Shown piece by piece: positions 1 through 64,000 of a DNA stretch of 64,000 nucleotides; position 1 is the stretch's first letter, and the number at the start of each line of letters is the position of its first letter. The DNA comes from Microbulbifer taiwanensis (GTDB taxonomy: Bacteria; Pseudomonadota; Gammaproteobacteria; Pseudomonadales; Cellvibrionaceae): NCBI RefSeq assembly GCF_014904815.1, contig NZ_JACZFR010000028.1:62001-126000 (forward strand). The letters are read 5' to 3'. Position numbers and translations under genes: made by a program. The notes under the pieces were generated by a model, which did no database searches, was not told the DNA's origin, and saw nothing but the letters and a program-made list of their open reading frames with translations.

Positions 1-200
1 AGCAACTTTCGATACAGGGATTGCCGGGAAAATACGCCGACAGGGCGAAAAAAGTCATCGAACTGGCACTTACCGAGTACTACGCCACCCATCCGATCTA
101 CAAATTGAAAGCCGGGGACACAAAGCAGGCCGCGGCCAAGCTGGTACTCAAGAATGTATCCGTCAGCGGCGACGAACTGGTAGTGGTCCTCGGCATCTGA
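1..200 (+). CDS. C-terminal end of a DUF1439 (YceB-like) lipoprotein, 5'-truncated by window
   Basis: The window opens inside a rightward reading frame (codons start at position 3) that runs about 65 residues to TGA at 198-200. The visible tail reads as amphipathic helix, then 'YYATHPIYKL', then a Lys/Ala-rich strand region ending 'LVVVLGI'. This resembles the C-terminus of DUF1439 / YceB-type lipoproteins, which end in a 'P-x-Y-x-L ... V-x-G-x-L' pattern. YceB-like proteins are periplasmic lipoproteins of unknown role. The N-terminus and any lipobox lie outside the window, so the family call rests on the tail only. Confidence 0.5.
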   Translation, partial: QLSIQGLPGKYADRAKKVIELALTEYYATHPIYKLKAGDTKQAAAKLVLKNVSVSGDELVVVLGI

Positions 201-201
201 A

Positions 202-1443
202 CTACAGGTTCAGCTTCCTGATCAGCCAACTGCTGCTGATCCCCTGCACCAGTAGTGAGAAGAGCACCACCCCAAATACCATCGACTGCACCGTCCACCA
301 GTAGGGCAATTCCGTCGGCAGCGACAGTACCAGCGCCACCGCGATTACGCCGCGCAGTCCGCCCCAGCCCATGATCAACCGCCAGGCTTTCGGAATCGGC
401 GGGCCGACGAAATGTGCCAGCGGCGCCATCAGGAATATGGCCATGGCGCGGGCGCCGACGGCAGCGACAATGGCGATCAGCATCGCCAGCCACTGGTGCC
501 TGAACATTTCAAAAGTGATCGTCAGCCCCATAATCACGAAGATCAACGCCGTGAACAGCAGGCCCAGCCAGTCCCAGGTGGGCTCGGCATGCGCAAGGTA
601 GGTTTCGCTCTGTTCGCGCAGGCAGGCGCGGGCCACTATGGCACAGGTCATCACCGACATGATGCCGGAGACATGTACAACATGTTCGGCAAGGTAGAAA
701 CTGCCGAAAGCCGCCAGCACCAGTGTCATCAATCCGGCGCCGGCGGAGCGCAGGAAGAGCACCACAATTGCGGTAACCAGCCCGCACAGCAGCCCCGTCG
801 CCACTCCACCGAAAAAAGTCACGGCAAAATACAGGGCGACGTTGCCGGCACCGATAAGCGGCTCCCCGGTTTCGGCACCGCCCTCCATCACACTGTGGCT
901 GGCCACGCCCAATACCAGCGTGAAAAGCACCACCGCCGCCGCGTCGTTGAACAGGCTCTCCCCTTCCACCAGGGTCAGCAGATCCTCACCCGTATCGCCC
1001 TGGCGCAACCTGGAGACCACCGATACCGGATCCGTTGCTGCCAGTATCGCACCGGTCAACAGCGCCGCTATCCAGGGAAAGCCGGTGGGGTGGCTGATAC
1101 CGAAATAGGAGAGCAGCGCGATGATCAGTGCACAGACGACGACGCCAAGGGTGGAAAAAAGGCAAATTGGTCCCAGCCAGCGCTTCAATAACCGCGGTTC
1201 AATCTGCCAGGCGGCCTCGAAGATAAGCACCGGCAGTATCACGAAGAACACCAGCTGGTGCAGGTTTTCCGCACGCAACCCTGTATCGTAGTCGAGCACC
1301 GGCAATAGCATGCCGGCGAGCACGCCGGCGATCAGGCAGCCGAGTGTATTGTCGGTGCGCAGTATCCGGGCCAGGGCCAGGCCGACCACCGCGGCCACAG
1401 CCATATAGAGCCCCTGCCCCACCAGGGTGGTTACGCCTTCCAT
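202..1443 (-). CDS. Na+/H+ antiporter, CPA1/NhaP-like family
   Basis: A 413-residue polytopic membrane protein with about a dozen hydrophobic segments and no soluble C-terminal domain. The CPA1 signatures are present: 'ATDPVSV' at residues 136-142 and 'EGESLFNDAAAVVLF' at 160-174, with the ion-coupling Asn-Asp pair at 166-167, plus a conserved 'GWGGLRGVIAVAL' segment near the C-terminus. It should exchange cytoplasmic Na+ (or K+) for external H+, for pH and salt homeostasis. Its ATG begins on the base directly after the upstream gene's stop codon (TAA at 1444-1446), so the two form a tight operon. Family call is firm; ion specificity cannot be read from sequence. Confidence 0.9.
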   Translation of the reverse strand: MEGVTTLVGQGLYMAVAAVVGLALARILRTDNTLGCLIAGVLAGMLLPVLDYDTGLRAENLHQLVFFVILPVLIFEAAWQIEPRLLKRWLGPICLFSTLGVVVCALIIALLSYFGISHPTGFPWIAALLTGAILAATDPVSVVSRLRQGDTGEDLLTLVEGESLFNDAAAVVLFTLVLGVASHSVMEGGAETGEPLIGAGNVALYFAVTFFGGVATGLLCGLVTAIVVLFLRSAGAGLMTLVLAAFGSFYLAEHVVHVSGIMSVMTCAIVARACLREQSETYLAHAEPTWDWLGLLFTALIFVIMGLTITFEMFRHQWLAMLIAIVAAVGARAMAIFLMAPLAHFVGPPIPKAWRLIMGWGGLRGVIAVALVLSLPTELPYWWTVQSMVFGVVLFSLLVQGISSSWLIRKLNL

Positions 1444-2988
1444 TTACCCCTCTCCGCTGTCAGTCGCAATCACCGACTTCGACTTCACATCCGGCACCAG
1501 TGCGCTCAACGGCACCGCCATACCGCGCTCGTCGATCACCTCCACATGGTGGCGACGCAGCTGGCGCGGTTCCGTCACGCCACAGGAATGGGCGATGGTA
1601 CCCACCTCATACACCAGGTTGTGCGCGTAATTGTAGACACGCTCGGCCTTGTCCAGCGGATCCAGCCCCTGCTGCAGGTCCGGGTTGTGAGTAGTGACAC
1701 CAGTTGGGCAGGTATTTCTGTTGCACTGCATCGCCTGGATACAGCCGAGCGCAAACATAAAGCCGCGCCCGCAGTTCACGAAGTCGGCGCCCATCGCCAG
1801 GGCCCAGGCCACCATCGATGGCGTCAGCAGTTTGCCGGCGCAGATTACTTTGACCCTGTTGCGCAGGCCGTACTCCTCCAGCAGATCCACCACCAGCGGC
1901 AGGCTGCGGTTGATCGGCAGCCCCATGTAATCCATCAGGCTCTGCGGCGCCGCGCCACTACCGCCGTCGGCGCTGTCGATGGTGATAAAGTCGGGCGCGA
2001 ATTCCTTCCCGCGCCGCTCTACCGACTCGCACAATTCGTGCAGCCAACCGGTGTTGCCCACTACCGTCTTGAAACCGGTGGGTTTGCCGGTGACCTGGCG
2101 TATGCGGTGCAGCATATCCAGCAGGCCGTCCACGTTGTTGAATTCCGGGTGGCCGTTGGGGCTGATGGAGTCCAGTCCCTTCGGTATGCCGCGCACCCGC
2201 GCGATTTCCTCGGTGACCTTGATCCCCGGCAGTATGCCGCCCTTGCCCGGCTTGGCACCTTGGGACAGTTTCAGCTCGAACATCTTCACCTGCGGGTGAT
2301 CCGCCACCTCGCGGAGCTTGTCGTCCGACAGCATGCCCTCGGTATCGCGCACCCCGTACTTGGCCGTACCTATCTGGAAGACGATATCGCAGCCGCCAAC
2401 CAGGTGGTGCGCCGACAGGCCGCCCTCACCGGAGTTCAACCAGATGCCGGCCTGGGCCGCACCTCTCGACAGCGCAGTAACCGCCGGCACCGACAGGGCG
2501 CCGAAGCTCATGCCGGAAATATTGAAAATGGAACTGGTGGTATAGGGTTCCCGCGCATAGCCGTCGCCGACGGTAACCTCCCGCGGCGGCACGGCATCCT
2601 TCTCCAGGGTCGGGAAGGGGTGATTCAGGAAGATCACATCGCCGGGCTGGTTCAGGGGCCGCGTGGAACCGAAGGCCAGGGTGGAATCTACATTCTTGGC
2701 GGCGCGGTAGACCCAGCTGCGCTGGGCGCGGTTGAAGGGCATTTCCTCCCGGTCGAGGGAGAAAAAGTACTGGCGGAAGAATTCTCCCAGGTGCTCAAAG
2801 GTATAGCGGAAGCGCCCCAGCACCGGGAAGTTGCGCCGAATGGCCTGCTTGGTCTGGCTGACATCCGAGAGGTACAGGTAGAGTACATAGAGCACCAGCA
2901 GCACCAGCGCAAAGGCAAACAGCAGTGCGAATACCTGCAGTACCTGCACCGCAAAATTGCGGATAGCGGCTACCGCCTCAAGATCCAT
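1444..2988 (-). CDS. FMN-binding glutamate synthase family protein, membrane-anchored
   Basis: A 514-residue protein related to the FMN and Fe-S central domain of the glutamate synthase large subunit, without the amidotransferase domain. Residues about 13-40 form one hydrophobic anchor ('FALLFAFALVLLVLYVLYLYL'). The rest is the TIM-barrel-like domain, with 'NISGMSFGALS', 'GEGGLS', 'ISPNGHPEF', 'DSADGGSGAAP' and the cysteine cluster 'CNRNTCPTGV' near the end. Related stand-alone proteins are widespread and mostly uncharacterised, so the substrate is unknown. The start ATG at 2986-2988 has an AAGGAA Shine-Dalgarno eight bases upstream. It is the first gene of an operon with the Na+/H+ antiporter, which hints at a role in osmotic or amino-nitrogen balance (inference). 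Confidence 0.88.
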   Translation of the reverse strand: MDLEAVAAIRNFAVQVLQVFALLFAFALVLLVLYVLYLYLSDVSQTKQAIRRNFPVLGRFRYTFEHLGEFFRQYFFSLDREEMPFNRAQRSWVYRAAKNVDSTLAFGSTRPLNQPGDVIFLNHPFPTLEKDAVPPREVTVGDGYAREPYTTSSIFNISGMSFGALSVPAVTALSRGAAQAGIWLNSGEGGLSAHHLVGGCDIVFQIGTAKYGVRDTEGMLSDDKLREVADHPQVKMFELKLSQGAKPGKGGILPGIKVTEEIARVRGIPKGLDSISPNGHPEFNNVDGLLDMLHRIRQVTGKPTGFKTVVGNTGWLHELCESVERRGKEFAPDFITIDSADGGSGAAPQSLMDYMGLPINRSLPLVVDLLEEYGLRNRVKVICAGKLLTPSMVAWALAMGADFVNCGRGFMFALGCIQAMQCNRNTCPTGVTTHNPDLQQGLDPLDKAERVYNYAHNLVYEVGTIAHSCGVTEPRQLRRHHVEVIDERGMAVPLSALVPDVKSKSVIATDSGEG

Positions 2989-3083
2989 CTCTCAATTTCC
3001 TTACTTTGCTAGGGTCTACCCGACCGGGTCTAATTATATGCCCTTGCCGGAAGGCTTGCACGGAGGCGTCGAGTCACCATAAA

Positions 3084-3099
3084 CTGTATATTTATACAG
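3084..3099. promoter_or_regulatory. LexA (SOS) box upstream of PA0069-like radical SAM gene
   Basis: The sequence CTGT-ATATTTAT-ACAG matches the proteobacterial LexA operator CTGT-N8-ACAG exactly, with an AT-only centre like the E. coli consensus. It lies 17 bases upstream of the TTG start of the radical SAM gene, and 96 bases upstream of the divergent FMN-protein gene. From memory, the Pseudomonas aeruginosa orthologue PA0069 is in the LexA regulon, which fits. Confidence 0.88.
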
Positions 3100-3115
3100 G
3101 TGCCGAGACGACGGT

Positions 3116-4204
3116 TTGGCCAACGAAGATCCCGACAGCCCCGCCCGCATACACAAGGGCCGCGGTGCCGCCAGCAACCTGGCCGGGCGCTTCGTGCCGT
3201 ATGTCAGCTCCCGCGAGAGCGACGGCTGGCAGACCGAAGAGGAGCCACTGGAGCGGCTGTTGACCGAGGCGATAGAGGAAAAAGCCAAAACCATTATCAG
3301 CAGCAATAGCTCGCCGGATCTGCCGTTCAGCCAGTCGATCAATGCCTATCGTGGATGTGAGCATGGGTGCGTCTACTGCTACGCGCGCCCCAGCCACGCC
3401 TATATGGACCTGTCGCCGGGCCTGGATTTCGAGAGCCGGATTTTCTTCAAGCCCAACGCCGCGGATCTATTGGAGAAAGCGCTGCGCAAACCCAGCTATC
3501 GGTGCAGCCCCATTGCGATGGGCACCAACACGGATCCCTACCAGCCGCTGGAGAAAGACAAGCGGATCACCCGCCAGCTGCTCGAGGTGATGCAGCGTTT
3601 CAACCAACCGGTGACCATTGTCACCAAGAGCCAGCTGATACTGCGCGATCTGCCGATACTGGCGGAGATGGCACAGGACGGACTGGCGCAGGTGGCTATC
3701 AGCGTGACGACGCTCGACAAGGAGCTAAAGAGAAAGCTGGAGCCGCGCACCGCCGGACCCGCGGCGCGGCTGCGCACCATCGAGCAATTCAGCCGGGCCG
3801 GTGTCCCCACCGCGGTCCTGGCGGCACCGATGATTCCGGCACTGAACGACTGCGAGCTTGAAGCCATCCTCGAGGCATCCAGGAATGCCGGCGCCGATCA
3901 CGCGGCCTATATACTGCTGCGCCTGCCCCACGAGGTGGCGCCGCTATTTCGCCAGTGGCTGGCCGCCCACTATCCGCAAAGGGCCGAACACGTGATGAGC
4001 CTGGTGCAGCAGAGCCGCGGCGGGCGCGACTACCGGAGTGATTTTGCCCAGCGCCAGACCGGCACAGGCGTCTTCGCACAGCTGTTGCGGCAGCGCTTTC
4101 GCGTCGCGATTGGCAAGCTGGGGCTGAACCGGCGCGAGCTGAAACTGGACTGCAGCCGTTTCCGGCCACCGCCCCAGCCCGGCGACCAGCAATCCCTCTT
4201 TTAG
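3116..4204 (+). CDS. PA0069-family radical SAM protein, LexA-regulated
   Basis: A 362-residue radical SAM enzyme. The cluster-binding motif C-x3-C-x2-C is at Cys81, Cys85 and Cys88 ('CEHGCVYCYARP'), preceded by 'NAYRGC', and is followed by 'GTNTDPYQPLE' and 'TKSQLILRDL', which are typical of the PA0069/Rv2578c group related to spore photoproduct lyase-like proteins. The start is TTG at 3116; no in-frame ATG lies nearby. The LexA box just upstream makes SOS induction very likely, pointing to a role in DNA damage response or nucleic acid repair. The reaction itself is not established for the family as far as I know. Confidence 0.9.
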   Translation: MANEDPDSPARIHKGRGAASNLAGRFVPYVSSRESDGWQTEEEPLERLLTEAIEEKAKTIISSNSSPDLPFSQSINAYRGCEHGCVYCYARPSHAYMDLSPGLDFESRIFFKPNAADLLEKALRKPSYRCSPIAMGTNTDPYQPLEKDKRITRQLLEVMQRFNQPVTIVTKSQLILRDLPILAEMAQDGLAQVAISVTTLDKELKRKLEPRTAGPAARLRTIEQFSRAGVPTAVLAAPMIPALNDCELEAILEASRNAGADHAAYILLRLPHEVAPLFRQWLAAHYPQRAEHVMSLVQQSRGGRDYRSDFAQRQTGTGVFAQLLRQRFRVAIGKLGLNRRELKLDCSRFRPPPQPGDQQSLF

Positions 4205-4214
4205 CCCCGGGTCC

Positions 4215-4236
4215 TGTAGGGTGCGCCCCGCGTACC
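4215..4236. repeat. Degenerate copy of dispersed GTAGGGTGCGC repeat
   Basis: TGTAGGGTGCGCCCCGCGTACC directly after the radical SAM gene resembles the palindromic units at 21424-21446 and 39663-39731 (GTAGGGTGCGC ... GCGCACC), with one arm altered. These look like small REP-type intergenic elements. Confidence 0.5.
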
Positions 4237-4341
4237 AAAAGCCGCTTTTATACTGGCAACCGACCAGCTCGGCGGGCACTGCCGCTTTAAGTGGGCGACA
4301 TGAAATTGACCAACAACACCAGGCAAGACTGTTGCGCTACT

Positions 4342-5868
4342 TCAGCCTTCCTTATCTGATACTTCCAGCTCCGCGAGCATACGCTGTAAGCGCTCGGCCT
4401 CGGGCCTGCCATCCAGATCCATTAATAGCGGCGTTGCCACCTCGGCAAAATAATCAGCATCGTTCAGCCGATACAGCTCCACAGCCAGCTCGAACGCAAT
4501 AGCTGTCTCCCGGGGAGCGCGGAAATAGGCCTGCTCCAGCATTTCCGTATACTTCTCCCGCGGATAGCCAAGCATCTTCATCGCAAGCGCGAGGCCATAC
4601 CAGTGTGTCGCGCCCGTATCGTTATTGTTGACCAAATAAACAAATTGATCCCGGATATCCCTCAGGACAGCCTTGTCTCTCTGTTGAGTCTTTCGGTGCA
4701 ACTGCCGATACAACTGCAGCCAGGCCCAGGGCGACCGGAACCAGATACTCTCCCGCTGTGCTTGCGGTATGGTCGCCAACAGCTGTTCAGCGCTATCCAG
4801 CTCGCCTGCACCAATCTTCGCTTCGGCCAGACTGGCCTTCAATTGCGCGATTTCACCGCCCTTCTCCGAAACCTCTTGCAGAATCGAGCTGAGCTGTTCG
4901 GTCCGACGGGGCACATTGGCGAGGTACTGTGCTATTTCCTTGATCGCCTGGGGTTTGGACAGCAAATCCACCTTAATCGCGGGTGCCTCATAGTCCTGTG
5001 GCATGGCCGACGAGCGCACCGGGAATTTACCGTGAAATTGCTGGCGATACACTGCCTCTATATCGGCAATCGGCATCGACAGCGCCGATTCAAGCGCCTT
5101 GACCGGATCGGCCCCCTGTTGATACATACGCAGATACTCGCCGAACTCATCTGCCTTGCCACTGCTCAAAAGCAGCCAGTGCGCCAACATCCAGCCGCTG
5201 GCGTAGAGGCGGACGCGATCGCGCTTGCGCGCCTCTTTGGCGGTCAGCCGCAGCAGCTGTTCCAGCGGCATGGGGCGCATATTGAGCAGTGTCGCGGCAC
5301 GACTCGCCGGCGGCGTGCCTATCTGGAATCGGTCGTCATCGGTAAAGCTGAGGGTGGACAACAACTCCGCAAAACCTTCACTGTACCAGTAGGGATATCG
5401 CTGGGTTCCCCGGCTGTATGTCAGAAAGTGCGTGTATTCATGGAACAGAAACTCTCGCGCCGGATGTATTGCATAGACGCCGCGACCGTCCAAATTGAGC
5501 AGTGCATAGCTGCCGACCGGCGTATTGTTGTAGACACCGCTGGTATTCAGCGACATCTTGTTGCCGACCATAGCCCCGTAACTGGCGCGATCGGCTGCGG
5601 CGATAATCGTCAGTTTCTGCGAATCCCCAGACAGTTGCAGCAGCCCGAGCGCCGCCACACGGAAGCCCTCCAACTCCCGCGCAAGTTTTTCCACCTCCAT
5701 TGAATCGCCATTGGAAATAATACGGAAATTCGGTGAATCCGCTTGATACCAGCGGGAATCCACCAATCGCTCGGCATCCGCTGCAGTCACTGGCGGCATA
5801 AAAAAAACACCACCAAACAATAAAATTAAACAACGGATTTTTAACAATTTATAATTTTTGTACAACAT
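4342..5868 (-). CDS. Secreted gluzincin-type peptidase, DUF1570-like (HEYTH)
   Basis: Taking ATG at 5866-5868, the protein is 508 residues with a Sec signal peptide ('LKIRCLILLFGGVFFMPPVTAADA'). A zinc-metallopeptidase signature HEYTH lies at residues 143-147, with a downstream glutamate in 'WYSEGFAELL' (Glu164), the usual gluzincin arrangement. The C-terminal half is helical and TPR-like. Longer in-frame starts exist at 5895 and 5976. The 5976 start would overlap the upstream small gene and place extra residues before the signal peptide, so I prefer 5868; 5895 (GAGGGG three bases upstream) is possible. Substrate unknown. A decayed piece of a related gene lies at 6681-6799. Confidence 0.75.
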   Translation of the reverse strand: MLYKNYKLLKIRCLILLFGGVFFMPPVTAADAERLVDSRWYQADSPNFRIISNGDSMEVEKLARELEGFRVAALGLLQLSGDSQKLTIIAAADRASYGAMVGNKMSLNTSGVYNNTPVGSYALLNLDGRGVYAIHPAREFLFHEYTHFLTYSRGTQRYPYWYSEGFAELLSTLSFTDDDRFQIGTPPASRAATLLNMRPMPLEQLLRLTAKEARKRDRVRLYASGWMLAHWLLLSSGKADEFGEYLRMYQQGADPVKALESALSMPIADIEAVYRQQFHGKFPVRSSAMPQDYEAPAIKVDLLSKPQAIKEIAQYLANVPRRTEQLSSILQEVSEKGGEIAQLKASLAEAKIGAGELDSAEQLLATIPQAQRESIWFRSPWAWLQLYRQLHRKTQQRDKAVLRDIRDQFVYLVNNNDTGATHWYGLALAMKMLGYPREKYTEMLEQAYFRAPRETAIAFELAVELYRLNDADYFAEVATPLLMDLDGRPEAERLQRMLAELEVSDKEG

Positions 5869-5930
5869 ACACTCAAAAAGATCCCTCACTGTCATCAAAC
5901 CCCTCGTTGCCAGCCCGTCAACCCGCTGAA

Positions 5931-6188
5931 CTACACTTGAAAAATAAATTTCTTGCAAATGAAATAGACCAACCAAGATACCGGGAGTGCCAGCACACAG
6001 AATAAGGTTAACATTTTTCTAAAATTTCCGGACTCCGCTCTAGGAAGCCCAAGAATCATGAGCCACAACCACGCAAACAGAGAAAAAACACCCAAGTAAA
6101 GCGGATCAAACCATGCCGCCCCTACCCCGACAGAGACACCCAAAAGCACAAATAAAAAAGCAAATCTTATAGAATTGGATCGAAGCAT
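5931..6188 (-). CDS. Small membrane protein, possible orphan immunity protein
   Basis: An 85-residue protein of mostly three hydrophobic segments (about residues 8-26, 30-48 and 60-78) with a short polar loop 'PRAESGNFRK'. No family recognised. Its ATG (6186-6188) follows immediately on the TAA (6189-6191) of the upstream orphan hydrophobic tail, with zero spacing, as toxin-tail and immunity pairs are often arranged. AT-rich codon use sets it apart from the core genes. Immunity function is inferred from context only. Confidence 0.55.
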   Translation of the reverse strand: MLRSNSIRFAFLFVLLGVSVGVGAAWFDPLYLGVFSLFAWLWLMILGLPRAESGNFRKMLTLFCVLALPVSWLVYFICKKFIFQV

Positions 6189-6389
6189 TTACTCATACCC
6201 ATAAACAGCAATCTGAGCCGCCCTCTCAAGAGTAATTCGACCTTGTCCTATGCCGTAGATTACATCTCCAACTACCGCCAGAGCACCTAGTAGCGCCAAT
6301 ACAATTCCTGTAGTCACTCTTCCTATCACACGTGACACGCTGCAACTATGCGCATTGCCATATACAAACTCGACTACCCTTCTAGCCCC
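6189..6389 (-). pseudogene. Orphan C-terminal tail fragment (RHS-tip-like), no start codon
   Basis: An open frame of 66 codons plus TAA, bounded upstream by an in-frame stop (6390-6392) and with no convincing start. The peptide is Arg-rich then hydrophobic ('GIVLALLGALAVVGDVIYGIG'), ending 'QIAVYGYE'. It looks like the last part of a larger protein. Its Gly-rich hydrophobic character recalls the C-terminal tip of the RHS protein encoded at 7244-13624, and it is fused stop-to-start to a small membrane protein. I interpret it as a displaced RHS tip left by module exchange; homology was not tested. Confidence 0.45.
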
Positions 6390-6664
6390 TTAACCAACAA
6401 ACTCCGATGCCTTTCTGCCTGAGAGATAACTGCATCAATAACACGCTATTCGTTGCTATCTTGATTAAACTCGCCACATCTAACAGCCCAGTTTATATCC
6501 ACAGATATCGAAGATCTCTATTAATTAGTGGGCACCCTATTTATTACGGCAAATGTAAAGTCCATCAGGGCCGCACTGGAATCGATATGAGGCCGTAAAT
6601 TCCTGTAAACTTTAAGGATTAGCCGCGCCAATATTACGGGGTTTGGGCAGTAAACCCCACTTTA
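6390..6664. other. AT-rich non-coding stretch between orphan tip and peptidase remnant
   Basis: No convincing gene on either strand. It holds one clear hairpin: GGGGTTT (6638-6644), a 7-base spacer, then AAACCCC (6652-6658), with no T-tract on either side. Confidence 0.5.
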
Positions 6665-6676
6665 ATCACTGGCGCC
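6665..6676 (+). repeat. 12-bp direct repeat, left copy (ATCACTGGCGCC)
   Basis: ATCACTGGCGCC occurs here and again at 13727-13738, so the two copies bracket the RHS gene and its presumed immunity gene. It may mark an insertion or recombination junction, or be chance. Confidence 0.35.
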
Positions 6677-6680
6677 TTTC

Positions 6681-6799
6681 AATCCCGCGGCATGGCAGAC
6701 GAGCGCAACGGAAATTCACCGTGAAATTTTTTACTATACACATCGGCAATAAAAATAGAGAAAAACCTTTCAAGCGTTTTAAACAGATCGCCCCTGTTG
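6681..6799 (-). pseudogene. Decayed fragment of a paralogue of the HEYTH peptidase gene
   Basis: About 120 bases align without large gaps to positions 4994-5122 inside the peptidase gene. The best block is 'GGCATGGC-GACGAGCGCA-CGG-AATT-ACCGTGAAATT' with only a few mismatches, followed by matches at 'ATCGGCAAT', 'TTCAAGCG' and 'CAGATCG-CCCCTGTTG'. Substitutions drift toward A/T and small indels are present, so it is non-functional. It lies between the orphan tip and the RHS-linked membrane gene. Confidence 0.7.
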
Positions 6800-6808
6800 G
6801 CTCGAGAA

Positions 6809-7219
6809 TCATTTCGTCGTAATAGCCATTAAAACAATAACCAGCATAGTGACAACAAAAGACCCAATCACGACAACATCAACAACTCTATCCCTCACCA
6901 GGGACTTATCATCATCGTTGCAAAACTTTTCAACAACACTAACATACCTACCATTTCTCTCAAATAAAACTATATTAACAACACAAATTCCGACCACAAT
7001 AAAAAAACCAACCCACTTATTTAAAGTCGCCAACCAATCCAACTCAGACAAACCAGTAAACAACAATAGAAAACAGATTAGCAAAACATTCTGAACTAAC
7101 ACAAAACTCAAAATAATTGCTGCAGAAATATGCGTATCTGACCTCCCTCCTTCAACACGCTCACTCCACCTATACATACGATAATAAACCAACTCGTATA
7201 ACCAAACTATTTTTGACAT
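6809..7219 (-). CDS. Membrane protein of unknown family, candidate RHS immunity protein
   Basis: A 136-residue protein starting 'MSKIVWLYELVYYRMYRWSERVEGG'. It has three to four hydrophobic segments: about 32-56 ('AIILSFVLVQNVLLICFLLLF'), 69-86 ('WVGFFIVVGICVVNIVLF') and 113-133 at the C-terminus. A polar stretch 'EKFCNDDDKSLVRDR' separates the last two. No family recognised. It begins 24 bases after the RHS gene ends, on the same strand, and is strongly AT-biased. This is the standard position of an immunity gene, and a membrane immunity protein would fit the hydrophobic RHS tip. Function is inferred from position. Confidence 0.6.
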   Translation of the reverse strand: MSKIVWLYELVYYRMYRWSERVEGGRSDTHISAAIILSFVLVQNVLLICFLLLFTGLSELDWLATLNKWVGFFIVVGICVVNIVLFERNGRYVSVVEKFCNDDDKSLVRDRVVDVVVIGSFVVTMLVIVLMAITTK

Positions 7220-7243
7220 GCGAATCTCCGAAAGCCCAGGACA

Positions 7244-10200
7244 TCAATTTCCATTATTATTCCAGTCGCCACCATTGGCTACATCAACGGAAAAATAGCT
7301 CAAACTCGCAATTGTACCAACCGGCCACGCCAAGCCTACGACCGCCATACCAATATCAACAAAACCTTTACCGATACCCTCTGAGTCCCCGGAATTATAG
7401 GAACTGGCAATATTTGACCCGGAAATTGCAACAGATCCAACAAGGGAGATTTTTCCCGCAGCTTTTATCATGTTTGCTGTTTTAAGAACACGAGTCCGAC
7501 CACCCGTGTATTGATTTCCACCCCATGTCGGAGAATATGTCTTACCGTTCTTTCCCCGCCAATATCCTTCGCTGTCAACGAAGTATTTTTGACCAAAGTC
7601 TGACACAAACCCTGTTGTCCCAAGGAAAATAGACATCGAGGATATAACTCTACCCGAACTTGGATCAGCCGTGACTATAACTTCTTCATTATAAGTAGTT
7701 CCGGTGGGGGTGGTATTCTTCTGCTCATTCGCCTCGTCCGGGTCCCCAGTAGCCCCCCCCCCATTACCAGCAATATCCTCTCCTGGGCTCCCTACCGATT
7801 TATCTGGCACCTGAGACTGGTAGTCACTTATTACCGATTGTACAAACTCTGGACTCGATGGGCGAACGCCGGTCACACAAACGTCCGCATTGCAACCGAG
7901 ACTTTCCATGTTGCCATATTGGGACAGCCATCCGCCGGAATTTCGGAGATTGTCTCCAGTAACGTAGTCAGTAAATTTCTGCCGGACAGTCATATAACCA
8001 CTGGGGTCAGTGAAAGACAGAGGGTTATTCAACACATAGCTGTATCGGTTCCAACTCTGGCTGTTAGCCGGAGCCTGAACAAACGGATCCGGACTCAGGA
8101 AGCGCCCAAGCTGCGGATCGTAAACACGCCCGTTCATATGGATAAGGCCGGTGCGGTCCAGATGCTCGTGTCCGGTAAAGCCGCGCCTGGTGGTCAGCCC
8201 CTGGGTACTGAGCAGTTCCTCCAATTCCTGCGCCTGGATTTCACCCTGCCAGTCGGCGCTCCTGCGCTGGCCGAAGGCATCGAATGCGGTATCCAGGATG
8301 ATATTGCCCGCCTCGTCCGTGACCTTCTCGATGGAACCGAGGTGATCGCGGTGCAAATACTCCAGCGTGCCGACAGTGACACCGGTCAGGTCAGTGGCGG
8401 CGACATGGAGGACACTGCTGTCGATACGGGTCTTCTGGATACGCTGGTAGTCCGGATCATTGGCGGGCAGAAGATCCTCGAACTTACCGACAATAAAGGC
8501 TTTTTCCGTGTGCAGTGTCTGTTCGGCCTCATCCCACCAGCTCGTCTCACGGTAGAAACGCTGGCCATTGGGGCCGTACTGGAAGCGATCCCTGGCCGTC
8601 GGCTTCAGGGTAGACTGGCTGTCGCCCACGGTGATTTCTGTCGGCAGCTGCCGGGCATTCCAGGTGATCCATTTGTCATCGCCACTTGCCGCATCATAGT
8701 AGGTGATGGCGCCATTGGCATCGTAGTAGAGGTCGTGCGCCACGCCGCCGATTGCGGCCTGGCTGACCGCATTCGGCCCGGCACTGCCGCCCTGGCCATA
8801 CTGATAGCCGGTGACATTGGTATCTCCCGGATGGCTGCTGGTCTTGGCCAGGATATTACCCAGCTTGTCATACTGGGTTGTCAGCGTCCGCTGCACCGCG
8901 CCGTCCAGCGCGGTCTGTGCACTGACCAGGCGATTCAGGGCGTCGTAGCTAAAGGACTCCCGCTTGCTGACGGCGCCATCGTTGACCAGACGGCTCTCCA
9001 GTGTGCCATTCGAGCGCCACAGGTACTGGTTGTCCTGGATCTGGCTAGCCCCCGCGGTGGCTATGGATTCCAGGTGGCCTGTATCGGCATTGTAACTGCG
9101 GTTGCTCACCACGCTGTTGCCGTACACCTCCTCCTCTACATCACCGAAGGCGTTGACCGTATTAAAGGTCTTGAGCGGATTGGTGCCATCGGTAATTTCG
9201 TAGAGATACCCCTGGCTGTTGTACTGGTAGTGAGCTTCAATGCCGCTCGGGTAGGCCACGTAGCTGAGACGCCCATTGCCGTCATAACCGTAGCCGTGCT
9301 GGTAACTGCGACTTTCGCCTCCGGCCAGGAGGCTGGTAGTCGTGCCGCTCAGTTTGCCGCCGGTATAGCTGAAGTCCTCCTGGAATACCTGCGACCCACC
9401 TTCCGTATAGCTGCGGCTGGCCAACTGGCCGATTGCGCCTGCGGGATCGTATTCCCAGCCGGCGACACCATCTGCGTCCGTCTGCTCCAACAGACGCCCC
9501 AGCTTGTCGTACTGGTAGCTGATCATCTGTCCCTTGTTGTCCGACTGGCCGACGAGCTGGCCGAGGGCGTCGTAAACGGTGGTTACAGCGCCCAGGTTCG
9601 GGTCGGTCAGCCCGGTACGGTTGCCGGCCACATCGTATACAAAGGTCGATTCGGTATCCGGGTCGCCGTTTACCAGTACGGATTGCACCAATCCCATACC
9701 GTCGTACTCAAAGGTGGTGGCGACTTCCTCACTGCTACCTTCGGCGTCAACCGTTTTGACCAGGTCCCCCATCAGGTTGTAGAAGCTGCTCTTTGCCTGG
9801 GTTTCCTGGAAGGCCCCGACGGCATCGTGCACATCCTCCTCAACGGTAACCTGTACCTGGTTGCTTGCCGCAAGCGGCGAATAGCTGGTGCGTATCTCGC
9901 CATCGCCCGCTTTCTGTATGCGCACGACACGATTGCGAATATCGTATTCATAGATATTCAGCGGCTTGTACTCGCCGGCGAAGTAGGGCGCAGTCTCGAG
10001 GTACAGGCGTCCCGCAGTATCGTAGTTGTATTCGCGGCGGGAATCGGTGCTGCCGTCGAACGACTCAGTGTCCTGCTGTACCAGGCGCCCGAGCATGTCG
10101 TAGTAGCGCTCTACCGTAGGTGTAATCGCCGAACTGGTGCTCACCCGGTATGAAGCCAGCATATTCCCGTATACGGGGCAAACCCCGCCGGCACAGAAAT

Positions 10201-13200
10201 CATAGCTGGTATTGAATACAACGCCGTCGGTATTGGTGCGCTGGACCTCTCGCCCAAACGGGTCGTACTCGATATTTGTAGAGCGGCTGTTGGCATCGGT
10301 TACCGTGGAAGGTTTGCCGAAGCGAGGGTCGTAGCTGACACCGATAGACTGCCCCAGGGCATTGGTAAAAGTACCAGGGTAGCGCTTGTCACTGTAACTG
10401 TCGGCAAGCGAAGTGCGGCTCTCGATATTGGCACCCGCAGTGGACTCGCTCAACAGGTTGCCAGTGGCATCGTAGTCATAGGTAATCGTCAGTTCATTCT
10501 CTGGATCGCCGGGGAAGCGCGTGACACTAGCGACCCTGCTACTGTTCCCAAACGGGGTGGCGACAAGGGTCTGCACTCGATCCGGCGAGGCGCCGATGTC
10601 ACCATCGAAGTAACTCGCTTCCTTGCCGCTGGAAAAGCCGACTATCCAGGGGGTTGTTCTGTTGTTATAGGTGATCGCTGTTTCCGAGCTGCGTTTCACA
10701 CCGCTCATCGCTGCCGGAGCGACCTCCCCCCAGTAACTTTGCGCACCTGAGTAGCTTGCACCGGTCGCAAGCTTGGTGGTGTGCACTTCTCCACTGATAA
10801 GCTCGCCAAATGTGCCACTGCCTACGGCAATCTGGTTTGCATCCAGGCGATAACCGATTACTTGGTTATTTTCAAGAATTGTCTGGAGCTGTTGCTGCAG
10901 ATAGGGGTGGTAAGTTGAGCCACTACCCACGTCCAGCACCTCCGCCTGATGCAGGAACTGCTGCTGGGTCAGTACTTGCAGGTTATCGTCAAAGTTACCT
11001 TCATACTGCTGCAGGCGGGCTACCTTGCCGAAATGCGGGAAGTCCTGACGGAACTGCCTGTAGGTCACAACGCCGGTTTCGACATCGTAGATCTTTTGCG
11101 CATAATAGCCGAGAAAGCCCCAGTGGTTATCGCTCATCAGGCCAGTGCCCTGATAGCTGTATCGGGTAACATGCCAACCATCCGCATAGCCATTTGACCG
11201 GTGTAATTCGCTCACCACGCAGCGGTATTCACCGTTCACCGGTGCCAGCGGACTGGCTCCCGACGGGAGAATGCCTTCGCCGAAGGGGCGCTCACTGAAC
11301 AATCCTTCCGTAGAGTTTTCACGGATCATGGTGTGGTAGAAACGGGTGCTCTTACCCAGACCATCGGTCACTTCACCCACGCCGGTCTTGATATCAATCG
11401 GGTTGGAGCCCTCGGGTTCAAGCCAACTGAATTCAAGCGGATTTAGGCACTCGCTGACCAAACCAGTTTTATCGTAGCCACAAAGCTGTACCTGCTTCAG
11501 GCGCCGATACTCTTCGGTTGCCGCCTCAGTGATAAGCCGGTATCCGCGAAGCAGCTTACCATCCAGGGATACGTTGATATGGTGCAGCAATACCAGCTGC
11601 TCCTGTTCGATCTCTCCGGCTTCCAGGGGCTGGGGCGGTGCATCGCTGCGGGTTCCGTATGCAAACTCTATCCTGGCATCGCCGCTATTGCCGTAGACAA
11701 TCTCCAGTGGGTAGTTGATCCCCTCCACGGTATCCCGGTGATAGCGGTAGGTCATCGTATTGCCGAAGGCGTCGGTGACCTTGTTCAAGCTCCAGCCAAA
11801 GTGGACGGAGTCACCCGCCTTGAGCCGGCTGTCCTGGCTGTTACCGTATTCCTGAACCCGACCACTAGGCGTCGCTACCTGGAACCATTTTTTACCACTG
11901 GTCTCCTTGAGCTCGATCAAATTGAAGCTGTCGCGCAATGTGCGATAGCGCGCACCCGCCTGCCAGTGAGTACCTGAGACAAGCACCAGGGGTTCACCAT
12001 CGAGGCACAGGGAGTCTGTGGAATCCAGTTGAATGGAGTCTGTGTCGGGGCGATTTTTGACACAGCGGCGTATAGCGCTGAAGCCGGTCAGCCTCCAGCC
12101 ATAGCCCAGAATATCTTCCGGCAGCACTTCATTGTTGCGCTCCCGGTAGCGCGCACCCGAGTAATGAACTCCGATCTCCGGCATCAGGCCGTTAACACCG
12201 GGAGCCACCTGCACTGGCACGGAAACGACAGCATCGCCTTGATCAGTCACTTCAGCGCTGTAACCAATAGCGCCGGGGCTGGTCGCCGGCGCCAAGCTGA
12301 CCGCCGGCACAATACCATCCAGGTTGTGTACGTCGATCCAGGGACTGGTCGTCCAGGAAGGGTAGCAGGCATCGTCATTACATGCGCGCACGCGATATCT
12401 GTATTTATCCGCAACGTCGCCACGGGCTTCATGAGTTTGACTCAATGGATTCGGGAGCTGAACAGAGTGCCAGCCTTCGTAACCACAAGTAGTCATACCG
12501 GTCTTACATTCTCTTTCCAGTTCGAAAGAAGTAACAATTCCGGAAGGCATATTCCATTCGATATCGTAATCGCCGAAATCACTCTCTTCCGGCAGATTTT
12601 GGAACTGAGTTTGTCCGGGTGGCGACAATGGGATATTTACGGGTACAGATTTTGTCGGAGACCAATTGCCACATCCACGACCATTGCAGGCTCGGGCCTG
12701 AAAGCTATAAGTACCTTCCGTACCTTCTGGCAGGCTGATGTCTTTCTTAGTGTTTAAGCCAAGGTTGGTGATACTGTTATCGCTCTTCGTGCAGCTGGCA
12801 TCACCCCATGAAGATTTGCCCGGCGCCTTACACTGCAGCTCGTACTTGGTAACTGTATCAAACTGGCCGTTCACAGGGCTCCAGGCGACCTGGAAATCTG
12901 CGGCCTGAGTCCCAGAGCCCGGCTGGGTAAAGGTGCTCACAGGGTCCGGCTTACGATTAACGGTTATCGTGGAGGAATAGCGAAAATTACCCCACTGGGT
13001 GTACGAACCAATTGTCACATAAGCACGCACACGGTACCGATAAGTGCCATCGGCAAGCTTTCCTGACGTCGGCCTCGATATCGTTCGAGTGCTGGTATTT
13101 GCTTGTTTATAAACTTGCGACCAGCTTCCACTATTGTATTGCTGTTGTACTTGGTAGCCGGTGATTTTCGGCGGCGTGGCCGAAGCGCCCCAATTGAAGT

Positions 13201-13624
13201 TGAACTGACCGTTTCTGTCAGTTAAACCACTTGTTATATTGGAAAAACTCGCGCTAGACGGCGTATTGGGTTTAAAGGCAACATTTACCGTATGAGTATC
13301 AGACTGTCTGTCGTCCGGCTCCATACAAGTAGAGCCCATAAATTGCCAACATTTGGTGTAAGCACTGAAGGTAAACGTGTATACCCCAGACTTGTCCGCT
13401 GTGAATTCCTTGGAAGTTGTAAGATCGACATTGTAGGTCCCGTAGCTCTCAACACCGTCCCTGGAAATGGACAGCGACCTGCGATACCCACCGCCAGACA
13501 TGTTGACAGTGAAAGTGCCTGTAGCATTCTCAGTCGGCCCCCAGATATCAACCGCCGCCAAAACATTCGATGCCGCCAGGAAAAGCAGCCCCCCAATTAC
13601 TGAGCGGACAATACCCCTAAACAC
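7244..13624 (-). CDS. Secreted RHS repeat protein with SpvB/TcaC-like and fibronectin III regions
   Basis: About 2126 residues from GTG at 13622-13624 (AAAGGGG eight bases upstream); a TTG start at 13657 would add 11 Lys-rich residues. It has a signal peptide ('IVRSVIGGLLFLAASNVLA'), then three or more fibronectin III-like beta domains to about residue 430. A SpvB/TcaC-like region follows ('SPGAIGYSAEVTDQGDAVVSVPV', 'YGWRLTGFSAIRRC'), then many YD repeats. The RHS core is 'YLHRDHLGSIEKVTD ... GRVYDPQLGRFLSPDPFVQ ... YSYVLNNPLSFTDPSGY'. The final ~249 residues are a variable tip ending in Gly-rich hydrophobic helices and 'GGDWNNNGN'. Such proteins deliver C-terminal toxins to rivals or hosts. 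There is no PAAR or VgrG partner here, so Sec export and surface display are likelier than type VI delivery. The toxin tip is not recognised. Confidence 0.85.
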   Translation of the reverse strand: MFRGIVRSVIGGLLFLAASNVLAAVDIWGPTENATGTFTVNMSGGGYRRSLSISRDGVESYGTYNVDLTTSKEFTADKSGVYTFTFSAYTKCWQFMGSTCMEPDDRQSDTHTVNVAFKPNTPSSASFSNITSGLTDRNGQFNFNWGASATPPKITGYQVQQQYNSGSWSQVYKQANTSTRTISRPTSGKLADGTYRYRVRAYVTIGSYTQWGNFRYSSTITVNRKPDPVSTFTQPGSGTQAADFQVAWSPVNGQFDTVTKYELQCKAPGKSSWGDASCTKSDNSITNLGLNTKKDISLPEGTEGTYSFQARACNGRGCGNWSPTKSVPVNIPLSPPGQTQFQNLPEESDFGDYDIEWNMPSGIVTSFELERECKTGMTTCGYEGWHSVQLPNPLSQTHEARGDVADKYRYRVRACNDDACYPSWTTSPWIDVHNLDGIVPAVSLAPATSPGAIGYSAEVTDQGDAVVSVPVQVAPGVNGLMPEIGVHYSGARYRERNNEVLPEDILGYGWRLTGFSAIRRCVKNRPDTDSIQLDSTDSLCLDGEPLVLVSGTHWQAGARYRTLRDSFNLIELKETSGKKWFQVATPSGRVQEYGNSQDSRLKAGDSVHFGWSLNKVTDAFGNTMTYRYHRDTVEGINYPLEIVYGNSGDARIEFAYGTRSDAPPQPLEAGEIEQEQLVLLHHINVSLDGKLLRGYRLITEAATEEYRRLKQVQLCGYDKTGLVSECLNPLEFSWLEPEGSNPIDIKTGVGEVTDGLGKSTRFYHTMIRENSTEGLFSERPFGEGILPSGASPLAPVNGEYRCVVSELHRSNGYADGWHVTRYSYQGTGLMSDNHWGFLGYYAQKIYDVETGVVTYRQFRQDFPHFGKVARLQQYEGNFDDNLQVLTQQQFLHQAEVLDVGSGSTYHPYLQQQLQTILENNQVIGYRLDANQIAVGSGTFGELISGEVHTTKLATGASYSGAQSYWGEVAPAAMSGVKRSSETAITYNNRTTPWIVGFSSGKEASYFDGDIGASPDRVQTLVATPFGNSSRVASVTRFPGDPENELTITYDYDATGNLLSESTAGANIESRTSLADSYSDKRYPGTFTNALGQSIGVSYDPRFGKPSTVTDANSRSTNIEYDPFGREVQRTNTDGVVFNTSYDFCAGGVCPVYGNMLASYRVSTSSAITPTVERYYDMLGRLVQQDTESFDGSTDSRREYNYDTAGRLYLETAPYFAGEYKPLNIYEYDIRNRVVRIQKAGDGEIRTSYSPLAASNQVQVTVEEDVHDAVGAFQETQAKSSFYNLMGDLVKTVDAEGSSEEVATTFEYDGMGLVQSVLVNGDPDTESTFVYDVAGNRTGLTDPNLGAVTTVYDALGQLVGQSDNKGQMISYQYDKLGRLLEQTDADGVAGWEYDPAGAIGQLASRSYTEGGSQVFQEDFSYTGGKLSGTTTSLLAGGESRSYQHGYGYDGNGRLSYVAYPSGIEAHYQYNSQGYLYEITDGTNPLKTFNTVNAFGDVEEEVYGNSVVSNRSYNADTGHLESIATAGASQIQDNQYLWRSNGTLESRLVNDGAVSKRESFSYDALNRLVSAQTALDGAVQRTLTTQYDKLGNILAKTSSHPGDTNVTGYQYGQGGSAGPNAVSQAAIGGVAHDLYYDANGAITYYDAASGDDKWITWNARQLPTEITVGDSQSTLKPTARDRFQYGPNGQRFYRETSWWDEAEQTLHTEKAFIVGKFEDLLPANDPDYQRIQKTRIDSSVLHVAATDLTGVTVGTLEYLHRDHLGSIEKVTDEAGNIILDTAFDAFGQRRSADWQGEIQAQELEELLSTQGLTTRRGFTGHEHLDRTGLIHMNGRVYDPQLGRFLSPDPFVQAPANSQSWNRYSYVLNNPLSFTDPSGYMTVRQKFTDYVTGDNLRNSGGWLSQYGNMESLGCNADVCVTGVRPSSPEFVQSVISDYQSQVPDKSVGSPGEDIAGNGGGATGDPDEANEQKNTTPTGTTYNEEVIVTADPSSGRVISSMSIFLGTTGFVSDFGQKYFVDSEGYWRGKNGKTYSPTWGGNQYTGGRTRVLKTANMIKAAGKISLVGSVAISGSNIASSYNSGDSEGIGKGFVDIGMAVVGLAWPVGTIASLSYFSVDVANGGDWNNNGN

Positions 13625-14002
13625 GCTATAAACCCCTTTCTTCTTTTTATACGCCAATATTGTTAGTTCAATTCTTAAACACTTATGTGGCGCATTTGTA
13701 CCAATTCAAGTTAGTGAAGACTAGCTATCACTGGCGCCAGTATCAACGCTTTTCTGAGGCAAAATCAGACTGATCAACCAGCAAGCAAAGCGGTCAATTT
13801 TTGCTCATACAGTTGCCTGATCTGCTACATCAAAACAGAATCTGCTGATTCACTGGAAGAAAGGGATATAACACCTGCCCCGCGAAGTGGCACCACGGTT
13901 TCGACAGTCGCTAGTGGCTCCACTGATGTAGTTCGCAGCGGAGCTTCTCAAATCCCTCCAGCTAACGGAAAATGGACCCACAGCAACAGTGGAAGCAGTT
14001 TC
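13625..14002. other. Upstream region of RHS gene; no gene seen
   Basis: About 380 bases upstream of the RHS gene, moderately AT-rich near it. It contains the right copy of the 12-bp direct repeat (13727-13738) within a palindrome CTGGCGCCAG (13731-13740). I see no clear coding frame or confident promoter. Confidence 0.4.
13727..13738 (+). repeat. 12-bp direct repeat, right copy (ATCACTGGCGCC)
   Basis: Exact match to 6665-6676 in the same orientation. See the left copy. Confidence 0.35.
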
Positions 14003-14311
14003 TTGAGCGACTGGTTTGTCTATCTGATCCGCACCAACGGCGGCGCCCTCTATACCGGAATCACCAAGGATGTGCAGCGTCGCTTTGCCGAGCACCGGGA
14101 CGGCGGCCCCAAGGCGGCCAAGGCGCTGCGCGGGCGCGGCCCACTGAAATTGGAGTTTCATCAGGCGGTGGCGGACAAGTCCGAAGCGTTGAAACTGGAG
14201 ATGCAAATCAAGAAGTGGTCGAAGGAAAAAAAAGAGGCCCTGATTGCCGGTGGTGTGGGGTTGTCACTCTCGACAAATTGCTCAGGGCCCCAAGGGGATG
14301 GGCCGAAATAA
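14003..14311 (+). CDS. GIY-YIG nuclease family protein (YhbQ/UPF0213-like)
   Basis: A 102-residue single-domain protein. The GIY-YIG core reads 'WFVYLIRTNGGALYTGITKDVQRRFAEH', with the catalytic-type Tyr/Arg layout, and then 'KAAKALRGRGPLKLEF' and 'EALKLEMQIKKWSKEKKEALI'. This matches short YhbQ-like proteins, whose structure-selective endonuclease role is only partly defined. The start is TTG at 14003-14005 with GGAAG upstream; no ATG is available in frame. The last ~20 residues past 'IAGG' are poorly conserved in character. Confidence 0.88.
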   Translation: MSDWFVYLIRTNGGALYTGITKDVQRRFAEHRDGGPKAAKALRGRGPLKLEFHQAVADKSEALKLEMQIKKWSKEKKEALIAGGVGLSLSTNCSGPQGDGPK

Positions 14312-14331
14312 ACAAAATGGGTTTCGGCGCG

Positions 14332-14448
14332 CTACAGCTGACTGCTGTTAAAAACGAAATTCTGTTCGGTTTCCGATACAGCCGGGCCGGTAAATGCCAG
14401 CGCGGTAATAAAGACCATCGCGGTTGCGAAAATTAAACGCCTGATCAT
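14332..14448 (-). CDS. 38-aa exported peptide (hypothetical)
   Basis: ATG at 14446-14448 follows a GAGGTG Shine-Dalgarno. The 38-residue product has a basic start ('MIRRLIF'), a hydrophobic core ('ATAMVFITALAFTGPAVS') and a short polar tail ending 'FVFNSSQL'. This is a signal peptide with only 12-15 residues beyond it, or a single-pass micro-membrane protein. It is the third of three leftward genes with DUF1097. No family recognised; the RBS and signal-like composition argue that it is translated. Confidence 0.5.
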   Translation of the reverse strand: MIRRLIFATAMVFITALAFTGPAVSETEQNFVFNSSQL

Positions 14449-14485
14449 CGTCAACACCTCTCAGTGACGGCGCCTTCGCGGTCCT

Positions 14486-14662
14486 TCAGCGAACTGCGTG
14501 GAAATTTTTTGCCTCAAGTGACACCTGCTCGACACTCTCCAAAGGAGCTTCAGCTTCCTGAAGTCGCATTGCCAGCGCCAATCCCGCATCGACAACCATG
14601 GATCTCAGGACATCTGCGGGTAATTCGATGGCCGATCCAATCCGGGCTTTCAACATTTTCAT
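14486..14662 (-). CDS. 58-aa hypothetical protein coupled to DUF1097 gene
   Basis: The ATG shares a base with the TGA of the DUF1097 gene (TGATG at 14660-14664), indicating translational coupling. The 58 residues ('MKMLKARIGSAIELPADVLRSMVV', then an acidic helix 'QEAEAPLESVEQVSLEAKNF') contain no membrane segment and form a likely helical soluble peptide. Family unknown. Confidence 0.5.
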   Translation of the reverse strand: MKMLKARIGSAIELPADVLRSMVVDAGLALAMRLQEAEAPLESVEQVSLEAKNFHAVR

Positions 14663-15186
14663 CACTCGACCTCCGGTTCTCGTCGCTGGCGGATAATGTC
14701 AGGCAGTGCCGCGGCGAATGCGCCCACGGAAACTGCCGCCGTCAGAGTCAGGTAGGTGTCCAGCGATGTCTCCATGCCTGCGGCAAAGACCACCAGTACA
14801 CCAATAAAGTAACTGGGAATATTGTTCACGCCGGTAATAAACTTCAGCATTTGTATACTGATGGCCGCGAGGAAGAGTGCCGCTGGCAGCGCCCATATTC
14901 CCAGCTCCGGGCTCCACTTGGCCGCCGCAGCCTGGGCGACTATTCCCAGCCCGAGGCCGGTTACTGCGCAGGCGAGATTGTAGGCGCCGTCGCGCAGCGT
15001 GGTGCCGCGGGTGTAGTAGGAGGCCCAGCCCGCGAGCGCCACCCACACCGGCAGGTCGGCCAGCAGGCAGAGCGCAGCTGCACCCGCGATCAAAGCCGCA
15101 GACAGCGGCGTAAAGGACAGCCTGGAAACTGCTCTGGGTTCCGCGGTAAATTCAGCTCTGTGTTCGCTGGTAACTGCCTGGCCCAT
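14662..15186 (-). CDS. DUF1097 domain membrane protein
   Basis: Starting from ATG at 15184-15186, which has a perfect AAAGGAGGTG Shine-Dalgarno, the protein is 174 residues. A longer open frame continues upstream but lacks such a signal. Five to six hydrophobic segments carry the DUF1097 pattern 'LPVWVALAGWASYYTRG' and 'FITGVNNIPSYFIGVLVVFA'. The family includes E. coli YcdZ and is functionally undefined, with transport or small-molecule sensing as guesses. It leads an apparent mini-operon with the 58- and 38-residue ORFs. Confidence 0.78.
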   Translation of the reverse strand: MGQAVTSEHRAEFTAEPRAVSRLSFTPLSAALIAGAAALCLLADLPVWVALAGWASYYTRGTTLRDGAYNLACAVTGLGLGIVAQAAAAKWSPELGIWALPAALFLAAISIQMLKFITGVNNIPSYFIGVLVVFAAGMETSLDTYLTLTAAVSVGAFAAALPDIIRQRREPEVE

Positions 15187-15545
15187 GGGCCACCTCCTTT
15201 TGAATGTTCGCTTGCACTCGTCAAGCCCTGTTTGCCCAAAAAGGTTTTCGCGTGCCTCGCTGGAATCCGAATCCGGATTCCCGACAACTCCTTTCCGGCC
15301 ATTGAATTCTGCACCCGGGGCCATTTCACCGGTATCAGATAACTTCACCATCCTTGCCCAAAATTCCAGGCGCACGGGATTTTCTGTGCAGCAGAGAAAC
15401 CGGGGCTCTAAGTAAATACCGGTCGGTTATATGGATGGTCGGTCTGAGTTTCGCCAAATCGACTGACAGGGTCTGTCAGGAGATGTTTTTTTATAGCTGC
15501 TCGGGCAAAATAGCCGCCACCAGCGCCCCTCCGGAGTACCCCTTC
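15187..15545. other. Intergenic region between divergent DUF1097 and TauE genes
   Basis: About 360 bases carrying the promoters of two divergent genes. On the minus strand at about 15260-15355 is a segment whose translation resembles that of tRNA-Leu genes ('MVKLSDTGE...'), but it does not fold as a tRNA. No gene seen. Confidence 0.4.
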
Positions 15546-16319
15546 ATGGATCTGACAATTTCACTTCTGCTGATTTTCTTTGCCGTCGCCCTGCTGGCGG
15601 GCTGGGTGGATACCCTGGCCGGCGGCGGGGGCCTTATTACGCTGCCCGCACTGCTGCTCGCCGGAGTCGCGCCGGTCAATGCACTGGCGACCAACAAGAG
15701 TCAGGGCGTGATGGGTACCCTGACATCCTCAATCACGCTGTTTATGAAGGGACATCTGCGCGGGCGGGAGCTGATTCCGCTGATGGCCGCCGCGGCAGTC
15801 GGCGCCGCCCTCGGTACCTGGCTGGTACAGCGCATGGAAACCGGCTGGTTGAACTGGGTGATACCGCTATTGCTGCTGTGTGTGGCGCTCTATTTCTGGC
15901 TGACACCCAACCTGGGCAAAACCGAAGCCCGGGCGCGACAGACGGAAAAGCAGTGGGCGCTCACCTGGGTGCCTACCCTGGGCTTTTACGACGGCGTTTT
16001 CGGCCCCGGAACCGGTTCCTTTTACGCGGCCTCCGGCGTCGCCTTCCGCGGCCAGACCCTTGTCGACGCCACCATTCGCGCCAAGTTGCTGAACCTGACC
16101 ACCAACGTGGCTTCGGTAGCGCTCTTCGCCGCCGGCGGCAAGGTGCTCTGGACCATAGGTGCAGTGATGATGCTGGGACAGGTGATCGGCGCCTATATCG
16201 GCAGTCACACGATACTGAATGGCGGTGCCAGGCTGATCCGCCCGCTGGTGATCACCATGTGCGTACTGATGTCCATCAGCCAGATAGCGCAGTATTTTGG
16301 CTGGATCAGCTTGAGTTGA
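15546..16319 (+). CDS. TauE/SafE-family membrane permease
   Basis: A 257-residue protein from ATG at 15546 (GGAG nine bases upstream). About eight membrane segments include 'GWVDTLAGGGGLITLPALLLAGV' and 'ATNKSQGVMGTLTSS' in the first repeat, and 'GFYDGVFGPGTGSFY' in the second, the duplicated signature of the TauE/SafE (DUF81) family. These export or import sulfite, sulfoacetate and other small anions. The substrate here is unknown. Convergent with the following LysR gene, ten bases away. Confidence 0.88.
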   Translation: MDLTISLLLIFFAVALLAGWVDTLAGGGGLITLPALLLAGVAPVNALATNKSQGVMGTLTSSITLFMKGHLRGRELIPLMAAAAVGAALGTWLVQRMETGWLNWVIPLLLLCVALYFWLTPNLGKTEARARQTEKQWALTWVPTLGFYDGVFGPGTGSFYAASGVAFRGQTLVDATIRAKLLNLTTNVASVALFAAGGKVLWTIGAVMMLGQVIGAYIGSHTILNGGARLIRPLVITMCVLMSISQIAQYFGWISLS

Positions 16320-16329
16320 TCGACTTCGG

Positions 16330-17256
16330 TCAACCCGGCGAATCTATCAGCCGCGGTTTCATGATCTCAGCCATCCAGGCCATAAATACCTGCACTCTTT
16401 TCGGCAGGTGGCGGCGATTGGCGTAGAGCAGGGAAACCGGCATGGGCGCCGGGCGGTACTCGGGCAGTATTTCCTCCAACTCCCCCGACTGCAGATAGGG
16501 GTGCACACCGGCCTCCGGTACCTGGATGATGCCGAGACCGGCGATGCAGGCCTCCAGGTAGGCCTCAGTATTGTTGACGGTCACCGCGCCCCGCATCGGC
16601 AGCGACAGTTCCTCCTCCGGCCGCTCCGGGTCCACATATTCGAAACCGGCCGGACGCGAACCGAGGGTCAGCACATAGTGCACCAACCGGTGCTCAACCA
16701 GGTCGTCCAGCGATTTTGGGGTACCGTGTTCCGCAAGGTACTCGGTGCTGGCACAGCTGACCATGCGGTAGTAACCGAGGGGTCGCGCTATCAGGCTGGA
16801 GTCCTCCAGGGTGCCTACCCTCAGCACACAGTCGAAGCCCTCCCGCACCACATCGACAAAGCGGTCAGTGCTGGACAACTCTACCTCCAGGCCCGGATGC
16901 TGGCGCAGGAACTCCGGCAGGCGCGGAATCACCACATCGCGGGCTATGGGTAGCGGCATATCCACGCGCAGGCGACCGTGCAGTTCCGAAATATCCTCGC
17001 GGAACAGGTTCTGCAGTTCGTCCATATCCGCCAGCAGGTCCTGGCAGCGCTCATAAAAGACCTGGCCGTCCTGGGTCATCTGCACACTGCGGGTGGTGCG
17101 GTGCAACAGGCGTGTGCCCAGCAGGCTCTCCAGCTGCTGTATCGCGCTGGAGACACTGGCGCGGGACAGGCCAAGGCCATCCGCCGCCGCGGTAAAGCTG
17201 CCCTGCTCTGCCACCCGCAGGTAGATCTGCATGGATTCCAGCAGTTTCATGGACAA
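16330..17256 (-). CDS. LysR-family transcriptional regulator (GcvA/DsdC-like, SDR-linked)
   Basis: A 308-residue regulator with an N-terminal winged HTH ('YLRVAEQGSFTAAADGLGLSRASVSSAIQQLESLLGTRLLHRTTR') and a periplasmic-binding-like effector domain starting near residue 90 ('LRVDMPLPIARDVVIPRLPEFLRQHP'). It is divergent from the SDR gene at 17390, 133 bases away, so it most likely controls that gene, as is common for LysR-SDR pairs. The effector is unknown. Confidence 0.92.
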   Translation of the reverse strand: MSMKLLESMQIYLRVAEQGSFTAAADGLGLSRASVSSAIQQLESLLGTRLLHRTTRSVQMTQDGQVFYERCQDLLADMDELQNLFREDISELHGRLRVDMPLPIARDVVIPRLPEFLRQHPGLEVELSSTDRFVDVVREGFDCVLRVGTLEDSSLIARPLGYYRMVSCASTEYLAEHGTPKSLDDLVEHRLVHYVLTLGSRPAGFEYVDPERPEEELSLPMRGAVTVNNTEAYLEACIAGLGIIQVPEAGVHPYLQSGELEEILPEYRPAPMPVSLLYANRRHLPKRVQVFMAWMAEIMKPRLIDSPG

Positions 17257-17389
17257 TCACCAGAATTGATCAGATATTCTAAACAGTCTAGTTAGATTGT
17301 AGGCATTTATCCATTTCCAATTGACCAATAAGCTCTCTCCCGTCGATCGAAGACATCCATATGACAAGAGCCGACCACAGGAGCTGACC

Positions 17390-18148
17390 ATGAAACAGAA
17401 AATTGCACTGATTACCGGCGGCAGCCGCGGACTGGGCCGCAACACCGCCCTGCAGCTGGCGGACAAGGGCGTAGACGTGATCCTGACCTTCCATAGCCGC
17501 GAGGCCGAGGCCAACAGCGTCGTCGCCGAAATCGAACAGCGCGGTGCCCGCGCCGCCGCCCTGCAGCTGGATACCAGCGACGTCACCAGCTTCGCCGGAT
17601 TCGCCGACCAGCTGCGCCAACTGCTGCAGGACCGCTGGCAGCGCTACCAGTTCGACTACCTGGTCAACAATGCCGGTATCGGCATTCACGCACCTTTCGC
17701 GGAAACCGGCGAGGAGCAGTTCGACCAGTTGATGAACATCCACGTGAAGGGCGTCTTTTTCCTGACCCAGAAACTGCTGCCGCTGATTGCGGACGGTGGA
17801 CGCATCGTCAACCTGTCCAGCGGTCTGGCCCGCTTCGCACTGCCCGGCTATTCCGCCTATGCGGCGATGAAAGGCGCTATTGAAGTACTGAGTCGCTACC
17901 TGGCCAAAGAGTTGGGTGAGCGCGGTATCGCGGTGAACGTGGTGGCACCTGGCGCCATTGAAACCGACTTCGGCGATGGCGTGGTGCGCGACAACAAGGA
18001 GGTGAATGCCTTTATCGCCTCGCAGACGGCGCTTGGACGCGTGGGCCTGCCGGAGGACATCGGCGGCGTTATCGCCTCGCTGCTATCGGAGGACAACCGC
18101 TGGATCAACGCCCAGCGGATCGAGGCCTCCGGGGGTATGTTCCTCTAA
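17390..18148 (+). CDS. SDR-family NAD(P)-dependent oxidoreductase
   Basis: 252 residues from ATG at 17390 (AGGAG eight bases upstream). Classical short-chain dehydrogenase features are complete: TGGSRGLG at 9-16, NNAG at 93-96, Ser at 143-144, and Y157-x3-K161. The C-terminus 'RIEASGGMFL' is typical of FabG-like enzymes. Substrate unknown. It is preceded by a divergent LysR regulator and followed by a strong terminator, so it is a single-gene unit. Confidence 0.92.
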   Translation: MKQKIALITGGSRGLGRNTALQLADKGVDVILTFHSREAEANSVVAEIEQRGARAAALQLDTSDVTSFAGFADQLRQLLQDRWQRYQFDYLVNNAGIGIHAPFAETGEEQFDQLMNIHVKGVFFLTQKLLPLIADGGRIVNLSSGLARFALPGYSAYAAMKGAIEVLSRYLAKELGERGIAVNVVAPGAIETDFGDGVVRDNKEVNAFIASQTALGRVGLPEDIGGVIASLLSEDNRWINAQRIEASGGMFL

Positions 18149-18161
18149 CAAGCAGTGTGAT

Positions 18162-18187
18162 GGGCCGGAATTCCGGCCCGTTTTTTT
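18162..18187 (+). terminator. Rho-independent terminator after SDR gene
   Basis: A perfect palindrome GGGCCGGAATTCCGGCCC (18162-18179), then G and seven T residues (18181-18187), starting 13 bases after the stop codon. Confidence 0.92.
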
Positions 18188-18258
18188 ACACCGCGACGGG
18201 TGGCGCCTGTTTCTCGCTCAGCTAGGCTCATACTAACTACTTGAGGGAGAAGCCGCTC

Positions 18259-18885
18259 GTGAGCAAACCCTACATCCGCCTCGACAAGAGCAAGGCCGCA
18301 GTGCTGATGGTGGATCACCAGACTGGTCTGCTGTCGCTGGTACGGGACTTTGAACCGGACCGCTTCAAGAACAACGTACTGGCATTGGCCGACCTGGCCG
18401 AATATTTCCAGCTGCCCACCATCCTCACCACCAGTTTCGAGGACGGCCCCAACGGCCCGTTGGTTCCGGAACTGAAAGAAAAGTTTCCCGATGCCCCCTA
18501 TATCGCCCGCCCCGGCCAGATCAATGCCTGGGACAACGAGGACTTCGTCAGGGCGGTGGCGGATACCGGCAGGAAGCAGCTGATTATCGCCGGCGTGGTC
18601 ACCGAAGTCTGTGTGGCATTTCCGGCACTGTCGGCGATTGAGAATGGCTACGACGTATTCGTGGTCACCGACGCCTCAGGCACTTTCAATGATGTTACCC
18701 GCCACTCTGCCTGGAGCCGCATGGCCGAGGCCGGCGCCCAGCTCATGACCTGGTTCGGTGTGGCCTGCGAGCTGCACCGCGACTGGCGCAATGATGTCGA
18801 GGGACTTGGCACCCTGTTCAGCAATCACATTCCCGACTATCGCAATCTGATTACCAGCTACAACACCATGACCGGTCAGAAGTAA
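18259..18885 (+). CDS. ycaC: YcaC-like isochorismatase-family hydrolase
   Basis: 208 residues from GTG at 18259 (GGGAG upstream); an in-frame TTG at 18241 is less likely. The chain follows E. coli YcaC closely as I recall it: 'AVLMVDHQTGLLSLVRD' with Asp19, 'PTILTTSFEDGPNGPLVPEL', 'ARPGQINAWDNEDF', 'GVVTEVCVAFPALSA' with nucleophilic Cys118, and 'ELHRDWRNDVEGL'. YcaC forms an octameric ring; its physiological substrate is not known. Stands alone between a terminator and a convergent SDR gene. Confidence 0.9.
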   Translation: MSKPYIRLDKSKAAVLMVDHQTGLLSLVRDFEPDRFKNNVLALADLAEYFQLPTILTTSFEDGPNGPLVPELKEKFPDAPYIARPGQINAWDNEDFVRAVADTGRKQLIIAGVVTEVCVAFPALSAIENGYDVFVVTDASGTFNDVTRHSAWSRMAEAGAQLMTWFGVACELHRDWRNDVEGLGTLFSNHIPDYRNLITSYNTMTGQK

Positions 18886-18949
18886 TCGGCGAGCATGCGG
18901 GGCGGCGAAATGTCCGCCTCGCTATGCGCACCCAGGAATACAAATCGGC

Positions 18950-19645
18950 CTACCAGGGAATCTCGGTGCCGTCGTAGTTGACGAAGCGGCCGCTGTTTTC
19001 CGGATTCGTTTCCAGCAACACCTTTTTCAACCCCGCCACACTCTCCTCCGCAGAGATCAGCGCATTGGGCCCGCCCATCGCGGTCTTCACCCAGCCCGGG
19101 TGCAGCGCTATCACGCTGATACCCCGCTCGCGCAGGTCGACGGACAGGCTCTTTACGACCTGATTGACCGCTGTCTTGGAGGAACGGTAGATATAGCCAC
19201 CGCCGGAACTGTTGTCGGCGATACTGCCCACCTTGCTGCTGACCACCGCAATCACCCTGTGCTCGCTGGCGGCGACATTGTCGGCGAAGGTCTCCGCCAT
19301 CATATAGGGCGCTATGGTGTTGGACTCCAACACCCGGCGCCACTCGTCCCTGTCCACCTGGCCGAAGCTCACACCTTTGGGGCCGTAATATCCCGCATTG
19401 TTGAACAGAATATCGATGGCCTCGCCCTCCAATGCCTTGGCCAAGGTCGCCATATGCCCGTAGTCGGTCACATCCAGCTGGAACAGGCGCAGATTGGGGT
19501 ACCGCTCGCGCAGTGAACGCAGCTCCGTTGCATTGGGCAGGTCGCGGCAGCAGGCCAGCACCCGCCAGCCGTCGGCGGCAAACTGGCGGCACATCTCCAG
19601 GCCTATGCCGCGATTGCTGCCGGTGATCAGAATGGTGCCGGGCAC
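18950..19645 (-). CDS. SDR-family oxidoreductase (sniffer/C-factor-like)
   Basis: 231 residues from GTG at 19643-19645 (AAGGAG seven bases upstream). Features: 'TGSNRGIGLEMCRQ' cofactor loop, 'NNAGYYGPKGVSF', 'SSKVGSIADNSSGGGYIYRSSKTAVNQ' with the Tyr-x3-Lys catalytic pair, and 'HPGWVKTAMGG'. This pattern belongs to the sniffer/CsgA C-factor-like subgroup, usually NADP-dependent carbonyl reductases. Substrate unknown. Confidence 0.9.
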   Translation of the reverse strand: MPGTILITGSNRGIGLEMCRQFAADGWRVLACCRDLPNATELRSLRERYPNLRLFQLDVTDYGHMATLAKALEGEAIDILFNNAGYYGPKGVSFGQVDRDEWRRVLESNTIAPYMMAETFADNVAASEHRVIAVVSSKVGSIADNSSGGGYIYRSSKTAVNQVVKSLSVDLRERGISVIALHPGWVKTAMGGPNALISAEESVAGLKKVLLETNPENSGRFVNYDGTEIPW

Positions 19646-19699
19646 AATAACTCCTTCAATGGTATTCTTCCGCGTTTCGATGATAGCAATAATGGTCCA

Positions 19700-20020
19700 A
19701 TGTACTACTCACTGAGCGATCTGTTATGGCTCTTTCTGCTCGCCCTGGGCGCCTGGTATTTCTGGGCCGGCATGGCGGCCAAGGAGCAGGTGCGCCGCGC
19801 GGCGACAGAGCACTGCCGACAACTGGGCGTGCAGCTGCTGGACGATACGGTGGCGCTGGTGCGCACCCGCCTGAAACGCGACAGCCGCGGCCAGGTGCGC
19901 CTGCAGCGCAGTTACGAGTTCGAGTTCACCTCCACCGGCGAGCACCGCTACGCGGGTATCGCCGTACTGCACGGGCGGCGCATAGCACAGATACAGCTGT
20001 CCCCCCACCACCTGGCCTGA
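19700..20020 (+). CDS. DUF3301 domain protein
   Basis: 106 residues: one N-terminal membrane segment ('LLWLFLLALGAWYFW'), then a compact basic domain with 'QLGVQLLDDTVAL', 'RSYEFEFTSTGEHRYAGIAVLHGRRI'. This matches DUF3301, a gammaproteobacterial family of unknown function. It is 25 bases upstream of the DUF1653 gene on the same strand, so probably co-transcribed. Confidence 0.87.
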   Translation: MYYSLSDLLWLFLLALGAWYFWAGMAAKEQVRRAATEHCRQLGVQLLDDTVALVRTRLKRDSRGQVRLQRSYEFEFTSTGEHRYAGIAVLHGRRIAQIQLSPHHLA

Positions 20021-20045
20021 TTCGCCATTTAACCTGAGCAAGAGT

Positions 20046-20258
20046 ATGAAACGCGGCATCTATCGCCACTACAAGGGCAATCTCTACGAAGTGATGGAAG
20101 TGGCCACCCACAGCGAGAGTGGCGAAAAGCTGGTGGTCTACCGGGCGCTCTACGGCGACTACGGTGTCTGGGTGCGCCCGCAGGAAATGTTTGCCGAAAC
20201 GGTGGAAAAGGACGGTGCACGGCTGCCGCGCTTCGAACTGTTACAACCGTTTGACTAG
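20046..20258 (+). CDS. DUF1653 domain protein
   Basis: A 70-residue soluble protein of the DUF1653 family: 'GIYRHYKGNLYEVMEVATHSE', 'LVVYRALYGDYGVWVRP', 'MFAETV', 'PRFELL'. Family members are small beta-barrel-like proteins, sometimes fused to other enzymes, with no assigned function. Second gene after DUF3301. Confidence 0.9.
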   Translation: MKRGIYRHYKGNLYEVMEVATHSESGEKLVVYRALYGDYGVWVRPQEMFAETVEKDGARLPRFELLQPFD

Positions 20259-20338
20259 TCAGAACCGACGCCATAAGGTTGCGTCACCCAATTTCCGCAA
20301 CCGAATCTACAGCCAATTTTAAAAAACAGGGTCACTCG

Positions 20339-21406
20339 GTGAACAAAAAAAGAATAATGATCTACGGTGCCAACGGCTACACCGGCGAACTGATCGCTCG
20401 AGAGGCGGTGGCCAAAGGCTACCGCCCGATACTGGCGGGGCGCAATGCGAAGAAGCTGCAGCCACTGGCGGAGGAACTCGACCTGCCGGCCATGGCCATA
20501 GGCCTGGACGCCACCGAGACCCTGGAGCGCACGCTGCGCGATATCGACGTGGTGATTCACTGCGCCGGCCCCTTCTCCGCCACCGCCGAGCCCATGATGC
20601 GCGCCTGCATCAATGCCGGCACCCACTATCAGGACATCACCGGCGAGATGGAAGTCTACCGCGCGGCCCATGCGATGCACGCGGAGGCCAAGGGCGCCGG
20701 CATAGTGCTCTGCCCCGGTACCGGCTTCGATGTAATCCCAACTGACTGCCTGGCGGCGGCGCTGCACAAGGCCATTCCGTCGGCCACTCACCTGACCCTG
20801 GGTTTCGATTCCAATTCCGCAATGAGTCCCGGCACCGCCAAAACCTCCATCGAGAGCCTGGGTGTCGGCGGCGCTGTGCGCCGCAACGGCAAGATCGAGA
20901 TTATCGGCCACGGTGAGCTGACCCGGCAGATCAATTTCGGCCGCGGCGAGAAGTTCGCCGTCGCCATTCCCTGGGGCGATGTGGCCACCGCCTACTACTC
21001 CACGGAAATTCCCAATATCGAGGTCTATATCCCGATGAGTCCGCGCCGGGCCAAAAAAATGAAGCGGATGAACAGTTTTCGCTGGCTGTTGCGCATGCAG
21101 TGGGTGCAGAACTGGCTCAAGGGCAAGGTGGACAAGTCGGTGCGCGGCCCCAGCGAGGAGAAACGCTCGGAGCAGCAGACCTGGGTCTGGGGCGAGGTGC
21201 GCAACGACCGCCGCGGCGAGCGCAAGATAGGCCGGGTGGTGACCGCCAACGGCTACGATGTGACGGTGCACGGCTCCCTGGCAGTGATGGAATTCCTGCT
21301 CGACTACAAGGGCAACGGCGGTTATTTCACGCCGTCGAAGCTGTGTGGTAGCGAGCTGGTGGAGAGGCTGCCCGGGTCCGGCACCATCAAGATCGGTATC
21401 GACTGA
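20339..21406 (+). CDS. Saccharopine dehydrogenase-family NAD(P)-binding protein
   Basis: 355 residues from GTG at 20339; the frame continues upstream without a clear RBS. The N-terminal Rossmann loop reads 'IYGANGYTGELIAREAV', followed by 'ILAGRNAKKLQPLAEEL', 'VVIHCAGPFSATAEPMMRACI' and 'HYQDITGEMEVY'. This matches the trans-acting enoyl-reductase / saccharopine dehydrogenase-like group of small-molecule reductases. The reaction is unknown. Followed by a REP-like repeat. Confidence 0.87.
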   Translation: MNKKRIMIYGANGYTGELIAREAVAKGYRPILAGRNAKKLQPLAEELDLPAMAIGLDATETLERTLRDIDVVIHCAGPFSATAEPMMRACINAGTHYQDITGEMEVYRAAHAMHAEAKGAGIVLCPGTGFDVIPTDCLAAALHKAIPSATHLTLGFDSNSAMSPGTAKTSIESLGVGGAVRRNGKIEIIGHGELTRQINFGRGEKFAVAIPWGDVATAYYSTEIPNIEVYIPMSPRRAKKMKRMNSFRWLLRMQWVQNWLKGKVDKSVRGPSEEKRSEQQTWVWGEVRNDRRGERKIGRVVTANGYDVTVHGSLAVMEFLLDYKGNGGYFTPSKLCGSELVERLPGSGTIKIGID

Positions 21407-21423
21407 AGTGCGAAACCCCTGAT

Positions 21424-21446
21424 GGTGCGCATGGCGCACCCTACAC
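21424..21446. repeat. REP-like palindrome GGTGCGC-ATG-GCGCACC
   Basis: GGTGCGC ATG GCGCACC followed by CTACAC, matching the GTAGGGTGCGC family also at 39663-39731 and, degenerated, at 4215-4236. About 20 bases further on, TGTAGGAGCGG (from 21464) is a half copy of the second repeat type, complete at 37352-37378. Confidence 0.65.
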
Positions 21447-21567
21447 TCGCCATTGCCCCTTCCTGTAGGAGCGGCGTCACTTCCCCAACGACCAAATCCA
21501 GCCAGATTTCACGGTTCTGACATAATTTGGTCAAGTCGGCGCAACATTGGCTTCGTAACTTGGCGGC

Positions 21568-22098
21568 ATGCGAAGCTTACCTCTGACCCTGAAAAGTGTT
21601 GACGTCTCGCTGGTACTGCACATGGCGCAGCGGGCCGCGCGCCCCTCGTCGCGCAAGCGCTACCTGTGGCTGTCGAAGAGCGGCGACGGCTGGCTGTACC
21701 TGCTGTCGCCGTTGATAGTAGCGCTGTCCAGCACCACTGCCGCGGCGGTACAGTTCTTCTATGTATGCGGCACCGCCTTCGCGGTGGAGCGCTCCCTCTA
21801 CTGGACCATCAAGAACACAACCAAGCGCTTGCGCCCACCGCAGGCCATACCCGGTATGCGCTCGGTGATTGTCGCCCACGATCGTTTCAGTCTGCCTTCC
21901 GGGCACACCTCCGGTGCCTTCCTGTTCATCACACTGCTGTCCCAGGCCCTGAGCCCGTTGTGGCTGCTAGGCTATTTCTGGGCCGCTGGCGTGGGCACCT
22001 CGCGGGTTGGCCTGGGCGTACATTTTCCCACCGATGTCTGCGCCGGCGCCGCCCTCGGCACCAGTGTCGGCCTGTTGATTAGCGGAGCCTTTTTGTGA
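21568..22098 (+). CDS. PAP2-family phosphatase
   Basis: 176-residue membrane protein with the three acid phosphatase motifs: K82-x6-R89-P90 ('KNTTKRLRP'), PSGH at 110-113, and S145-R146-x5-H152-x3-D156 ('SRVGLGVHFPTD'). It should dephosphorylate a lipid phosphate (phosphatidate, undecaprenyl-PP or similar) at the membrane. It overlaps the next gene, a glycosyltransferase, by four bases (GTGA), which suggests a joint role in glycolipid or envelope sugar metabolism. Confidence 0.9.
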   Translation: MRSLPLTLKSVDVSLVLHMAQRAARPSSRKRYLWLSKSGDGWLYLLSPLIVALSSTTAAAVQFFYVCGTAFAVERSLYWTIKNTTKRLRPPQAIPGMRSVIVAHDRFSLPSGHTSGAFLFITLLSQALSPLWLLGYFWAAGVGTSRVGLGVHFPTDVCAGAALGTSVGLLISGAFL

Positions 22099-23162
22099 AG
22101 ATTCTTTACGGCGTGCAGGGAACGGGCAACGGCCATATCTCCCGCGCCCGCGCCATGGCAAAGGCGCTTCTCGATCACCCGGAACTGGAAGTACAGTGGC
22201 TGTTTTCCGGACGCGAACCGGACAAACTGTTCAGCATGGAGCCCTTTGGCGACTACTGGTGGCGCGAGGGCCTGACCTTCGTGCACCGCGAGGGCAGGAT
22301 CAATACCCTGGCCACCGCCAGGCAGCTCAATGTCGGCCGCCTGCTGCGGGATATCCGCGAACTGCCGCTGGACGACTTCGACCTGGTGATCAGCGATTTC
22401 GAACCTGTCACCGCCTGGGCGGCCAGGCGCCGCGGCAAAGCCAGCCTGGGGCTCGGCCACCAGTACGCGTTCAACTTCCCGATTCCGGCGCCGCGTTTCA
22501 ACTGGATGGCGCGCGGCATCATGCGCGCCTTCGCGCCGGTGCGGAGCAGCCTGGGGATGCACTGGTACCATTTCGGCCACCCGATACTGCCGCCAATCGC
22601 GCAACCGCACGCGCAATCCGGAGACGGCGACCACATACTGGTGTACCTGCCGTTTGAACACCATGCACCACTGTTGGAAGAGCTGGCCAGGGTGCCGGAG
22701 CAATTTATAGTCTACGGCGCTCCGATCAACCTGCCGGCGGCGGATAATATCCAGCTGAAGGCCCCCTCCATCGAGGGCTTCCAGCAGGATGTGGCTACAG
22801 CCAGGGCGGTGATTTGCAACAGCGGCTTCGAACTGATCGCCGAGACACTGACCCTGGGCAAACCCATACTGACTCGCCCGCTGGCCGGCCAGTTCGAGCA
22901 GGAGGCCAACGCCCAGGCGCTGCGCGAGTTGCAGCTGGCACAGGTGGTCGGGCGGGTGGATGCCAACAGCATCAGCACCTGGTTGCAGGACAAGCCCGCC
23001 GGCGTGCGCATCCAGTGGCCGGACGTGGCCGGCAATATTGTGCGCTGGTTGGCCGATGGCCGCCGCCAGTCGCCGTCCGAGCTGGCCGACGGCCTGTGGG
23101 AACAGGTGGTACCGGGCCGCGCCGACAGGAAAAGCGCGGCAGCGCAGGCCACCGCAGACTGA
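22095..23162 (+). CDS. MJ1255/VC2487-family glycosyltransferase
   Basis: 355 residues from GTG at 22095, overlapping the PAP2 stop. It is a GT-B-type enzyme: N-terminal 'GVQGTGNGHISRARAMAKAL' and C-terminal nucleotide-sugar site 'AVICNSGFELIAETLTLGKPILTRPLAGQFEQEANAQAL'. This is the MJ1255/VC2487 family (TIGR00661), related to MurG and UDP-glucuronosyl transferases. Acceptor and donor are not known. Coupling to a PAP2 phosphatase supports a lipid-linked acceptor (inference). Confidence 0.88.
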   Translation: MKILYGVQGTGNGHISRARAMAKALLDHPELEVQWLFSGREPDKLFSMEPFGDYWWREGLTFVHREGRINTLATARQLNVGRLLRDIRELPLDDFDLVISDFEPVTAWAARRRGKASLGLGHQYAFNFPIPAPRFNWMARGIMRAFAPVRSSLGMHWYHFGHPILPPIAQPHAQSGDGDHILVYLPFEHHAPLLEELARVPEQFIVYGAPINLPAADNIQLKAPSIEGFQQDVATARAVICNSGFELIAETLTLGKPILTRPLAGQFEQEANAQALRELQLAQVVGRVDANSISTWLQDKPAGVRIQWPDVAGNIVRWLADGRRQSPSELADGLWEQVVPGRADRKSAAAQATAD

Positions 23163-23172
23163 TCCCTCCCCG

Positions 23173-23194
23173 CCCGGGTCTCCGGACCCGGGCC
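23173..23194. terminator. Strong GC hairpin after glycosyltransferase gene
   Basis: GCCCGGGTC-TCCG-GACCCGGGC, a 9-bp perfect stem ten bases after the stop. No T-tract follows, so it may be a weak terminator or an mRNA-stabilising stem. Confidence 0.45.
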
Positions 23195-23279
23195 AACTGC
23201 CATTACCTTTCAGGTCATTGACCCATTCCCCGCGTGTGCGTTTACTTGGCGCAGTTCACAGAATAATTGCGGGGTAGTC

Positions 23280-25082
23280 ATGGCCGACCAGTTGCTCAAC
23301 GAGCGCGATATCGAATTCCTGCTGTACGAGTTTCTCGATACGGAGCAGCTGTTGCAGAGGCCGCGTTACCGCGAACACTCCCGCGAAATCTTCGACGCAA
23401 CCCTGAAAACCGCGCGCACCATCGCGGACAAATATTTCGCCAACCACAATGCCAAGGGCGACGCCAACGAGCCCAGCTTCGACGGCGAAACAGTGCACCT
23501 GATCGAGGAGACCAAGCAGGCCTGGGACGCCTTCGCCGAGGCCGGTTTCCTCGCCGCCCACTACGATTTCAACGAGGGCGGCCTGCAGCTGCCGGAAATC
23601 ATCCTGCGCGCCAGCCTAGCCACTGTCAGCGCGGCCAATGTGGCCAGCGCCGGCTACCCTTTCCTGACCCTAGGTGCCGCCAACCTGATCCACTCCTTTG
23701 CCGACGAGAAACTCAAGGCGCAGTTCCTGCCGCCGATGATGGACGGTCGCTACGCCGGTACCATGGCGCTGACCGAGCCGGACCAGGGCTCCTCCCTGGC
23801 CGATATCCGCACCAGCGCCGAAGCGGCGGCGGACGGCAGTTACCGCATATTCGGACAGAAGATGTTTATCTCTGGCGGCGACCAGTCGCTGACAGACAAT
23901 ATCGCGCATATGGTGCTGGCCAAGATCAAAGGCGCCCCCCCGGGGGTCAAGGGGATCTCCCTGTTCCTGGTGCCGAAATTCCTGCTGGACGAGAATGGCG
24001 AACCCGATAAGCGCAACGATGTAAAGCTGGCCGGCCTGCTGCACAAGATGGGCTACCGCAATACGACGTCGACTGTGCTGAACTTTGGTGAAGACCGCGG
24101 CGCCGTCGGCTATCTGGTGGGCGAGCCGCACAAGGGGCTCGCCTATATGTTCCAGATGATGAACGAGGCCCGCATCGGCGTCGGCGTCGGCGCGGCGGTA
24201 CTCGGCTACCAGGGCTACAATTACTCGCTGCAGTATGCCAGGGAGCGCCCCCAGGGGCGGCTGCCGTCGAACCGGGACCCGCAATCGAAACAGCTGCCGA
24301 TCATCCGCCACGCAGATGTGCGCCGTATGCTGCTGATGCAGAAATCCTATGTGGAGGGCGGCCTGGCCCTGTGCTTTTACGCCTCCTCCCTGTTTGAGGA
24401 CCAGCGCACCGCAGAGACGGAAGAGCAACGCAGGAATGCTACGGCGCTGCTCAACCTGCTCACGCCCATCGTCAAATCCTGGCCGTCAAAATATTGCCTC
24501 AAGGCCAACGAACTGGCGATACAGGTGCTGGGCGGCGCCGGCTATATTCGCGAGTTCCCACTGGAGCAGCTCTACCGCGACAACCGCCTGAATCCGATTC
24601 ACGAGGGCACAGAGGCGATTCACGGACTGGATCTGCTCGGGCGCAAGGTGCCGGCGGACAACATGGCCGGTTACGGTCTGTTGCAGTGCGAAATGCGCAA
24701 TACTCTGATGCAGGCCAAGGATATTGAAGCGCTAGCGCCGCTGGCCGCTGCGTTGGAGGATGCATTGGAGAAACTCGACGTCGTCACCCGTTCCCTGTTC
24801 GGGCAGATGCAGCAGGATATCGATCGCGGCCTGGCCAATGCGACCCTCTATCTGGATGTATTCGGCCGCGTGGTGGTGGCCTGGATCTGGCTGCGCCAGG
24901 CGCTGGCCGCCGAGGGGGCGCTGTCGGCTTCTGTTTCGATGGAGGAAGGGAATTTCTATCGAGGGAAAGTACAGGCGGCGCGCTTCTATATAGAGTGGGA
25001 GCTGCCGGAAATCGAAGCGCAGGTCGCATTGCTGACGAGTGGCAATATGCTGCCCTTCGAGATGGACGAAAGCTGGTTCTGA
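23280..25082 (+). CDS. Acyl-CoA dehydrogenase, large ~600-aa type
   Basis: 600 residues, the long acyl-CoA dehydrogenase form with a C-terminal extension (DmdC / AidB-neighbour class). Visible: 'MALTEPDQGSSLADIRTSA' FAD/substrate region, 'IFGQKMFISGGDQ', 'LHKMGYRNTTSTVLNF', 'QVLGGAGYIREFPLEQLYRDNRLNPIHEGTEAIHGLDLLGRKV', where the glutamate of 'HEGT' is the likely catalytic base. It oxidises an acyl-CoA to the 2-enoyl-CoA, passing electrons to ETF. Chain-length preference is not readable. Single gene; a hairpin with a repeat-like arm follows. Confidence 0.92.
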   Translation: MADQLLNERDIEFLLYEFLDTEQLLQRPRYREHSREIFDATLKTARTIADKYFANHNAKGDANEPSFDGETVHLIEETKQAWDAFAEAGFLAAHYDFNEGGLQLPEIILRASLATVSAANVASAGYPFLTLGAANLIHSFADEKLKAQFLPPMMDGRYAGTMALTEPDQGSSLADIRTSAEAAADGSYRIFGQKMFISGGDQSLTDNIAHMVLAKIKGAPPGVKGISLFLVPKFLLDENGEPDKRNDVKLAGLLHKMGYRNTTSTVLNFGEDRGAVGYLVGEPHKGLAYMFQMMNEARIGVGVGAAVLGYQGYNYSLQYARERPQGRLPSNRDPQSKQLPIIRHADVRRMLLMQKSYVEGGLALCFYASSLFEDQRTAETEEQRRNATALLNLLTPIVKSWPSKYCLKANELAIQVLGGAGYIREFPLEQLYRDNRLNPIHEGTEAIHGLDLLGRKVPADNMAGYGLLQCEMRNTLMQAKDIEALAPLAAALEDALEKLDVVTRSLFGQMQQDIDRGLANATLYLDVFGRVVVAWIWLRQALAAEGALSASVSMEEGNFYRGKVQAARFYIEWELPEIEAQVALLTSGNMLPFEMDESWF

Positions 25083-25137
25083 CCCGGTTTTTGAATGGGC
25101 AAAGGAGTGAAGCGACCTGCCCATCTCAGGCGCGCTT

Positions 25138-25163
25138 GATGGGCACGTTGCGCTTTGCCCATC
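25138..25163. repeat. Inverted repeat GATGGGC ... GCCCATC
   Basis: GATGGGC (25138-25144) and GCCCATC (25157-25163) flank a 12-base loop and are followed by CTACAAA. An imperfect further copy (AATGGGC at 25094-25100; GCCCATC at 25119-25125) lies just before. It sits between convergent genes and may act as a terminator or REP-like element. Confidence 0.5.
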
Positions 25164-25173
25164 CTACAAAATT

Positions 25174-26049
25174 TCAGAGGCTGCGCAGATACTGCCCCGG
25201 CGTTACGCCGAAATGCCGCTTGAAGTGCGCGGCGAAATGGCTCTGGTGCGCAAAGCCACAGAGCCCGGCCACCTCCACCTGGGCGCTACCCTGTTCCAGC
25301 AACTCCCGCCCGCGCTCTACCCGCACCTTGTTCACGTACTGGTGCGGCGTCAGGCCGGTGCTGATCTTGAACATACGCGCGAAATGAAAGCGGCTGAGGC
25401 CGGCAGTCTGCGCCAGTGCATCCAGGTTCAGCGCTTCGCCGAAGTGCGCCTGGATATGATCCCGCACGGCGTTGTACTGGCGCCGGCTGAGTCCGCCCTT
25501 CAACGGGCCCGTCAAACCATTCGGTTTCACGTAGCTGCGAATCAGCTGCCCCATCAGTTCGTAGGCTCCCTGCTGCAACAGCAGCCGCTCGCCGCCCGCC
25601 ACCCAGGGCGTATGCAACAGTACCCTGCAGGCGGCGTTGATCTGCGGGTTTTCGAAGAAGGTCAGGTCCGGCAATTGCACCCGACGAGGATCGCAATCGA
25701 AGGACTCCAACGCAAAGTGCCGCAGGCCGGCATCGGAAATATACAGATGGACAAATTCCTGGTACTGGCCCACTTCCCACTCGGAATCCTGGGTCGCCGG
25801 CATCAGGCACAGCTTGTCCGGCGCGCCGAAGCCGCGCCCCGAGTTGCGTCCGTCCAGGCGCCGGGTGCCGTAACCGCCGCGCAGGTACAGGCTCAGCGTG
25901 TGGTGGGCCACCCGATGGTAGTGGACATGGACATCGCGGTTGCTCCACAGCGCCAGGGACAGGTCCAGGTTCAGGTCGCAGTGGTTCAGGCGCCTGGCAC
26001 CGGCGCCGTCGAGCACCTGCTGCACCGTGGCTGCCACCGGCTTCGCCAT
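25174..26049 (-). CDS. AraC-family transcriptional regulator
   Basis: 291 residues from ATG at 26047-26049 (GGAGG six bases upstream); a TTG six codons earlier is less likely. The N-terminal cupin-like sensing half is followed by the two-HTH AraC domain: 'LNLDALAQTAGLSRFHFARMFKISTGLTPHQYVNKVRVERGRELLEQG' and 'VEVAGLCGFAHQSHFAAHFKRHFGVTPGQYL'. It is divergent from the EamA transporter (177 bases apart) and probably regulates it. Confidence 0.92.
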   Translation of the reverse strand: MAKPVAATVQQVLDGAGARRLNHCDLNLDLSLALWSNRDVHVHYHRVAHHTLSLYLRGGYGTRRLDGRNSGRGFGAPDKLCLMPATQDSEWEVGQYQEFVHLYISDAGLRHFALESFDCDPRRVQLPDLTFFENPQINAACRVLLHTPWVAGGERLLLQQGAYELMGQLIRSYVKPNGLTGPLKGGLSRRQYNAVRDHIQAHFGEALNLDALAQTAGLSRFHFARMFKISTGLTPHQYVNKVRVERGRELLEQGSAQVEVAGLCGFAHQSHFAAHFKRHFGVTPGQYLRSL

Positions 26050-26226
26050 ACACCGACCTCCAGACAATCTTCCTCTACAGAGAATAAGCTAATCGCAAAG
26101 CCACCGCGGGACAATTGCCCGGGCACAAAAAGCGCAAGAATCTGCTAAACAGCGCAACTTCCTGTGCGACCCGTATGGTCACCGCCACTAAGCTCTACTC
26201 CCGATAGCAGTATTGAGGAGTCATCC

Positions 26227-27144
26227 ATGAACCTGTTCCTGTACGCGAGCACCGTGGTGCTCTGGGGCACCACCTGGATCGCCATCCATTTCCAGCTCGG
26301 CGAGGTACCGGTGCTGGTGTCGGCCTTCTACCGCTTCGCCATCGCCGGCGCCCTCTTCCTGCCGGTACTGATCTTGCTGCGCGGCGTGCAGAAGACCGGC
26401 CCGCGCGACCACGGCTTCTTCCTGCTACAGGGCGGCTGCCTCTTCTCACTCAACTTTATCTGTTTCTACACCGCCAGTCAGTACATAGTCAGCGGCCTTA
26501 TCTCGGTGGTGTTTTCCGCAGCGATTCTGTTCAATGCACTGAACAACCGCCTGCTGTGGAAGGAGCGCGCCGAGCCCGGCGTCTACCTGGCCGCGCTGCT
26601 GGGAATCGCCGGGCTGGTGTTACTGTTCTGGGATTCCATCGCCGGCGGCCGTTTCGATAGTGACGCGGCACTGGGACTGGGGCTGTCGCTGCTGGGGACC
26701 TACTTCTTCTCCCTCGGCAATATGGTTTCGGTGCGCCACTCGAAACGCGGCCTCAAGCCCTGGACCAGCAACGCCTATGCGATGATCTATGGCGCGCTGA
26801 TTCTGCTCGCCTGCGTTCTTGTCACGGATACCCAATGGAAACTGGACACCAGCCCTGTCTACCTGGGCAGCCTGCTGTACCTGGCGATTCCCGGGTCCAT
26901 CCTCGGCTTTACCGCCTACCTGAGCCTGGTGGGCCGCATAGGCGCCAACCGCGCCGCCTATGCGACGGTGCTGTTCCCGATCGTCGCCCTGAGCCTGTCG
27001 GCCTGGTTCGAGGGTTATCGCTGGAGCGCGACCAGCTTTGCCGGTCTGTTCCTGGTGTTGCTGGGGAATACGGTTTCTCTGGGTGGATTCAGGGTTCTCG
27101 GACAGTGGAGACTGCGGCCTGATCGGAAGAGAATTCCCTTGTAG
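26227..27144 (+). CDS. EamA/DMT-family metabolite exporter
   Basis: 305 residues from ATG at 26227 (GAGGAG upstream). About ten membrane segments in two EamA repeats: first 'VVLWGTTWIAIHFQLGEVPVLVSAFYRFAIAGALFLP', second 'GSILGFTAYLSLVGRIGANRAAYATVLFPIVALSLS'. DMT transporters of this type export amino acids or other small metabolites. The divergent AraC regulator suggests induction by the transported compound (inference). Confidence 0.9.
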   Translation: MNLFLYASTVVLWGTTWIAIHFQLGEVPVLVSAFYRFAIAGALFLPVLILLRGVQKTGPRDHGFFLLQGGCLFSLNFICFYTASQYIVSGLISVVFSAAILFNALNNRLLWKERAEPGVYLAALLGIAGLVLLFWDSIAGGRFDSDAALGLGLSLLGTYFFSLGNMVSVRHSKRGLKPWTSNAYAMIYGALILLACVLVTDTQWKLDTSPVYLGSLLYLAIPGSILGFTAYLSLVGRIGANRAAYATVLFPIVALSLSAWFEGYRWSATSFAGLFLVLLGNTVSLGGFRVLGQWRLRPDRKRIPL

Positions 27145-27160
27145 GGGCGAAGGTGCAGTG

Positions 27161-27177
27161 GGCGGCCGTTGGCCGCC
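27161..27177. terminator. Hairpin between convergent genes
   Basis: GGCGGCC-GTT-GGCCGCC, a 7-bp stem between the EamA gene and the convergent histidine kinase gene. No T-tract, so its terminator role is uncertain. Confidence 0.4.
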
Positions 27178-27202
27178 ATGCCGAGCTGGAGCTCCCAGGC
27201 GG

Positions 27203-28549
27203 TTACAGGGTCGCCCTGATCTCAGTGCCACCCTCGGGTCGCGGCGTCGCAGTGATTTCGCCCTCGTAGCTCTCGACGATATCCACGACCACGGCCAGGC
27301 CTATACCCTGCCCCGGCTGCTGCTGGTCGGCGCGCACTCCGCGCTGGGTAACTTTTCGCCACTGCGCCTCGTCGAGTCCGGAGCCATTGTCGGCGACGCT
27401 GACCTGCAGCTTGCGCCCGTCGCTGGCATTGCGAATATCCACGCTGAGCTCGCCGGCGCCGTACTTGTAGCCGTTGTCCAGCAGATTGCCGAGCAGCTCC
27501 ATCAGGTCGCCCTCGTCGCCATAGAAGAGGGTGCTTTCGTCACAGGCAAGTTGCACTTCGGCGGGTTTGTCCCGGTAGACTTTCTCCAGTGCATCGAGGA
27601 TTTTCCGCACCAGCGGTGCCACCGGTACGCCGCGTAGAATCGACTTGGGCGAAGAGGTGACGGCGCGGCCCAGCTGGTAGCTGATAATGCTGTCCATACG
27701 CTGCACCTGTTCGATCAGTGTCTCGTAGGCGGTGCGGGCATCGCTGGAGAAATTCAGCCCTTTCAGCACTGCCAAGGGCGTCTTCAGGCTGTGGGCCAGG
27801 TCCGCCAGTGTGTGCCGGGTTTTCTCCCGCTGGCGGCGTTCGTTTTCGATCAGTAGGTTGAGGTTGTCGGTCAGCGGCCGCAGCTCCCGCGGGAACCTGC
27901 CCTCCAGCCGGTCACTGCCGCCGCGCTGCATCTCCTGCCGCGCGCGGGCCACGGGGCGCAACGGTGCCAGGCCCCCGCGCCACACCAGCCACCGGGCCAC
28001 TACGAGTAGCAGGGCGCCGAGACCCAGCCAGCGCCACAGGGTCGAGCGATACTGCTCCAACTGGGCGCGCAGCGGTGCCGCATCTTCCAGCACCACAAAG
28101 GTGAACTGGTTTTCGTTGTCCAGGCCCCAGGCCACCCCCTGGCGAAAACTGGTATAGCGGCCGGCGTCGCCGGGTAGTCTCACCTGGCCGAAGGCCTGGC
28201 GCCCCTGGGGCAGCGGGTGCGACGGCAGCTGCGGCACCGCCAGCGAGGATTCGGAACGCCAGATAACCCGGCCGCGCTGGTCGGTGACTGCGCCAATCAG
28301 GCCTGAGTCCGGCTGGTTGAAACGCTGCTCCGGCAGCACCGGCGGAAAGCGCAGTCTGTCGCCGTCCGGCTCCGCCACCGCCAGCAGCGTGTAGACGTAC
28401 AGCTGCAGCTCGCGCTGTTTGGCCTCGTCGAGGGAGGAGCGGTAGGCGTGCTCCAGCACGCCGGAAAAAAACAGCAGAAAGCCGACCAGTACCAGACTGG
28501 TCACCAGGGACAGGCGCCCCTTGAGGGAGTTGAGTCGGGACGAGAGCAC
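27203..28549 (-). CDS. PhoQ-like sensor histidine kinase
   Basis: 448 residues. TM1 at about 14-32, a periplasmic sensor to about 170, TM2 at about 173-190, then HAMP. The H-box 'LADLAHSLKTPLAVLKGL' carries the phospho-acceptor His253, followed by an ATPase domain with 'ELLGNLLDNGYKYG' (N-box) and 'VADNGSGL'. The H-box form and the non-canonical dimerisation domain resemble PhoQ. The signal may be a divalent cation or peptide, by family analogy only. Downstream of its response regulator by 17 bases. Confidence 0.9.
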   Translation of the reverse strand: MLSSRLNSLKGRLSLVTSLVLVGFLLFFSGVLEHAYRSSLDEAKQRELQLYVYTLLAVAEPDGDRLRFPPVLPEQRFNQPDSGLIGAVTDQRGRVIWRSESSLAVPQLPSHPLPQGRQAFGQVRLPGDAGRYTSFRQGVAWGLDNENQFTFVVLEDAAPLRAQLEQYRSTLWRWLGLGALLLVVARWLVWRGGLAPLRPVARARQEMQRGGSDRLEGRFPRELRPLTDNLNLLIENERRQREKTRHTLADLAHSLKTPLAVLKGLNFSSDARTAYETLIEQVQRMDSIISYQLGRAVTSSPKSILRGVPVAPLVRKILDALEKVYRDKPAEVQLACDESTLFYGDEGDLMELLGNLLDNGYKYGAGELSVDIRNASDGRKLQVSVADNGSGLDEAQWRKVTQRGVRADQQQPGQGIGLAVVVDIVESYEGEITATPRPEGGTEIRATL

Positions 28550-28566
28550 CGAAACTGCGCCCCTGC

Positions 28567-29241
28567 TTACTGCGGCGCGACGAAGCGGTAGCCGCGACCG
28601 CGCAGTGTCTCAATGGGTTTCAGCTGCGCCGCCGCATCGATTTTCTTGCGCAGGCGGCCGATAAATACCTCGATCACATTGCTGTCGCGGTCGCAATCCT
28701 GCTCATAGATATGTTCGGTCAGTGTGGTCTTGGACACCACCTCATCCGGGTGCAGCATCAGGTATTCCAGCACCTTGTACTCGAAGGAAGTCAATTCCAG
28801 CTCGGTGTTGGCCACGGTCACCCGTTGCGAGCTGGTATCCAGTTCGATGGGACCCGCCTTGATGGTGGGAGAGGAAAAACCGGCGGAGCGGCGCACCAGC
28901 GCATTCAGCCGCGCCAGCAGCTCCTCGGTGTGGAAGGGCTTTACCAGGTAGTCGTCGCCGCCGGCCTCGAGGCCCGCCACCCGCTCCTGCCAGTGGCCGC
29001 GGGCGGTGAGGATCAGGATGGGGAAATGCTTGTCCTCGCCGCGCAGTGTCTGTATCACCTGGATGCCGTCCATTTTCGGCAGCCCCAGGTCCATCACCGC
29101 CACGTCGTAGGGGTACTCGCGGCCCAGGTAGAGCGCCTCCTCACCATCCGGCGCCTCGTCGACGGTATAGCCGGCACCGCGCAGGGATTCCGCCAGCTGC
29201 TGCCGCAGCAGCATCTCATCTTCTACCAGGAGTGCGCGCAT
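28567..29241 (-). CDS. OmpR/PhoP-type response regulator
   Basis: 224 residues: receiver domain with acidic pocket 'VEDE', phospho-acceptor Asp51 ('VMDLGLPKMDG'), switch 'LTARG' and Lys in 'YLVKPF'. A winged-helix OmpR domain follows ('LTSFEYKVLEYLMLHPDEVVSKTTLTEHIYEQDCDRDSNVIEVFIGRLRKKI'). Together with the kinase and the PepSY gene it resembles the PhoPQ arrangement common in marine gammaproteobacteria. Confidence 0.92.
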   Translation of the reverse strand: MRALLVEDEMLLRQQLAESLRGAGYTVDEAPDGEEALYLGREYPYDVAVMDLGLPKMDGIQVIQTLRGEDKHFPILILTARGHWQERVAGLEAGGDDYLVKPFHTEELLARLNALVRRSAGFSSPTIKAGPIELDTSSQRVTVANTELELTSFEYKVLEYLMLHPDEVVSKTTLTEHIYEQDCDRDSNVIEVFIGRLRKKIDAAAQLKPIETLRGRGYRFVAPQ

Positions 29242-29313
29242 CTTGTCCCCTCAAAATCTTTTGGAATCTATTTGCAACCGCGGTCGCTGCCCCGACCACT
29301 AGCGGGCCGCTCT

Positions 29314-29631
29314 CTACCGCGAGATGCGCCCGCTCTGCTTGTCCACATAGACCACATACACCTGGCTTTTATCCGACAGGCCCTTGACCCGGTACATGGG
29401 GCGGCCGTTCTTCTGCACCTCGGAAACCGCCAGAATCTTGCCGCCGTATCGCCGTTTGACGATGGACGCCGCCTGGTCGCGGGAGACTTCCTGCTTCTGG
29501 ACCCGGATAATTTCCGGTCGGAAATCCACCCTTTCAAAGACGACCCCGGCCTGCAGCGGCAGGGCAAAGCTGCCGAGCAGCAGTGCGAATACAACGGGAG
29601 TCGGCCGGAATACGGCGCGGATTAATTTCAC
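29314..29631 (-). CDS. PepSY-domain periplasmic protein
   Basis: 105 residues from GTG at 29629-29631 (AGGAG upstream), with a signal peptide ('VVFALLLGSFALPLQAG'). The mature part is one PepSY-like unit: 'EVSRDQAASIVKRRYGGKILAVSEVQKNGRPMYRVKGLSDKSQVYVVYVDKQSG'. Small PepSY proteins next to PhoPQ-type systems may modulate the sensor or act as protease inhibitors. It lies 72 bases upstream of the response regulator and is probably co-transcribed. Confidence 0.82.
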   Translation of the reverse strand: MKLIRAVFRPTPVVFALLLGSFALPLQAGVVFERVDFRPEIIRVQKQEVSRDQAASIVKRRYGGKILAVSEVQKNGRPMYRVKGLSDKSQVYVVYVDKQSGRISR

Positions 29632-29697
29632 GGTGCAGCTCCTGTGGGTACCCGGGTTTCGATCCTTCAGGGTCGATAGTTTTTGTGGCCGGACGGA

Positions 29698-30267
29698 TCA
29701 AAAGGCCGGCGAGACATCGACGCGAACCCTGATTCTATCGCCCGGGTGCTGGTCAGTGCGAGTCAGATATTCCCGCCCATTATAACGGTAACGCACGTCG
29801 TATCCGACCAGCTCGCGGTGGGTAACGAATTCGTCCACCACCTGGCAGCGCTGTTCGGTGACATACCGGGTGGGCGCACTGGCGCGGCTGATCTGGTTGC
29901 CCACCAAGGCGCCGACGGCGGCACCGGCCACGGTGGAGGCGCCGCGCTGGTGACGATAGTGGCGGTAGTGGTGGCGGCCGCGGTGGCCGCGTTTGCCGAG
30001 ATTGTTGCCGATGGCAGCGCCGATCAGGCCGCCGATCACCGTGCCCGCCGGAGAGACCGGCTGCTGGTAGGCCACCTGCTCGTCCCAGCACTGGGTGCGC
30101 GGCGTGCGTACCTGCACGTCGGTATAGATAGGGGTCACTTCGGTAACGGCGGCGTAGTCATAGCCGTCATCCGGGTAGTAACCGCTATCGCCGGCGCTGG
30201 CGCGGGCGCTGAAACCCACCAGCGCGGCCACCAGGGCACCCGCGAGAAGCTGCTTGTAGAGTTGCAT
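29698..30267 (-). CDS. Glycine-zipper 2TM envelope protein (SlyB-like)
   Basis: 189 residues from ATG at 30265-30267 (GGGAG nine bases upstream), with a signal peptide ('LAGALVAALVGFSARASA'). A glycine zipper 'AGTVIGGLIGAAIGNNLGKRG' and a second segment 'ASTVAGAAVGALVGNQISR' flank a His/Arg-rich linker; a basic C-terminal beta region follows. Likely an outer-membrane or periplasmic envelope-stability protein related to SlyB/RcnB-type 2TM proteins. A second gene of the same general type is at 37525-38235. Confidence 0.8.
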   Translation of the reverse strand: MQLYKQLLAGALVAALVGFSARASAGDSGYYPDDGYDYAAVTEVTPIYTDVQVRTPRTQCWDEQVAYQQPVSPAGTVIGGLIGAAIGNNLGKRGHRGRHHYRHYRHQRGASTVAGAAVGALVGNQISRASAPTRYVTEQRCQVVDEFVTHRELVGYDVRYRYNGREYLTRTDQHPGDRIRVRVDVSPAF

Positions 30268-30356
30268 GATCTGTCTCCCGTTGATCATCGACGGGAGCAG
30301 AGTAAGGGGGCGGGACTGAATCGAAGCTGAACTCGAGGCTGAATCAAGTGGCAACC

Positions 30357-30368
30357 GGGGGGGGGGGG
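30357..30368 (+). repeat. 12-base poly-G tract
   Basis: An uninterrupted run of 12 G on the + strand in the 287-base gap between the glycine-zipper gene and the cystine transporter gene. It is outside any supported gene, about 90 bases upstream of the glycine-zipper start. Confidence 0.8.
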
Positions 30369-30554
30369 CGACGTCCACTCGCCACAAACGACGGGGGCAA
30401 TCCCGAGCCGCTGCCTGCGCAGGCGCCGGTGCTGCTTCGGGGGCAGGTGGCGCCGCCTCCCCGCCACATTGCGCCGCCGGCCCCGCGGCCGCCCCTGGAA
30501 GCCGATCGACACCGTCTTTCACTTAGGAGCGGGTGACAGTCGGGGCAAAGGTTG

Positions 30555-31919
30555 TCAGCCCTCGATAATTTCCGGCCCGGGGACTTCCTCCCCCAGCCAG
30601 CGCTGGGTCACGGTGCCCGCGGTCATGGCCCCGTTGACGTTCAGGGCCGTGCGCGCCATATCGATCAGCGGCTCCACGGAGATCAGCAGCGCGGCGATGG
30701 TCACCGGCAGGCCCATGGCCGGCAGCACCACCAGTGCGGCGAAGGTAGCCCCGCCCCCGACGCCGGCGATACCGAAGGAACTGATCACCACCACTGCCAC
30801 CAGGGTGGCCAGCCACACTGGGTCCAGCACATCGATGCCCATGGGCACTGCCACCATCACCGCCAGCATCGCCGGGTAGATACCGGCGCAGCCGTTCTGG
30901 CCGATGGTGGCGCCGAAGGAGGCAGAGAAGTTGGCGATGGCCGGTGAATTACGCAACTCATCAACCTGGGTCTCCACATTGAGCGGAATGGTGGCGGCAC
31001 TGGAGCGGGAGCTGAAGGCGAATACCAGCACCGGCCACACCTTGGCGAAATAGTGCAGTGGGCTTATGCCGTTCACCAGCAGCAGCAGGCCGTGCACCAG
31101 GAACATCAGTGCGATGGCTGCGAAAGAGGCCACGACGAAACTGAACAGGTTCAGGATATCCGCCCAGCTGGAATTGGCGATCAGGCTCGCCACCAGGGCC
31201 ATGACCCCATAGGGGGTGAATGCCATTACCAGGCGCACCAGTTTCATGATCCACACCTGGGCGACGTGGACAAAGGTTTCTATCTGCGCGCCCTCTTCGG
31301 GAAATTCCCGGCGCACCGCCAGTGCCGCCAACCCCAACAACACGGCAAAGACAACCACCGCAATGACCGAGGTATCGCGGGCTCCGGTCAGATCGAAGAA
31401 AATGTTTTTCGGGATAAAGGAAGTCAGCATGGCCGGAATACTCAGGTCTGTGACCCTGCCGATACGCTCGTTCAGCACCTCCACCCGCGCCGCCTCCCGC
31501 GCGCCCTCCACCAATCCGGCGGCGGACAGGTCGAACAACAGCGCCATACTCACACCGATCAGCGCCGCTATCGCCGTGGTGCCGAGCAGGACCGCCAGCA
31601 CCGACACGCTGATCTTGCCCAGGGCCTGGGTGTGGCTCACCTTGACCACCGCGGCGAGGATCGAGATAAGCACCAGGGGCATCACCAGCAGGTGCAGCAG
31701 ATTGACGTAACTGTCGCCGAGCATCTCTATCCACGGCAACACCTGCGCGGGCACTGCGCCCCAGCCCCGCGCCAGCTGCAGCAGGCCACCGAACAGCAAG
31801 CCAAGCAACAAGCCGGCAAATACCGCCGGCGCCAGCGATTCCCGACTCCTGTGCCAAAGGTGCAGCGGCCAGAGCAGGAAAACAAAAAAAAGCAGCAGAA
31901 GTAGCGAACTGAAGTGCAT
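30555..31919 (-). CDS. tcyP: L-cystine / dicarboxylate:cation symporter (TcyP-like)
   Basis: 454 residues in the DAACS (SLC1-type) symporter fold. Motifs: 'HLLVMPLVLISILAAVVKV', 'SIPAMLTSFIPKNIFFDLTGARDTSVIAVVVFAVLLGLA', 'FSSRSSAATIPLNVETQVDEL', 'FSASFGATIGQNGCAGIYPAMLAVMVA', 'ALLISVEPLIDMARTALNVNGAMTAGTVTQRWLG'. The N-terminal transmembrane extension and the motif spelling are closest to TcyP/YdjN cystine transporters, not GltP. It should import cystine with Na+ or H+. A short AT-rich palindrome (TTATAG-TT-CTATAA at about 32002-32015) upstream may be promoter or operator. Confidence 0.85.
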   Translation of the reverse strand: MHFSSLLLLLFFVFLLWPLHLWHRSRESLAPAVFAGLLLGLLFGGLLQLARGWGAVPAQVLPWIEMLGDSYVNLLHLLVMPLVLISILAAVVKVSHTQALGKISVSVLAVLLGTTAIAALIGVSMALLFDLSAAGLVEGAREAARVEVLNERIGRVTDLSIPAMLTSFIPKNIFFDLTGARDTSVIAVVVFAVLLGLAALAVRREFPEEGAQIETFVHVAQVWIMKLVRLVMAFTPYGVMALVASLIANSSWADILNLFSFVVASFAAIALMFLVHGLLLLVNGISPLHYFAKVWPVLVFAFSSRSSAATIPLNVETQVDELRNSPAIANFSASFGATIGQNGCAGIYPAMLAVMVAVPMGIDVLDPVWLATLVAVVVISSFGIAGVGGGATFAALVVLPAMGLPVTIAALLISVEPLIDMARTALNVNGAMTAGTVTQRWLGEEVPGPEIIEG

Positions 31920-32021
31920 ATTTAGCGGGTCCCGCCCAGGGCAAAACTGAAAGGTGGCGGCATGCTAACAGCGGCGCGCCTATCCCTTATAGTTGCTTTT
32001 GTTATAGTTCTATAAGCGCCA

Positions 32022-32522
32022 CTATTTCACGGCGGCTTCCAGGCTCTCGACCGTCTGCGGTCCTACCAGCGTCCGCAGCCAGCGGCCATCGGCGCCGACT
32101 ATAAACGTTGTCGGCAGCACTTCCGGCTTCTCCTGCCCCCAGCGCCCCGCCGGCTCGGCGATCAGCACCGGGAACTCGATTCCCATTTTTTTTGCCTGCT
32201 CCGCAGTGCGCTCCGCGGGCAGTTGATCGTAATTGATGCCGACGACCATCAAGTCGTCCCTGCCGCGGACGACCTGGTTCAGCTCTGGAATTTCCTCCCG
32301 GCAGGGCTTGCACCACTCGGCCCAGTAATTGACCAGTAAGACCTTGCCACTGATATCTACGGATTTTCCATCGACCGCTAACAGTTGATCGGGGCTGCGG
32401 TCACAGCCGCTTATTGCGGCGACTAACCACAGACAGGCTGCCCACCGTATCGTCCTCGGCTTTCGCCTTGCCACTGGCTGAACCACGCTTGCCACTCCCG
32501 CGTTTGCTTTTGTTTTTGTCAT
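32022..32522 (-). CDS. TlpA/ResA-like thioredoxin-fold lipoprotein
   Basis: 166 residues from ATG at 32520-32522 (AGGGAATAAGG just upstream). The lipobox 'LVAAISGC' predicts lipidation at Cys40 after an unusually long basic leader. The thioredoxin fold follows, with active site 'YWAEWCKPCREEIPEL' (Cys71, Cys74) and the cis-Pro region 'VLPTTFIVGADG'. It is expected to reduce periplasmic disulfides, for example in cytochrome c maturation or for a client of its own. The first 122 bases overlap the 3' end of the YihY gene in another frame, which is more than usual. Confidence 0.85.
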   Translation of the reverse strand: MTKTKANAGVASVVQPVARRKPRTIRWAACLWLVAAISGCDRSPDQLLAVDGKSVDISGKVLLVNYWAEWCKPCREEIPELNQVVRGRDDLMVVGINYDQLPAERTAEQAKKMGIEFPVLIAEPAGRWGQEKPEVLPTTFIVGADGRWLRTLVGPQTVESLEAAVK

Positions 32523-33801
32523 CCTTATTCCCTGCATCATCACCAGACGCCGCAGTGCCATCTTCCTGTCTGCCCGCCGACTCCTGATCCAGAGCCTGGC
32601 GAAACAGCTCGCCCAGATCCAGAGACAGTTTTTCGCCGGCAAATTGCTGCGAATCCGCGAAACGCTGTTCGACCTCTGCGTACCAGGGTTTACCGTGCAG
32701 CTCGCGGTGGCTGTATTCGGGGATGGGAGCCGGGTTCAGCCACTTGGTCAACTCCATTAACGAAATGGAATCCAGATCCCGCAGCAGCACATAGTCGTTG
32801 CGTTCCGTCTGGGTGACCAGTTTGTGGTCCTGCAGAACCTGGCGTATACGCCGCCACTGGGCCGGTTTGATGCCCGCGCGGGAAATGTCCTGCTCCCGCA
32901 GCGGCTGGCCGCGCTGGTATTTCTTGAAGAACTCCCACAGCAGCACCAGGGTTGCCACCACGTCCGAGTACTTCCGGCCCTGGGTGGCCGCGTGATAGGC
33001 AGACAGGGTGCGCACCAGCACACAGCCCGCCAGCACTATCATCCACATCAGGTAGATCCAGATCAGGAACAGCGGTACAAAGGCGAAGGCCCCGTATATG
33101 GCCTGCACAGAGCTGCGCGCAACAATCGCACCGAACAGGATTTTCGCCACTTCAAATGCAAAGGCGGCCACCACACCGCCCACCAGGCCGTGGCGCAGCG
33201 GCACGCGGCAGTTGGGCACGGCGATAAAAAGCAGGGTAAAAGCGATGGCGGTAAACATCCACGGCAGCACCCGCAGCAGTATCGGCAAGAGGCCCAGGGT
33301 GTCTCCTTCCGGCAGGAACATTTTCTGCGAGAAGAGGAAAGTGGAAGCCGCAAAACCGGCGCCGACCAGGATCGGGCCCAGGCTCAGGATGGCCCAGTAG
33401 AGCAGGAAACTGGAGACGCCGCTGCGCCCGCGGGGAATATCCCAGATGGCATTGAAGGTTCCCTCGATATTGCGCAGCATCAGGCCCGCGGTCACCAGCA
33501 GTATGGCAATACCAGCGCCGGTCAGGCGCTGGGCCTGGGAGGAAAAGCTGCTGATGTACTCCTGCACCTCGCGCCCGCTCTCCGGCACAAAGTGGGAGAA
33601 AATCTGCTCCTGCAGCCTGCTCTCCAGACCGGCAAAATCCGGGAACAGCGACAGCATCGCATAGCTGACCGTCACCAGCGGCACAATGGCGAACAGTGTC
33701 ATATAGGTGAGCGCCGCCGCGCTCTGGCGGCAGTTCTTTTCGTTGAACAGCGTCCACAGGGAGGTGAAGAAGCGACGCCAGCGGTGCACCATTTCCGTCA
33801 T
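32401..33801 (-). CDS. YihY/BrkB-family inner membrane protein
   Basis: 466 residues. The N-terminal ~280 residues form the YihY (formerly 'RNase BN') polytopic domain: 'FNEKNCRQSAAALTYMTLFAIVPLVTVSYAML', 'GLMLRNIEGTFNAIWDIPRGRSG', 'AVPNCRVPLRHGLVGGVVAAFAFEVAK', 'VLVRTLSAYHA'. A cytosolic helical domain and a charged, Lys/Gly/Ser-rich tail (about 410-466) follow. The transport-like role is undefined. The 3' end overlaps the TlpA-like gene by 122 bases, so the tail is encoded by the overlap. ATG at 33799-33801 has GGAAAT upstream. Confidence 0.9.
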   Translation of the reverse strand: MTEMVHRWRRFFTSLWTLFNEKNCRQSAAALTYMTLFAIVPLVTVSYAMLSLFPDFAGLESRLQEQIFSHFVPESGREVQEYISSFSSQAQRLTGAGIAILLVTAGLMLRNIEGTFNAIWDIPRGRSGVSSFLLYWAILSLGPILVGAGFAASTFLFSQKMFLPEGDTLGLLPILLRVLPWMFTAIAFTLLFIAVPNCRVPLRHGLVGGVVAAFAFEVAKILFGAIVARSSVQAIYGAFAFVPLFLIWIYLMWMIVLAGCVLVRTLSAYHAATQGRKYSDVVATLVLLWEFFKKYQRGQPLREQDISRAGIKPAQWRRIRQVLQDHKLVTQTERNDYVLLRDLDSISLMELTKWLNPAPIPEYSHRELHGKPWYAEVEQRFADSQQFAGEKLSLDLGELFRQALDQESAGRQEDGTAASGDDAGNKDDKNKSKRGSGKRGSASGKAKAEDDTVGSLSVVSRRNKRL

Positions 33802-33995
33802 GGATATTTCCGTTTTTTTCTTGTGCAGTTGGCGAGTTCAGATCCTGAGACCGGGCAACGTGACAACGCCGATGCGCAGGCGCCGACGCAGCCCCGAAGC
33901 TGTAACAAGGTCCAGAACAACCAGGCCCGACGGGAAATGAACTCTCAAACCTTATTCGGTTAGAATACGCCAAACCTTAACAGGATACCGCCATA

Positions 33996-35322
<1,327 letters not shown>

Positions 35323-35461
35323 AACCCGGGCGCAATTGCGCGAGCTACAGGTCGGTGGCGGCCCTTCGCGTCTGGCATAGGATCTAATTTGCCACTTACG
35401 TCTTGAGCCCACTGACGCCAATTGATTCCAACATGCAAACTGCACCAAGGAGTGTTGAGGT

Positions 35462-37339
35462 TTGACTGACACAAGCCATCACAAAGGATTTATGCGCAGC
35501 TTCTTCGGCGCCATCGGCGGCGCCATAACCTGGCTGCGCCGCGTATTCACCAACCTGCTGTTCCTGTTGTTACTGCTGTTTATCGGTATTGCCATTTTCG
35601 GCAAGGACGAGCAGCTGACCATTCCCCAGGGCGCCGCCCTGCGCATAGCACCGGCCGGGTTCCTGGTGGATGAATTGTCCCAGCCCACTACACTGCCGGC
35701 CTTCTTTGGCGGTCCGTCCGGTCCGACAGAAGTCCGCGTCAAGGACCTGGTCGACGCCATCGACAGTGCCGCCAAGGACAAGCGTATCTCCTCCCTGGTG
35801 CTGGAACTGGACTATATGGTGGGAGCCAACCTGAGCAAGCTGGAGGAAGTCGGCGCAGCGCTGCAGCGCTTCAAGGCCGCCGACAAGCCCATCTACGCCG
35901 TCGGCGACAACTACACCCAGGCCCAGTACTTCCTCGCCAGCCACGCCGATAAGGTCTACCTGAACCCGATGGGTTCGGTTCTGCTGACCGGATTCGGCGC
36001 CTACCGCAACTACTACAAGAGCGCGCTGGACAAGCTCAAAGTCAATTTCCACGTCTTCCGCGTGGGCGACTACAAAGATTTTATCGAGCCCTATACCCGC
36101 GACGACATGTCCCCTGCCTCGCGGGAGAACAACCAGCGCTGGCTACACGAACTCTGGAGCGAGTTCACGGAACAGGTCACGGGCCTGCGCAACCTGCCGC
36201 CACAGTCCATCGATGTCTTTATCGACGAACTGCCGCAGAAGCTGGAGGAGCACAATGGCAGCTGGGCCGAGGCCGCCCTGGCCAGCAAACTGGTGGACCA
36301 GCTGGCCAGCCGCCGCGCAGCCATCGATGAACTCAGGAAGAGTATCGGCGCGGAAGAGAAAAAGCCGGGCTACAAATCCATCGATGCCCTCGCCTACCTG
36401 CGCAACCAGAAACTGACCCAGATACCCAAGCCTGGCAAGGACAGCGGCAAGATAGGCCTGATCTCCGCCAGCGGCGCCATCGTCGACGGCGAAGCACCGG
36501 CGGGCCAGATTGGCAGCGCAACCCTGGGCAAACTGATCGCCGACGCGCGCGAGAAGAAGGTCGAGGCCCTGGTGCTGCGCATCGACAGCGGCGGCGGCTC
36601 CGCCTTCGCCTCCGAAGCCATCCGCCAGGAACTGCTCGCCACCCGCGAGGCGGACATTCCGGTGATCATCTCCATGGGCAGCGTCGCCGCCTCCGGCGGC
36701 TATTGGATAGCCACCGGCGGCGACCGCATCTGGGCCTCACCGTCTACCATCACCGGCTCCATCGGCGTCTTTGGCGCCTTCCCCACTTTCGAGGACTCCC
36801 TGGAACATATCGGGATCTACAACGACGGCGTCGGCACCTCGGAACTGGCCGGCACCATGCGCCTCGACAGACCCCTGCCGGAAGCCGCCGCCAGCGTGCT
36901 GCAGCAGGGGGTGGAAAACACCTATGCGCGCTTCCTGCGCATCGTCGCCGAGGCCCGCGGCAGCACACCCAAGGAAGTGCACAAGATCGCCCAGGGCCAG
37001 GTGTGGACCGGCCGTGCCGCACAACAGCTGGGCCTGGTAGACGAACTGGGCAATCTCAATGACGCCATCGCCGACGCGGCGCAGCTGGCCGAACTGGAGC
37101 AATACGACGTGGTGGAAATCCAGCGCGAGCTGACCCCGGGCGAGAAATTCCTGCGCGCCCTGGCAGACAATGTGGACGCCCGTATCTCCGCCAGCTTCGC
37201 CAGAACCATCGAGTCCAACCTGCCCCTCGGTGCCTGGCTGCAATCCCTTGAACCGGCCCTGGCCCCACTCGCCGAGCTGCAGAGTTACCGCGACCCGCGC
37301 GCCCTCTATGTGCGCTGCCTGGCCTGCCTGGCGCCCTGA
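35462..37339 (+). CDS. sppA: Signal peptide peptidase SppA, 67K type
   Basis: 625 residues from TTG at 35462; an ATG ten codons later (35492) with AAAGGA close upstream is an alternative. One N-terminal anchor (residues ~30-46), then the tandem S49 domains of the long SppA. The general-base lysine sits in 'RVGDYKDFIEPYTRDDMSP' (Lys205), and the nucleophile in 'SMGSVAASGGYWIA' (Ser411), matching Lys209/Ser409 of E. coli SppA. It degrades cleaved signal peptides at the periplasmic face of the inner membrane. Followed by an inverted repeat. Confidence 0.94.
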   Translation: MTDTSHHKGFMRSFFGAIGGAITWLRRVFTNLLFLLLLLFIGIAIFGKDEQLTIPQGAALRIAPAGFLVDELSQPTTLPAFFGGPSGPTEVRVKDLVDAIDSAAKDKRISSLVLELDYMVGANLSKLEEVGAALQRFKAADKPIYAVGDNYTQAQYFLASHADKVYLNPMGSVLLTGFGAYRNYYKSALDKLKVNFHVFRVGDYKDFIEPYTRDDMSPASRENNQRWLHELWSEFTEQVTGLRNLPPQSIDVFIDELPQKLEEHNGSWAEAALASKLVDQLASRRAAIDELRKSIGAEEKKPGYKSIDALAYLRNQKLTQIPKPGKDSGKIGLISASGAIVDGEAPAGQIGSATLGKLIADAREKKVEALVLRIDSGGGSAFASEAIRQELLATREADIPVIISMGSVAASGGYWIATGGDRIWASPSTITGSIGVFGAFPTFEDSLEHIGIYNDGVGTSELAGTMRLDRPLPEAAASVLQQGVENTYARFLRIVAEARGSTPKEVHKIAQGQVWTGRAAQQLGLVDELGNLNDAIADAAQLAELEQYDVVEIQRELTPGEKFLRALADNVDARISASFARTIESNLPLGAWLQSLEPALAPLAELQSYRDPRALYVRCLACLAP

Positions 37340-37351
37340 CCGAATCCCCCC

Positions 37352-37378
37352 TGTAGGAGCGGTCCGATCGCTCCTACA
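37352..37378. repeat. Inverted repeat TGTAGGAGCG ... CGCTCCTACA
   Basis: A 10-bp perfect stem (37352-37361 and 37369-37378) around a 7-base loop, just after sppA. A half copy of the same unit occurs from 21464. This is the common gammaproteobacterial 'GTAGGAGCG' REP-like type and could also stall transcription. Confidence 0.7.
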
Positions 37379-37524
37379 CCTCCCCACCATTCAGCACCGA
37401 TTCAGTGCTGATAAGCGAAGCTGCTCCCAAGTTGTGACCTGTCCCCCTCGGGCGTTGCGGCGAAGTGATAGCATCCGCACCACTTTGACCCACCCGCGGG
37501 ATCGAACAAATCCGGGAGATAAAT

Positions 37525-38235
37525 GTGAACAAACTGAAACTTTTCGCGACTATCGCCATCATCAGCAGCCTGGCGGCCGCAACCCACGCCGACCCACCCG
37601 AGGGCCGGGGCTGGAAAAAGCACCGCAAGCACGACCACACCGTCCGCAAGGAGGAGTTCTGGGACGGCAACTGCAAAGTGGAGCGCAAGTGGGAAGCTGA
37701 TGGCGACTACAAGGAAGAGCGCAAGTGCAAAGCGGATCGCCACTATCACCGGCCTGTCGCCCAGGTAGTGGTGCTCCCCCCGTGGTTTGACCAACGCGCC
37801 GACGAACCCGTGTACGAGCCCGAATGGCGCCCGGCCCCCCGACCGACAGCGGCCCGCTGCAACAGTGACAAGGTCGGCGCTGTGCTCGGCGGCCTGATCG
37901 GCGGCGTACTCGGCCACCAGATCGGCGGCGGCGACGGCAAGAAGCTGGCGACAGTCGGTGGCGCCATCGCCGGCGTGCTGATCGGCGGCAAGATCGGCGA
38001 ACGCATGGACGCCCGCAACCAGGCTTGCGTGGGCCAGGCGCTGGAGTTCGCCCCCGAGGGCCAGCGCATCACCTGGCAGGACAGCGGCCAGCAGTACGCC
38101 GTGACCCCGGGGCCGGTGGAGAAGCGCGGCGACAACTACTGCCGTTCCTTTACCGCGGAAGTCGGCGGCGAGCACGCCGAGCAGACCCGCGGTTCCGCCT
38201 GCCGCCAGCCGGACGGCACCTGGGTGCGACTGTAA
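37525..38235 (+). CDS. Glycine-zipper 2TM domain envelope protein
   Basis: 236 residues from GTG at 37525 (GGGAG upstream), with signal peptide ending 'LAAATHADP'. A charged, Lys/His-rich segment with 'CKVERKWEADGDYKEERKC' is followed by a glycine zipper ('VGAVLGGLIGGVLGHQIGGGDGK', 'VGGAIAGVLIGGKIGERMD') and a Cys-containing beta domain resembling an RT0821/Lpp1 surface-protein tail ('GQRITWQDSGQQYAVTPGPVEKRGDNYCRSFTAEV'). Envelope or outer-membrane location likely; role unknown. Confidence 0.82.
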   Translation: MNKLKLFATIAIISSLAAATHADPPEGRGWKKHRKHDHTVRKEEFWDGNCKVERKWEADGDYKEERKCKADRHYHRPVAQVVVLPPWFDQRADEPVYEPEWRPAPRPTAARCNSDKVGAVLGGLIGGVLGHQIGGGDGKKLATVGGAIAGVLIGGKIGERMDARNQACVGQALEFAPEGQRITWQDSGQQYAVTPGPVEKRGDNYCRSFTAEVGGEHAEQTRGSACRQPDGTWVRL

Positions 38236-38260
38236 CCACTGCCACTCTGGCCGGGCGGTG

Positions 38261-38557
38261 TCAGCGCTTTGACGGCGCCCGGTCGTACAGTTTCCGCAGC
38301 TCATCCTTGGCTGCCTCCAGCCGTTGGCGCTGATCCCGGGGCAGATTGCGCCCGGCGCGATTGATGTAATAGCTCAACATCGACATGGCCGAGCGAAACG
38401 GCTCCGCCTTGCGCCTTTTGCTGCGTTCCGCCGAGCGTTTCAGGGAGCGGGCTATGGCGCGGGGATCCTTGAGGGTAAAGACCCCCGCCTCCAGATCCAT
38501 TGCATCGCTGGTCTCCGCCACCCTCTGGGACCAACGCTTGGGTTTGGCCTGTGCCAC
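38261..38557 (-). CDS. DUF3175 domain protein
   Basis: 98 residues from GTG at 38555-38557 (GGGAGGG six bases upstream); an upstream extension to 38710 lacks that support. The whole protein is the basic DUF3175 domain: 'KPKRWSQRVAETSDAMDLEAGVFTLKDPRAIARSLKRSAERSKRRKAEPFRSAMSMLSYYINRAGRNL'. Function unknown; its high positive charge is compatible with nucleic-acid binding. Convergent with the glycine-zipper gene, with a GC-rich inverted repeat around 38249-38284 spanning the end. Confidence 0.87.
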   Translation of the reverse strand: MAQAKPKRWSQRVAETSDAMDLEAGVFTLKDPRAIARSLKRSAERSKRRKAEPFRSAMSMLSYYINRAGRNLPRDQRQRLEAAKDELRKLYDRAPSKR

Positions 38558-38829
38558 AAGAGCCCTCCCCTGAAAGCCCACTCGATACAGACAATGTATT
38601 GTGGCCGCCGGAGGCTCAACAGGATCCGCACCAAATTGGCGCATACGAGTAATCACTCCCAGCCCCGCACACCATTCTGACGCAACCTTCCTCTCGAGCC
38701 GCCAAATCAATGTCTTTTATGACGCCATTCAGCGGCGTCCGGGCGCCGTACTGACTCATATTTTCCCGACTGGCACTATTTTTGGATCTATAGATAGAGA
38801 GAGTCAGAAAGCGCAAATAATCCCTGGCG

Positions 38830-39666
38830 ATGACACAGAATAATTTTATTGACGGCCACTGGCTGATTGCCAGCGACCTGGATGGCACACTGCTAGACCA
38901 CTACGACTATTCACACGCCCCGGTGGACGAGTTGCTGCGGCAGCTTGAGCGGCGGCGGGTGCCGGTGATACTGAACAGCAGCAAGACCTTCCCGGAGATG
39001 CTGGAACTCCGCCGCCAGCTGCACAACGGCCACCCTTTTATTGTCGAGAACGGTTCCGCGATCTTCATTCCCACCGGCTATTTTCCTGAAGTACCTGAAG
39101 GCGCGCGCGAACAGCGCGATTTCTGGATCTTCGAAACAGGACTGCCGCGGGAACAACTGCTCACCTTCCTGCGCGGGGATGCCGGGGAACACGGCTCTCC
39201 CTACCTGAGCTTTGCCGCGGCCTCCTGCGATGAAATTGCCGAGGCCACCGGGTTGTCGCCGGAACAGGCACTGGCGGCCCGGAGTCGCGACTACTCGGAG
39301 CCGCTGCTGTGGCGCGGCAGCGAAGGGGAAAAGCTGGCTTTCGAGGCCCGTGTCCGCGCCTCCGGTATGTCCACTCTGCAGGGAGGTCGTTTCCTGCACC
39401 TGCTGGGCCCTACCGACAAGGGGAAGGCCACTCTGCAATTGCTGGACTGCTATCGCCAATACCGGGATATCGACTACCGGTTGATTGCCGCCGGCGACAG
39501 TCCCAACGACCTGGATATGCTCAAAGTAGCGGATATCGCCGTGATAGTGCGCGCCGCACATCGCCCGCCGCCGCAGCTGGAAGAGGCTACCAGGCGGCGG
39601 GTAATTGTCAGCGAGGCCATAGGCCCCGCCGGCTGGAAGGAAACCATTGGAGGGTTGTTTTCGTAG
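38830..39666 (+). CDS. Mannosyl-/glucosyl-3-phosphoglycerate phosphatase (HAD-IIB)
   Basis: 278 residues of the MPGP/YedP HAD-IIB family: catalytic 'IASDLDGTLLDHYDYSH' (Asp16, Asp18), 'VILNSSKTFPEMLELRRQL', 'FIVENGSAIFIPTGYFP', 'GPTDKGKATLQLL', and 'AAGDSPNDLDMLKVADIAVIV'. The family dephosphorylates mannosyl- or glucosyl-3-phosphoglycerate. Since the next genes are a GpgS-like synthase and a GGa phosphorylase-like enzyme, glucosyl-3-phosphoglycerate is the likelier substrate, yielding glucosylglycerate. Its TAG stop falls inside a REP-like repeat. Confidence 0.88.
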   Translation: MTQNNFIDGHWLIASDLDGTLLDHYDYSHAPVDELLRQLERRRVPVILNSSKTFPEMLELRRQLHNGHPFIVENGSAIFIPTGYFPEVPEGAREQRDFWIFETGLPREQLLTFLRGDAGEHGSPYLSFAAASCDEIAEATGLSPEQALAARSRDYSEPLLWRGSEGEKLAFEARVRASGMSTLQGGRFLHLLGPTDKGKATLQLLDCYRQYRDIDYRLIAAGDSPNDLDMLKVADIAVIVRAAHRPPPQLEEATRRRVIVSEAIGPAGWKETIGGLFS

Positions 39667-39731
39667 GGTGCGCCGCGCGCACCAACTCCCTAGCGCCGCG
39701 CCGCAATTATGGTGCGCAGGGCAAACCCTAC
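39663..39731. repeat. Composite REP-like repeat, GTAGGGTGCGC ... ACCCTAC
   Basis: GTAGGGTGCGC-CGC-GCGCACC at 39663-39683, then after ~26 bases a second arm GGTGCGCAGGGCAAACCCTAC to 39731, giving a large imperfect inverted repeat. Located between the phosphatase and synthase genes of the glucosylglycerate set. Confidence 0.7.
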
Positions 39732-39814
39732 AAATAGCGATAAAAATAAATCTCAAGTCGATTGAATCAGTGCGAGAAAACGTGAACCCCCGATAAGCCG
39801 AGCAGGAGCCTCCC

Positions 39815-41038
39815 GTGACCGATTTTTTTCAGAATGGATCCATCACCACACTGCACAATCTATGCAACCGTTCACTGGAAGAGATGGAGAAGGAGCTGTT
39901 GGAGTTCTCCCGCCGGCGCCCTATGTCGCTGCTGCTGCCATCACTCTACTCCGAGCTGGAGGGCGAGGCGCTGCCGAAGATTCTCGACGAACTGGCCCAG
40001 GTGCCCTACCTGTCGGAGATAGTGATAGGCCTGGACCGCGCCGACGAATCCCAGTACCGGGATGCGCTGGTCCAGTTCCAGCGACTGCCACAGCATGTGC
40101 GCGTACTCTGGAACGACGGCCCGCGACTGCGGGAGCTGGATGCAAAACTGGAGGAGCGCGGCCTGGCACCGATGGACCCGGGCAAGGGACGCAATGTCTG
40201 GTACTGCCTTGGTTATATCCTTGCCTCCGGCAGGGGGGAGGCGGTGGCGCTACACGACTGCGATATCCTCACTTACGACCGCACACTGCTGGCACGACTC
40301 TTCTACCCGGTGGCAAATCCCAACTTCAGCTATGAATTCTGCAAGGGATTCTACTCCCGCGTCTCTGCCGGCAAGATCAACGGCCGCGTCTGCCGCCTGC
40401 TGGTGACGCCACTGATCCGCACCCTGATGAAGATCTACGGCCACACCGACTACCTGACCTACATGGACAGCTTCCGCTATGCGCTGGCCGGCGAGTTCTC
40501 CTTCCGCCGCGACGTGATCAACGACCTGCATATTCCCAGCGACTGGGGCCTGGAAATCGGTGTACTGTCGGAGATGTACCGCAATTTCTCCACCAACCAC
40601 CTGTGCCAGGTGGATATCGCCCACCGCTACGACCACAAACACCAGGCGGTGTCCTTCAATGACGACCACACCGGCCTGTCGAAAATGTCCATCGACATCG
40701 CCAAGTCCCTGTTCCGCAAACTGGCCACCCAGGGTATCGTCTTCTCCAGCGAGATATTCCGCTCCATCAAGGCCACCTATTTCCGTATCGCCCTGGACTT
40801 CGTGGAAACCTATCGCAACGACGCTATCATCAACGGCCTGAATTTCGATATCCATCGCGAGGAGCAGACCGTAGAGCTGTTTGCCAGGAACCTGATGAAG
40901 GCGGGCCAGGCGTTTCTCGACAACCCGATGGAAACGCCGTTTATTCCCAGCTGGAGCCGTATCACCAGTGCTGCACCAGACTTCCTGCAAGAACTGCAGG
41001 CGGCGGTGGAGGCAGACTTCGAAGAGTACAGCCAATAG
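39815..41038 (+). CDS. gpgS: Glucosyl-3-phosphoglycerate synthase-like glycosyltransferase (GT81)
   Basis: 407 residues from GTG at 39815 (AGGAG upstream). GT-A fold: 'LLLPSLYSELEGEALPKILDELAQVPYLSEIVIGLDRAD', 'NDGPRLRELDAKL', 'GKGRNVWYCLGYILA', metal-binding 'ALHDCDILTYD' (Asp148, Asp150), 'SYEFCKGFYSRV' and 'GLEIGVLSEMYRN'. This matches bacterial GpgS enzymes, which join NDP-glucose and 3-phosphoglycerate. It lies between the matching phosphatase and, nine bases downstream, the phosphorylase. Product: precursor of the osmolyte glucosylglycerate. Confidence 0.87.
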   Translation: MTDFFQNGSITTLHNLCNRSLEEMEKELLEFSRRRPMSLLLPSLYSELEGEALPKILDELAQVPYLSEIVIGLDRADESQYRDALVQFQRLPQHVRVLWNDGPRLRELDAKLEERGLAPMDPGKGRNVWYCLGYILASGRGEAVALHDCDILTYDRTLLARLFYPVANPNFSYEFCKGFYSRVSAGKINGRVCRLLVTPLIRTLMKIYGHTDYLTYMDSFRYALAGEFSFRRDVINDLHIPSDWGLEIGVLSEMYRNFSTNHLCQVDIAHRYDHKHQAVSFNDDHTGLSKMSIDIAKSLFRKLATQGIVFSSEIFRSIKATYFRIALDFVETYRNDAIINGLNFDIHREEQTVELFARNLMKAGQAFLDNPMETPFIPSWSRITSAAPDFLQELQAAVEADFEEYSQ

Positions 41039-41047
41039 CGACCCGAT

Positions 41048-42802
41048 ATGAGCCATCCCCCCCTGCAAGAGAGCACCCGCGAGATACTCCAGAAAAAGCT
41101 GTGCGATCACCTCGCGGTTATCTACCCAGATTTCAACAGGGAAGTCCTGGCGCAACAGCTGGTGCAGGTGATGCGGCTGGACGAGGATTGCCAGAGCCCG
41201 CTGCCACACAAAAATCTGTGGGACGAGACCGATGTGGTGGTTATCACCTATGCCAACACAATCCTCAGTGAAAACCAGCACCCGCTGAAGGCGCTGCACC
41301 ACTTCCTCAAGACCCATTTCACCATGCTGATCAACAGCGTGCATATACTGCCGTTTTTCCCCTACTCCAGCGATGACGGCTTCGCGGTAATCGACTACAA
41401 GCGGGTGGACCCCAAGGTGGGGGACTGGAACGATATTCTGCGCATCAGCACCGACTTCCACCTGATGGCGGACCTGGTGATCAACCATTGTTCATCGCAG
41501 CACCAGTGGTTTGTGAATTTCCAGGCAGGAAAATCTCCGGGCAACGACTACTTTTTTACCGTGGATCCCAACGAAAACCTGGCCGGCGTGGTGCGCCCGC
41601 GCACGACACCGTTGCTGCGCGCCGTGTCCAACGGCGACGCCACAAAATGCGTCTGGTGCACCTTCGGCCACGACCAGATAGACCTGGATTTCCGCAACCC
41701 GCAGGTTCTTCTGGAGATGGTGGATATTCTGCGCCTCTACCTGGATATGGGTGTGCGTATCTTCCGTCTCGATGCGGTGGCCTTCCTGTGGAAGAAAATC
41801 GGTTCCAGCTGTATCAACCTGGAGGAAACCCACGAGCTGGTGCGCCTGCTGCGCACCCTGATCGAACACGCAAACCCGAATGCAGTCATCATCACCGAGA
41901 CCAATATCCCCAATCGGGAGAACCTGTCCTATTTCGGCAATGCCAACGAGGCCCACTGCATCTACAACTTCTCCCTGCCGCCGCTGCTGCTCAACAGCCT
42001 GGTCAGCGGAGACTGCCGGCACCTGAAGAACTGGCTGATGAGCATGCCGCCGGCACAGAACGGCACCACCTATTTCAACTTTATCGCCTCCCACGACGGC
42101 ATAGGCCTGAGACCGGTGGAGGGGCTGCTCAGCGATGAGGAGCAGGAAGCCCTGATCCAGACAATGGAGAATTTCGGTGGGCAGATCTCCTGGCGCGCCC
42201 TGGACGATGGCAACAGGAAACCCTATGAAATCAATATATCGCTGTTCGATGCACTGAAGGGCACTACGGCCGGCGAGGACGAGTGGCAGCTGGAGCGGTT
42301 TATCTGCGCCCACGCCATAATGCTGGCCCTGGAGGGAATTCCCGGCTTCTACCTGCACAGTCTGGTGGGCACCACCAACGATTACCAGCGCATGCTGGAG
42401 CACGGCCACAACCGCGCCATCAACCGGCGTCAGTGGCAGGAGCTGGAAATCAACCGTAAACTCAGGGATGCCACCAGCCACCACTACAAAGTCTTCTACC
42501 AGTTGCGCCACCTGATCCATTTGCGGCGCGAACAGCCCGCCTTTCATCCCAACGCCACGCAATTCACCCTGCACCTGGGAGACCGGATATTCGCCTTCTG
42601 GCGCCAGAGCATGGACCGCCGCCAGAGCATCTTCTGCCTGAACAATATTTCCGACGCGCCGCAAACGGTGCCGCTGTCGAGCCTCAACCTGATCAGCACG
42701 GACAAGTGGAAGGATCTGATCAACGAACAGTATTTTGAGGATATGCTCGACTCACTCACGCTGGAACCCTACCAGACGCGGTGGATAACCAACCGCTGGT
42801 AG
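41048..42802 (+). CDS. GH13_18 sugar phosphorylase, probable glucosylglycerate phosphorylase
   Basis: 584 residues of the sucrose-phosphorylase-like GH13 subfamily 18. Catalytic set: nucleophile Asp242 ('[12 protein letters not shown]'), acid/base Glu284 ('[17 protein letters not shown]') and stabiliser Asp350 ('[15 protein letters not shown]'). This form is that of E. coli YcjM and related glucosylglycerate phosphorylases, which split glucosylglycerate with phosphate to glucose-1-phosphate and glycerate. Following the synthase by nine bases makes this assignment much likelier than sucrose phosphorylase. Together the three genes could make and recycle the solute. Confidence 0.87.
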
Positions 42803-42815
42803 CTACTTCGCCCAA

Positions 42816-43169
42816 TCAGTCGGCGACAAAGAGTAGATGCAGGCCCCGCATGCGGGCCTCCGCCGCCAGGCTGTCCAATGCCCCCAGCAACACCAGCTCA
42901 CAGCAGGACGCCTCGACCACGAGCGCCGCCAGCTCCGCGCGCAGTTCTCCCATCTGCTCAACCTCAATCAACAGGTCGGCCTCGGCACCATACTGGTGAC
43001 GCCACAGGCGCCAGAGCAACGGGCACCGGTCGCACCTCTGCTGCACCAGTGGGTAGAGGCATTGCCAGTCGGCATCACTGATGTGCCCCATGGAGGCCGC
43101 TCTCTCCGCACCGCCAAGCAGTGCTGCATCCGAGTTGTTTCTTTCGACTAGAAAAATATCTCTCGCCAT
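42816..43169 (-). CDS. Hypothetical protein
   Basis: 117 residues, convergent with the phosphorylase gene and 13 bases from it. Acidic, helical, Leu/Ala-rich and without a signal or membrane segment; contains 'CDRCPLLWRLWRHQYGAEADLLIEVEQMGELRAELAALVVEASCCELVLLGAL'. No family recognised and the upstream AGGAA is poorly spaced, but codon use looks like the surrounding genes. Confidence 0.5.
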   Translation of the reverse strand: MARDIFLVERNNSDAALLGGAERAASMGHISDADWQCLYPLVQQRCDRCPLLWRLWRHQYGAEADLLIEVEQMGELRAELAALVVEASCCELVLLGALDSLAAEARMRGLHLLFVAD

Positions 43170-43227
43170 AAGTCATAGCGCGGTTCCTTAGGAGTTCCAC
43201 TCGCCAAGTCACCGCGCTCTCCTGTAG

Positions 43228-43644
43228 CTATCGGCACCCGGCGCTATTTTCCGGGAACAGGGTCACCACCCTGCCACCGCTCTTATCGACAACCAGCCGC
43301 ACCCACTTCTCGCTATTGGTGCCTACTACGACCCCCATATCCTTGTCGTAGCAGAGATTGCCGTCGGACTGCACTGTACGCCGGTCGTAGTCCGACTGGA
43401 CCGTTTCGCACAGGCTCTGTCCCTCGGGCACCCCATTGCAATAGTCCGTCGTAGTGAGCATGAACTTACTCTTGTACGGATATGTCGACGGAACACAGTG
43501 ACGCGGGAATACGTGATTGTAGCTGACCTGCGTATAGTCGCAGCCCGGATCTGAAACCTCGACGACCCGCTCGCTGGCACAGCCAGCAGAAAGCAGCAGC
43601 GCGGATAAAATGGAAATCCCGAGGGAATGATTGACTTTTTTCAT
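43228..43644 (-). CDS. Small lipoprotein of unknown family
   Basis: 138 residues from ATG at 43642-43644 (AGAGGAA upstream). Signal with lipobox 'ISALLLSAGC', predicting lipidation at the first cysteine. The mature part has six more Cys ('CDYTQ', 'HCVPS', 'DYCNG', 'SLCET', 'LCYDKD', terminal 'GCR'), suggesting disulfides in a periplasmic domain. No family recognised. It follows the protease gene by 51 bases on the same strand and may be co-transcribed. Confidence 0.72.
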   Translation of the reverse strand: MKKVNHSLGISILSALLLSAGCASERVVEVSDPGCDYTQVSYNHVFPRHCVPSTYPYKSKFMLTTTDYCNGVPEGQSLCETVQSDYDRRTVQSDGNLCYDKDMGVVVGTNSEKWVRLVVDKSGGRVVTLFPENSAGCR

Positions 43645-43695
43645 TTTAAATTCCTCTTGTAAAAATTTTCGATAGATGAATTATCCTGATATCCA

Positions 43696-44604
43696 TCAGA
43701 TCCGGTGGCAGGGTTTGGTTGTGGCGTAGTTGAAAAGCGCTTCGGTGGTAGCGTCCAGCACCGGACTCCAGACAGCGTTCTGGATACCGCTGGCGGCGTG
43801 GGAATTCAGCCCGTAGATACGTCGTCCCGGACCGTTTTTCTCATCCGTTTCAACCCAGGCGCCGCCGCTGGATCCATGTCTCATCGGGTTGTCTTGCATC
43901 AGGATCAGGCCGGCCGTGCGCGTGGACAGGTAGCCGCGCACCGCGTACATAACATGCCCGTGGCCGTAGTTGATCGGGTAGCCGAAGCTGGTCAGGTCAT
44001 CCCCCGCATCTCCGTAGAAGAGTTCCAGTGGGCTGCCGTAGTCGCGCGCGGCGACCAGGAAGGCGTAGTCGTAGACCGGGTCCGGATTTTGCCCGTCGTG
44101 CCACTCGCTACGCACCGTCATTTCCGCAACCTGGAAGACCTCCGAGTCCTCGCCGCCGTAAACCCGCTCGAACAGGAAATTGCTGTTCCAGCCTCCGGAT
44201 TGCGGATCGCGCACACAGTGGGCGGCGGTCAGCAGGATGTTGCCGGCGCCGGCGAACTCGGCGCTACACCAGGACTCATCGCCGTCGGCATCGAGAAACA
44301 TCAGACGCCCGCCGGACTGGAAGGGTGCCCGGCTCAGGTCGGCGACATAGGGGACACCGCTGCCAGGCGTACGGGAGCTGCCGTCGATCTCCAGTTCCGG
44401 CCCCAGCGCGCTGTCCGGCAGCACTGGCATATCGACAGGTTTGGCCCTGGCGCGCCGCTCCGGAGTCCAGAAGTCCGCCGCCTCCTTGGGATTTACAAAG
44501 GTATTCCTGCGGCACTGGTTGTCCGCGGATGCCGGCTCGATATTGCAAGCCACCAGCGCGAACACCGCGGCGGCGCCGTACAGGTATTGATATAATTTAT
44601 TCAC
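43696..44604 (-). CDS. Trypsin-like serine protease, putative lipoprotein
   Basis: 302 residues from GTG at 44602-44604, which has GAGGAG upstream; a longer frame to 44748 lacks an RBS. The N-terminus 'KLYQYLYGAAAVFALVAC' ends in a lipobox at Cys20. The chymotrypsin-fold triad is visible: His129 in 'LLTAAHC', Asp179 in 'PVYDYAFLVA', Ser246 in 'HGSSGGAW', with a Cys pair around the His. Related to V8/Glu-specific trypsin-like proteases of marine bacteria. It is expected at the cell surface or periplasm. First gene of a pair with the Cys-rich lipoprotein. Confidence 0.87.
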   Translation of the reverse strand: MNKLYQYLYGAAAVFALVACNIEPASADNQCRRNTFVNPKEAADFWTPERRARAKPVDMPVLPDSALGPELEIDGSSRTPGSGVPYVADLSRAPFQSGGRLMFLDADGDESWCSAEFAGAGNILLTAAHCVRDPQSGGWNSNFLFERVYGGEDSEVFQVAEMTVRSEWHDGQNPDPVYDYAFLVAARDYGSPLELFYGDAGDDLTSFGYPINYGHGHVMYAVRGYLSTRTAGLILMQDNPMRHGSSGGAWVETDEKNGPGRRIYGLNSHAASGIQNAVWSPVLDATTEALFNYATTKPCHRI

Positions 44605-44874
44605 GAGTATTCTCCTCTGTTTTTTGATAACGGGAACGATCCTTTTCATCCCCGTGACCATGCTAGGCATATCGGTTAAAACGATTAAGCGATTCCGATT
44701 CAACAGGGGAGAAGAAAACGTGCAAAAAGTTGCGCAGCGGAAAAACACAGACGCAGCAAAAAAAATCTTCGATACACGAGCCTGTGTGATTTAAAAAGTG
44801 AAGTTTCCACGCACGGATGTGCGCGGCGTGAGAAAAGCGGAGGGAAGCGTAAGAATGAGAAAGACTGGCCGATA
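44605..44874. other. Intergenic region between protease and HTH gene
   Basis: 270 bases. It must hold the protease promoter; AT-rich parts near 44690-44790 fit, but no confident -35/-10 pair was picked out. No gene seen. Confidence 0.35.
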
Positions 44875-45198
44875 TTATGTATCGTCAGAGATTGTTTCCA
44901 GGAGAGACAACAGCGTTTCCCGCACCTTCTCCGGCAGGCTTCGCATACGCGCCAGCAGCAGGAACTCCCGGTCGCTGACGGCGCGCCCCTTGTGCTGATC
45001 CATATGGCCGCGGCCGCTTAAAAGCCAGTCGAGCGATATGTCCAGGGCGCGGCAAAGCCTGATCGCATTATCGGTAGAGATGGCCCCGCCGCGCCGCCAG
45101 CGGCTGATACAGCTTTCGTTGACCCCAAGCTCCAGTGCCAGCGGAGAGATTTTTTGCACCCCACGCGCGCGCAACACCCGCTCCAGGCGCGCCCCCAT
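44875..45198 (-). CDS. XRE-family helix-turn-helix regulator, last gene of tail-collar operon
   Basis: 107 residues from ATG at 45196-45198 (GGAG nine bases upstream). A GTG at 45318 would add 40 non-HTH residues and overlap the tail-collar gene, but lacks an RBS. The HTH is 'KISPLALELGVNESCISRWRRGGAISTDNAIRLCRALDISLDWLLSGRG', the CI/Cro-like fold, followed by a short helical tail. Its position at the end of the phage-tail-like operon suggests it regulates that operon, like a phage repressor; this is inferred. Confidence 0.72.
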   Translation of the reverse strand: MGARLERVLRARGVQKISPLALELGVNESCISRWRRGGAISTDNAIRLCRALDISLDWLLSGRGHMDQHKGRAVSDREFLLLARMRSLPEKVRETLLSLLETISDDT

Positions 45199-45308
45199 GG
45201 AGCCGCGCTCCGTTGCCCTCGGATTCAGCGGCTGCAGCAAACACAGATGTGCAGATGCAGCAGCACCCTTTTTCGCAACCACTCCCGAATAATTTTCCAC
45301 AGTATTCC

Positions 45309-45929
45309 TCACCGGCACTTGATAATGTAATTCACGTAAATATTGACCGGACGGGTCTCACTGCTGCTACGCGCCGGATCGCCATCGGGCTTGAGCGGTG
45401 ACACACTGTCGGGCAGTGCCGGACCACCGCTGGCAGTGGGTGTCGTGGGCAACTTGACCTTGCCGGCCTGGAACTGCGCCTTGCCGGTGCCGATCGCGGC
45501 CAATTGATAGCCGTGCTGGTGGTCTTGCAGGCTGTCTTCCTGTGTCGACCCCACCCCGGAATAATTTTGCCCTGTCACCGGGGACTTGCGCTCCGTCGCA
45601 TCCGGATCGATGTCGGCGTCGGCGTCGGTACAGCGCAGGAAAAGCCCGCGGTAATCCGGCAGGCAGAAAGTCGCCTCGCCGTCGCCGCCGTAGAGGGTAC
45701 CGATGGCACTGAACAGCATCGGGTAGAGTGTGATCCCCAGCTCGCGCCCATCGCAGAGAAGCCAGCCCCACTCTTCCAGACACAGTGCCGGCTGCTCCGG
45801 CGCCTCGAGATCGTCGCTCTCGAAGGGGGAGCCGAGCTGTCCGGCGTAGGGGCACACTGTCCCCACCGGGACACCGCCGAGCCAGTCCCCGGCAAAGGGC
45901 GGCGGCGGAAACAGTGGTTGCGCGATCAC
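45309..45929 (-). CDS. Phage tail-collar domain protein
   Basis: 206 residues from GTG at 45927-45929. It carries the tail-collar (fibre-tip) pattern: 'VPVGTVCPYAGQLG', 'GWLLCDGRELGITLYPMLFSAIGTLYGGDGEATFCLPDYRGLFLRCTDADADIDPDA', then a Gly/His-rich segment 'QDHQHGYQ' and terminal 'RPVNIYVNYIIKCR'. In phages and in MdpB-like proteins this domain forms fibre tips or adhesion trimers. The start overlaps the upstream 926-aa gene by four bases (GTGA), so the two are translationally coupled. Confidence 0.87.
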   Translation of the reverse strand: MIAQPLFPPPPFAGDWLGGVPVGTVCPYAGQLGSPFESDDLEAPEQPALCLEEWGWLLCDGRELGITLYPMLFSAIGTLYGGDGEATFCLPDYRGLFLRCTDADADIDPDATERKSPVTGQNYSGVGSTQEDSLQDHQHGYQLAAIGTGKAQFQAGKVKLPTTPTASGGPALPDSVSPLKPDGDPARSSSETRPVNIYVNYIIKCR

Positions 45930-48706
45930 GATTCGCCCTCCTTGAAAACAGGCAGCTCGCCGCTGTCCTGCAACACCGTCATTTCCGTCGGCACCACCAG
46001 CTCCCAGCGGTCCGCCGGCGCCTCCCGCGGCGGCTCGCTGTCGGCCTCCTTGAGGGCGTTGACCAGGTTGATGTAGCGGTAGTCGGGCTCATTCTCCCGC
46101 TCCGGGCAGAAGGCGGGCGCCAGCGTATCAACGCCTGGCCAGATCTGCCCGCTGGCGAGAAAGTAGAGCATGCGGTAACTGAACTTGGGCGAGACCGGCA
46201 ACAGCACGCGGCTAAACCCCGCCTGCAGGAAGGCACTGAAGAGCTCGTCCTCGCCGCGGTACCGCTGGCTGATGGCGGTACCCAGGTCGTTTTCCGTCTT
46301 CACGGTAAAGGCGTAGGCCATTTCGTCCCAGGCCAGGGCGCGCTGGAAAAACTGCACATAGCGCTCCTCCCCCAGCGCCAGGTCGCCGCGCTCGCCAGTC
46401 AAGGCTTCTACTTCGCGCAGCAACTGCCGCACTATATTCCGGCGTAGTTCCTCGCGCACTGTTTCGCGCACGCCCAGCTCGGAAGCTTTTTTCCGGTTCC
46501 CGGGCCAGCCGGACAGGGTGTCGTAATAGCGCTGCCTCTGCTGCTCGCAGCCGGCGGCTATGGCCCTGTAGGTGTCCAGTTGCCAGCGTTCCAGGGCCTC
46601 GGCGGTCAGCTCGGCTTTCACCTCGATGGCAACGCTGTAGGCTCCGCAATCGGCAGCCGTCACTACCGCCGCCGGCACCTGCTCGGTTTCACCATCGAGG
46701 TACAGGGGTTCCTCCTCGCCGCCCGGGTACTGGCAGCGTCTCTGGCCAACAGCAATGCTCAGCTGCAGATCATCGCTGCCCGGACCCGGCGACACAGACA
46801 CTTTCGCGCTGCTCGCGCCATAACCCGGCTCCACCGACAGCGACTGCCAGCTGACCGGGTCGCCCGACTGGAAGCTGGCGCTGCTGCGCGACTCCCGCGA
46901 CGGCGGCGGTTGCAGGTCCACAACCTGGTATTCCGCCGCCAGCCTCGCGTAGTAGCTCGGGGATTCGGGATCGGTAGAGATATCCAGGAAGGTCTCGACC
47001 CCGAAATCGACCAGCGGCGGCGGCTCGCGCAGCGATAGGCCGCGCAGGCTGAAGGCACTGGCGATATAGCCCCGCGCCGGTTCGCGCACGAAAAACTCGA
47101 GCACAAAGCACCGTCCCAGGGCGACAGTCCAACATTGGTAGACCTTGTTCACCCAGCGGTAGACGGCGCGCACATTGGCTTCCATCTGGCTGGCGTCGAC
47201 GCGCCGCAGCGTGTGGGACTCGTCCCGGTTGAGGCTGGCACTGCTGCGCTGCCAGTGCACCCGCCGCGCCAGGGAGGACGCGGCGCGCTGGGTCAGCGCG
47301 CGGGCGCTGCATGCGACTTCCTCTGCGGCGACTTTCTGCGGCTGCTCATCCACCGGTTCCACCCTGCCGTCCACGATTACGGTCAATTGCTTTGCGGGCG
47401 GGCCGTACTGGCTCTCATAGTGGTACTGGAAGTTTTCCTTCAGGGTGTTGAGCGTTTCTGCCAGCAGGTCGCGGCGCTGGCCGGCGGATTCGCTGCTGTA
47501 GCTGTCACTGCTCTCCTCCGAGGCCAGTTCCTCCACGCGGGACTCGCGCAGGCTCCTTTGCGACGACTCCTTGTATTCACCGCGCATCACGTTCTCTATC
47601 CCGCTGACCTCGCCCAGCTCGTAGCGACAAAGGCGCTGGCGTACCAGCTCCAGGTCGCCGATCGCATAGGGCACAGGGGCCACGAAGTCCCCGCCGCCCA
47701 GCCCGCCCTGCGCCGGCGGCATCGGGAACAGGGTGCCGGGCAGTACTGTGGTGGCCTCGATGCCCGCCTGCAAACGGGCGGCGGGCCAGGCCGCGGGCTT
47801 GTCCTCGCCGTCGACAATACGCCCGATCAACCCGGCCAGGGCCAGTGTGCGCAGCAGCTGGTCAGCGAGCTGCCGGTTGAAGCCCGGTTGCACCGAGAGG
47901 GCAAAGAGGTTTTGCCAGCAGCGCTGGCTGAGCCTGGCATAGGCCTCGCCCTGCCAGTATTCGGCAATGCTCTCCCAGCCCCCCATATCCAGCGCCGCCT
48001 CGGTGCGCTGCTTGAAGGCGCCCAGACTGGCCGGCGGATCCGCACGAAATTCCATATCCAGGTGCGACAGCTGGTCCATCGGCGCGCCCAGCGCGGCGAT
48101 GTCGCGCAGGTAGCGACCGCTGTAGGGTGGCCTGCCGGAGAGAAAGAGATCTGCCTGTTCCAGCATCGCATCGCGCCCCTCTGCGCGCGCAGCGAGTAGC
48201 TGCCTGTAGAGACTGTCCTCAGGCGCAGACTCGGGATCGTACTGAACAAAGCGGTCGCGCAGTTCCGCCGCGCTGATATCCGGCCACTGGGCCAGGTAAA
48301 GATAGGGAAAAAGGTCCGATTCCAGTGAGCGCTCCACCAGCAAGGCCTCCTCGGAGGCTCGATCGTCTGGCGCTGGCGGTGTTGGCTGCGGCGGGGATTC
48401 CGGAAACAACACCACGTGATCCAAATGGCAGTTGGAGCCGTTGGCGGCATCGGGATAATTGAAATTGTCCACCACCAGCTTTGCCGGCTGCGAATCAAAC
48501 TTTAACACTCCAGTGACGCGAAGCCGGTTGTCTGACGGATCCTCTACGGAAAAGGCCAGTGGGTTTCTCCCGGGCGGCAGTGGCAGGGGTTCCTCGACAA
48601 TGGTGGAGCTCCTCCAGCGCACCTCCACGCGATCGTCTGCAGACCCGATGTACTGCCAGCTAAAAAAGACGGGGCCAATCTGTCGGCGCCCTATGTATTG
48701 GTTCAT
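45926..48706 (-). CDS. Large unclassified 926-aa protein, candidate structural component
   Basis: 926 residues from ATG at 48704-48706 (GAGGAG seven bases upstream; the frame extends further without support). Residues 1-110 look like a beta-sandwich ('YIGRRQIGPVFFSWQYIG', 'LKFDSQPAKLVVDNFNYPD'). A helical middle with 'VPYAIGDLELVRQRLCRYELGEVSGIENVMRGEYKE' is followed by a Ser/Glu-rich spacer and long helices; the last 130 residues close with 'WELVVPTEMTVLQDSGELPVF'. No signal peptide or membrane segment. No named family recognised. Coupling to the tail-collar gene suggests it is the body or baseplate-like partner of that tip protein. Confidence 0.65.
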   Translation of the reverse strand: MNQYIGRRQIGPVFFSWQYIGSADDRVEVRWRSSTIVEEPLPLPPGRNPLAFSVEDPSDNRLRVTGVLKFDSQPAKLVVDNFNYPDAANGSNCHLDHVVLFPESPPQPTPPAPDDRASEEALLVERSLESDLFPYLYLAQWPDISAAELRDRFVQYDPESAPEDSLYRQLLAARAEGRDAMLEQADLFLSGRPPYSGRYLRDIAALGAPMDQLSHLDMEFRADPPASLGAFKQRTEAALDMGGWESIAEYWQGEAYARLSQRCWQNLFALSVQPGFNRQLADQLLRTLALAGLIGRIVDGEDKPAAWPAARLQAGIEATTVLPGTLFPMPPAQGGLGGGDFVAPVPYAIGDLELVRQRLCRYELGEVSGIENVMRGEYKESSQRSLRESRVEELASEESSDSYSSESAGQRRDLLAETLNTLKENFQYHYESQYGPPAKQLTVIVDGRVEPVDEQPQKVAAEEVACSARALTQRAASSLARRVHWQRSSASLNRDESHTLRRVDASQMEANVRAVYRWVNKVYQCWTVALGRCFVLEFFVREPARGYIASAFSLRGLSLREPPPLVDFGVETFLDISTDPESPSYYARLAAEYQVVDLQPPPSRESRSSASFQSGDPVSWQSLSVEPGYGASSAKVSVSPGPGSDDLQLSIAVGQRRCQYPGGEEEPLYLDGETEQVPAAVVTAADCGAYSVAIEVKAELTAEALERWQLDTYRAIAAGCEQQRQRYYDTLSGWPGNRKKASELGVRETVREELRRNIVRQLLREVEALTGERGDLALGEERYVQFFQRALAWDEMAYAFTVKTENDLGTAISQRYRGEDELFSAFLQAGFSRVLLPVSPKFSYRMLYFLASGQIWPGVDTLAPAFCPERENEPDYRYINLVNALKEADSEPPREAPADRWELVVPTEMTVLQDSGELPVFKEGES

Positions 48707-48770
48707 GACCCCACTCCTCAGTATGTATACGGGGAAACCGCCGGCACCCCGGCGCCGGCGGATTTCCCGG

Positions 48771-49379
48771 TCAGGCGACCTCGATATCCCAACCACTCCA
48801 CTGGGAGCCGGTAATTACCGCCGTCTGGCCCTCGAGGATCTCGGTTTCGGTCAGCGATATCTCCGCCTGTACCAGGCGCTGCCCCTTGTAGGTAAACTCG
48901 CTGACAACTGCGAGGTACAGGCTGGAGCGGATATCCTCCATCAGTACGGCACCGGGAGTGATTACCTGCGGCTGGTAGATGTCGTCGTCATCCTGCTGGA
49001 TATGGCCGATAACACCCATGCCGTACCTGTTCTCGACATGAACCTCGTTCAGTACCAGCTCGTTGAAGTTCTGTACCGTCTCGGCACCACTGGCCTGGTG
49101 ATCCTGGGAATCCACCGAGGTCACGACAAAATTCGCGGTCAGCTCGGCAAAATCGATTTGATTGGTGGTGTAGCGGGTAGCTTCCGGGTTGTTCGGGTCC
49201 TTGGAGTAACGCGCAAATACTTTGAAGTCGGAAGGTACAGTGACCACCGCCTCACCACCGGGAGGCGGCTCGGCAATTTTCCAGGCCACCGACTGCAGGG
49301 ACGGGCGCATGATCGGCTTTTTGTAGATGGCGATGCGCGGCAGTTCCGCACTTTCGTTAACAAGGGTAATGGTCGACAT
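48771..49379 (-). CDS. Unclassified 202-aa beta-rich protein, first gene of tail-collar operon
   Basis: 202 residues from ATG at 49377-49379 (AAGGAG eight bases upstream). It starts 'MSTITLVNESAELPRIAIYKKP' and shows alternating beta-strand pattern throughout, with 'VTVPSDFKVFARYSKDP', 'TANFVVTSVDSQDH', 'VLNEVHVENRYGMGVIGHIQQDDDDIYQPQVITPGAV' and 'QAEISLTETEILEGQTAVITGSQWSGWDI'. No signal peptide. It is soluble, without a recognised family. The sigma54-like promoter 85 bases upstream would drive it and the next three genes. Confidence 0.68.
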   Translation of the reverse strand: MSTITLVNESAELPRIAIYKKPIMRPSLQSVAWKIAEPPPGGEAVVTVPSDFKVFARYSKDPNNPEATRYTTNQIDFAELTANFVVTSVDSQDHQASGAETVQNFNELVLNEVHVENRYGMGVIGHIQQDDDDIYQPQVITPGAVLMEDIRSSLYLAVVSEFTYKGQRLVQAEISLTETEILEGQTAVITGSQWSGWDIEVA

Positions 49380-49463
49380 TGGAAAGACTCCTTTTATTGA
49401 ATTGAATCGCAGCACTTTTTTGCCGCGTCCAAGCGGGTAAATCCGGCTCGGCAATCAATACAT

Positions 49464-49480
49464 CTCAAAACCCATGCCAA
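49464..49480 (-). promoter_or_regulatory. Sigma54-like -24/-12 promoter for the tail-collar operon
   Basis: On the minus strand TTGGCATGGGTTTTGAG. The GG and the -12 G have the required spacing; the best element (TTGGCA) is exact and the -12 TTGC reads TTGA. It is 85 bases upstream of the operon's first ATG and beside a sigma54 activator gene, which raises its credibility. A one-base departure at the -12 element keeps confidence moderate. Confidence 0.5.
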
Positions 49481-49536
49481 CTTTAATTCCCATAAAAATC
49501 AATAACTTAGAAAAATTGATAGCGAGCGGGAGCAGT

Positions 49537-49582
49537 GTCGACGGTGTCGGCAGTGATGGCCCCGACACTGCCGACAGTCGAC
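49537..49582. promoter_or_regulatory. Long dyad: candidate activator or repressor binding site
   Basis: Inverted repeat GTCGAC-GG-TGTCGGCAGTG, 10-base loop, CACTGCCGACA-GTCGAC: 11 + 6 matching pairs with a two-base bulge. It lies 57-118 bases upstream of the sigma54-like promoter, the usual distance for an enhancer site, and directly abuts the -35 of the opposite-facing promoter. Confidence 0.65.
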
Positions 49583-49584
49583 GG

Positions 49585-49612
49585 TTGTCGTGGTGGGGGC
49601 GGCAGGTATAAT
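49585..49612 (+). promoter_or_regulatory. Sigma70 promoter for the 254-aa gene
   Basis: -35 TTGTCG (49585-49590), 16-base spacer, -10 TATAAT (49607-49612). It faces right, leaving a ~130-base leader. The dyad ends two bases before the -35, so its binding protein would influence this promoter as well. Confidence 0.6.
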
Positions 49613-49644
49613 CCCCGGTGGGAAAAAAACCTTCCCCTCAGAGC

Positions 49645-49668
49645 CTGTTGAAAATAGCTATTCAACAG
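49645..49668 (+). repeat. Hairpin in leader of 254-aa gene
   Basis: CTGTTGAA (49645-49652), 8-base loop, TTCAACAG (49661-49668), a perfect 8-bp stem in the leader. No T-tract follows (ATTCG comes next); it may stabilise the mRNA or bind a regulator. Confidence 0.45.
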
Positions 49669-49751
49669 TCCAACAAAAACAATTCGAATAAATCCCGTAA
49701 AGGCAGAATAGCGGTATTGCCTCAAGCGCCGGCTACATCAAAGGAACTGCA

Positions 49752-50516
49752 ATGTCTCTGTTTAAATCCCTCGATACCACAGCTCCCGACTACACCCTCA
49801 CGCTCAACTTCAACAGCCAGACGCTGGAATTGGAAGTTCCGGTCGAGGTCATGTCTGTGCTAAAGGGCAGCAACCTTTTACTGCGCTTCAACAACCTGCC
49901 CACTGGCTGGTCGCCGATGGTGGAGTTTCGCAACGGCGGTGGCGATATCATTATGGCCGACGGCCCCTTTGAGCAGATGATCGTCGGCAGGAACCAGGTG
50001 CTGGCCGTCAACGCTCGCTCGGATATCGACCAGTTCCACTTTCGGGCACTGATACAACGGGGCTTCGGCATTCACAGCCACAGTGACACCGCAGTGATGT
50101 TTACCAGATGGCTGCCATTCAAGCTGAACAGCGACTCCCAGCAGGAGCGCCTGCTCAAGATCCGTGTACTGCCGGACGGCGACGGCCTGACGGTGGACAA
50201 GCCGCAAGTGACCATTCGCGGGGGCATGCGGGTACAGTGGGATTTCAGCGAGGTGGCGCAAGACAACCACCAGCCGATGGTCGCCTACGGAAAACCGATG
50301 CTGGAGCAGCAACCCGCCGACAACCAACAGTTCTTCGGCCCTCATGAGAGCTTCGTCTACCGCGGTAATACCTCAGTCGAAGGCAACGGCAACAACGGCA
50401 TCAAGGGGATCTACCGCTACGAGGTCTACCTGCTGGATATTCGCACACGGGCAATAGTGGTTAAGTCCAGTGCTGATCCGCAAACGGACAATGAAGGGGA
50501 TGTATCACTTAAGTAA
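49752..50516 (+). CDS. Unclassified 254-aa beta-rich protein, divergent from the tail operon
   Basis: 254 residues, ATG at 49752 with AAGGAA upstream. Two beta-rich halves are apparent: 'YTLTLNFNSQTLELEVPVEVMSVLKGSNLLLRFNNLP' and 'GLTVDKPQVTIRGGMRVQWDFSEVAQDNH ... YRYEVYLLDIRTRAIVVKSSADPQ'. No signal peptide or hydrophobic segment. The second half has a cupredoxin-like strand order but I see no clear metal ligand set, so no function is claimed. It is divergent from the tail-collar operon and shares its regulatory region, and precedes the convergent kinase gene. Confidence 0.66.
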   Translation: MSLFKSLDTTAPDYTLTLNFNSQTLELEVPVEVMSVLKGSNLLLRFNNLPTGWSPMVEFRNGGGDIIMADGPFEQMIVGRNQVLAVNARSDIDQFHFRALIQRGFGIHSHSDTAVMFTRWLPFKLNSDSQQERLLKIRVLPDGDGLTVDKPQVTIRGGMRVQWDFSEVAQDNHQPMVAYGKPMLEQQPADNQQFFGPHESFVYRGNTSVEGNGNNGIKGIYRYEVYLLDIRTRAIVVKSSADPQTDNEGDVSLK

Positions 50517-50561
50517 AATGAATAATCTAGCTGCGAGCTATAGTATATACATTTTCAACGT

Positions 50562-53039
50562 CTATTCTTTTCCTAGCATCGCAGGAAGGGAGGTGCTGGA
50601 AAAAGCCGGCAGACTAAACCAGCGCTTATCCATACCTCCCTCAATCGCCGCCTGGGCGTTCACCAGGGCCGATTCATTGTCTCCGGCCAGGGCGTAGACC
50701 AGGGATGCCTGGTAGGCAACTTCCGGATCCCCCTCGGACCTCAGCAATGCCATCAGAGTCATCCTGACAGCCTCTCCTTTCATCCCCAGGTGCGCCAGAC
50801 ATTGAGCTTCTACCATTCTCCCGTAAGCGTCAGCGCTACCCGATGCACGTTGCGCATTTAATATCTCGCCGTATAGAGCGAGGGCCGCTTCGCGGTTCCC
50901 CAGGGCCATTTCCACATCTGCAAGATTTAGCATGGCTACCCGATGCCCTGGCTGCAACTCCAGAGCACTGACGAACTTTTCTCTTGCTTCGTCGTACCTC
51001 TCCTTCAGCATCATTGCGAGGCCAAGGTTTACCAGATAACTTCTATGGCGCTTCCTGCTCAGCAGTTTCCCGTATGTAGAAATCGCCAGATCCAGGTCAC
51101 CGTAGAGTAGTTCCACCAGGCCCGACTGCCCCAACACCAAAGTATTCCCCGGCGTTAACTTCAAAGCATCAGCGATATGATTTCTTGCAGTCTTCACGTC
51201 CCCAACACGGATTGCCAGGGAGGTTGCCTTGTATCGCGTACTCCATGACAGGGGAGTTGTGGCAGCAGCCTCTCGCAAAAGCCGATTCGCGGCATCAAGA
51301 TCTCCCTTCATTTCCTCCAGTCTGGCCCTGTCGACCAATATCGAAGGATCTCCCGGCGAAAGTCTCTCATAATCCTGCAGCAAGTTTTCCGCATGTTGCA
51401 TTTCCCCCTGATCCATTGACAGCGTTATCTCCCTCTGGAGGACGACTAACGGGTTCGGATAATACTCACCAAGGTGCCCTAGAACACTTTTCGAGTAGTC
51501 TAAATAGGATCTGTCCTGGGTGTCCGAAAATAAATCGTGAGCCAAATCTAAAGACAGAATTTCACCCGCAGGAAAAAAAGGTGAATTCGACAGCAGATCC
51601 ACCAAATCATCAAATAGTTTTTTCCTGTCACCGACTCCCTGGTTTAGGGCCGAATAGACCTCAACAAATCTATGATAGTTTTCAGTAGATAGAGAAGTGA
51701 ATTTCTGTGAACCCTTTAATTGCGATTCTTCGTAAAGCGCCAATGTCTGGGAAAGAACTGCTTGTGCGCTTTGCTCTATAAATCGTTCAGGAACAGAAAA
51801 CTGAACGTGCTCCAATAAGGCGCCATCGCTCGCCCGCACCCTTTGCAACTGCACATTATCCAGCGGATTTTCCGGCATGTAGCGGATCTGTATCCACTCA
51901 TCGGCACCCGCCAGCCTTGCCAGCTGAGCCGGCCCCGCCTTTTCAACTAGCGGCTCATGGTCAAGTAGCGGCTGCACCGAACCCAACAGGTGCAAGCCAT
52001 TGACCACACTGCTCCAGATCACCGCATCCAGCGCTGTACCCTCTCCCTGCCGGTAGTATTGCGGCTGCGCTAGGAAAACCCGCAGCTGCCGCTCGGAGAC
52101 ACTCGGCTCGGAGATAAAGTAAAAGAGCAACCCGAGCGGAATTGCACAGAAAATCACCCACCAACGCCGGGGCTTCAATCGGGGAAACCCCCACCTCGGC
52201 GGCGCGACCTGTCGCTCGAGCGTGTCGCTACGGAAACGCTTCAGGGTCAGCACCGCCTCGCTGAGTGTCGACAGGCGGCGCTGCGGGTCCTTTTCCAGCA
52301 TTCTCAGCACCATTTCCGACAGTGCCCCCGGCAACCGCCGGCGCAGCATCTCTACCTCCCCCGGCTGGCTGTTCAGCAACGCATTCAGGGTGGCGGCAGT
52401 ATTGTCGGCCCTGAAAGGGCGCTGGCCGGTAAACATTTCGAACAGGACGCAGCCGAAGGAGAAAATATCGCTGCGGCTGTCCAGCGGACGGCCCATCAGC
52501 AGTTCCGGCGACATATAGGAAACTGTGCCGGCCAACTGCTGCAACTGGCCACCGTCCCCGGAAAGGGTCTGCAGTTCATCCGCCATGCGCCAGTGCGCAA
52601 GGCCGAAATCGAGAATTTTCGCCCTCCCGCTGTGATCGACCATGATATTTGCGGGTTTCAGATCCGCGTGGACCACCCCTGACTGGTGGGCATAGTGGAG
52701 GGCTTCGGCGAGTTCCAGCCCGAGGTGGGCGGCGCTCTTCAGTGGTATTTCACCGGCAGCCAACAGCGACGACAGGGTGTTGCCATGGATATACTCCATG
52801 GCGATGCAGGGGCCCTCGGCGATAAATCCGTAGATGGTGACTATGCCGGGATGCTTCAGCGAAGAGGCGACCCTCGCCTCATGGATCAGTCGCTCGACGC
52901 GCCCCTCACCCACAGCCGCGACATACTTGAGAGCCAGGTCGCGCTCGAGCAGCTTGTCATGCGCGCGGTAAACCACACCCATACCGCCACAGCCGATTTT
53001 TTCGACGATCTGATATCCGGCCACACTTGTCGGATGCAA
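50562..53039 (-). CDS. Transmembrane Ser/Thr protein kinase with TPR-like C-terminus
   Basis: 825 residues from TTG at 53037-53039. Kinase domain 1-270: Gly loop 'IGCGGMGVVYRA', Lys38, Glu54, catalytic loop 'HADLKPANIMV' with Asp126, DFG at 144-146, and 'GTVSYMSPELLMGRPLDSRSDIFSFGCVLFEM'. The HRD arginine is Ala125, so this is a non-RD kinase. One membrane segment follows (about 295-310), then a ~500-residue region of helical TPR-like repeats that would lie outside the cytoplasm. It is divergent, at 115 bases, from the FHA/sigma54 activator, a likely substrate through its FHA region. Confidence 0.9.
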   Translation of the reverse strand: MHPTSVAGYQIVEKIGCGGMGVVYRAHDKLLERDLALKYVAAVGEGRVERLIHEARVASSLKHPGIVTIYGFIAEGPCIAMEYIHGNTLSSLLAAGEIPLKSAAHLGLELAEALHYAHQSGVVHADLKPANIMVDHSGRAKILDFGLAHWRMADELQTLSGDGGQLQQLAGTVSYMSPELLMGRPLDSRSDIFSFGCVLFEMFTGQRPFRADNTAATLNALLNSQPGEVEMLRRRLPGALSEMVLRMLEKDPQRRLSTLSEAVLTLKRFRSDTLERQVAPPRWGFPRLKPRRWWVIFCAIPLGLLFYFISEPSVSERQLRVFLAQPQYYRQGEGTALDAVIWSSVVNGLHLLGSVQPLLDHEPLVEKAGPAQLARLAGADEWIQIRYMPENPLDNVQLQRVRASDGALLEHVQFSVPERFIEQSAQAVLSQTLALYEESQLKGSQKFTSLSTENYHRFVEVYSALNQGVGDRKKLFDDLVDLLSNSPFFPAGEILSLDLAHDLFSDTQDRSYLDYSKSVLGHLGEYYPNPLVVLQREITLSMDQGEMQHAENLLQDYERLSPGDPSILVDRARLEEMKGDLDAANRLLREAAATTPLSWSTRYKATSLAIRVGDVKTARNHIADALKLTPGNTLVLGQSGLVELLYGDLDLAISTYGKLLSRKRHRSYLVNLGLAMMLKERYDEAREKFVSALELQPGHRVAMLNLADVEMALGNREAALALYGEILNAQRASGSADAYGRMVEAQCLAHLGMKGEAVRMTLMALLRSEGDPEVAYQASLVYALAGDNESALVNAQAAIEGGMDKRWFSLPAFSSTSLPAMLGKE

Positions 53040-53154
53040 AACCTTCCCCCAAACATCGGATCAACCTGCTTGCGGTGGTGAAAACGCGACTTGGAACAAT
53101 CGAACGACTATATCATAATCGCCGTCCACCAGTTCTCAGGAGGACTGCTGTACC

Positions 53155-54702
53155 ATGGATGAGCACCTGGCATCGGAGGCCGATGAGTGTACGCTGGAGC
53201 CATCTGGCCAATTCCAGTTCGAACACGAAATCCTGCAGCCACAACTGACTATTCTCTGGCACCCGCAGCGCCGCCTTATCGGGGCCCGCGCAGCGGTACT
53301 CTGGGACAGCGCGGGCGAATTCGAAATATCCCGATGGGTGCCGATGTTTCGGCTTGCGGATGAATCCGAATTTTCCCTCGACGACCGGCGCATCTCTCGC
53401 AGCCCGCTGCTGCTAAAGCGGGAACCGAATAGCACCCTCTCGATCCACCCTCCCCTCAGCTCCATGACGCTCGCAGTCAACGGCGCCCCACTCGAAACTG
53501 CAATGACACTATCGAACAAATCTCTGCAGGCCGGGGTGACAATCTGCCTCGGGCGCCGCGTGGGCCTGTACCTGCGCCTGTCGCCACCGCGCCGGGCGGA
53601 AGAACGCGATCATTTGGGGTTGCTCGGCGGCAGCTATCCCATGGCGCAGGTGCGGCGACAGGTCCGCCGGATAGCGGCCACCAATGCCAGTGTCCTGGTC
53701 CGCGGGGAAACCGGTACCGGCAAGGAACTGGTTGCCCGGGCACTCCACCAGTTCAGTCCGCGCAGCGGGCGCGAGATGGTTTCAGTGAATATGGCTACCC
53801 TCGGCGGAGATCTGGCCGCAGCCGAGCTGTTCGGCGCGCGCCAGGGCGCCTATACCGGGGCCCGCGGAGATCGCCCGGGGCTGATCCGCGAGGCGAATGG
53901 CTCTACCCTGTTCCTGGACGAGATTGGCGATGCCCCAGATGCAGTTCAGGTGATGTTATTGCGGGTGCTGGAGGAGGGACGCGTGCGGCCACTGGGAGAC
54001 AGTCGCGACCACCCGGTGGACGTGCGCTACGTTGCCGCCACCGATCGCCCCCTGGAAGCCGGTGCGGAGCGGGCTTTCAACCAGCCGCTGCGGCGCCGGC
54101 TGGAGGCGGCGACAGTCAACATGCCACCCCTGCGCGAGCGGCGCGAAGACTTCGGGGAACTCTTTGCAGCCTTTCTCGCGGAGGCGGAAGTCGAGCGCGG
54201 CCACAGCATCCGGATCACTGCCGACCAGGTCTGCGCACTGGCCGCCAGGCCCTGGCCAGGCAATGTGCGCGAACTGAGGAATTTTGTCACCGGCCTTGCG
54301 ATCAATAGCGATACAGATGGGGAAATTCACTGGAACAGTGAGCTGGCCGCCTACCTGCGCCCCCCGACCGGGGAACCGGCTGCCGCTACTGCGCCGCCGG
54401 CCAGCCGTCGCATCCGCTACCGGGACCCGACCACGGTGAAGGATGCCGAGCTCTTGCGGGCCCTGGACGAAAGCGGCTGGCGGGTGATGCCCGCCGCCAA
54501 GGCCCTGGGCGTGTCGCGCACCTCCATGTATGCGCTGATCAAGCAGAGCAGGCAGGTGCGCGCCGCAGAAAAAATTCCCACAGAGGAAATACTGGAAGTC
54601 ATGGAGCAAAAGGCGGATATGGATAGCTGGGCCGCCCGGTTAAAGACCCCGCGCGAGGCGCTTAAGCGGCGTATTAACGAATTGGAACAGGAAAGCGCTT
54701 AA
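53155..54702 (+). CDS. Sigma54-dependent activator with degenerate FHA domain
   Basis: 515 residues, ATG at 53155 (AGGAGG upstream). Residues ~30-145 form an FHA-like beta domain ('RRISRSPLLL' as the phosphopeptide loop). The AAA+ domain follows: Walker A GETGTGKE at 184-191, sigma54-contact loop GAYTGA at 231-236 (a functional variant of GAFTGA), Walker B 'GSTLFLDEIGD', and 'RPWPGNVREL'. A C-terminal Fis-type HTH ('AAKALGVSRTSMYALIKQS') and a charged tail end the protein. It should activate sigma54 promoters, probably the one at 49464-49480, under control of the neighbouring kinase. Confidence 0.93.
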   Translation: MDEHLASEADECTLEPSGQFQFEHEILQPQLTILWHPQRRLIGARAAVLWDSAGEFEISRWVPMFRLADESEFSLDDRRISRSPLLLKREPNSTLSIHPPLSSMTLAVNGAPLETAMTLSNKSLQAGVTICLGRRVGLYLRLSPPRRAEERDHLGLLGGSYPMAQVRRQVRRIAATNASVLVRGETGTGKELVARALHQFSPRSGREMVSVNMATLGGDLAAAELFGARQGAYTGARGDRPGLIREANGSTLFLDEIGDAPDAVQVMLLRVLEEGRVRPLGDSRDHPVDVRYVAATDRPLEAGAERAFNQPLRRRLEAATVNMPPLRERREDFGELFAAFLAEAEVERGHSIRITADQVCALAARPWPGNVRELRNFVTGLAINSDTDGEIHWNSELAAYLRPPTGEPAAATAPPASRRIRYRDPTTVKDAELLRALDESGWRVMPAAKALGVSRTSMYALIKQSRQVRAAEKIPTEEILEVMEQKADMDSWAARLKTPREALKRRINELEQESA

Positions 54703-54828
54703 ATTATTCTCCCAGCTCCGGCGGTGATTTACCGGAGATATCCTTGGTCCGGCTGTCTGACGCCCGCTGACCGGACGGTTCCACTACAACGGCCCTTCCA
54801 GGCATCCCGGATCACCAACCGCTGGTGA

Positions 54829-55800
54829 TCAATCGCTCGCCTTTACCCAGTGCCCATTCTGGTACTGCACCTCGAACCTGGCCCACTGCCTGAATTCATC
54901 GCGCAGGCATAAGCCTGTCTCGTAGGCACCTGCACCTGCCACCGCCTTGAAGATGACTTCGTCTCTGCTGCTGCCGGCTCCCCGGGATTCGTCAACGACC
55001 TGGCGCACGCTCCAGAGATTGCCGATTTTTCCGTTGCTATAGTAGCTGCCCGCGACAATGGACTCCGGATGCACGACATTTCGCTCCGCGTGCAGCTTGG
55101 CCAGCTCGAGCAGCTCCGTCAAACCCTCAACGGTAATGTCGACATAGGAATCCAGCTGCTGTACTGCCGCGGCAAAGTCCTCCTGTGTCAGTTCGTGCTC
55201 TCTCTCCGCCGGCTCCGCACCGGTGGATACTTTTTTTCGATGGGACAGATGGGCCGGGTAGCGTCGCCACGGAAAGAGATTGTTGAAAGATACAGCGACC
55301 AGAAAAATGGCCAGTACATTGACCAACACCGGAATAAGCAGAAAGTCGTATCCCAGGGACTGCACCTCGGCCCCACCGATTACCGCCGTCAATGCAGTGG
55401 CGCCGCCCGGAGGGTGGATGCAGCGCAGGTAGTACATGGCGCAAACGGAGAGCCCCACCGCCAGCCCGGCAACCCACAGGGATCCGGAAAACCAAAACTG
55501 GCAGGACACACCGATAAAGGCGGAAATCAGGTGGCCGCCCGCCAGGGACCATGGCTGGGAAAGTGCACCGTGAGGCACGGCAAACAAGAGTACGGCGCTG
55601 GCCCCCATGGATGCCACGAGGAAATAGCCCGTGGACACATCGATAAAGTCCAGCGCAACACTCATATGAGACACCCAACTCACCGCCATTATCGCGATAG
55701 CCGCCCCCAGTGCAGACAGTAGTTTTTCGCGATTACTGGTGGAGTTTCGCTCAACCCCGAGAAGCATCAGGATCTCATCGCGCAGTGATTTGATTTCCAT
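54829..55800 (-). CDS. HPP-family membrane protein with C-terminal extension
   Basis: 323 residues. An N-terminal HPP domain with four to five membrane segments, containing the family motif 'RCIHPPGGATALTAV', 'ASMGASAVLLFAVPHGALSQPWSLAGGHLISAFIG'. Then a ~130-residue soluble tail ('TQEDFAAAVQQLDSYVDITVEGLTELLELAKLHAERN ... VFKAVAGAGAYETGLCLRDEFRQWARFEVQYQNGHWV'). HPP proteins are implicated in nitrite transport in plants and cyanobacteria; the bacterial role is open. Confidence 0.88.
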   Translation of the reverse strand: MEIKSLRDEILMLLGVERNSTSNREKLLSALGAAIAIMAVSWVSHMSVALDFIDVSTGYFLVASMGASAVLLFAVPHGALSQPWSLAGGHLISAFIGVSCQFWFSGSLWVAGLAVGLSVCAMYYLRCIHPPGGATALTAVIGGAEVQSLGYDFLLIPVLVNVLAIFLVAVSFNNLFPWRRYPAHLSHRKKVSTGAEPAEREHELTQEDFAAAVQQLDSYVDITVEGLTELLELAKLHAERNVVHPESIVAGSYYSNGKIGNLWSVRQVVDESRGAGSSRDEVIFKAVAGAGAYETGLCLRDEFRQWARFEVQYQNGHWVKASD

Positions 55801-55895
55801 TGGGCTACAGCAGTGGTACAGCGGGGTCGGAAATATTAAGGACTATGCACCAATCAGGCAAATACGGGGCCAAATTTGCACCGATCGGGCAGCGA

Positions 55896-57686
55896 TCAGG
55901 CGTCAACCATCTCCGGCGCGGCGATCGCGGGAGCCACCCGATTGCGCCCCTGCCGCTTGGCTTCGTAGAGTTTCTGGTCCGCCTCGCAGAGCAGTTCATC
56001 GATGGAGCGGTGCTGGCGGCGCTCCGCGGCGCCGAGGCTGACCGAGAGCCCAATGGTTTGCGAGCCGGTCGATAGTCTGCAATGCTCCACGGCACAGCGC
56101 AGGCGCTCGGCAAAGAGGCAGGCCTGCGCCAGGGTGGTCTCAGGCAACAAAAACACAAATTCCTCGCCGCCCCAGCGGGCCACCCTGTCCCCCTCGCGGC
56201 AGCACTGCGCCACCAGCCTTCCCACCTGTACCAGGGCCAGGTCACCGACCGGATGACCGAATCGGTCATTCACCGCCTTGAAGTAGTCCAGATCCAGCAT
56301 GATGACGCTGAGGGGCCGACCGTGGCGCGTCGCCGTGCGCCAGATGCCGGCGGCGTCCTCGCAGAAGGCGCGACGGTTTGACAACCCCGTTAGGGCGTCG
56401 ACACGGGATAACTGCTCGGCGATTCTGCGCGCATCCTCCTGTTTCCGCACCCGACTGGCGAGCGCCAGGGAAAACAGGGTCGCCTCCAGGGCCAGTCCTA
56501 CCTCCACACCGTGGAATGTCAGAACATTGACCGGTATAAATCCCCACACCGAGAACAGGGTCAGGGCAACGCCGAACATGCTACAGATCGCGGCACTGAG
56601 GAAATAGCGCCCCGCTCGCTCGCCGTGGCTGACTGTCACCAGGCCGAGATACACCATGCCAACGGTAAAAATCACCATATAGTGAAATGCCACCCACACA
56701 GCGCCCTCCTGGCTGCCGAGCGCAACAGCCAGGGTGACCAGGCAGATCGCAGCAATGGAAATCCGCACCACCCAGCACCGCACAACCGGTGCATGCTCCT
56801 CGAGTTGCAGGAAGCGGCACGCAAACAGGAATCCTGTACTGCTGAACAGTACCATCATCACACTGATACCATAGCGCTGGATAGCTTCCTGCTCCAGCCA
56901 CAGCCAGGCGTTGACATGCCCCGTGTAAATCAAGCTGAGTACTATGTAGCTCAAAAGGTAAGTGGCGTAACAGATATTGCTGCGGTCCCTGAGCCCCAGG
57001 TAAAGCATGGTGTTGTAGAAAATAAATGCCAACAGGAACCCGTACAACAGGCCGTGACGGTAGTGGGCCCAGCGCTCCTGCTCGGCAATGCCATCGGCCG
57101 AAAGCAGCGCAATTTCGACAACCAGGGGTTCGGCGCTCTCGGCGCGTATCAGTATTTCACTGCGACCGGCTGGCAGCTGCAGCGGAAACAGATAGCCGAC
57201 TCCCGGTGCCTGTACTCTCTCCGCGCTATCACCGCTCAACCACTGTTTTTCCAATCGACCGTCGCGCAGGAAATAGACATCCAGCCGCTCGATCCAGGGC
57301 TTGCCCAGGGCCAACTGCAGCGACTGCGCCGTTGCGGAGGGATTGTCCAGCGGCAGATGCAACCACACAGGTCGCGCACCTATACCAAAGCTGGGGATGG
57401 CACGGGATTCAGCGCGAAATTCGCCCCGCCGCAATGCGGACATTGCCTCCTCGACGGTCAGTCTCTCGCCACTTTCCGACAGGTAGCTGGTGTAGGCGCC
57501 CAGTGGGCCTGAGGACCTTCCTGCGAGCATATAGGAATCCGCCAGCAGTTGACCACTGTAGAAAAGGCAGGCGCACAGCAGCAGTCCTATTCGCGCGGAG
57601 GAACGGCGCGAAAACTGGAGCAGCCCGCAAAAAGCAGCAGGGGTGAAAAGTCTGAAGCAACGCGCGGGCGCAACTGAAATACGCAA
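55896..57686 (-). CDS. Diguanylate cyclase, DISMED2-7TM-GGDEF (paralogue 1)
   Basis: 596 residues from TTG at 57684-57686 (AAAGGT upstream). Signal peptide, periplasmic DISMED2-type beta domain ('GRSSGPLGAYTSYLSESG ... VWLHLPLDNPSATAQSLQLALGKPWIERLDVYFLRDGRL'), seven membrane segments, and a cytoplasmic GGDEF domain. Active site 'RWGGEEFVFLLPE' preceded by the RxxD inhibitory site 'CREGD', so product feedback is intact. It makes c-di-GMP from two GTP in response to an extracytoplasmic ligand, probably a carbohydrate-like molecule by fold analogy. Confidence 0.93.
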   Translation of the reverse strand: MRISVAPARCFRLFTPAAFCGLLQFSRRSSARIGLLLCACLFYSGQLLADSYMLAGRSSGPLGAYTSYLSESGERLTVEEAMSALRRGEFRAESRAIPSFGIGARPVWLHLPLDNPSATAQSLQLALGKPWIERLDVYFLRDGRLEKQWLSGDSAERVQAPGVGYLFPLQLPAGRSEILIRAESAEPLVVEIALLSADGIAEQERWAHYRHGLLYGFLLAFIFYNTMLYLGLRDRSNICYATYLLSYIVLSLIYTGHVNAWLWLEQEAIQRYGISVMMVLFSSTGFLFACRFLQLEEHAPVVRCWVVRISIAAICLVTLAVALGSQEGAVWVAFHYMVIFTVGMVYLGLVTVSHGERAGRYFLSAAICSMFGVALTLFSVWGFIPVNVLTFHGVEVGLALEATLFSLALASRVRKQEDARRIAEQLSRVDALTGLSNRRAFCEDAAGIWRTATRHGRPLSVIMLDLDYFKAVNDRFGHPVGDLALVQVGRLVAQCCREGDRVARWGGEEFVFLLPETTLAQACLFAERLRCAVEHCRLSTGSQTIGLSVSLGAAERRQHRSIDELLCEADQKLYEAKRQGRNRVAPAIAAPEMVDA

Positions 57687-57880
57687 GGCTATCTACCTTT
57701 CATATCAGGCCCGACCTTGTGAATAAAGGCCATTATTGTCAGCTGCAAATCGACAGCCGTTCAGTACTGATTGATCCGCTAGAGTCTAGTCGCTACTGAA
57801 AGTCATGGAGACGAAACAGGCGCTCAGTCGCCGAAAGGATTCCTTTGCGGGTCAGCCGCCAATAAATCGCGGGTACGGAA

Positions 57881-59587
57881 TCAAAGTGCCACTTCCAGTG
57901 CACGGGCAGGTGCGACCCGGTTGCGCCCCTGTTGTTTGGCTTCGTAGAGTTTTCGGTCGGCCTCGCCTACCAGCTCGTTCAGCAGGAGCTGGGAGTCTCG
58001 CTCGGCCGCGCCGAGGCTGATGGAAATTGAGAGGGTATTTGCCCCGGCGACCATCTTGCGGCCGGCGACCGCCCCGCGCAGGCGCTCGGCAAACAGGCAG
58101 GCCTGGGACAGGGTGGTCTCCGGCAACAGCACCACGAACTCCTCTCCTCCCCAGCGTGCCACCCTGTCGCCCTCGCGACAACTTTTGGCGAGCAACTCCC
58201 CCATCTCTACCAGCACCCCGTCACCGACCTGGTGGCCGTAGCGGTCGTTGACCGATTTGAAGTGGTCTATATCCAGTACAATCACACTGAGCGGTCGGGC
58301 GTGGCGCACAGCGGTGCTCCAGATTCCCGCCGCATCCTCGTAAAAGGCACGCCGGTTACACAACCCAGTCAGCGCATCGATGCGGGAAAGTCGCTCCGCC
58401 TTCCTGAGGGCATCCTCCTGGGATCGCACCTGTCTGGCGAGAGCCAGGGACAGCAGCGTGGCCTCGAGGGCCATACCTACCTCGACGCCGTGATAAGTCA
58501 GGGCCGTCATGGGTATCACTCCCCTGACCGAAAGGGCTGTGGAGGCGACGCCCAACATGCTGCAGATAGCGGCACCGAGGAAATACCGGCCCTCGCGCTG
58601 GCCGTACCGGATCGAGAGCACACCGAGACAGACCATCGCAGCGGAGAAAAGTGTGACAAAATTAAAGGCGAGCAGTGCCGCATCTACATGGCTCCCCAAC
58701 CAGATAAAGTGCGCCATCAGCATCAGCGCTGCGGCGCACAGGGCGATCACCCAGCGCCTTACTCCCGGCGCACGCTTGTGGAGCTGCAGGAAACGGCTCG
58801 CAATCAGGAAACCACAGCAGCCGTAAACCACCATCAAAACAAGGATCACAAAACGCTGGAATGCCAACTGGTCCGGCCACCACCAGCTGAATCCGTGACC
58901 ACTGTAGGCGAGGCACATGGCGATAAAGCTGCCCAGGTAGAGCGCGTAGTAGAGGTAACTGCGGGAGCGGAAGCCCAGGAACAACATCAGGTTGTAACAA
59001 ATCAGAGCCAACAGGTAGCCGAACAGCAGGCTGTAACCAAATTGGACCTTGCGCTCGCTGGCCTCGCTCTGCGCGGGTGAACGCAGGTGGGTCGCCAACA
59101 CAAATGGATCCGCAGTCTGGGCGCGAATAAACAGGTGACTGCTTCCCTGCGGCAATAGCAGTGGCAGCTGATAGCCCACACCCGCCACCAGTTCCGGAGT
59201 CGCCGCATGGGCATCGCCCGTTTTCCAGCTGCGGATTACTCGGCCTTCCCGCACTATGTATACGTGCAGGTGGTCCATCCAGGTCTTGCCGAGCGTCAGA
59301 ACCTGCCGCGAAGCCCGGCCCCGGTCGTTTATAATTTCCAGGTGCATCCACACCGGATCAGCGCCTATACCGTGACTGGCAATGGCATAGCGCCCGGGAC
59401 TGAATTGGCCACGTTGCCAGGCGCTGTAGGCCTCACGAAATTGCAGCGGCCCGCCCTTTTCGAGCAGAAATTCCGCGCGCTTGCCCAATGGCCCATTTCG
59501 GTCGCTGGAGAGGAACAGGGGTTCCGCCAGCGCTGTACCATAGGTCGCCAGAAGGAAACAGGCCGCGAGCAGTAAGCGGATATTCAT
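57881..59587 (-). CDS. Diguanylate cyclase, DISMED2-7TM-GGDEF (paralogue 2)
   Basis: 568 residues from ATG at 59585-59587 (AGGTGG upstream), overlapping the stop of paralogue 3 by four bases (ATGA). Same architecture: signal 'LLLAACFLLATYGTALAEP', periplasmic domain ('SDRNGPLGKRAEFLLEKGGPLQF ... VWMHLEIINDRGRASRQVLTLGKTWMDHLHVYIVREGRV'), seven membrane helices, and GGDEF with 'RWGGEEFVVLLPETTLSQACLFAERLRGAV' plus RxxD 'CREGD'. Translationally coupled to paralogue 3. Confidence 0.93.
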   Translation of the reverse strand: MNIRLLLAACFLLATYGTALAEPLFLSSDRNGPLGKRAEFLLEKGGPLQFREAYSAWQRGQFSPGRYAIASHGIGADPVWMHLEIINDRGRASRQVLTLGKTWMDHLHVYIVREGRVIRSWKTGDAHAATPELVAGVGYQLPLLLPQGSSHLFIRAQTADPFVLATHLRSPAQSEASERKVQFGYSLLFGYLLALICYNLMLFLGFRSRSYLYYALYLGSFIAMCLAYSGHGFSWWWPDQLAFQRFVILVLMVVYGCCGFLIASRFLQLHKRAPGVRRWVIALCAAALMLMAHFIWLGSHVDAALLAFNFVTLFSAAMVCLGVLSIRYGQREGRYFLGAAICSMLGVASTALSVRGVIPMTALTYHGVEVGMALEATLLSLALARQVRSQEDALRKAERLSRIDALTGLCNRRAFYEDAAGIWSTAVRHARPLSVIVLDIDHFKSVNDRYGHQVGDGVLVEMGELLAKSCREGDRVARWGGEEFVVLLPETTLSQACLFAERLRGAVAGRKMVAGANTLSISISLGAAERDSQLLLNELVGEADRKLYEAKQQGRNRVAPARALEVAL

Positions 59588-61401
59588 GCGACCACCTGCT
59601 CGGCCACCGGCGGCACTATCCGATTGCGGCCACAGCGCTTGGCATCGTACAGTCTCTGATCCGCGGCATCGACCAGATCGTTCAGGGTGATTTCGGATTG
59701 CAGCTGGGCCGCGCCGAGACTCACCGTCAACGGTGGGCCCTGGAAACCCGCCGCAATCCGATTGCACTCAATCTCTCTCCGGATACGCTCCCCGAATACC
59801 GTCGCCTGCGCCAGGTCGGTTTCCGGCAACAGCAGCACAAACTCCTCGCCGCCCCAGCGCGACAGGATATCCCCCTCGCGACAACTCTGCGTCAACAGCT
59901 TTGCCACTCTCTCTAAAATCCGATCACCGCACTCGTGGCCGAAGCGATCGTTGAACTGTTTGAAAAAGTCGATATCCAGCAAGAGCAAACTCATGGGCCT
60001 GCCGTGGCGCACTGCGGTACTCCACAGGGCCGCGGCGTCGGTAATGAATGCACGGCGATTTAACAGGCCTGTCAGGCCGTCGATTCGCGCCAAGCGCTCC
60101 GCCCGAAACCTGGCCCGTTTCTGCTGGCGCATGCGGCTGCCCAGTGCCAGGGATAACAGGATCGCCTCCAGCATCATCCCAATTTCAACGGCACCGATGG
60201 TCCATTCATTGGCAGTCACCAGGCCCAGTGCACAGAGAAGGCCTATCGAAAGCCCCAGCATGCTGCACAGCGCTGCGGGCAGGAAAAAATGTCCCACAGT
60301 GCGGTCGCGCCTGCAGGCAAAAACACCGAGAGAGACCATGCCCAGCGCAAAAACCGCAAAAGTGCCGAAAGCGAGATAGACGGCGGCGCGCACAAATTCC
60401 GCGGCAATGAATACCGCCATCGACACCATGACCAGCAGTGACAGGCCCCCTATCCATCGCCTGAGGCTGGGGGCATAGTCCTGTAACTGCAGAAAGCGCG
60501 AGGCGAATGCAAAACCGGCGCAGGCGTAAAAAATCATTGCCGCAAAGAGACCATTGCGCTGAAAGCCGGTCTGCTGAGGCCACCACCACATGAAACCGTG
60601 CCCGGTATACACCAGGCTGAGCACGACAAAACTCAGTACATAGAGTGCATAGTAGAGGTGAGCGCGCTCGCGCAGTCCTCTAAACAGCATCAGGTTGTAA
60701 ATCGCAAAGGCGAGCAGGAAACCGTAAAGCGCACCGTAGCGATAACGGTATCCCAATTCGGCAGCTTCGAGATCCCCCGTTGTCAACAGGGATACCGGCA
60801 ACATCAGCGCTTCGGGGGCATAGGCCCGCACATAGAGCTCGTTGCGCCCGGGCGCCAGCCGGACAGGAAACACATAACCCACCGCCGGCACCAGATAGCC
60901 GGCGCCCGGGCGGGCGTCGCCCCCTCTCCAGCTCTGCAGCAGACGGCCGTCGTGAACCAGGTAGACATCCAGGCTATCGAGCCAGGGCATACCGATAAGG
61001 AGGCGGTACGCCAGCGGATTGCCGGAGGGGTTAGTCAGTTCCAGGTGCATCCATGCGGGCGGCGCGGCTATCCCGAAACCTGCAGTGGTGCGCCCCTGCA
61101 AACGGAAGTTACCGCGCTGCAGGGCGCGCTGCGCACCGGCCAGATCGAGTGTCGTCCCTCTTTCCACCAGATAGCTGGCCCTGGCGCCGAGAGGGCCAGT
61201 GCTGGTACCGCTGAGGAGAAATCCCCGGCTGTCACCGGCGTCTGTGCCAGCAGAGACCGCTGCGCCAACCGAGCACGGCAACAGTATCGCCGCCAGCAGC
61301 AGCCAGGCCGACAACGCGAAACAGCGATATGACCCGCAGGGGTGAAACCGGCGGGAGAGACGGAAAACACTGCGATATCCATTCGCAACCTGGGTATACA
61401 A
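59584..61401 (-). CDS. Diguanylate cyclase, DISMED2-7TM-GGDEF (paralogue 3)
   Basis: About 605 residues if translation begins at TTG 61399-61401 (GAGAGG upstream); an ATG at 61545 would place 48 extra residues before the signal segment and has no RBS. It has a signal ('SAWLLLAAILLPCSVGAAV'), DISMED2-type domain ('TSTGPLGARASYLVERGTTLDLAGAQRALQRGNFR ... AWMHLELTNPSGNPLAYRLLIGMPWLDSLDVYLV'), 7TM, and GGDEF 'RWGGEEFVLLLPETDLAQATVFGERIRREIE' with RxxD 'CREGD'. First gene of the coupled pair with paralogue 2. Confidence 0.92.
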   Translation of the reverse strand: MYTQVANGYRSVFRLSRRFHPCGSYRCFALSAWLLLAAILLPCSVGAAVSAGTDAGDSRGFLLSGTSTGPLGARASYLVERGTTLDLAGAQRALQRGNFRLQGRTTAGFGIAAPPAWMHLELTNPSGNPLAYRLLIGMPWLDSLDVYLVHDGRLLQSWRGGDARPGAGYLVPAVGYVFPVRLAPGRNELYVRAYAPEALMLPVSLLTTGDLEAAELGYRYRYGALYGFLLAFAIYNLMLFRGLRERAHLYYALYVLSFVVLSLVYTGHGFMWWWPQQTGFQRNGLFAAMIFYACAGFAFASRFLQLQDYAPSLRRWIGGLSLLVMVSMAVFIAAEFVRAAVYLAFGTFAVFALGMVSLGVFACRRDRTVGHFFLPAALCSMLGLSIGLLCALGLVTANEWTIGAVEIGMMLEAILLSLALGSRMRQQKRARFRAERLARIDGLTGLLNRRAFITDAAALWSTAVRHGRPMSLLLLDIDFFKQFNDRFGHECGDRILERVAKLLTQSCREGDILSRWGGEEFVLLLPETDLAQATVFGERIRREIECNRIAAGFQGPPLTVSLGAAQLQSEITLNDLVDAADQRLYDAKRCGRNRIVPPVAEQVVA

Positions 61402-61689
61402 GTCGGGAAACCTCTCAGTCGGGCCCGTTGTAATTGGAGGAATTGCCAGACCCGATATCCGCTGCAGCAAAGTCGCTGGTGACTCAATTTCTATTATTGG
61501 TATCCATGCTCTGACGGGCACATCCATATACTGCCCGGTTCGCATTAGCTATTAGTGAGTGTAATTCTCGGTTCGAAAACCGGGTAGAAAGTTGGCACCA
61601 GATTCAACCTTCTGATTGGAAAATCGGGCGGAGCACTGCTATTTCGCCCAACCCGAAATAACGCTGGCTGCACCGCTATCCCGAAAGGC

Positions 61690-62898
61690 CTAGGCCGATT
61701 CGGCCACTTTCCGCTCGGCGGCAATAGCGCGCCCGAAACGCACCTCATTGCCCTTGCCGGGCAGGGCCGGAATATTCTGTGCCAGTAACAGGGACACGCC
61801 GGCCATGGCGGCGCCGCACCAGAAGACCGCCGCCGGTGACACCAGCCACAGCAGGCCGAACAGCACCGGAATCACCACCGCGGCGATATGGTTGATGGTA
61901 AAGCTGACCGCGGAAGAGGCGGCGATATCCCGCTCGTCGACGATCTTCTGGAAGTAGGACTTGATGGCGATGGCCATGGAGAAGAAGAGATGGTCGAGGA
62001 TATACAGCAGCGCCGCCGCGGTGGCACTCTGCACCAGTGCGTAACCGCCGAATACCAGAATCAGGCCGATATATTCGACCGTCAGAGCACTGCGTTCGCC
62101 GAAGCGCACGATAAACCGACCCACCCGCGGGGCGACAAACAGGTTCAGCAGGTGGTTGGCGATAAACAGCAGTGCTATGTCGCCGACGCCGTAGCCGAAT
62201 TTCTCCACCATCAGGAAGCCGGCAAAGACCACGAAGATCTGCCGGCGCGCGCCGCTCATAAAGGTGAGCGTGTAGTAGAGCCAGTAGCGCTTGCGCAGTA
62301 TCAGCTTCTTGTGCTGGCTGTGGGGCTGGGGAAAGCTCGGGAACAGCGACCAGATCAGCGCCACCATGGCGATGGTGATGCCACCGCCGAGCAGGTAGAT
62401 CCACTGGTAATCCATCTGCAGCCAGTCGGATGTCAGCCAGACCAGGCCGTAGGCCGCCAGGGAGGCCAGTGAGCCGGCGGCGAGCATGCGCCCCATCCAG
62501 ATGGCGGAAGTCTCTTTCGGCAGCCACTGCAACGCCAGGGAGGTTTTCAGCGCCTCGTAGTAGTGAAATCCCACGGACATGATCAGTGTCGTGATCAGGA
62601 GGCCCGCGGTGCTCGGAAACCAGCCGGTGAGCGCGACGCCCAAGCCGGTGGCGATCAGGGCCAGGAAGGCCAGGCGCTGCTCGCGAATCAGCAGCAGTAC
62701 GAAAATCACCGTAAAGGCGAGGAATCCGGGAATCTCCCGCACACTCTGCAGCAGTCCTATCTCCGCCCCGGTAAATCCCGCCCGCTCAATCACAAAGTTG
62801 TTCAGCAGCGCCTGCCAGACACCGAAGGAAAGCGGCATGGCACAGGCCAGCAGCAACAGCATGATTTCGGCGCGGCGCCAGTGGAAGGGTTGACTCAT
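61690..62898 (-). CDS. MFS transporter
   Basis: 402 residues with twelve membrane segments in two bundles. N-terminal 'LLACAMPLSFGVWQALLNNFVIERAGFTGAEIGLLQSVREIPGFLAF' and second-half 'GARRQIFVVFAGFLMVEKFGYGVGDIALLFIANHLLNLFVAPRVGRFIVRFGERSAL' carry MFS-type loop motifs. It has no accompanying substrate gene, so specificity is unknown. Divergent from a small ORF and a LysR regulator. Confidence 0.88.
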   Translation of the reverse strand: MSQPFHWRRAEIMLLLLACAMPLSFGVWQALLNNFVIERAGFTGAEIGLLQSVREIPGFLAFTVIFVLLLIREQRLAFLALIATGLGVALTGWFPSTAGLLITTLIMSVGFHYYEALKTSLALQWLPKETSAIWMGRMLAAGSLASLAAYGLVWLTSDWLQMDYQWIYLLGGGITIAMVALIWSLFPSFPQPHSQHKKLILRKRYWLYYTLTFMSGARRQIFVVFAGFLMVEKFGYGVGDIALLFIANHLLNLFVAPRVGRFIVRFGERSALTVEYIGLILVFGGYALVQSATAAALLYILDHLFFSMAIAIKSYFQKIVDERDIAASSAVSFTINHIAAVVIPVLFGLLWLVSPAAVFWCGAAMAGVSLLLAQNIPALPGKGNEVRFGRAIAAERKVAESA

Positions 62899-63026
62899 GG
62901 AGCACTTCTGTCGCGATGAATGGACCCGATGGTGTCGGCGTCACTTGATTGCAGTGGCGCCATTCTAACCCGAAACGGCCCGGCGCCGAGGCGTCGGGCC
63001 AAAGCGGCAGTCCCCATAACCTGTGG

Positions 63027-63197
63027 TTATTTAAACTGCGATCTGCCCTCCAGGTCCAGCACCCGCGCGGTATCCCGCAACAGCTTCGCCAGGCGGCTGC
63101 CAAGTGACTCCCTTTCGCGGCACCCGTCCCGCCTTTCCGGAACCTCAACCTTCGAATTATCGTACGGCTTACTGTTAGTATTACAATCGATCGGCAT
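63027..63197 (-). CDS. 56-aa hypothetical protein
   Basis: ATG at 63195-63197 with GGAGGG six bases upstream. 56 residues, charged and helical: 'MPIDCNTNSKPYDNSKVEVPERRDGCRERESLGSRLAKLLRDTARVLDLEGRSQFK'-like composition summarised, with two Cys and a C-terminal amphipathic helix. No membrane segment and no family recognised. It sits 100 bases upstream of the divergent LysR gene. A short frame, but supported by its RBS. Confidence 0.45.
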   Translation of the reverse strand: MPIDCNTNSKPYDNSKVEVPERRDGCRERESLGSRLAKLLRDTARVLDLEGRSQFK

Positions 63198-63296
63198 CCC
63201 TCGCCCTCCCTATCGGTTAGTAGACAGGTGCTATATTGCCGCCCGGCGGACGTGGGGGCCAACGATGCTTAGTTGAATGAAACATTAGAAAAACTT

Positions 63297-64000
63297 ATGG
63301 CGAAAATTCTAGCTCACCTGGGTGCACTGCGCTGTGTCGAGGCCGCCGCGCGCCACCAGAGTTACACCCGGGCCGCAGATGAACTGCATGTAACCCAGGC
63401 CGCAATCAGCCAGCAGATCCGCCATATAGAGGCGGTACTGGGAGTAAAGCTGTTTATCCGCCGCGGGCGCAATATGGTGCCGACGACCAAGGGTCGGCAG
63501 CTGGCCGCGCAGCTGAGCTGGGGCTTCCAGGCAATAGTCGACGGCGTGCACCAGATACAGACGGAACCGCTGGCGGGCACCCTGAATATCACCACCACCC
63601 AGTCTTTCGCCACCATGCTGCTGATGCCCAACCTGTGGCGATTCCACCAGCAGCACCCGGAGATAAACCTGCGCGTGATGGTGTCCGCGGAGCTGGAAGA
63701 CCTGAAGCACGGGGATATGGATGTGGCCCTCCGCTACGGCTTTTTCGAGGAGAGTGAGCTGCACCGGGAGGTGCTGTTCGAGGAGCCCCTGGTGGCGCTC
63801 TGCTCGCCGAAGCTGTCGGAACATATGGACCTGTCCAACCCGGAGAATCTGCGCGATTGCAGGCTGGTAGTGGACGCGGATTACCGGCAGGAGTGGCAGA
63901 CCTGGCTGGCGCAGGCGGGACTGGACCTGGATCCCGATGAAATCAAGTGGCTGACCGTCAGCAATCTGGATATAGCGCTGAGTGCGGTGATGTCCGGGCA
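63297..64000 (+). CDS. LysR-family transcriptional regulator (GcvA-like), 3'-truncated by window
   Basis: The frame starts at ATG 63297 and stays open to the window end, giving 234 residues so far. It has an N-terminal winged HTH ('RCVEAAARHQSYTRAADELHVTQAAISQQIRHIEAVLGVKLFIRRGRNMVPTTKGRQL') and the first part of an effector domain ('LAGTLNITTTQSFATMLLMPNLWRFHQQHPEINLRVMVSAE', 'DVALRYGFFEESELHREVLFEEPLVALCSPKL'). This is GcvA-like. Its target and effector are unknown; the C-terminus lies beyond the window. Confidence 0.9.
   Translation, partial: MAKILAHLGALRCVEAAARHQSYTRAADELHVTQAAISQQIRHIEAVLGVKLFIRRGRNMVPTTKGRQLAAQLSWGFQAIVDGVHQIQTEPLAGTLNITTTQSFATMLLMPNLWRFHQQHPEINLRVMVSAELEDLKHGDMDVALRYGFFEESELHREVLFEEPLVALCSPKLSEHMDLSNPENLRDCRLVVDADYRQEWQTWLAQAGLDLDPDEIKWLTVSNLDIALSAVMSG

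Follow-up and report, generated by a model that had tools for sequence, protein, structure and literature searches.

Seven neighbouring genes of the marine bacterium Microbulbifer taiwanensis raise the question of whether a membrane Ser/Thr kinase and a sigma54 activator switch on an adjoining operon that encodes a tail-collar protein (COLLAR) and a large protein (BIG), and of what the product of this operon would do. The genes lie within 44875..54702 of the 64,000-nucleotide stretch of DNA that was analysed (the window). In the reading that we tentatively favour, and regard as possible rather than probable, BIG would be the conserved member of a conflict module made of two genes, the second of which, next in line, would encode an exchangeable partner; in the collar branch the partner would be fixed and of a binding type, and the operon would be controlled by the kinase and the sigma54 activator.

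Organization of the locus

All genes named in the original prediction, which had been made from the DNA letters, exist: an ORF check confirmed each at its coordinates, and the host genus is Microbulbifer. The features are as follows.

53155..54702, + strand: activator (ACT), 515 aa; sigma54 AAA+ with GAYTGA and a Fis-type HTH; N-terminal FHA-like stretch by eye only
50562..53039, - strand: transmembrane Ser/Thr kinase (KIN), 825 aa, TTG start; kinase domain 9-258, hydrophobic stretch 293-311, TPR C-terminal of it
49752..50516, + strand: B254, 254 aa, soluble, without known family; divergent from the operon
49536..49576, no strand assigned: putative upstream activating sequence, in which TGTCGG half-sites at 9-bp spacing face a CCGAC half-site in inverted orientation
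49465..49480, - strand: sigma54-like promoter box TTGGCATGGGTTTTGA, 101 bp ahead of the B202 start codon; -12 part GA, not GC
48771..49379, - strand: B202, 202 aa, ATG start; all-beta in a low-confidence model
45926..48706, - strand: BIG, 926 aa, ATG start; member of a widespread unnamed family, core at about residues 345-926
45309..45929, - strand: COLLAR, 206 aa, GTG start; collar-domain protein
44875..45318, - strand: XRE/CI-type HTH regulator, 147 aa

The COLLAR and BIG genes overlap by 4 bp, and the gap between B202 and BIG is only 64 bases. Judging by gene order and overlap, B202, BIG, COLLAR and XRE would be made together.

The activator is a predicted sigma54 enhancer-binding protein, with an AAA+ domain carrying Walker motifs and a GAFTGA-type loop (motifs GETGTGK, GAYTGA and LFLDE) and a Fis-type HTH. 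Pfam reported Sigma54_activat (E 3e-51) and, marginally below its cut-off, HTH_8 (E 1.4e-4; 21.9 bits, cut-off 22). The AAA+/Fis assignment of the original prediction thus holds, but its degenerate FHA domain was read by eye alone, and Pfam reported no FHA family up to E 0.1. The TPR-bearing transmembrane Ser/Thr kinase was recovered as described: Pfam found Pkinase (E 3.2e-49) and TPR, the motifs LALK, HADLKPANI and DFG supply the Hanks-type features (K, D, DFG), and the hydropathy profile holds a single hydrophobic stretch. The identities of the tail-collar protein (PF07484 Collar, E 3.2e-18; 65.9 bits, cut-off 24) and the XRE regulator (Phage_CI_repr and HTH_3) were likewise borne out by Pfam.

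The large protein and the two beta proteins had been called unclassified, and library searches agree. B202 had no match in Pfam, PHROGs or NCBIfam. BIG and B254 had only Pfam matches far below cut-off (CYTH, E 0.012, for BIG; Nudix_hydro, E 0.091, for B254); BIG had none in NCBIfam, PHROGs or PADLOC, and B254 none in PADLOC. PADLOC at E<=0.01 gave no family for eight proteins including BIG, COLLAR, B202 and B254, a set without the kinase, the activator, XRE and the patatin and SIR2 partners described below. By hydropathy, no export signal was seen in B202, BIG, COLLAR or B254.

A conserved, putative control region precedes the operon

In all five activator-bearing Microbulbifer genomes, TGTCGG is present at -96/-95 and at -87/-86, with an extra copy at -78 in three, and an inverted CCGAC half-site lies between -60 and -75. 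A sigma54-like box, TTGGCAT-N4-TTTGA, is also found in all five, with the upstream repeats at near-fixed spacing. This control region precedes a small beta gene in every case, although the gene behind it is B202 in one genome and X206 in four. Conservation of the region ahead of differing genes supports shared control. A search of loci longer than 15 kb, 3.8 million strand-bases in all, gave the site arrangement ten times, always in Microbulbifer loci; seven occurrences are left once two duplicate loci are removed. The window has it once.

Sigma54 promoters usually carry GG at -24 and GC at -12, but GA stands at -12 in all five genomes. By score alone the box is unexceptional (12.0 of 15.2, with 24 window positions reaching 12.2), whereas the best sigma54-type score in the gap between B202 and BIG is 9.7 of 15.2. 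In favour of the predicted sigma54 switching of the tail operon, all five genomes keep a sigma54-like box, accompanied by inverted-repeat sites, before the first operon gene; the GA at -12 and the ordinary score weigh against it.

Conservation and separability of the gene set

Strong matches to the activator (E<=1e-90) were found in 5 of 48 genomes of the genus, and strong matches to B254 in those same five. Four of the five, the window's genome included, also have BIG, COLLAR and XRE, in a shared gene order with ACT and B254. The order of activator, kinase, B254, small-beta slot, BIG, COLLAR and XRE is kept in three more Microbulbifer species, with tblastn identities of 56-71% over six matched genes; BIG is 56-63% identical among the four genomes keeping the arrangement. 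That three other genomes repeat the gene set with its order unchanged is more than chance would give. B202 had no tblastn match in the three sister genomes, in which its slot is filled by X206 and a D..ExK protein, Y168.

The set is nevertheless separable. One Microbulbifer species (G067) has ACT, KIN, B254 and X206 in a genome without a BIG-family match, and the BIG-COLLAR pair occurs in other lineages with no activator seen nearby; among the collar loci outside Microbulbifer, a kinase and an FHA protein are nearby only in Mitsuaria. The original prediction had proposed that the parts act together and that homologues scattered without each other would refute it. Such homologues were in part found apart, while regulators and tail operon stand together in four of the five genomes.

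These observations bear on the possibility that two neighbours are seen rather than one system. The kinase and activator would then control no more than the small beta protein and B254, and chance would have placed BIG-COLLAR-XRE behind the promoter. The G067 genome is as expected from such an arrangement, and so is the position of the conserved box upstream of the small beta gene rather than of BIG. However, the narrow B202-BIG gap with its low best score, and the retention of the arrangement in four genomes with BIG at the identities given above, argue against it, and we consider it the least probable of the explanations weighed here.

The BIG family and its partner genes

The C-terminal two thirds of BIG define a family with members in many bacterial phyla and in archaea. 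In genome_contigs, 363 stretches were confirmed as members, of which 80 were kept, and the family is present in 11 plasmid records, including one of an archaeon. Its distribution is patchy (7 of 369 genomes of the class, the window's included), and tblastn of BIG against 50,697 phage records gave no match. The AF2 model of BIG (mean pLDDT 82.2) contains two strands of 29-30 residues and a jelly-roll domain at 603-701. Foldseek searches of the model against PDB and BFVD gave no match under E 1e-3, and the VIA-align rows span only about 590-715, i.e., the jelly roll. Beta-barrel pore-forming proteins have an amphipathic beta hairpin that enters membranes. Of 52 family rows scored for an alternating hairpin pattern, 44 exceeded z 1; in the collar lineage the pattern is weak (8 scored members, with z from -0.22 to 1.56; the window member, 1.56).

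A same-strand ORF lies within 200 bp downstream of BIG in 72 of 85 loci and upstream in 33 of 82. Partners close behind BIG with Pfam matches above cut-off include Patatin (L028), LodA_N/LodA_C (L077) and PT-TG (L035). The HxxxDxxxH motif, which forms part of the Tox-HET-C pattern in PMC3482391, is present in all six members of one further, HET-C-like cluster. Ten of the 15 Pfam-scanned partners had no family (6/6 in one set and 4/9 in another, the latter chosen by eye), and five were above cut-off. Two of these five, SIR2_2 (L015) and Amino_oxidase (L085), lie 606 and 284 bp behind BIG, distances that make their link to it weak.

Partner labels were placed on the BIG tree, the labels deriving from blastp clusters in which one or a few members had been tested; 'other' is the label of 32 of the 87 rows. 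The patatin label, borne by 8 rows, changes 6 times (shuffled mean 7.8), PT-TG, borne by 7, also 6 times (6.8), and HET-C-like, borne by 4, 3 times (3.9); these partners thus appear scattered over the tree as if exchanged. The COLLAR label changed once in 11 rows (shuffled mean 10.5): the BIG proteins that have collar partners fall into a single group (SH-aLRT 99), and COLLAR itself is not exchanged. The fibre-tip reading of the original prediction applies to one branch only, most of the wider BIG loci having other partners.

Relation to known systems

Polymorphic toxin systems (PMC3482391) combine a conserved carrier with exchanged toxin partners and have a wide, patchy distribution. The BIG loci are distributed in a like manner and may resemble them in pairing a carrier-like conserved protein with changing partners, PT-TG and HET-C-like types among them, although most scanned partners have no Pfam family and the COLLAR label forms a single group. 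Polymorphic toxin systems differ in that the toxin is fused at the C-terminus of the carrier, whereas BIG partners are separate ORFs, in the window and elsewhere; BIG also has no known trafficking domain. COLLAR shares its collar domain with phage short tail fibre and tail collar proteins (PF07484; PHROG 523 and 1858) but its gene sits behind BIG, which had no match in phage records.

A membrane Ser/Thr kinase adjoining an FHA-like protein (the likeness being by eye only) recalls the type VI secretion system (T6SS) under PpkA-Fha threonine phosphorylation control (PMC10482370), although here the FHA-like part is on the sigma54 activator. Pfam found no T6SS sheath, baseplate or membrane-complex gene, and no eCIS sheath, tube, baseplate or AAA ATPase, among 12 window proteins including all seven of the locus, in agreement with the earlier statement that no secretion-system gene is present. 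Such genes stand elsewhere in the same genome: three VipB matches on contig C44, which is not the locus contig, and on contig C115, away from the locus, an eCIS-like cluster that has two sheath matches side by side, along with genes for Phage_base_V, Baseplate_J and AAA proteins. In Photobacterium the BIG-COLLAR locus shows a likeness to eCIS: it includes a protein with eCIS_core (PF13699) and an AAA ATPase that shares 46% identity with that of C115 over 233 residues.

Possible roles of the operon product

The C44 and C115 genes and the Photobacterium neighbours would fit a role of BIG-COLLAR as cargo or accessory, loaded into or tipped onto an eCIS-like or T6SS structure encoded elsewhere in the genome. 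We regard this as quite improbable, since the association is seen at one locus only: at other BIG loci the C115 ORFs (a set without the first sheath frame) matched just ABC-type or signalling proteins, and no match to BIG or COLLAR was found among the C115 ORFs picked. A surface adhesin or matrix particle without toxic role, in which BIG and the beta proteins form a scaffold and COLLAR a sugar- or receptor-binding tip, is unlikely but deserves more weight. It is consistent with the collar domain and its fixed place in the lineage, with the jelly roll and with the weak hairpin pattern there; against it, the operon products lack a signal-peptide-like start by hydropathy, and relatives of BIG are paired with patatin-like, LodA and PT-TG proteins.

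The patatin fold is also used by anti-phage systems, and patatin-like partners, the SIR2-like protein behind one BIG gene and the patchy distribution would suit an intracellular defence or self-killing module, with BIG as sensor or pore and an effector enzyme acting against phage inside the producer. Its standing is scarcely different from that of the injector accessory, and poor: PADLOC gave no match for the eight proteins tried (patatin and SIR2 partners not among them), and sigma54-activator control is unusual for anti-phage and self-killing systems.

A model for the locus

In the two-gene conflict module that we favour, the outward TPR half of the kinase might sense an envelope signal, and the kinase would then phosphorylate either the activator itself or a partner that the FHA-like region of the activator recognises. 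The activator would bind the TGTCGG/CCGAC sites, as their conservation suggests, and open the sigma54-like promoter 60-96 bp downstream of them. The product may be a soluble set of the small beta protein B202, the large carrier BIG and the collar-domain protein. BIG would carry, anchor or insert, and the next gene would supply an exchangeable enzymatic or toxic partner; COLLAR, fixed in this lineage, would most likely bind a target (a receptor or a sugar), and the variable upstream slot (B202, or X206 with the D..ExK protein in sister species) may be the changing part. The product might exit by lysis or another machine, or act inside the cell.

A broader proposal, which we put forward as rather unlikely, is that BIG represents an undescribed class of two-gene conflict systems of bacteria and archaea. 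As a conserved, oligomeric carrier, BIG would put a beta hairpin into membranes, and it would deliver or place a partner that is encoded separately and freely exchanged (patatin-like lipases, HET-C-like proteins, lysine oxidase, pre-toxins). A specialised branch, the collar lineage, would have a fixed receptor-binding tip instead and would have been placed under a dedicated kinase/sigma54 switch in Microbulbifer.

If this is true, many small loci for enzymes or toxins would have one half in common, a family that no model in Pfam, NCBIfam, PHROGs or PADLOC describes, and this family would give a handle on many neighbouring genes now called hypothetical. With a kinase, an activator and a well-conserved control region of its own, the Microbulbifer locus would be a good place for a test, since one could switch the system on there and isolate what it makes.

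Genes and conservation of the locus

The original prediction named seven genes at this locus, all of which are borne out by ORF calling and profile scans:

48771-49379, minus strand: B202, 202-aa small beta protein, first gene of the operon
45926-48706, minus strand: BIG, 926-aa protein, second gene of the operon
45309-45929, minus strand: COLLAR, 206-aa collar-domain protein, overlapping BIG by 4 bases
44875-45318, minus strand: XRE, 147-aa HTH regulator, overlapping COLLAR by 10 bases
49752-50516, plus strand: B254, 254-aa protein, divergent from the B202-BIG-COLLAR-XRE operon
50562-53039, minus strand: KIN, 825-aa transmembrane Ser/Thr kinase with TPR, head to head with ACT
53155-54702, plus strand: ACT, 515-aa sigma54-type activator, head to head with KIN

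The window belongs to contig C91 of a 4.8 Mb genome (G000). ACT carries the motifs GETGTGK, GAYTGA and LFLDE, with no FHA domain in the Pfam scan, and KIN carries HADLKPANI and DFG. By hydropathy, KIN has a single clear hydrophobic stretch (residues 293-311), and no start resembling a signal peptide is present in B202, BIG, COLLAR or B254.

The BIG search covered 58 genomes, 37 of them from the genus including the window's own. Five genomes gave matches. Four of these matches resemble the window's BIG, namely the window's own and three others at 58-63%; the fifth (G020) is at 27%. In the three close relatives, ACT, KIN, B254, BIG, COLLAR and XRE stand in the window's order at 56-71% tblastn identity, and the B202 slot is occupied by X206 (206 aa) and Y168 (168 aa). 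Y168 (L017 7681-8187; L018 7833-8339; L019 8513-9022) precedes BIG and keeps a D..ExK pattern in 3/3 sister species; none was seen in the window's B202 slot. This pattern resembles that of PD-(D/E)XK nucleases, at motif level only.

ACT is found at E≤1e-90 in 5 of 48 genus genomes, all but 9 of which were searched for BIG. B254 is found in 6 of the 48 at E≤0.001, one being a fragment (G060, 9e-4) and the other five being the ACT genomes. The fifth ACT genome, G067, has ACT-KIN-B254-X206, with ACT and KIN in the same orientation, no BIG match genome-wide and no COLLAR or XRE match within the 20 kb read. The part comprising the regulators and beta proteins can thus occur apart from BIG-COLLAR-XRE.

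Adjoining XRE, a gene at 43696-44748 (minus strand) encodes a trypsin-like protein (Trypsin_2, E 7.8e-6, slightly below cut-off) with a hydrophobic stretch at residues 52-70; none was seen at the corresponding position in the three syntenic relatives. Elsewhere in the window are a 2137-aa RHS-repeat/SpvB-type protein (7244-13657, minus strand; RHS_repeat 1.9e-31, SpvB 1.5e-8), where GC drops to 0.44, and an adjoining pair of GGDEF proteins with 7TMR-DISM sensor domains (57881-61545, minus strand).

Control region upstream of the small beta gene

The interval from B254 to the small beta gene is alignable in all five ACT genomes. A TTGGCAT-N4-TTTGA box, a pattern with 1-2 occurrences per genome in the five, begins 79-105 bases ahead of the start codon. 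Counted from this box, TGTCGG lies at -96/-95 and -87/-86 in five genomes and at -78 too in three; the inverted half-site CCGAC falls between -60 and -75 in five. When searched as two TGTCGG at 9-bp spacing plus CCGACA within 60 bases, the arrangement has one occurrence in the window and 10 among 3.8 million strand-bases from loci longer than 15 kb (L017, 2; L018, 2; L019, 1; L125, 2; L021, 2; L022, 1), L021 and L022 being second copies of the L018 and L019 regions. The single 15-base unit (≤2 mismatches) occurs 44-58 times per genome versus 13-29 in the reversed control; only the arrangement is therefore specific, the unit being common genome-wide.

Downstream of the box, the window has B202 and the four other genomes have X206; the control region thus outlasts the gene it precedes. 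The predicted control of the locus by a shared switch is probably right. Two points speak against a plain sigma54 reading: the -12 part is GA in 5/5 genomes, and the box score (12.0 of 15.2) is by itself unexceptional within the window.

The BIG family and its partners

The window's BIG gives nothing over cut-off in Pfam or NCBIfam, no match in PHROGs or PADLOC and no credible solved relative found by sequence. BIG matches are present in 7 of 369 genomes of the class, the window's own counted. Searching plasmids by tblastn yielded 11 records, which include an archaeon, actinobacteria, alphaproteobacteria, one gammaproteobacterium and one Bacteroidota. The genome_contigs search gave 435 pattern stretches, of which 363 were confirmed and 80 kept, including Cyanobacteria, Bacteroidota, Actinomycetota, Chloroflexota, Pseudomonadota, Acidobacteria, Verrucomicrobia and two archaea; some of the 80 are MAG contigs with possibly wrong taxon assignment, and the identical L075 and L076 are filed under two phyla. 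E371, Y516, P562, P602 and W708 are invariant among 57 aligned members. Flavobacterium humi has a tandem pair of BIG genes (L079 4637-11983).

Matches were drawn from 86 loci, three duplicates (L021, L022, L089) being excluded. With ORFs called mechanically, a same-strand ORF lies within 200 bp downstream of BIG in 72 of the 85 loci with BIG >600 aa, and upstream in 33/82. Downstream partner clusters are many (COLLAR, patatin-like, PT-TG, HET-C-like, LodA and others). Among 15 partners scanned, Pfam matches over cut-off were found in 0/6 of one set and 5/9 of a second, chosen by eye: Patatin (2e-24), LodA_N (9.7e-61), PT-TG (4.8e-8), SIR2_2 (3e-10) and Amino_oxidase (4.5e-39). Because 606 and 284 bp, respectively, separate the last two from the BIG gene upstream, they are not counted as firm partners. 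HxxxDxxxH, part of the Tox-HET-C pattern according to a passage of PMC3482391, is present in 6/6 of the HET-C-like cluster.

A quick BIG tree (87 rows, labelled by the first two downstream ORFs, 32 as 'other') has several flagged long branches, three being COLLAR rows (L014, L126, L024). The COLLAR label (11 rows) requires 1 change versus a shuffled mean of 10.5 (support 99). The patatin (8 rows), PT-TG (7 rows) and HET-C-like (4 rows) labels require 6, 6 and 3 changes versus shuffled means of 7.8, 6.8 and 3.9, values as low being reached in 6, 93 and 27 of 500 shuffles, respectively. L020, L052 and L058 fall in a single 13-row group (support 91) bearing HET-C-like, PT-TG and patatin labels.

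The collar branch

Ten of the 86 loci have COLLAR immediately behind BIG: four in Microbulbifer, two in cyanobacteria and one each in Mitsuaria, a Sphingomonadaceae MAG, Chitinophaga and Photobacterium; G200 was found additionally. In Chitinophaga, Mitsuaria and the Sphingomonadaceae MAG, the gene immediately preceding BIG encodes N206, a small beta protein related to B202 (hhalign); other genes occupy this position in the cyanobacterial COLLAR loci. G323 has a B202 homologue (30%) encoded divergently from a BIG gene whose partner differs. In Mitsuaria, the region 4-7 kb downstream of COLLAR encodes a kinase and a clear FHA protein (FHA 3.2e-13). Adjoining a cyanobacterial BIG-COLLAR pair are ORFs that by eye resemble an anti-sigma kinase, a STAS protein and a response regulator with phosphatase (L023 11506-14198).

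G000 has three VipB (T6SS sheath) matches near one another on contig C44 (20887-36665), and an eCIS-like cluster on contig C115 (~94559-113600; L157, L158) with two sheath matches, Phage_base_V, Baseplate_J and an AAA ATPase with a WHD domain. The BIG-COLLAR locus of Photobacterium encodes an eCIS_core protein, and also an ATPase that shares 46% identity with the C115 ATPase over 233 residues; as this is one locus, the eCIS link is a lead only.

Statements on function, export and toxicity are inference. The original reading of the locus as making a tail-collar-bearing (fibre-tip) product was too narrow. What is new and best supported is that the 926-aa protein belongs to a widespread, unnamed family whose neighbours change, and that the window locus falls within the collar branch of this family.
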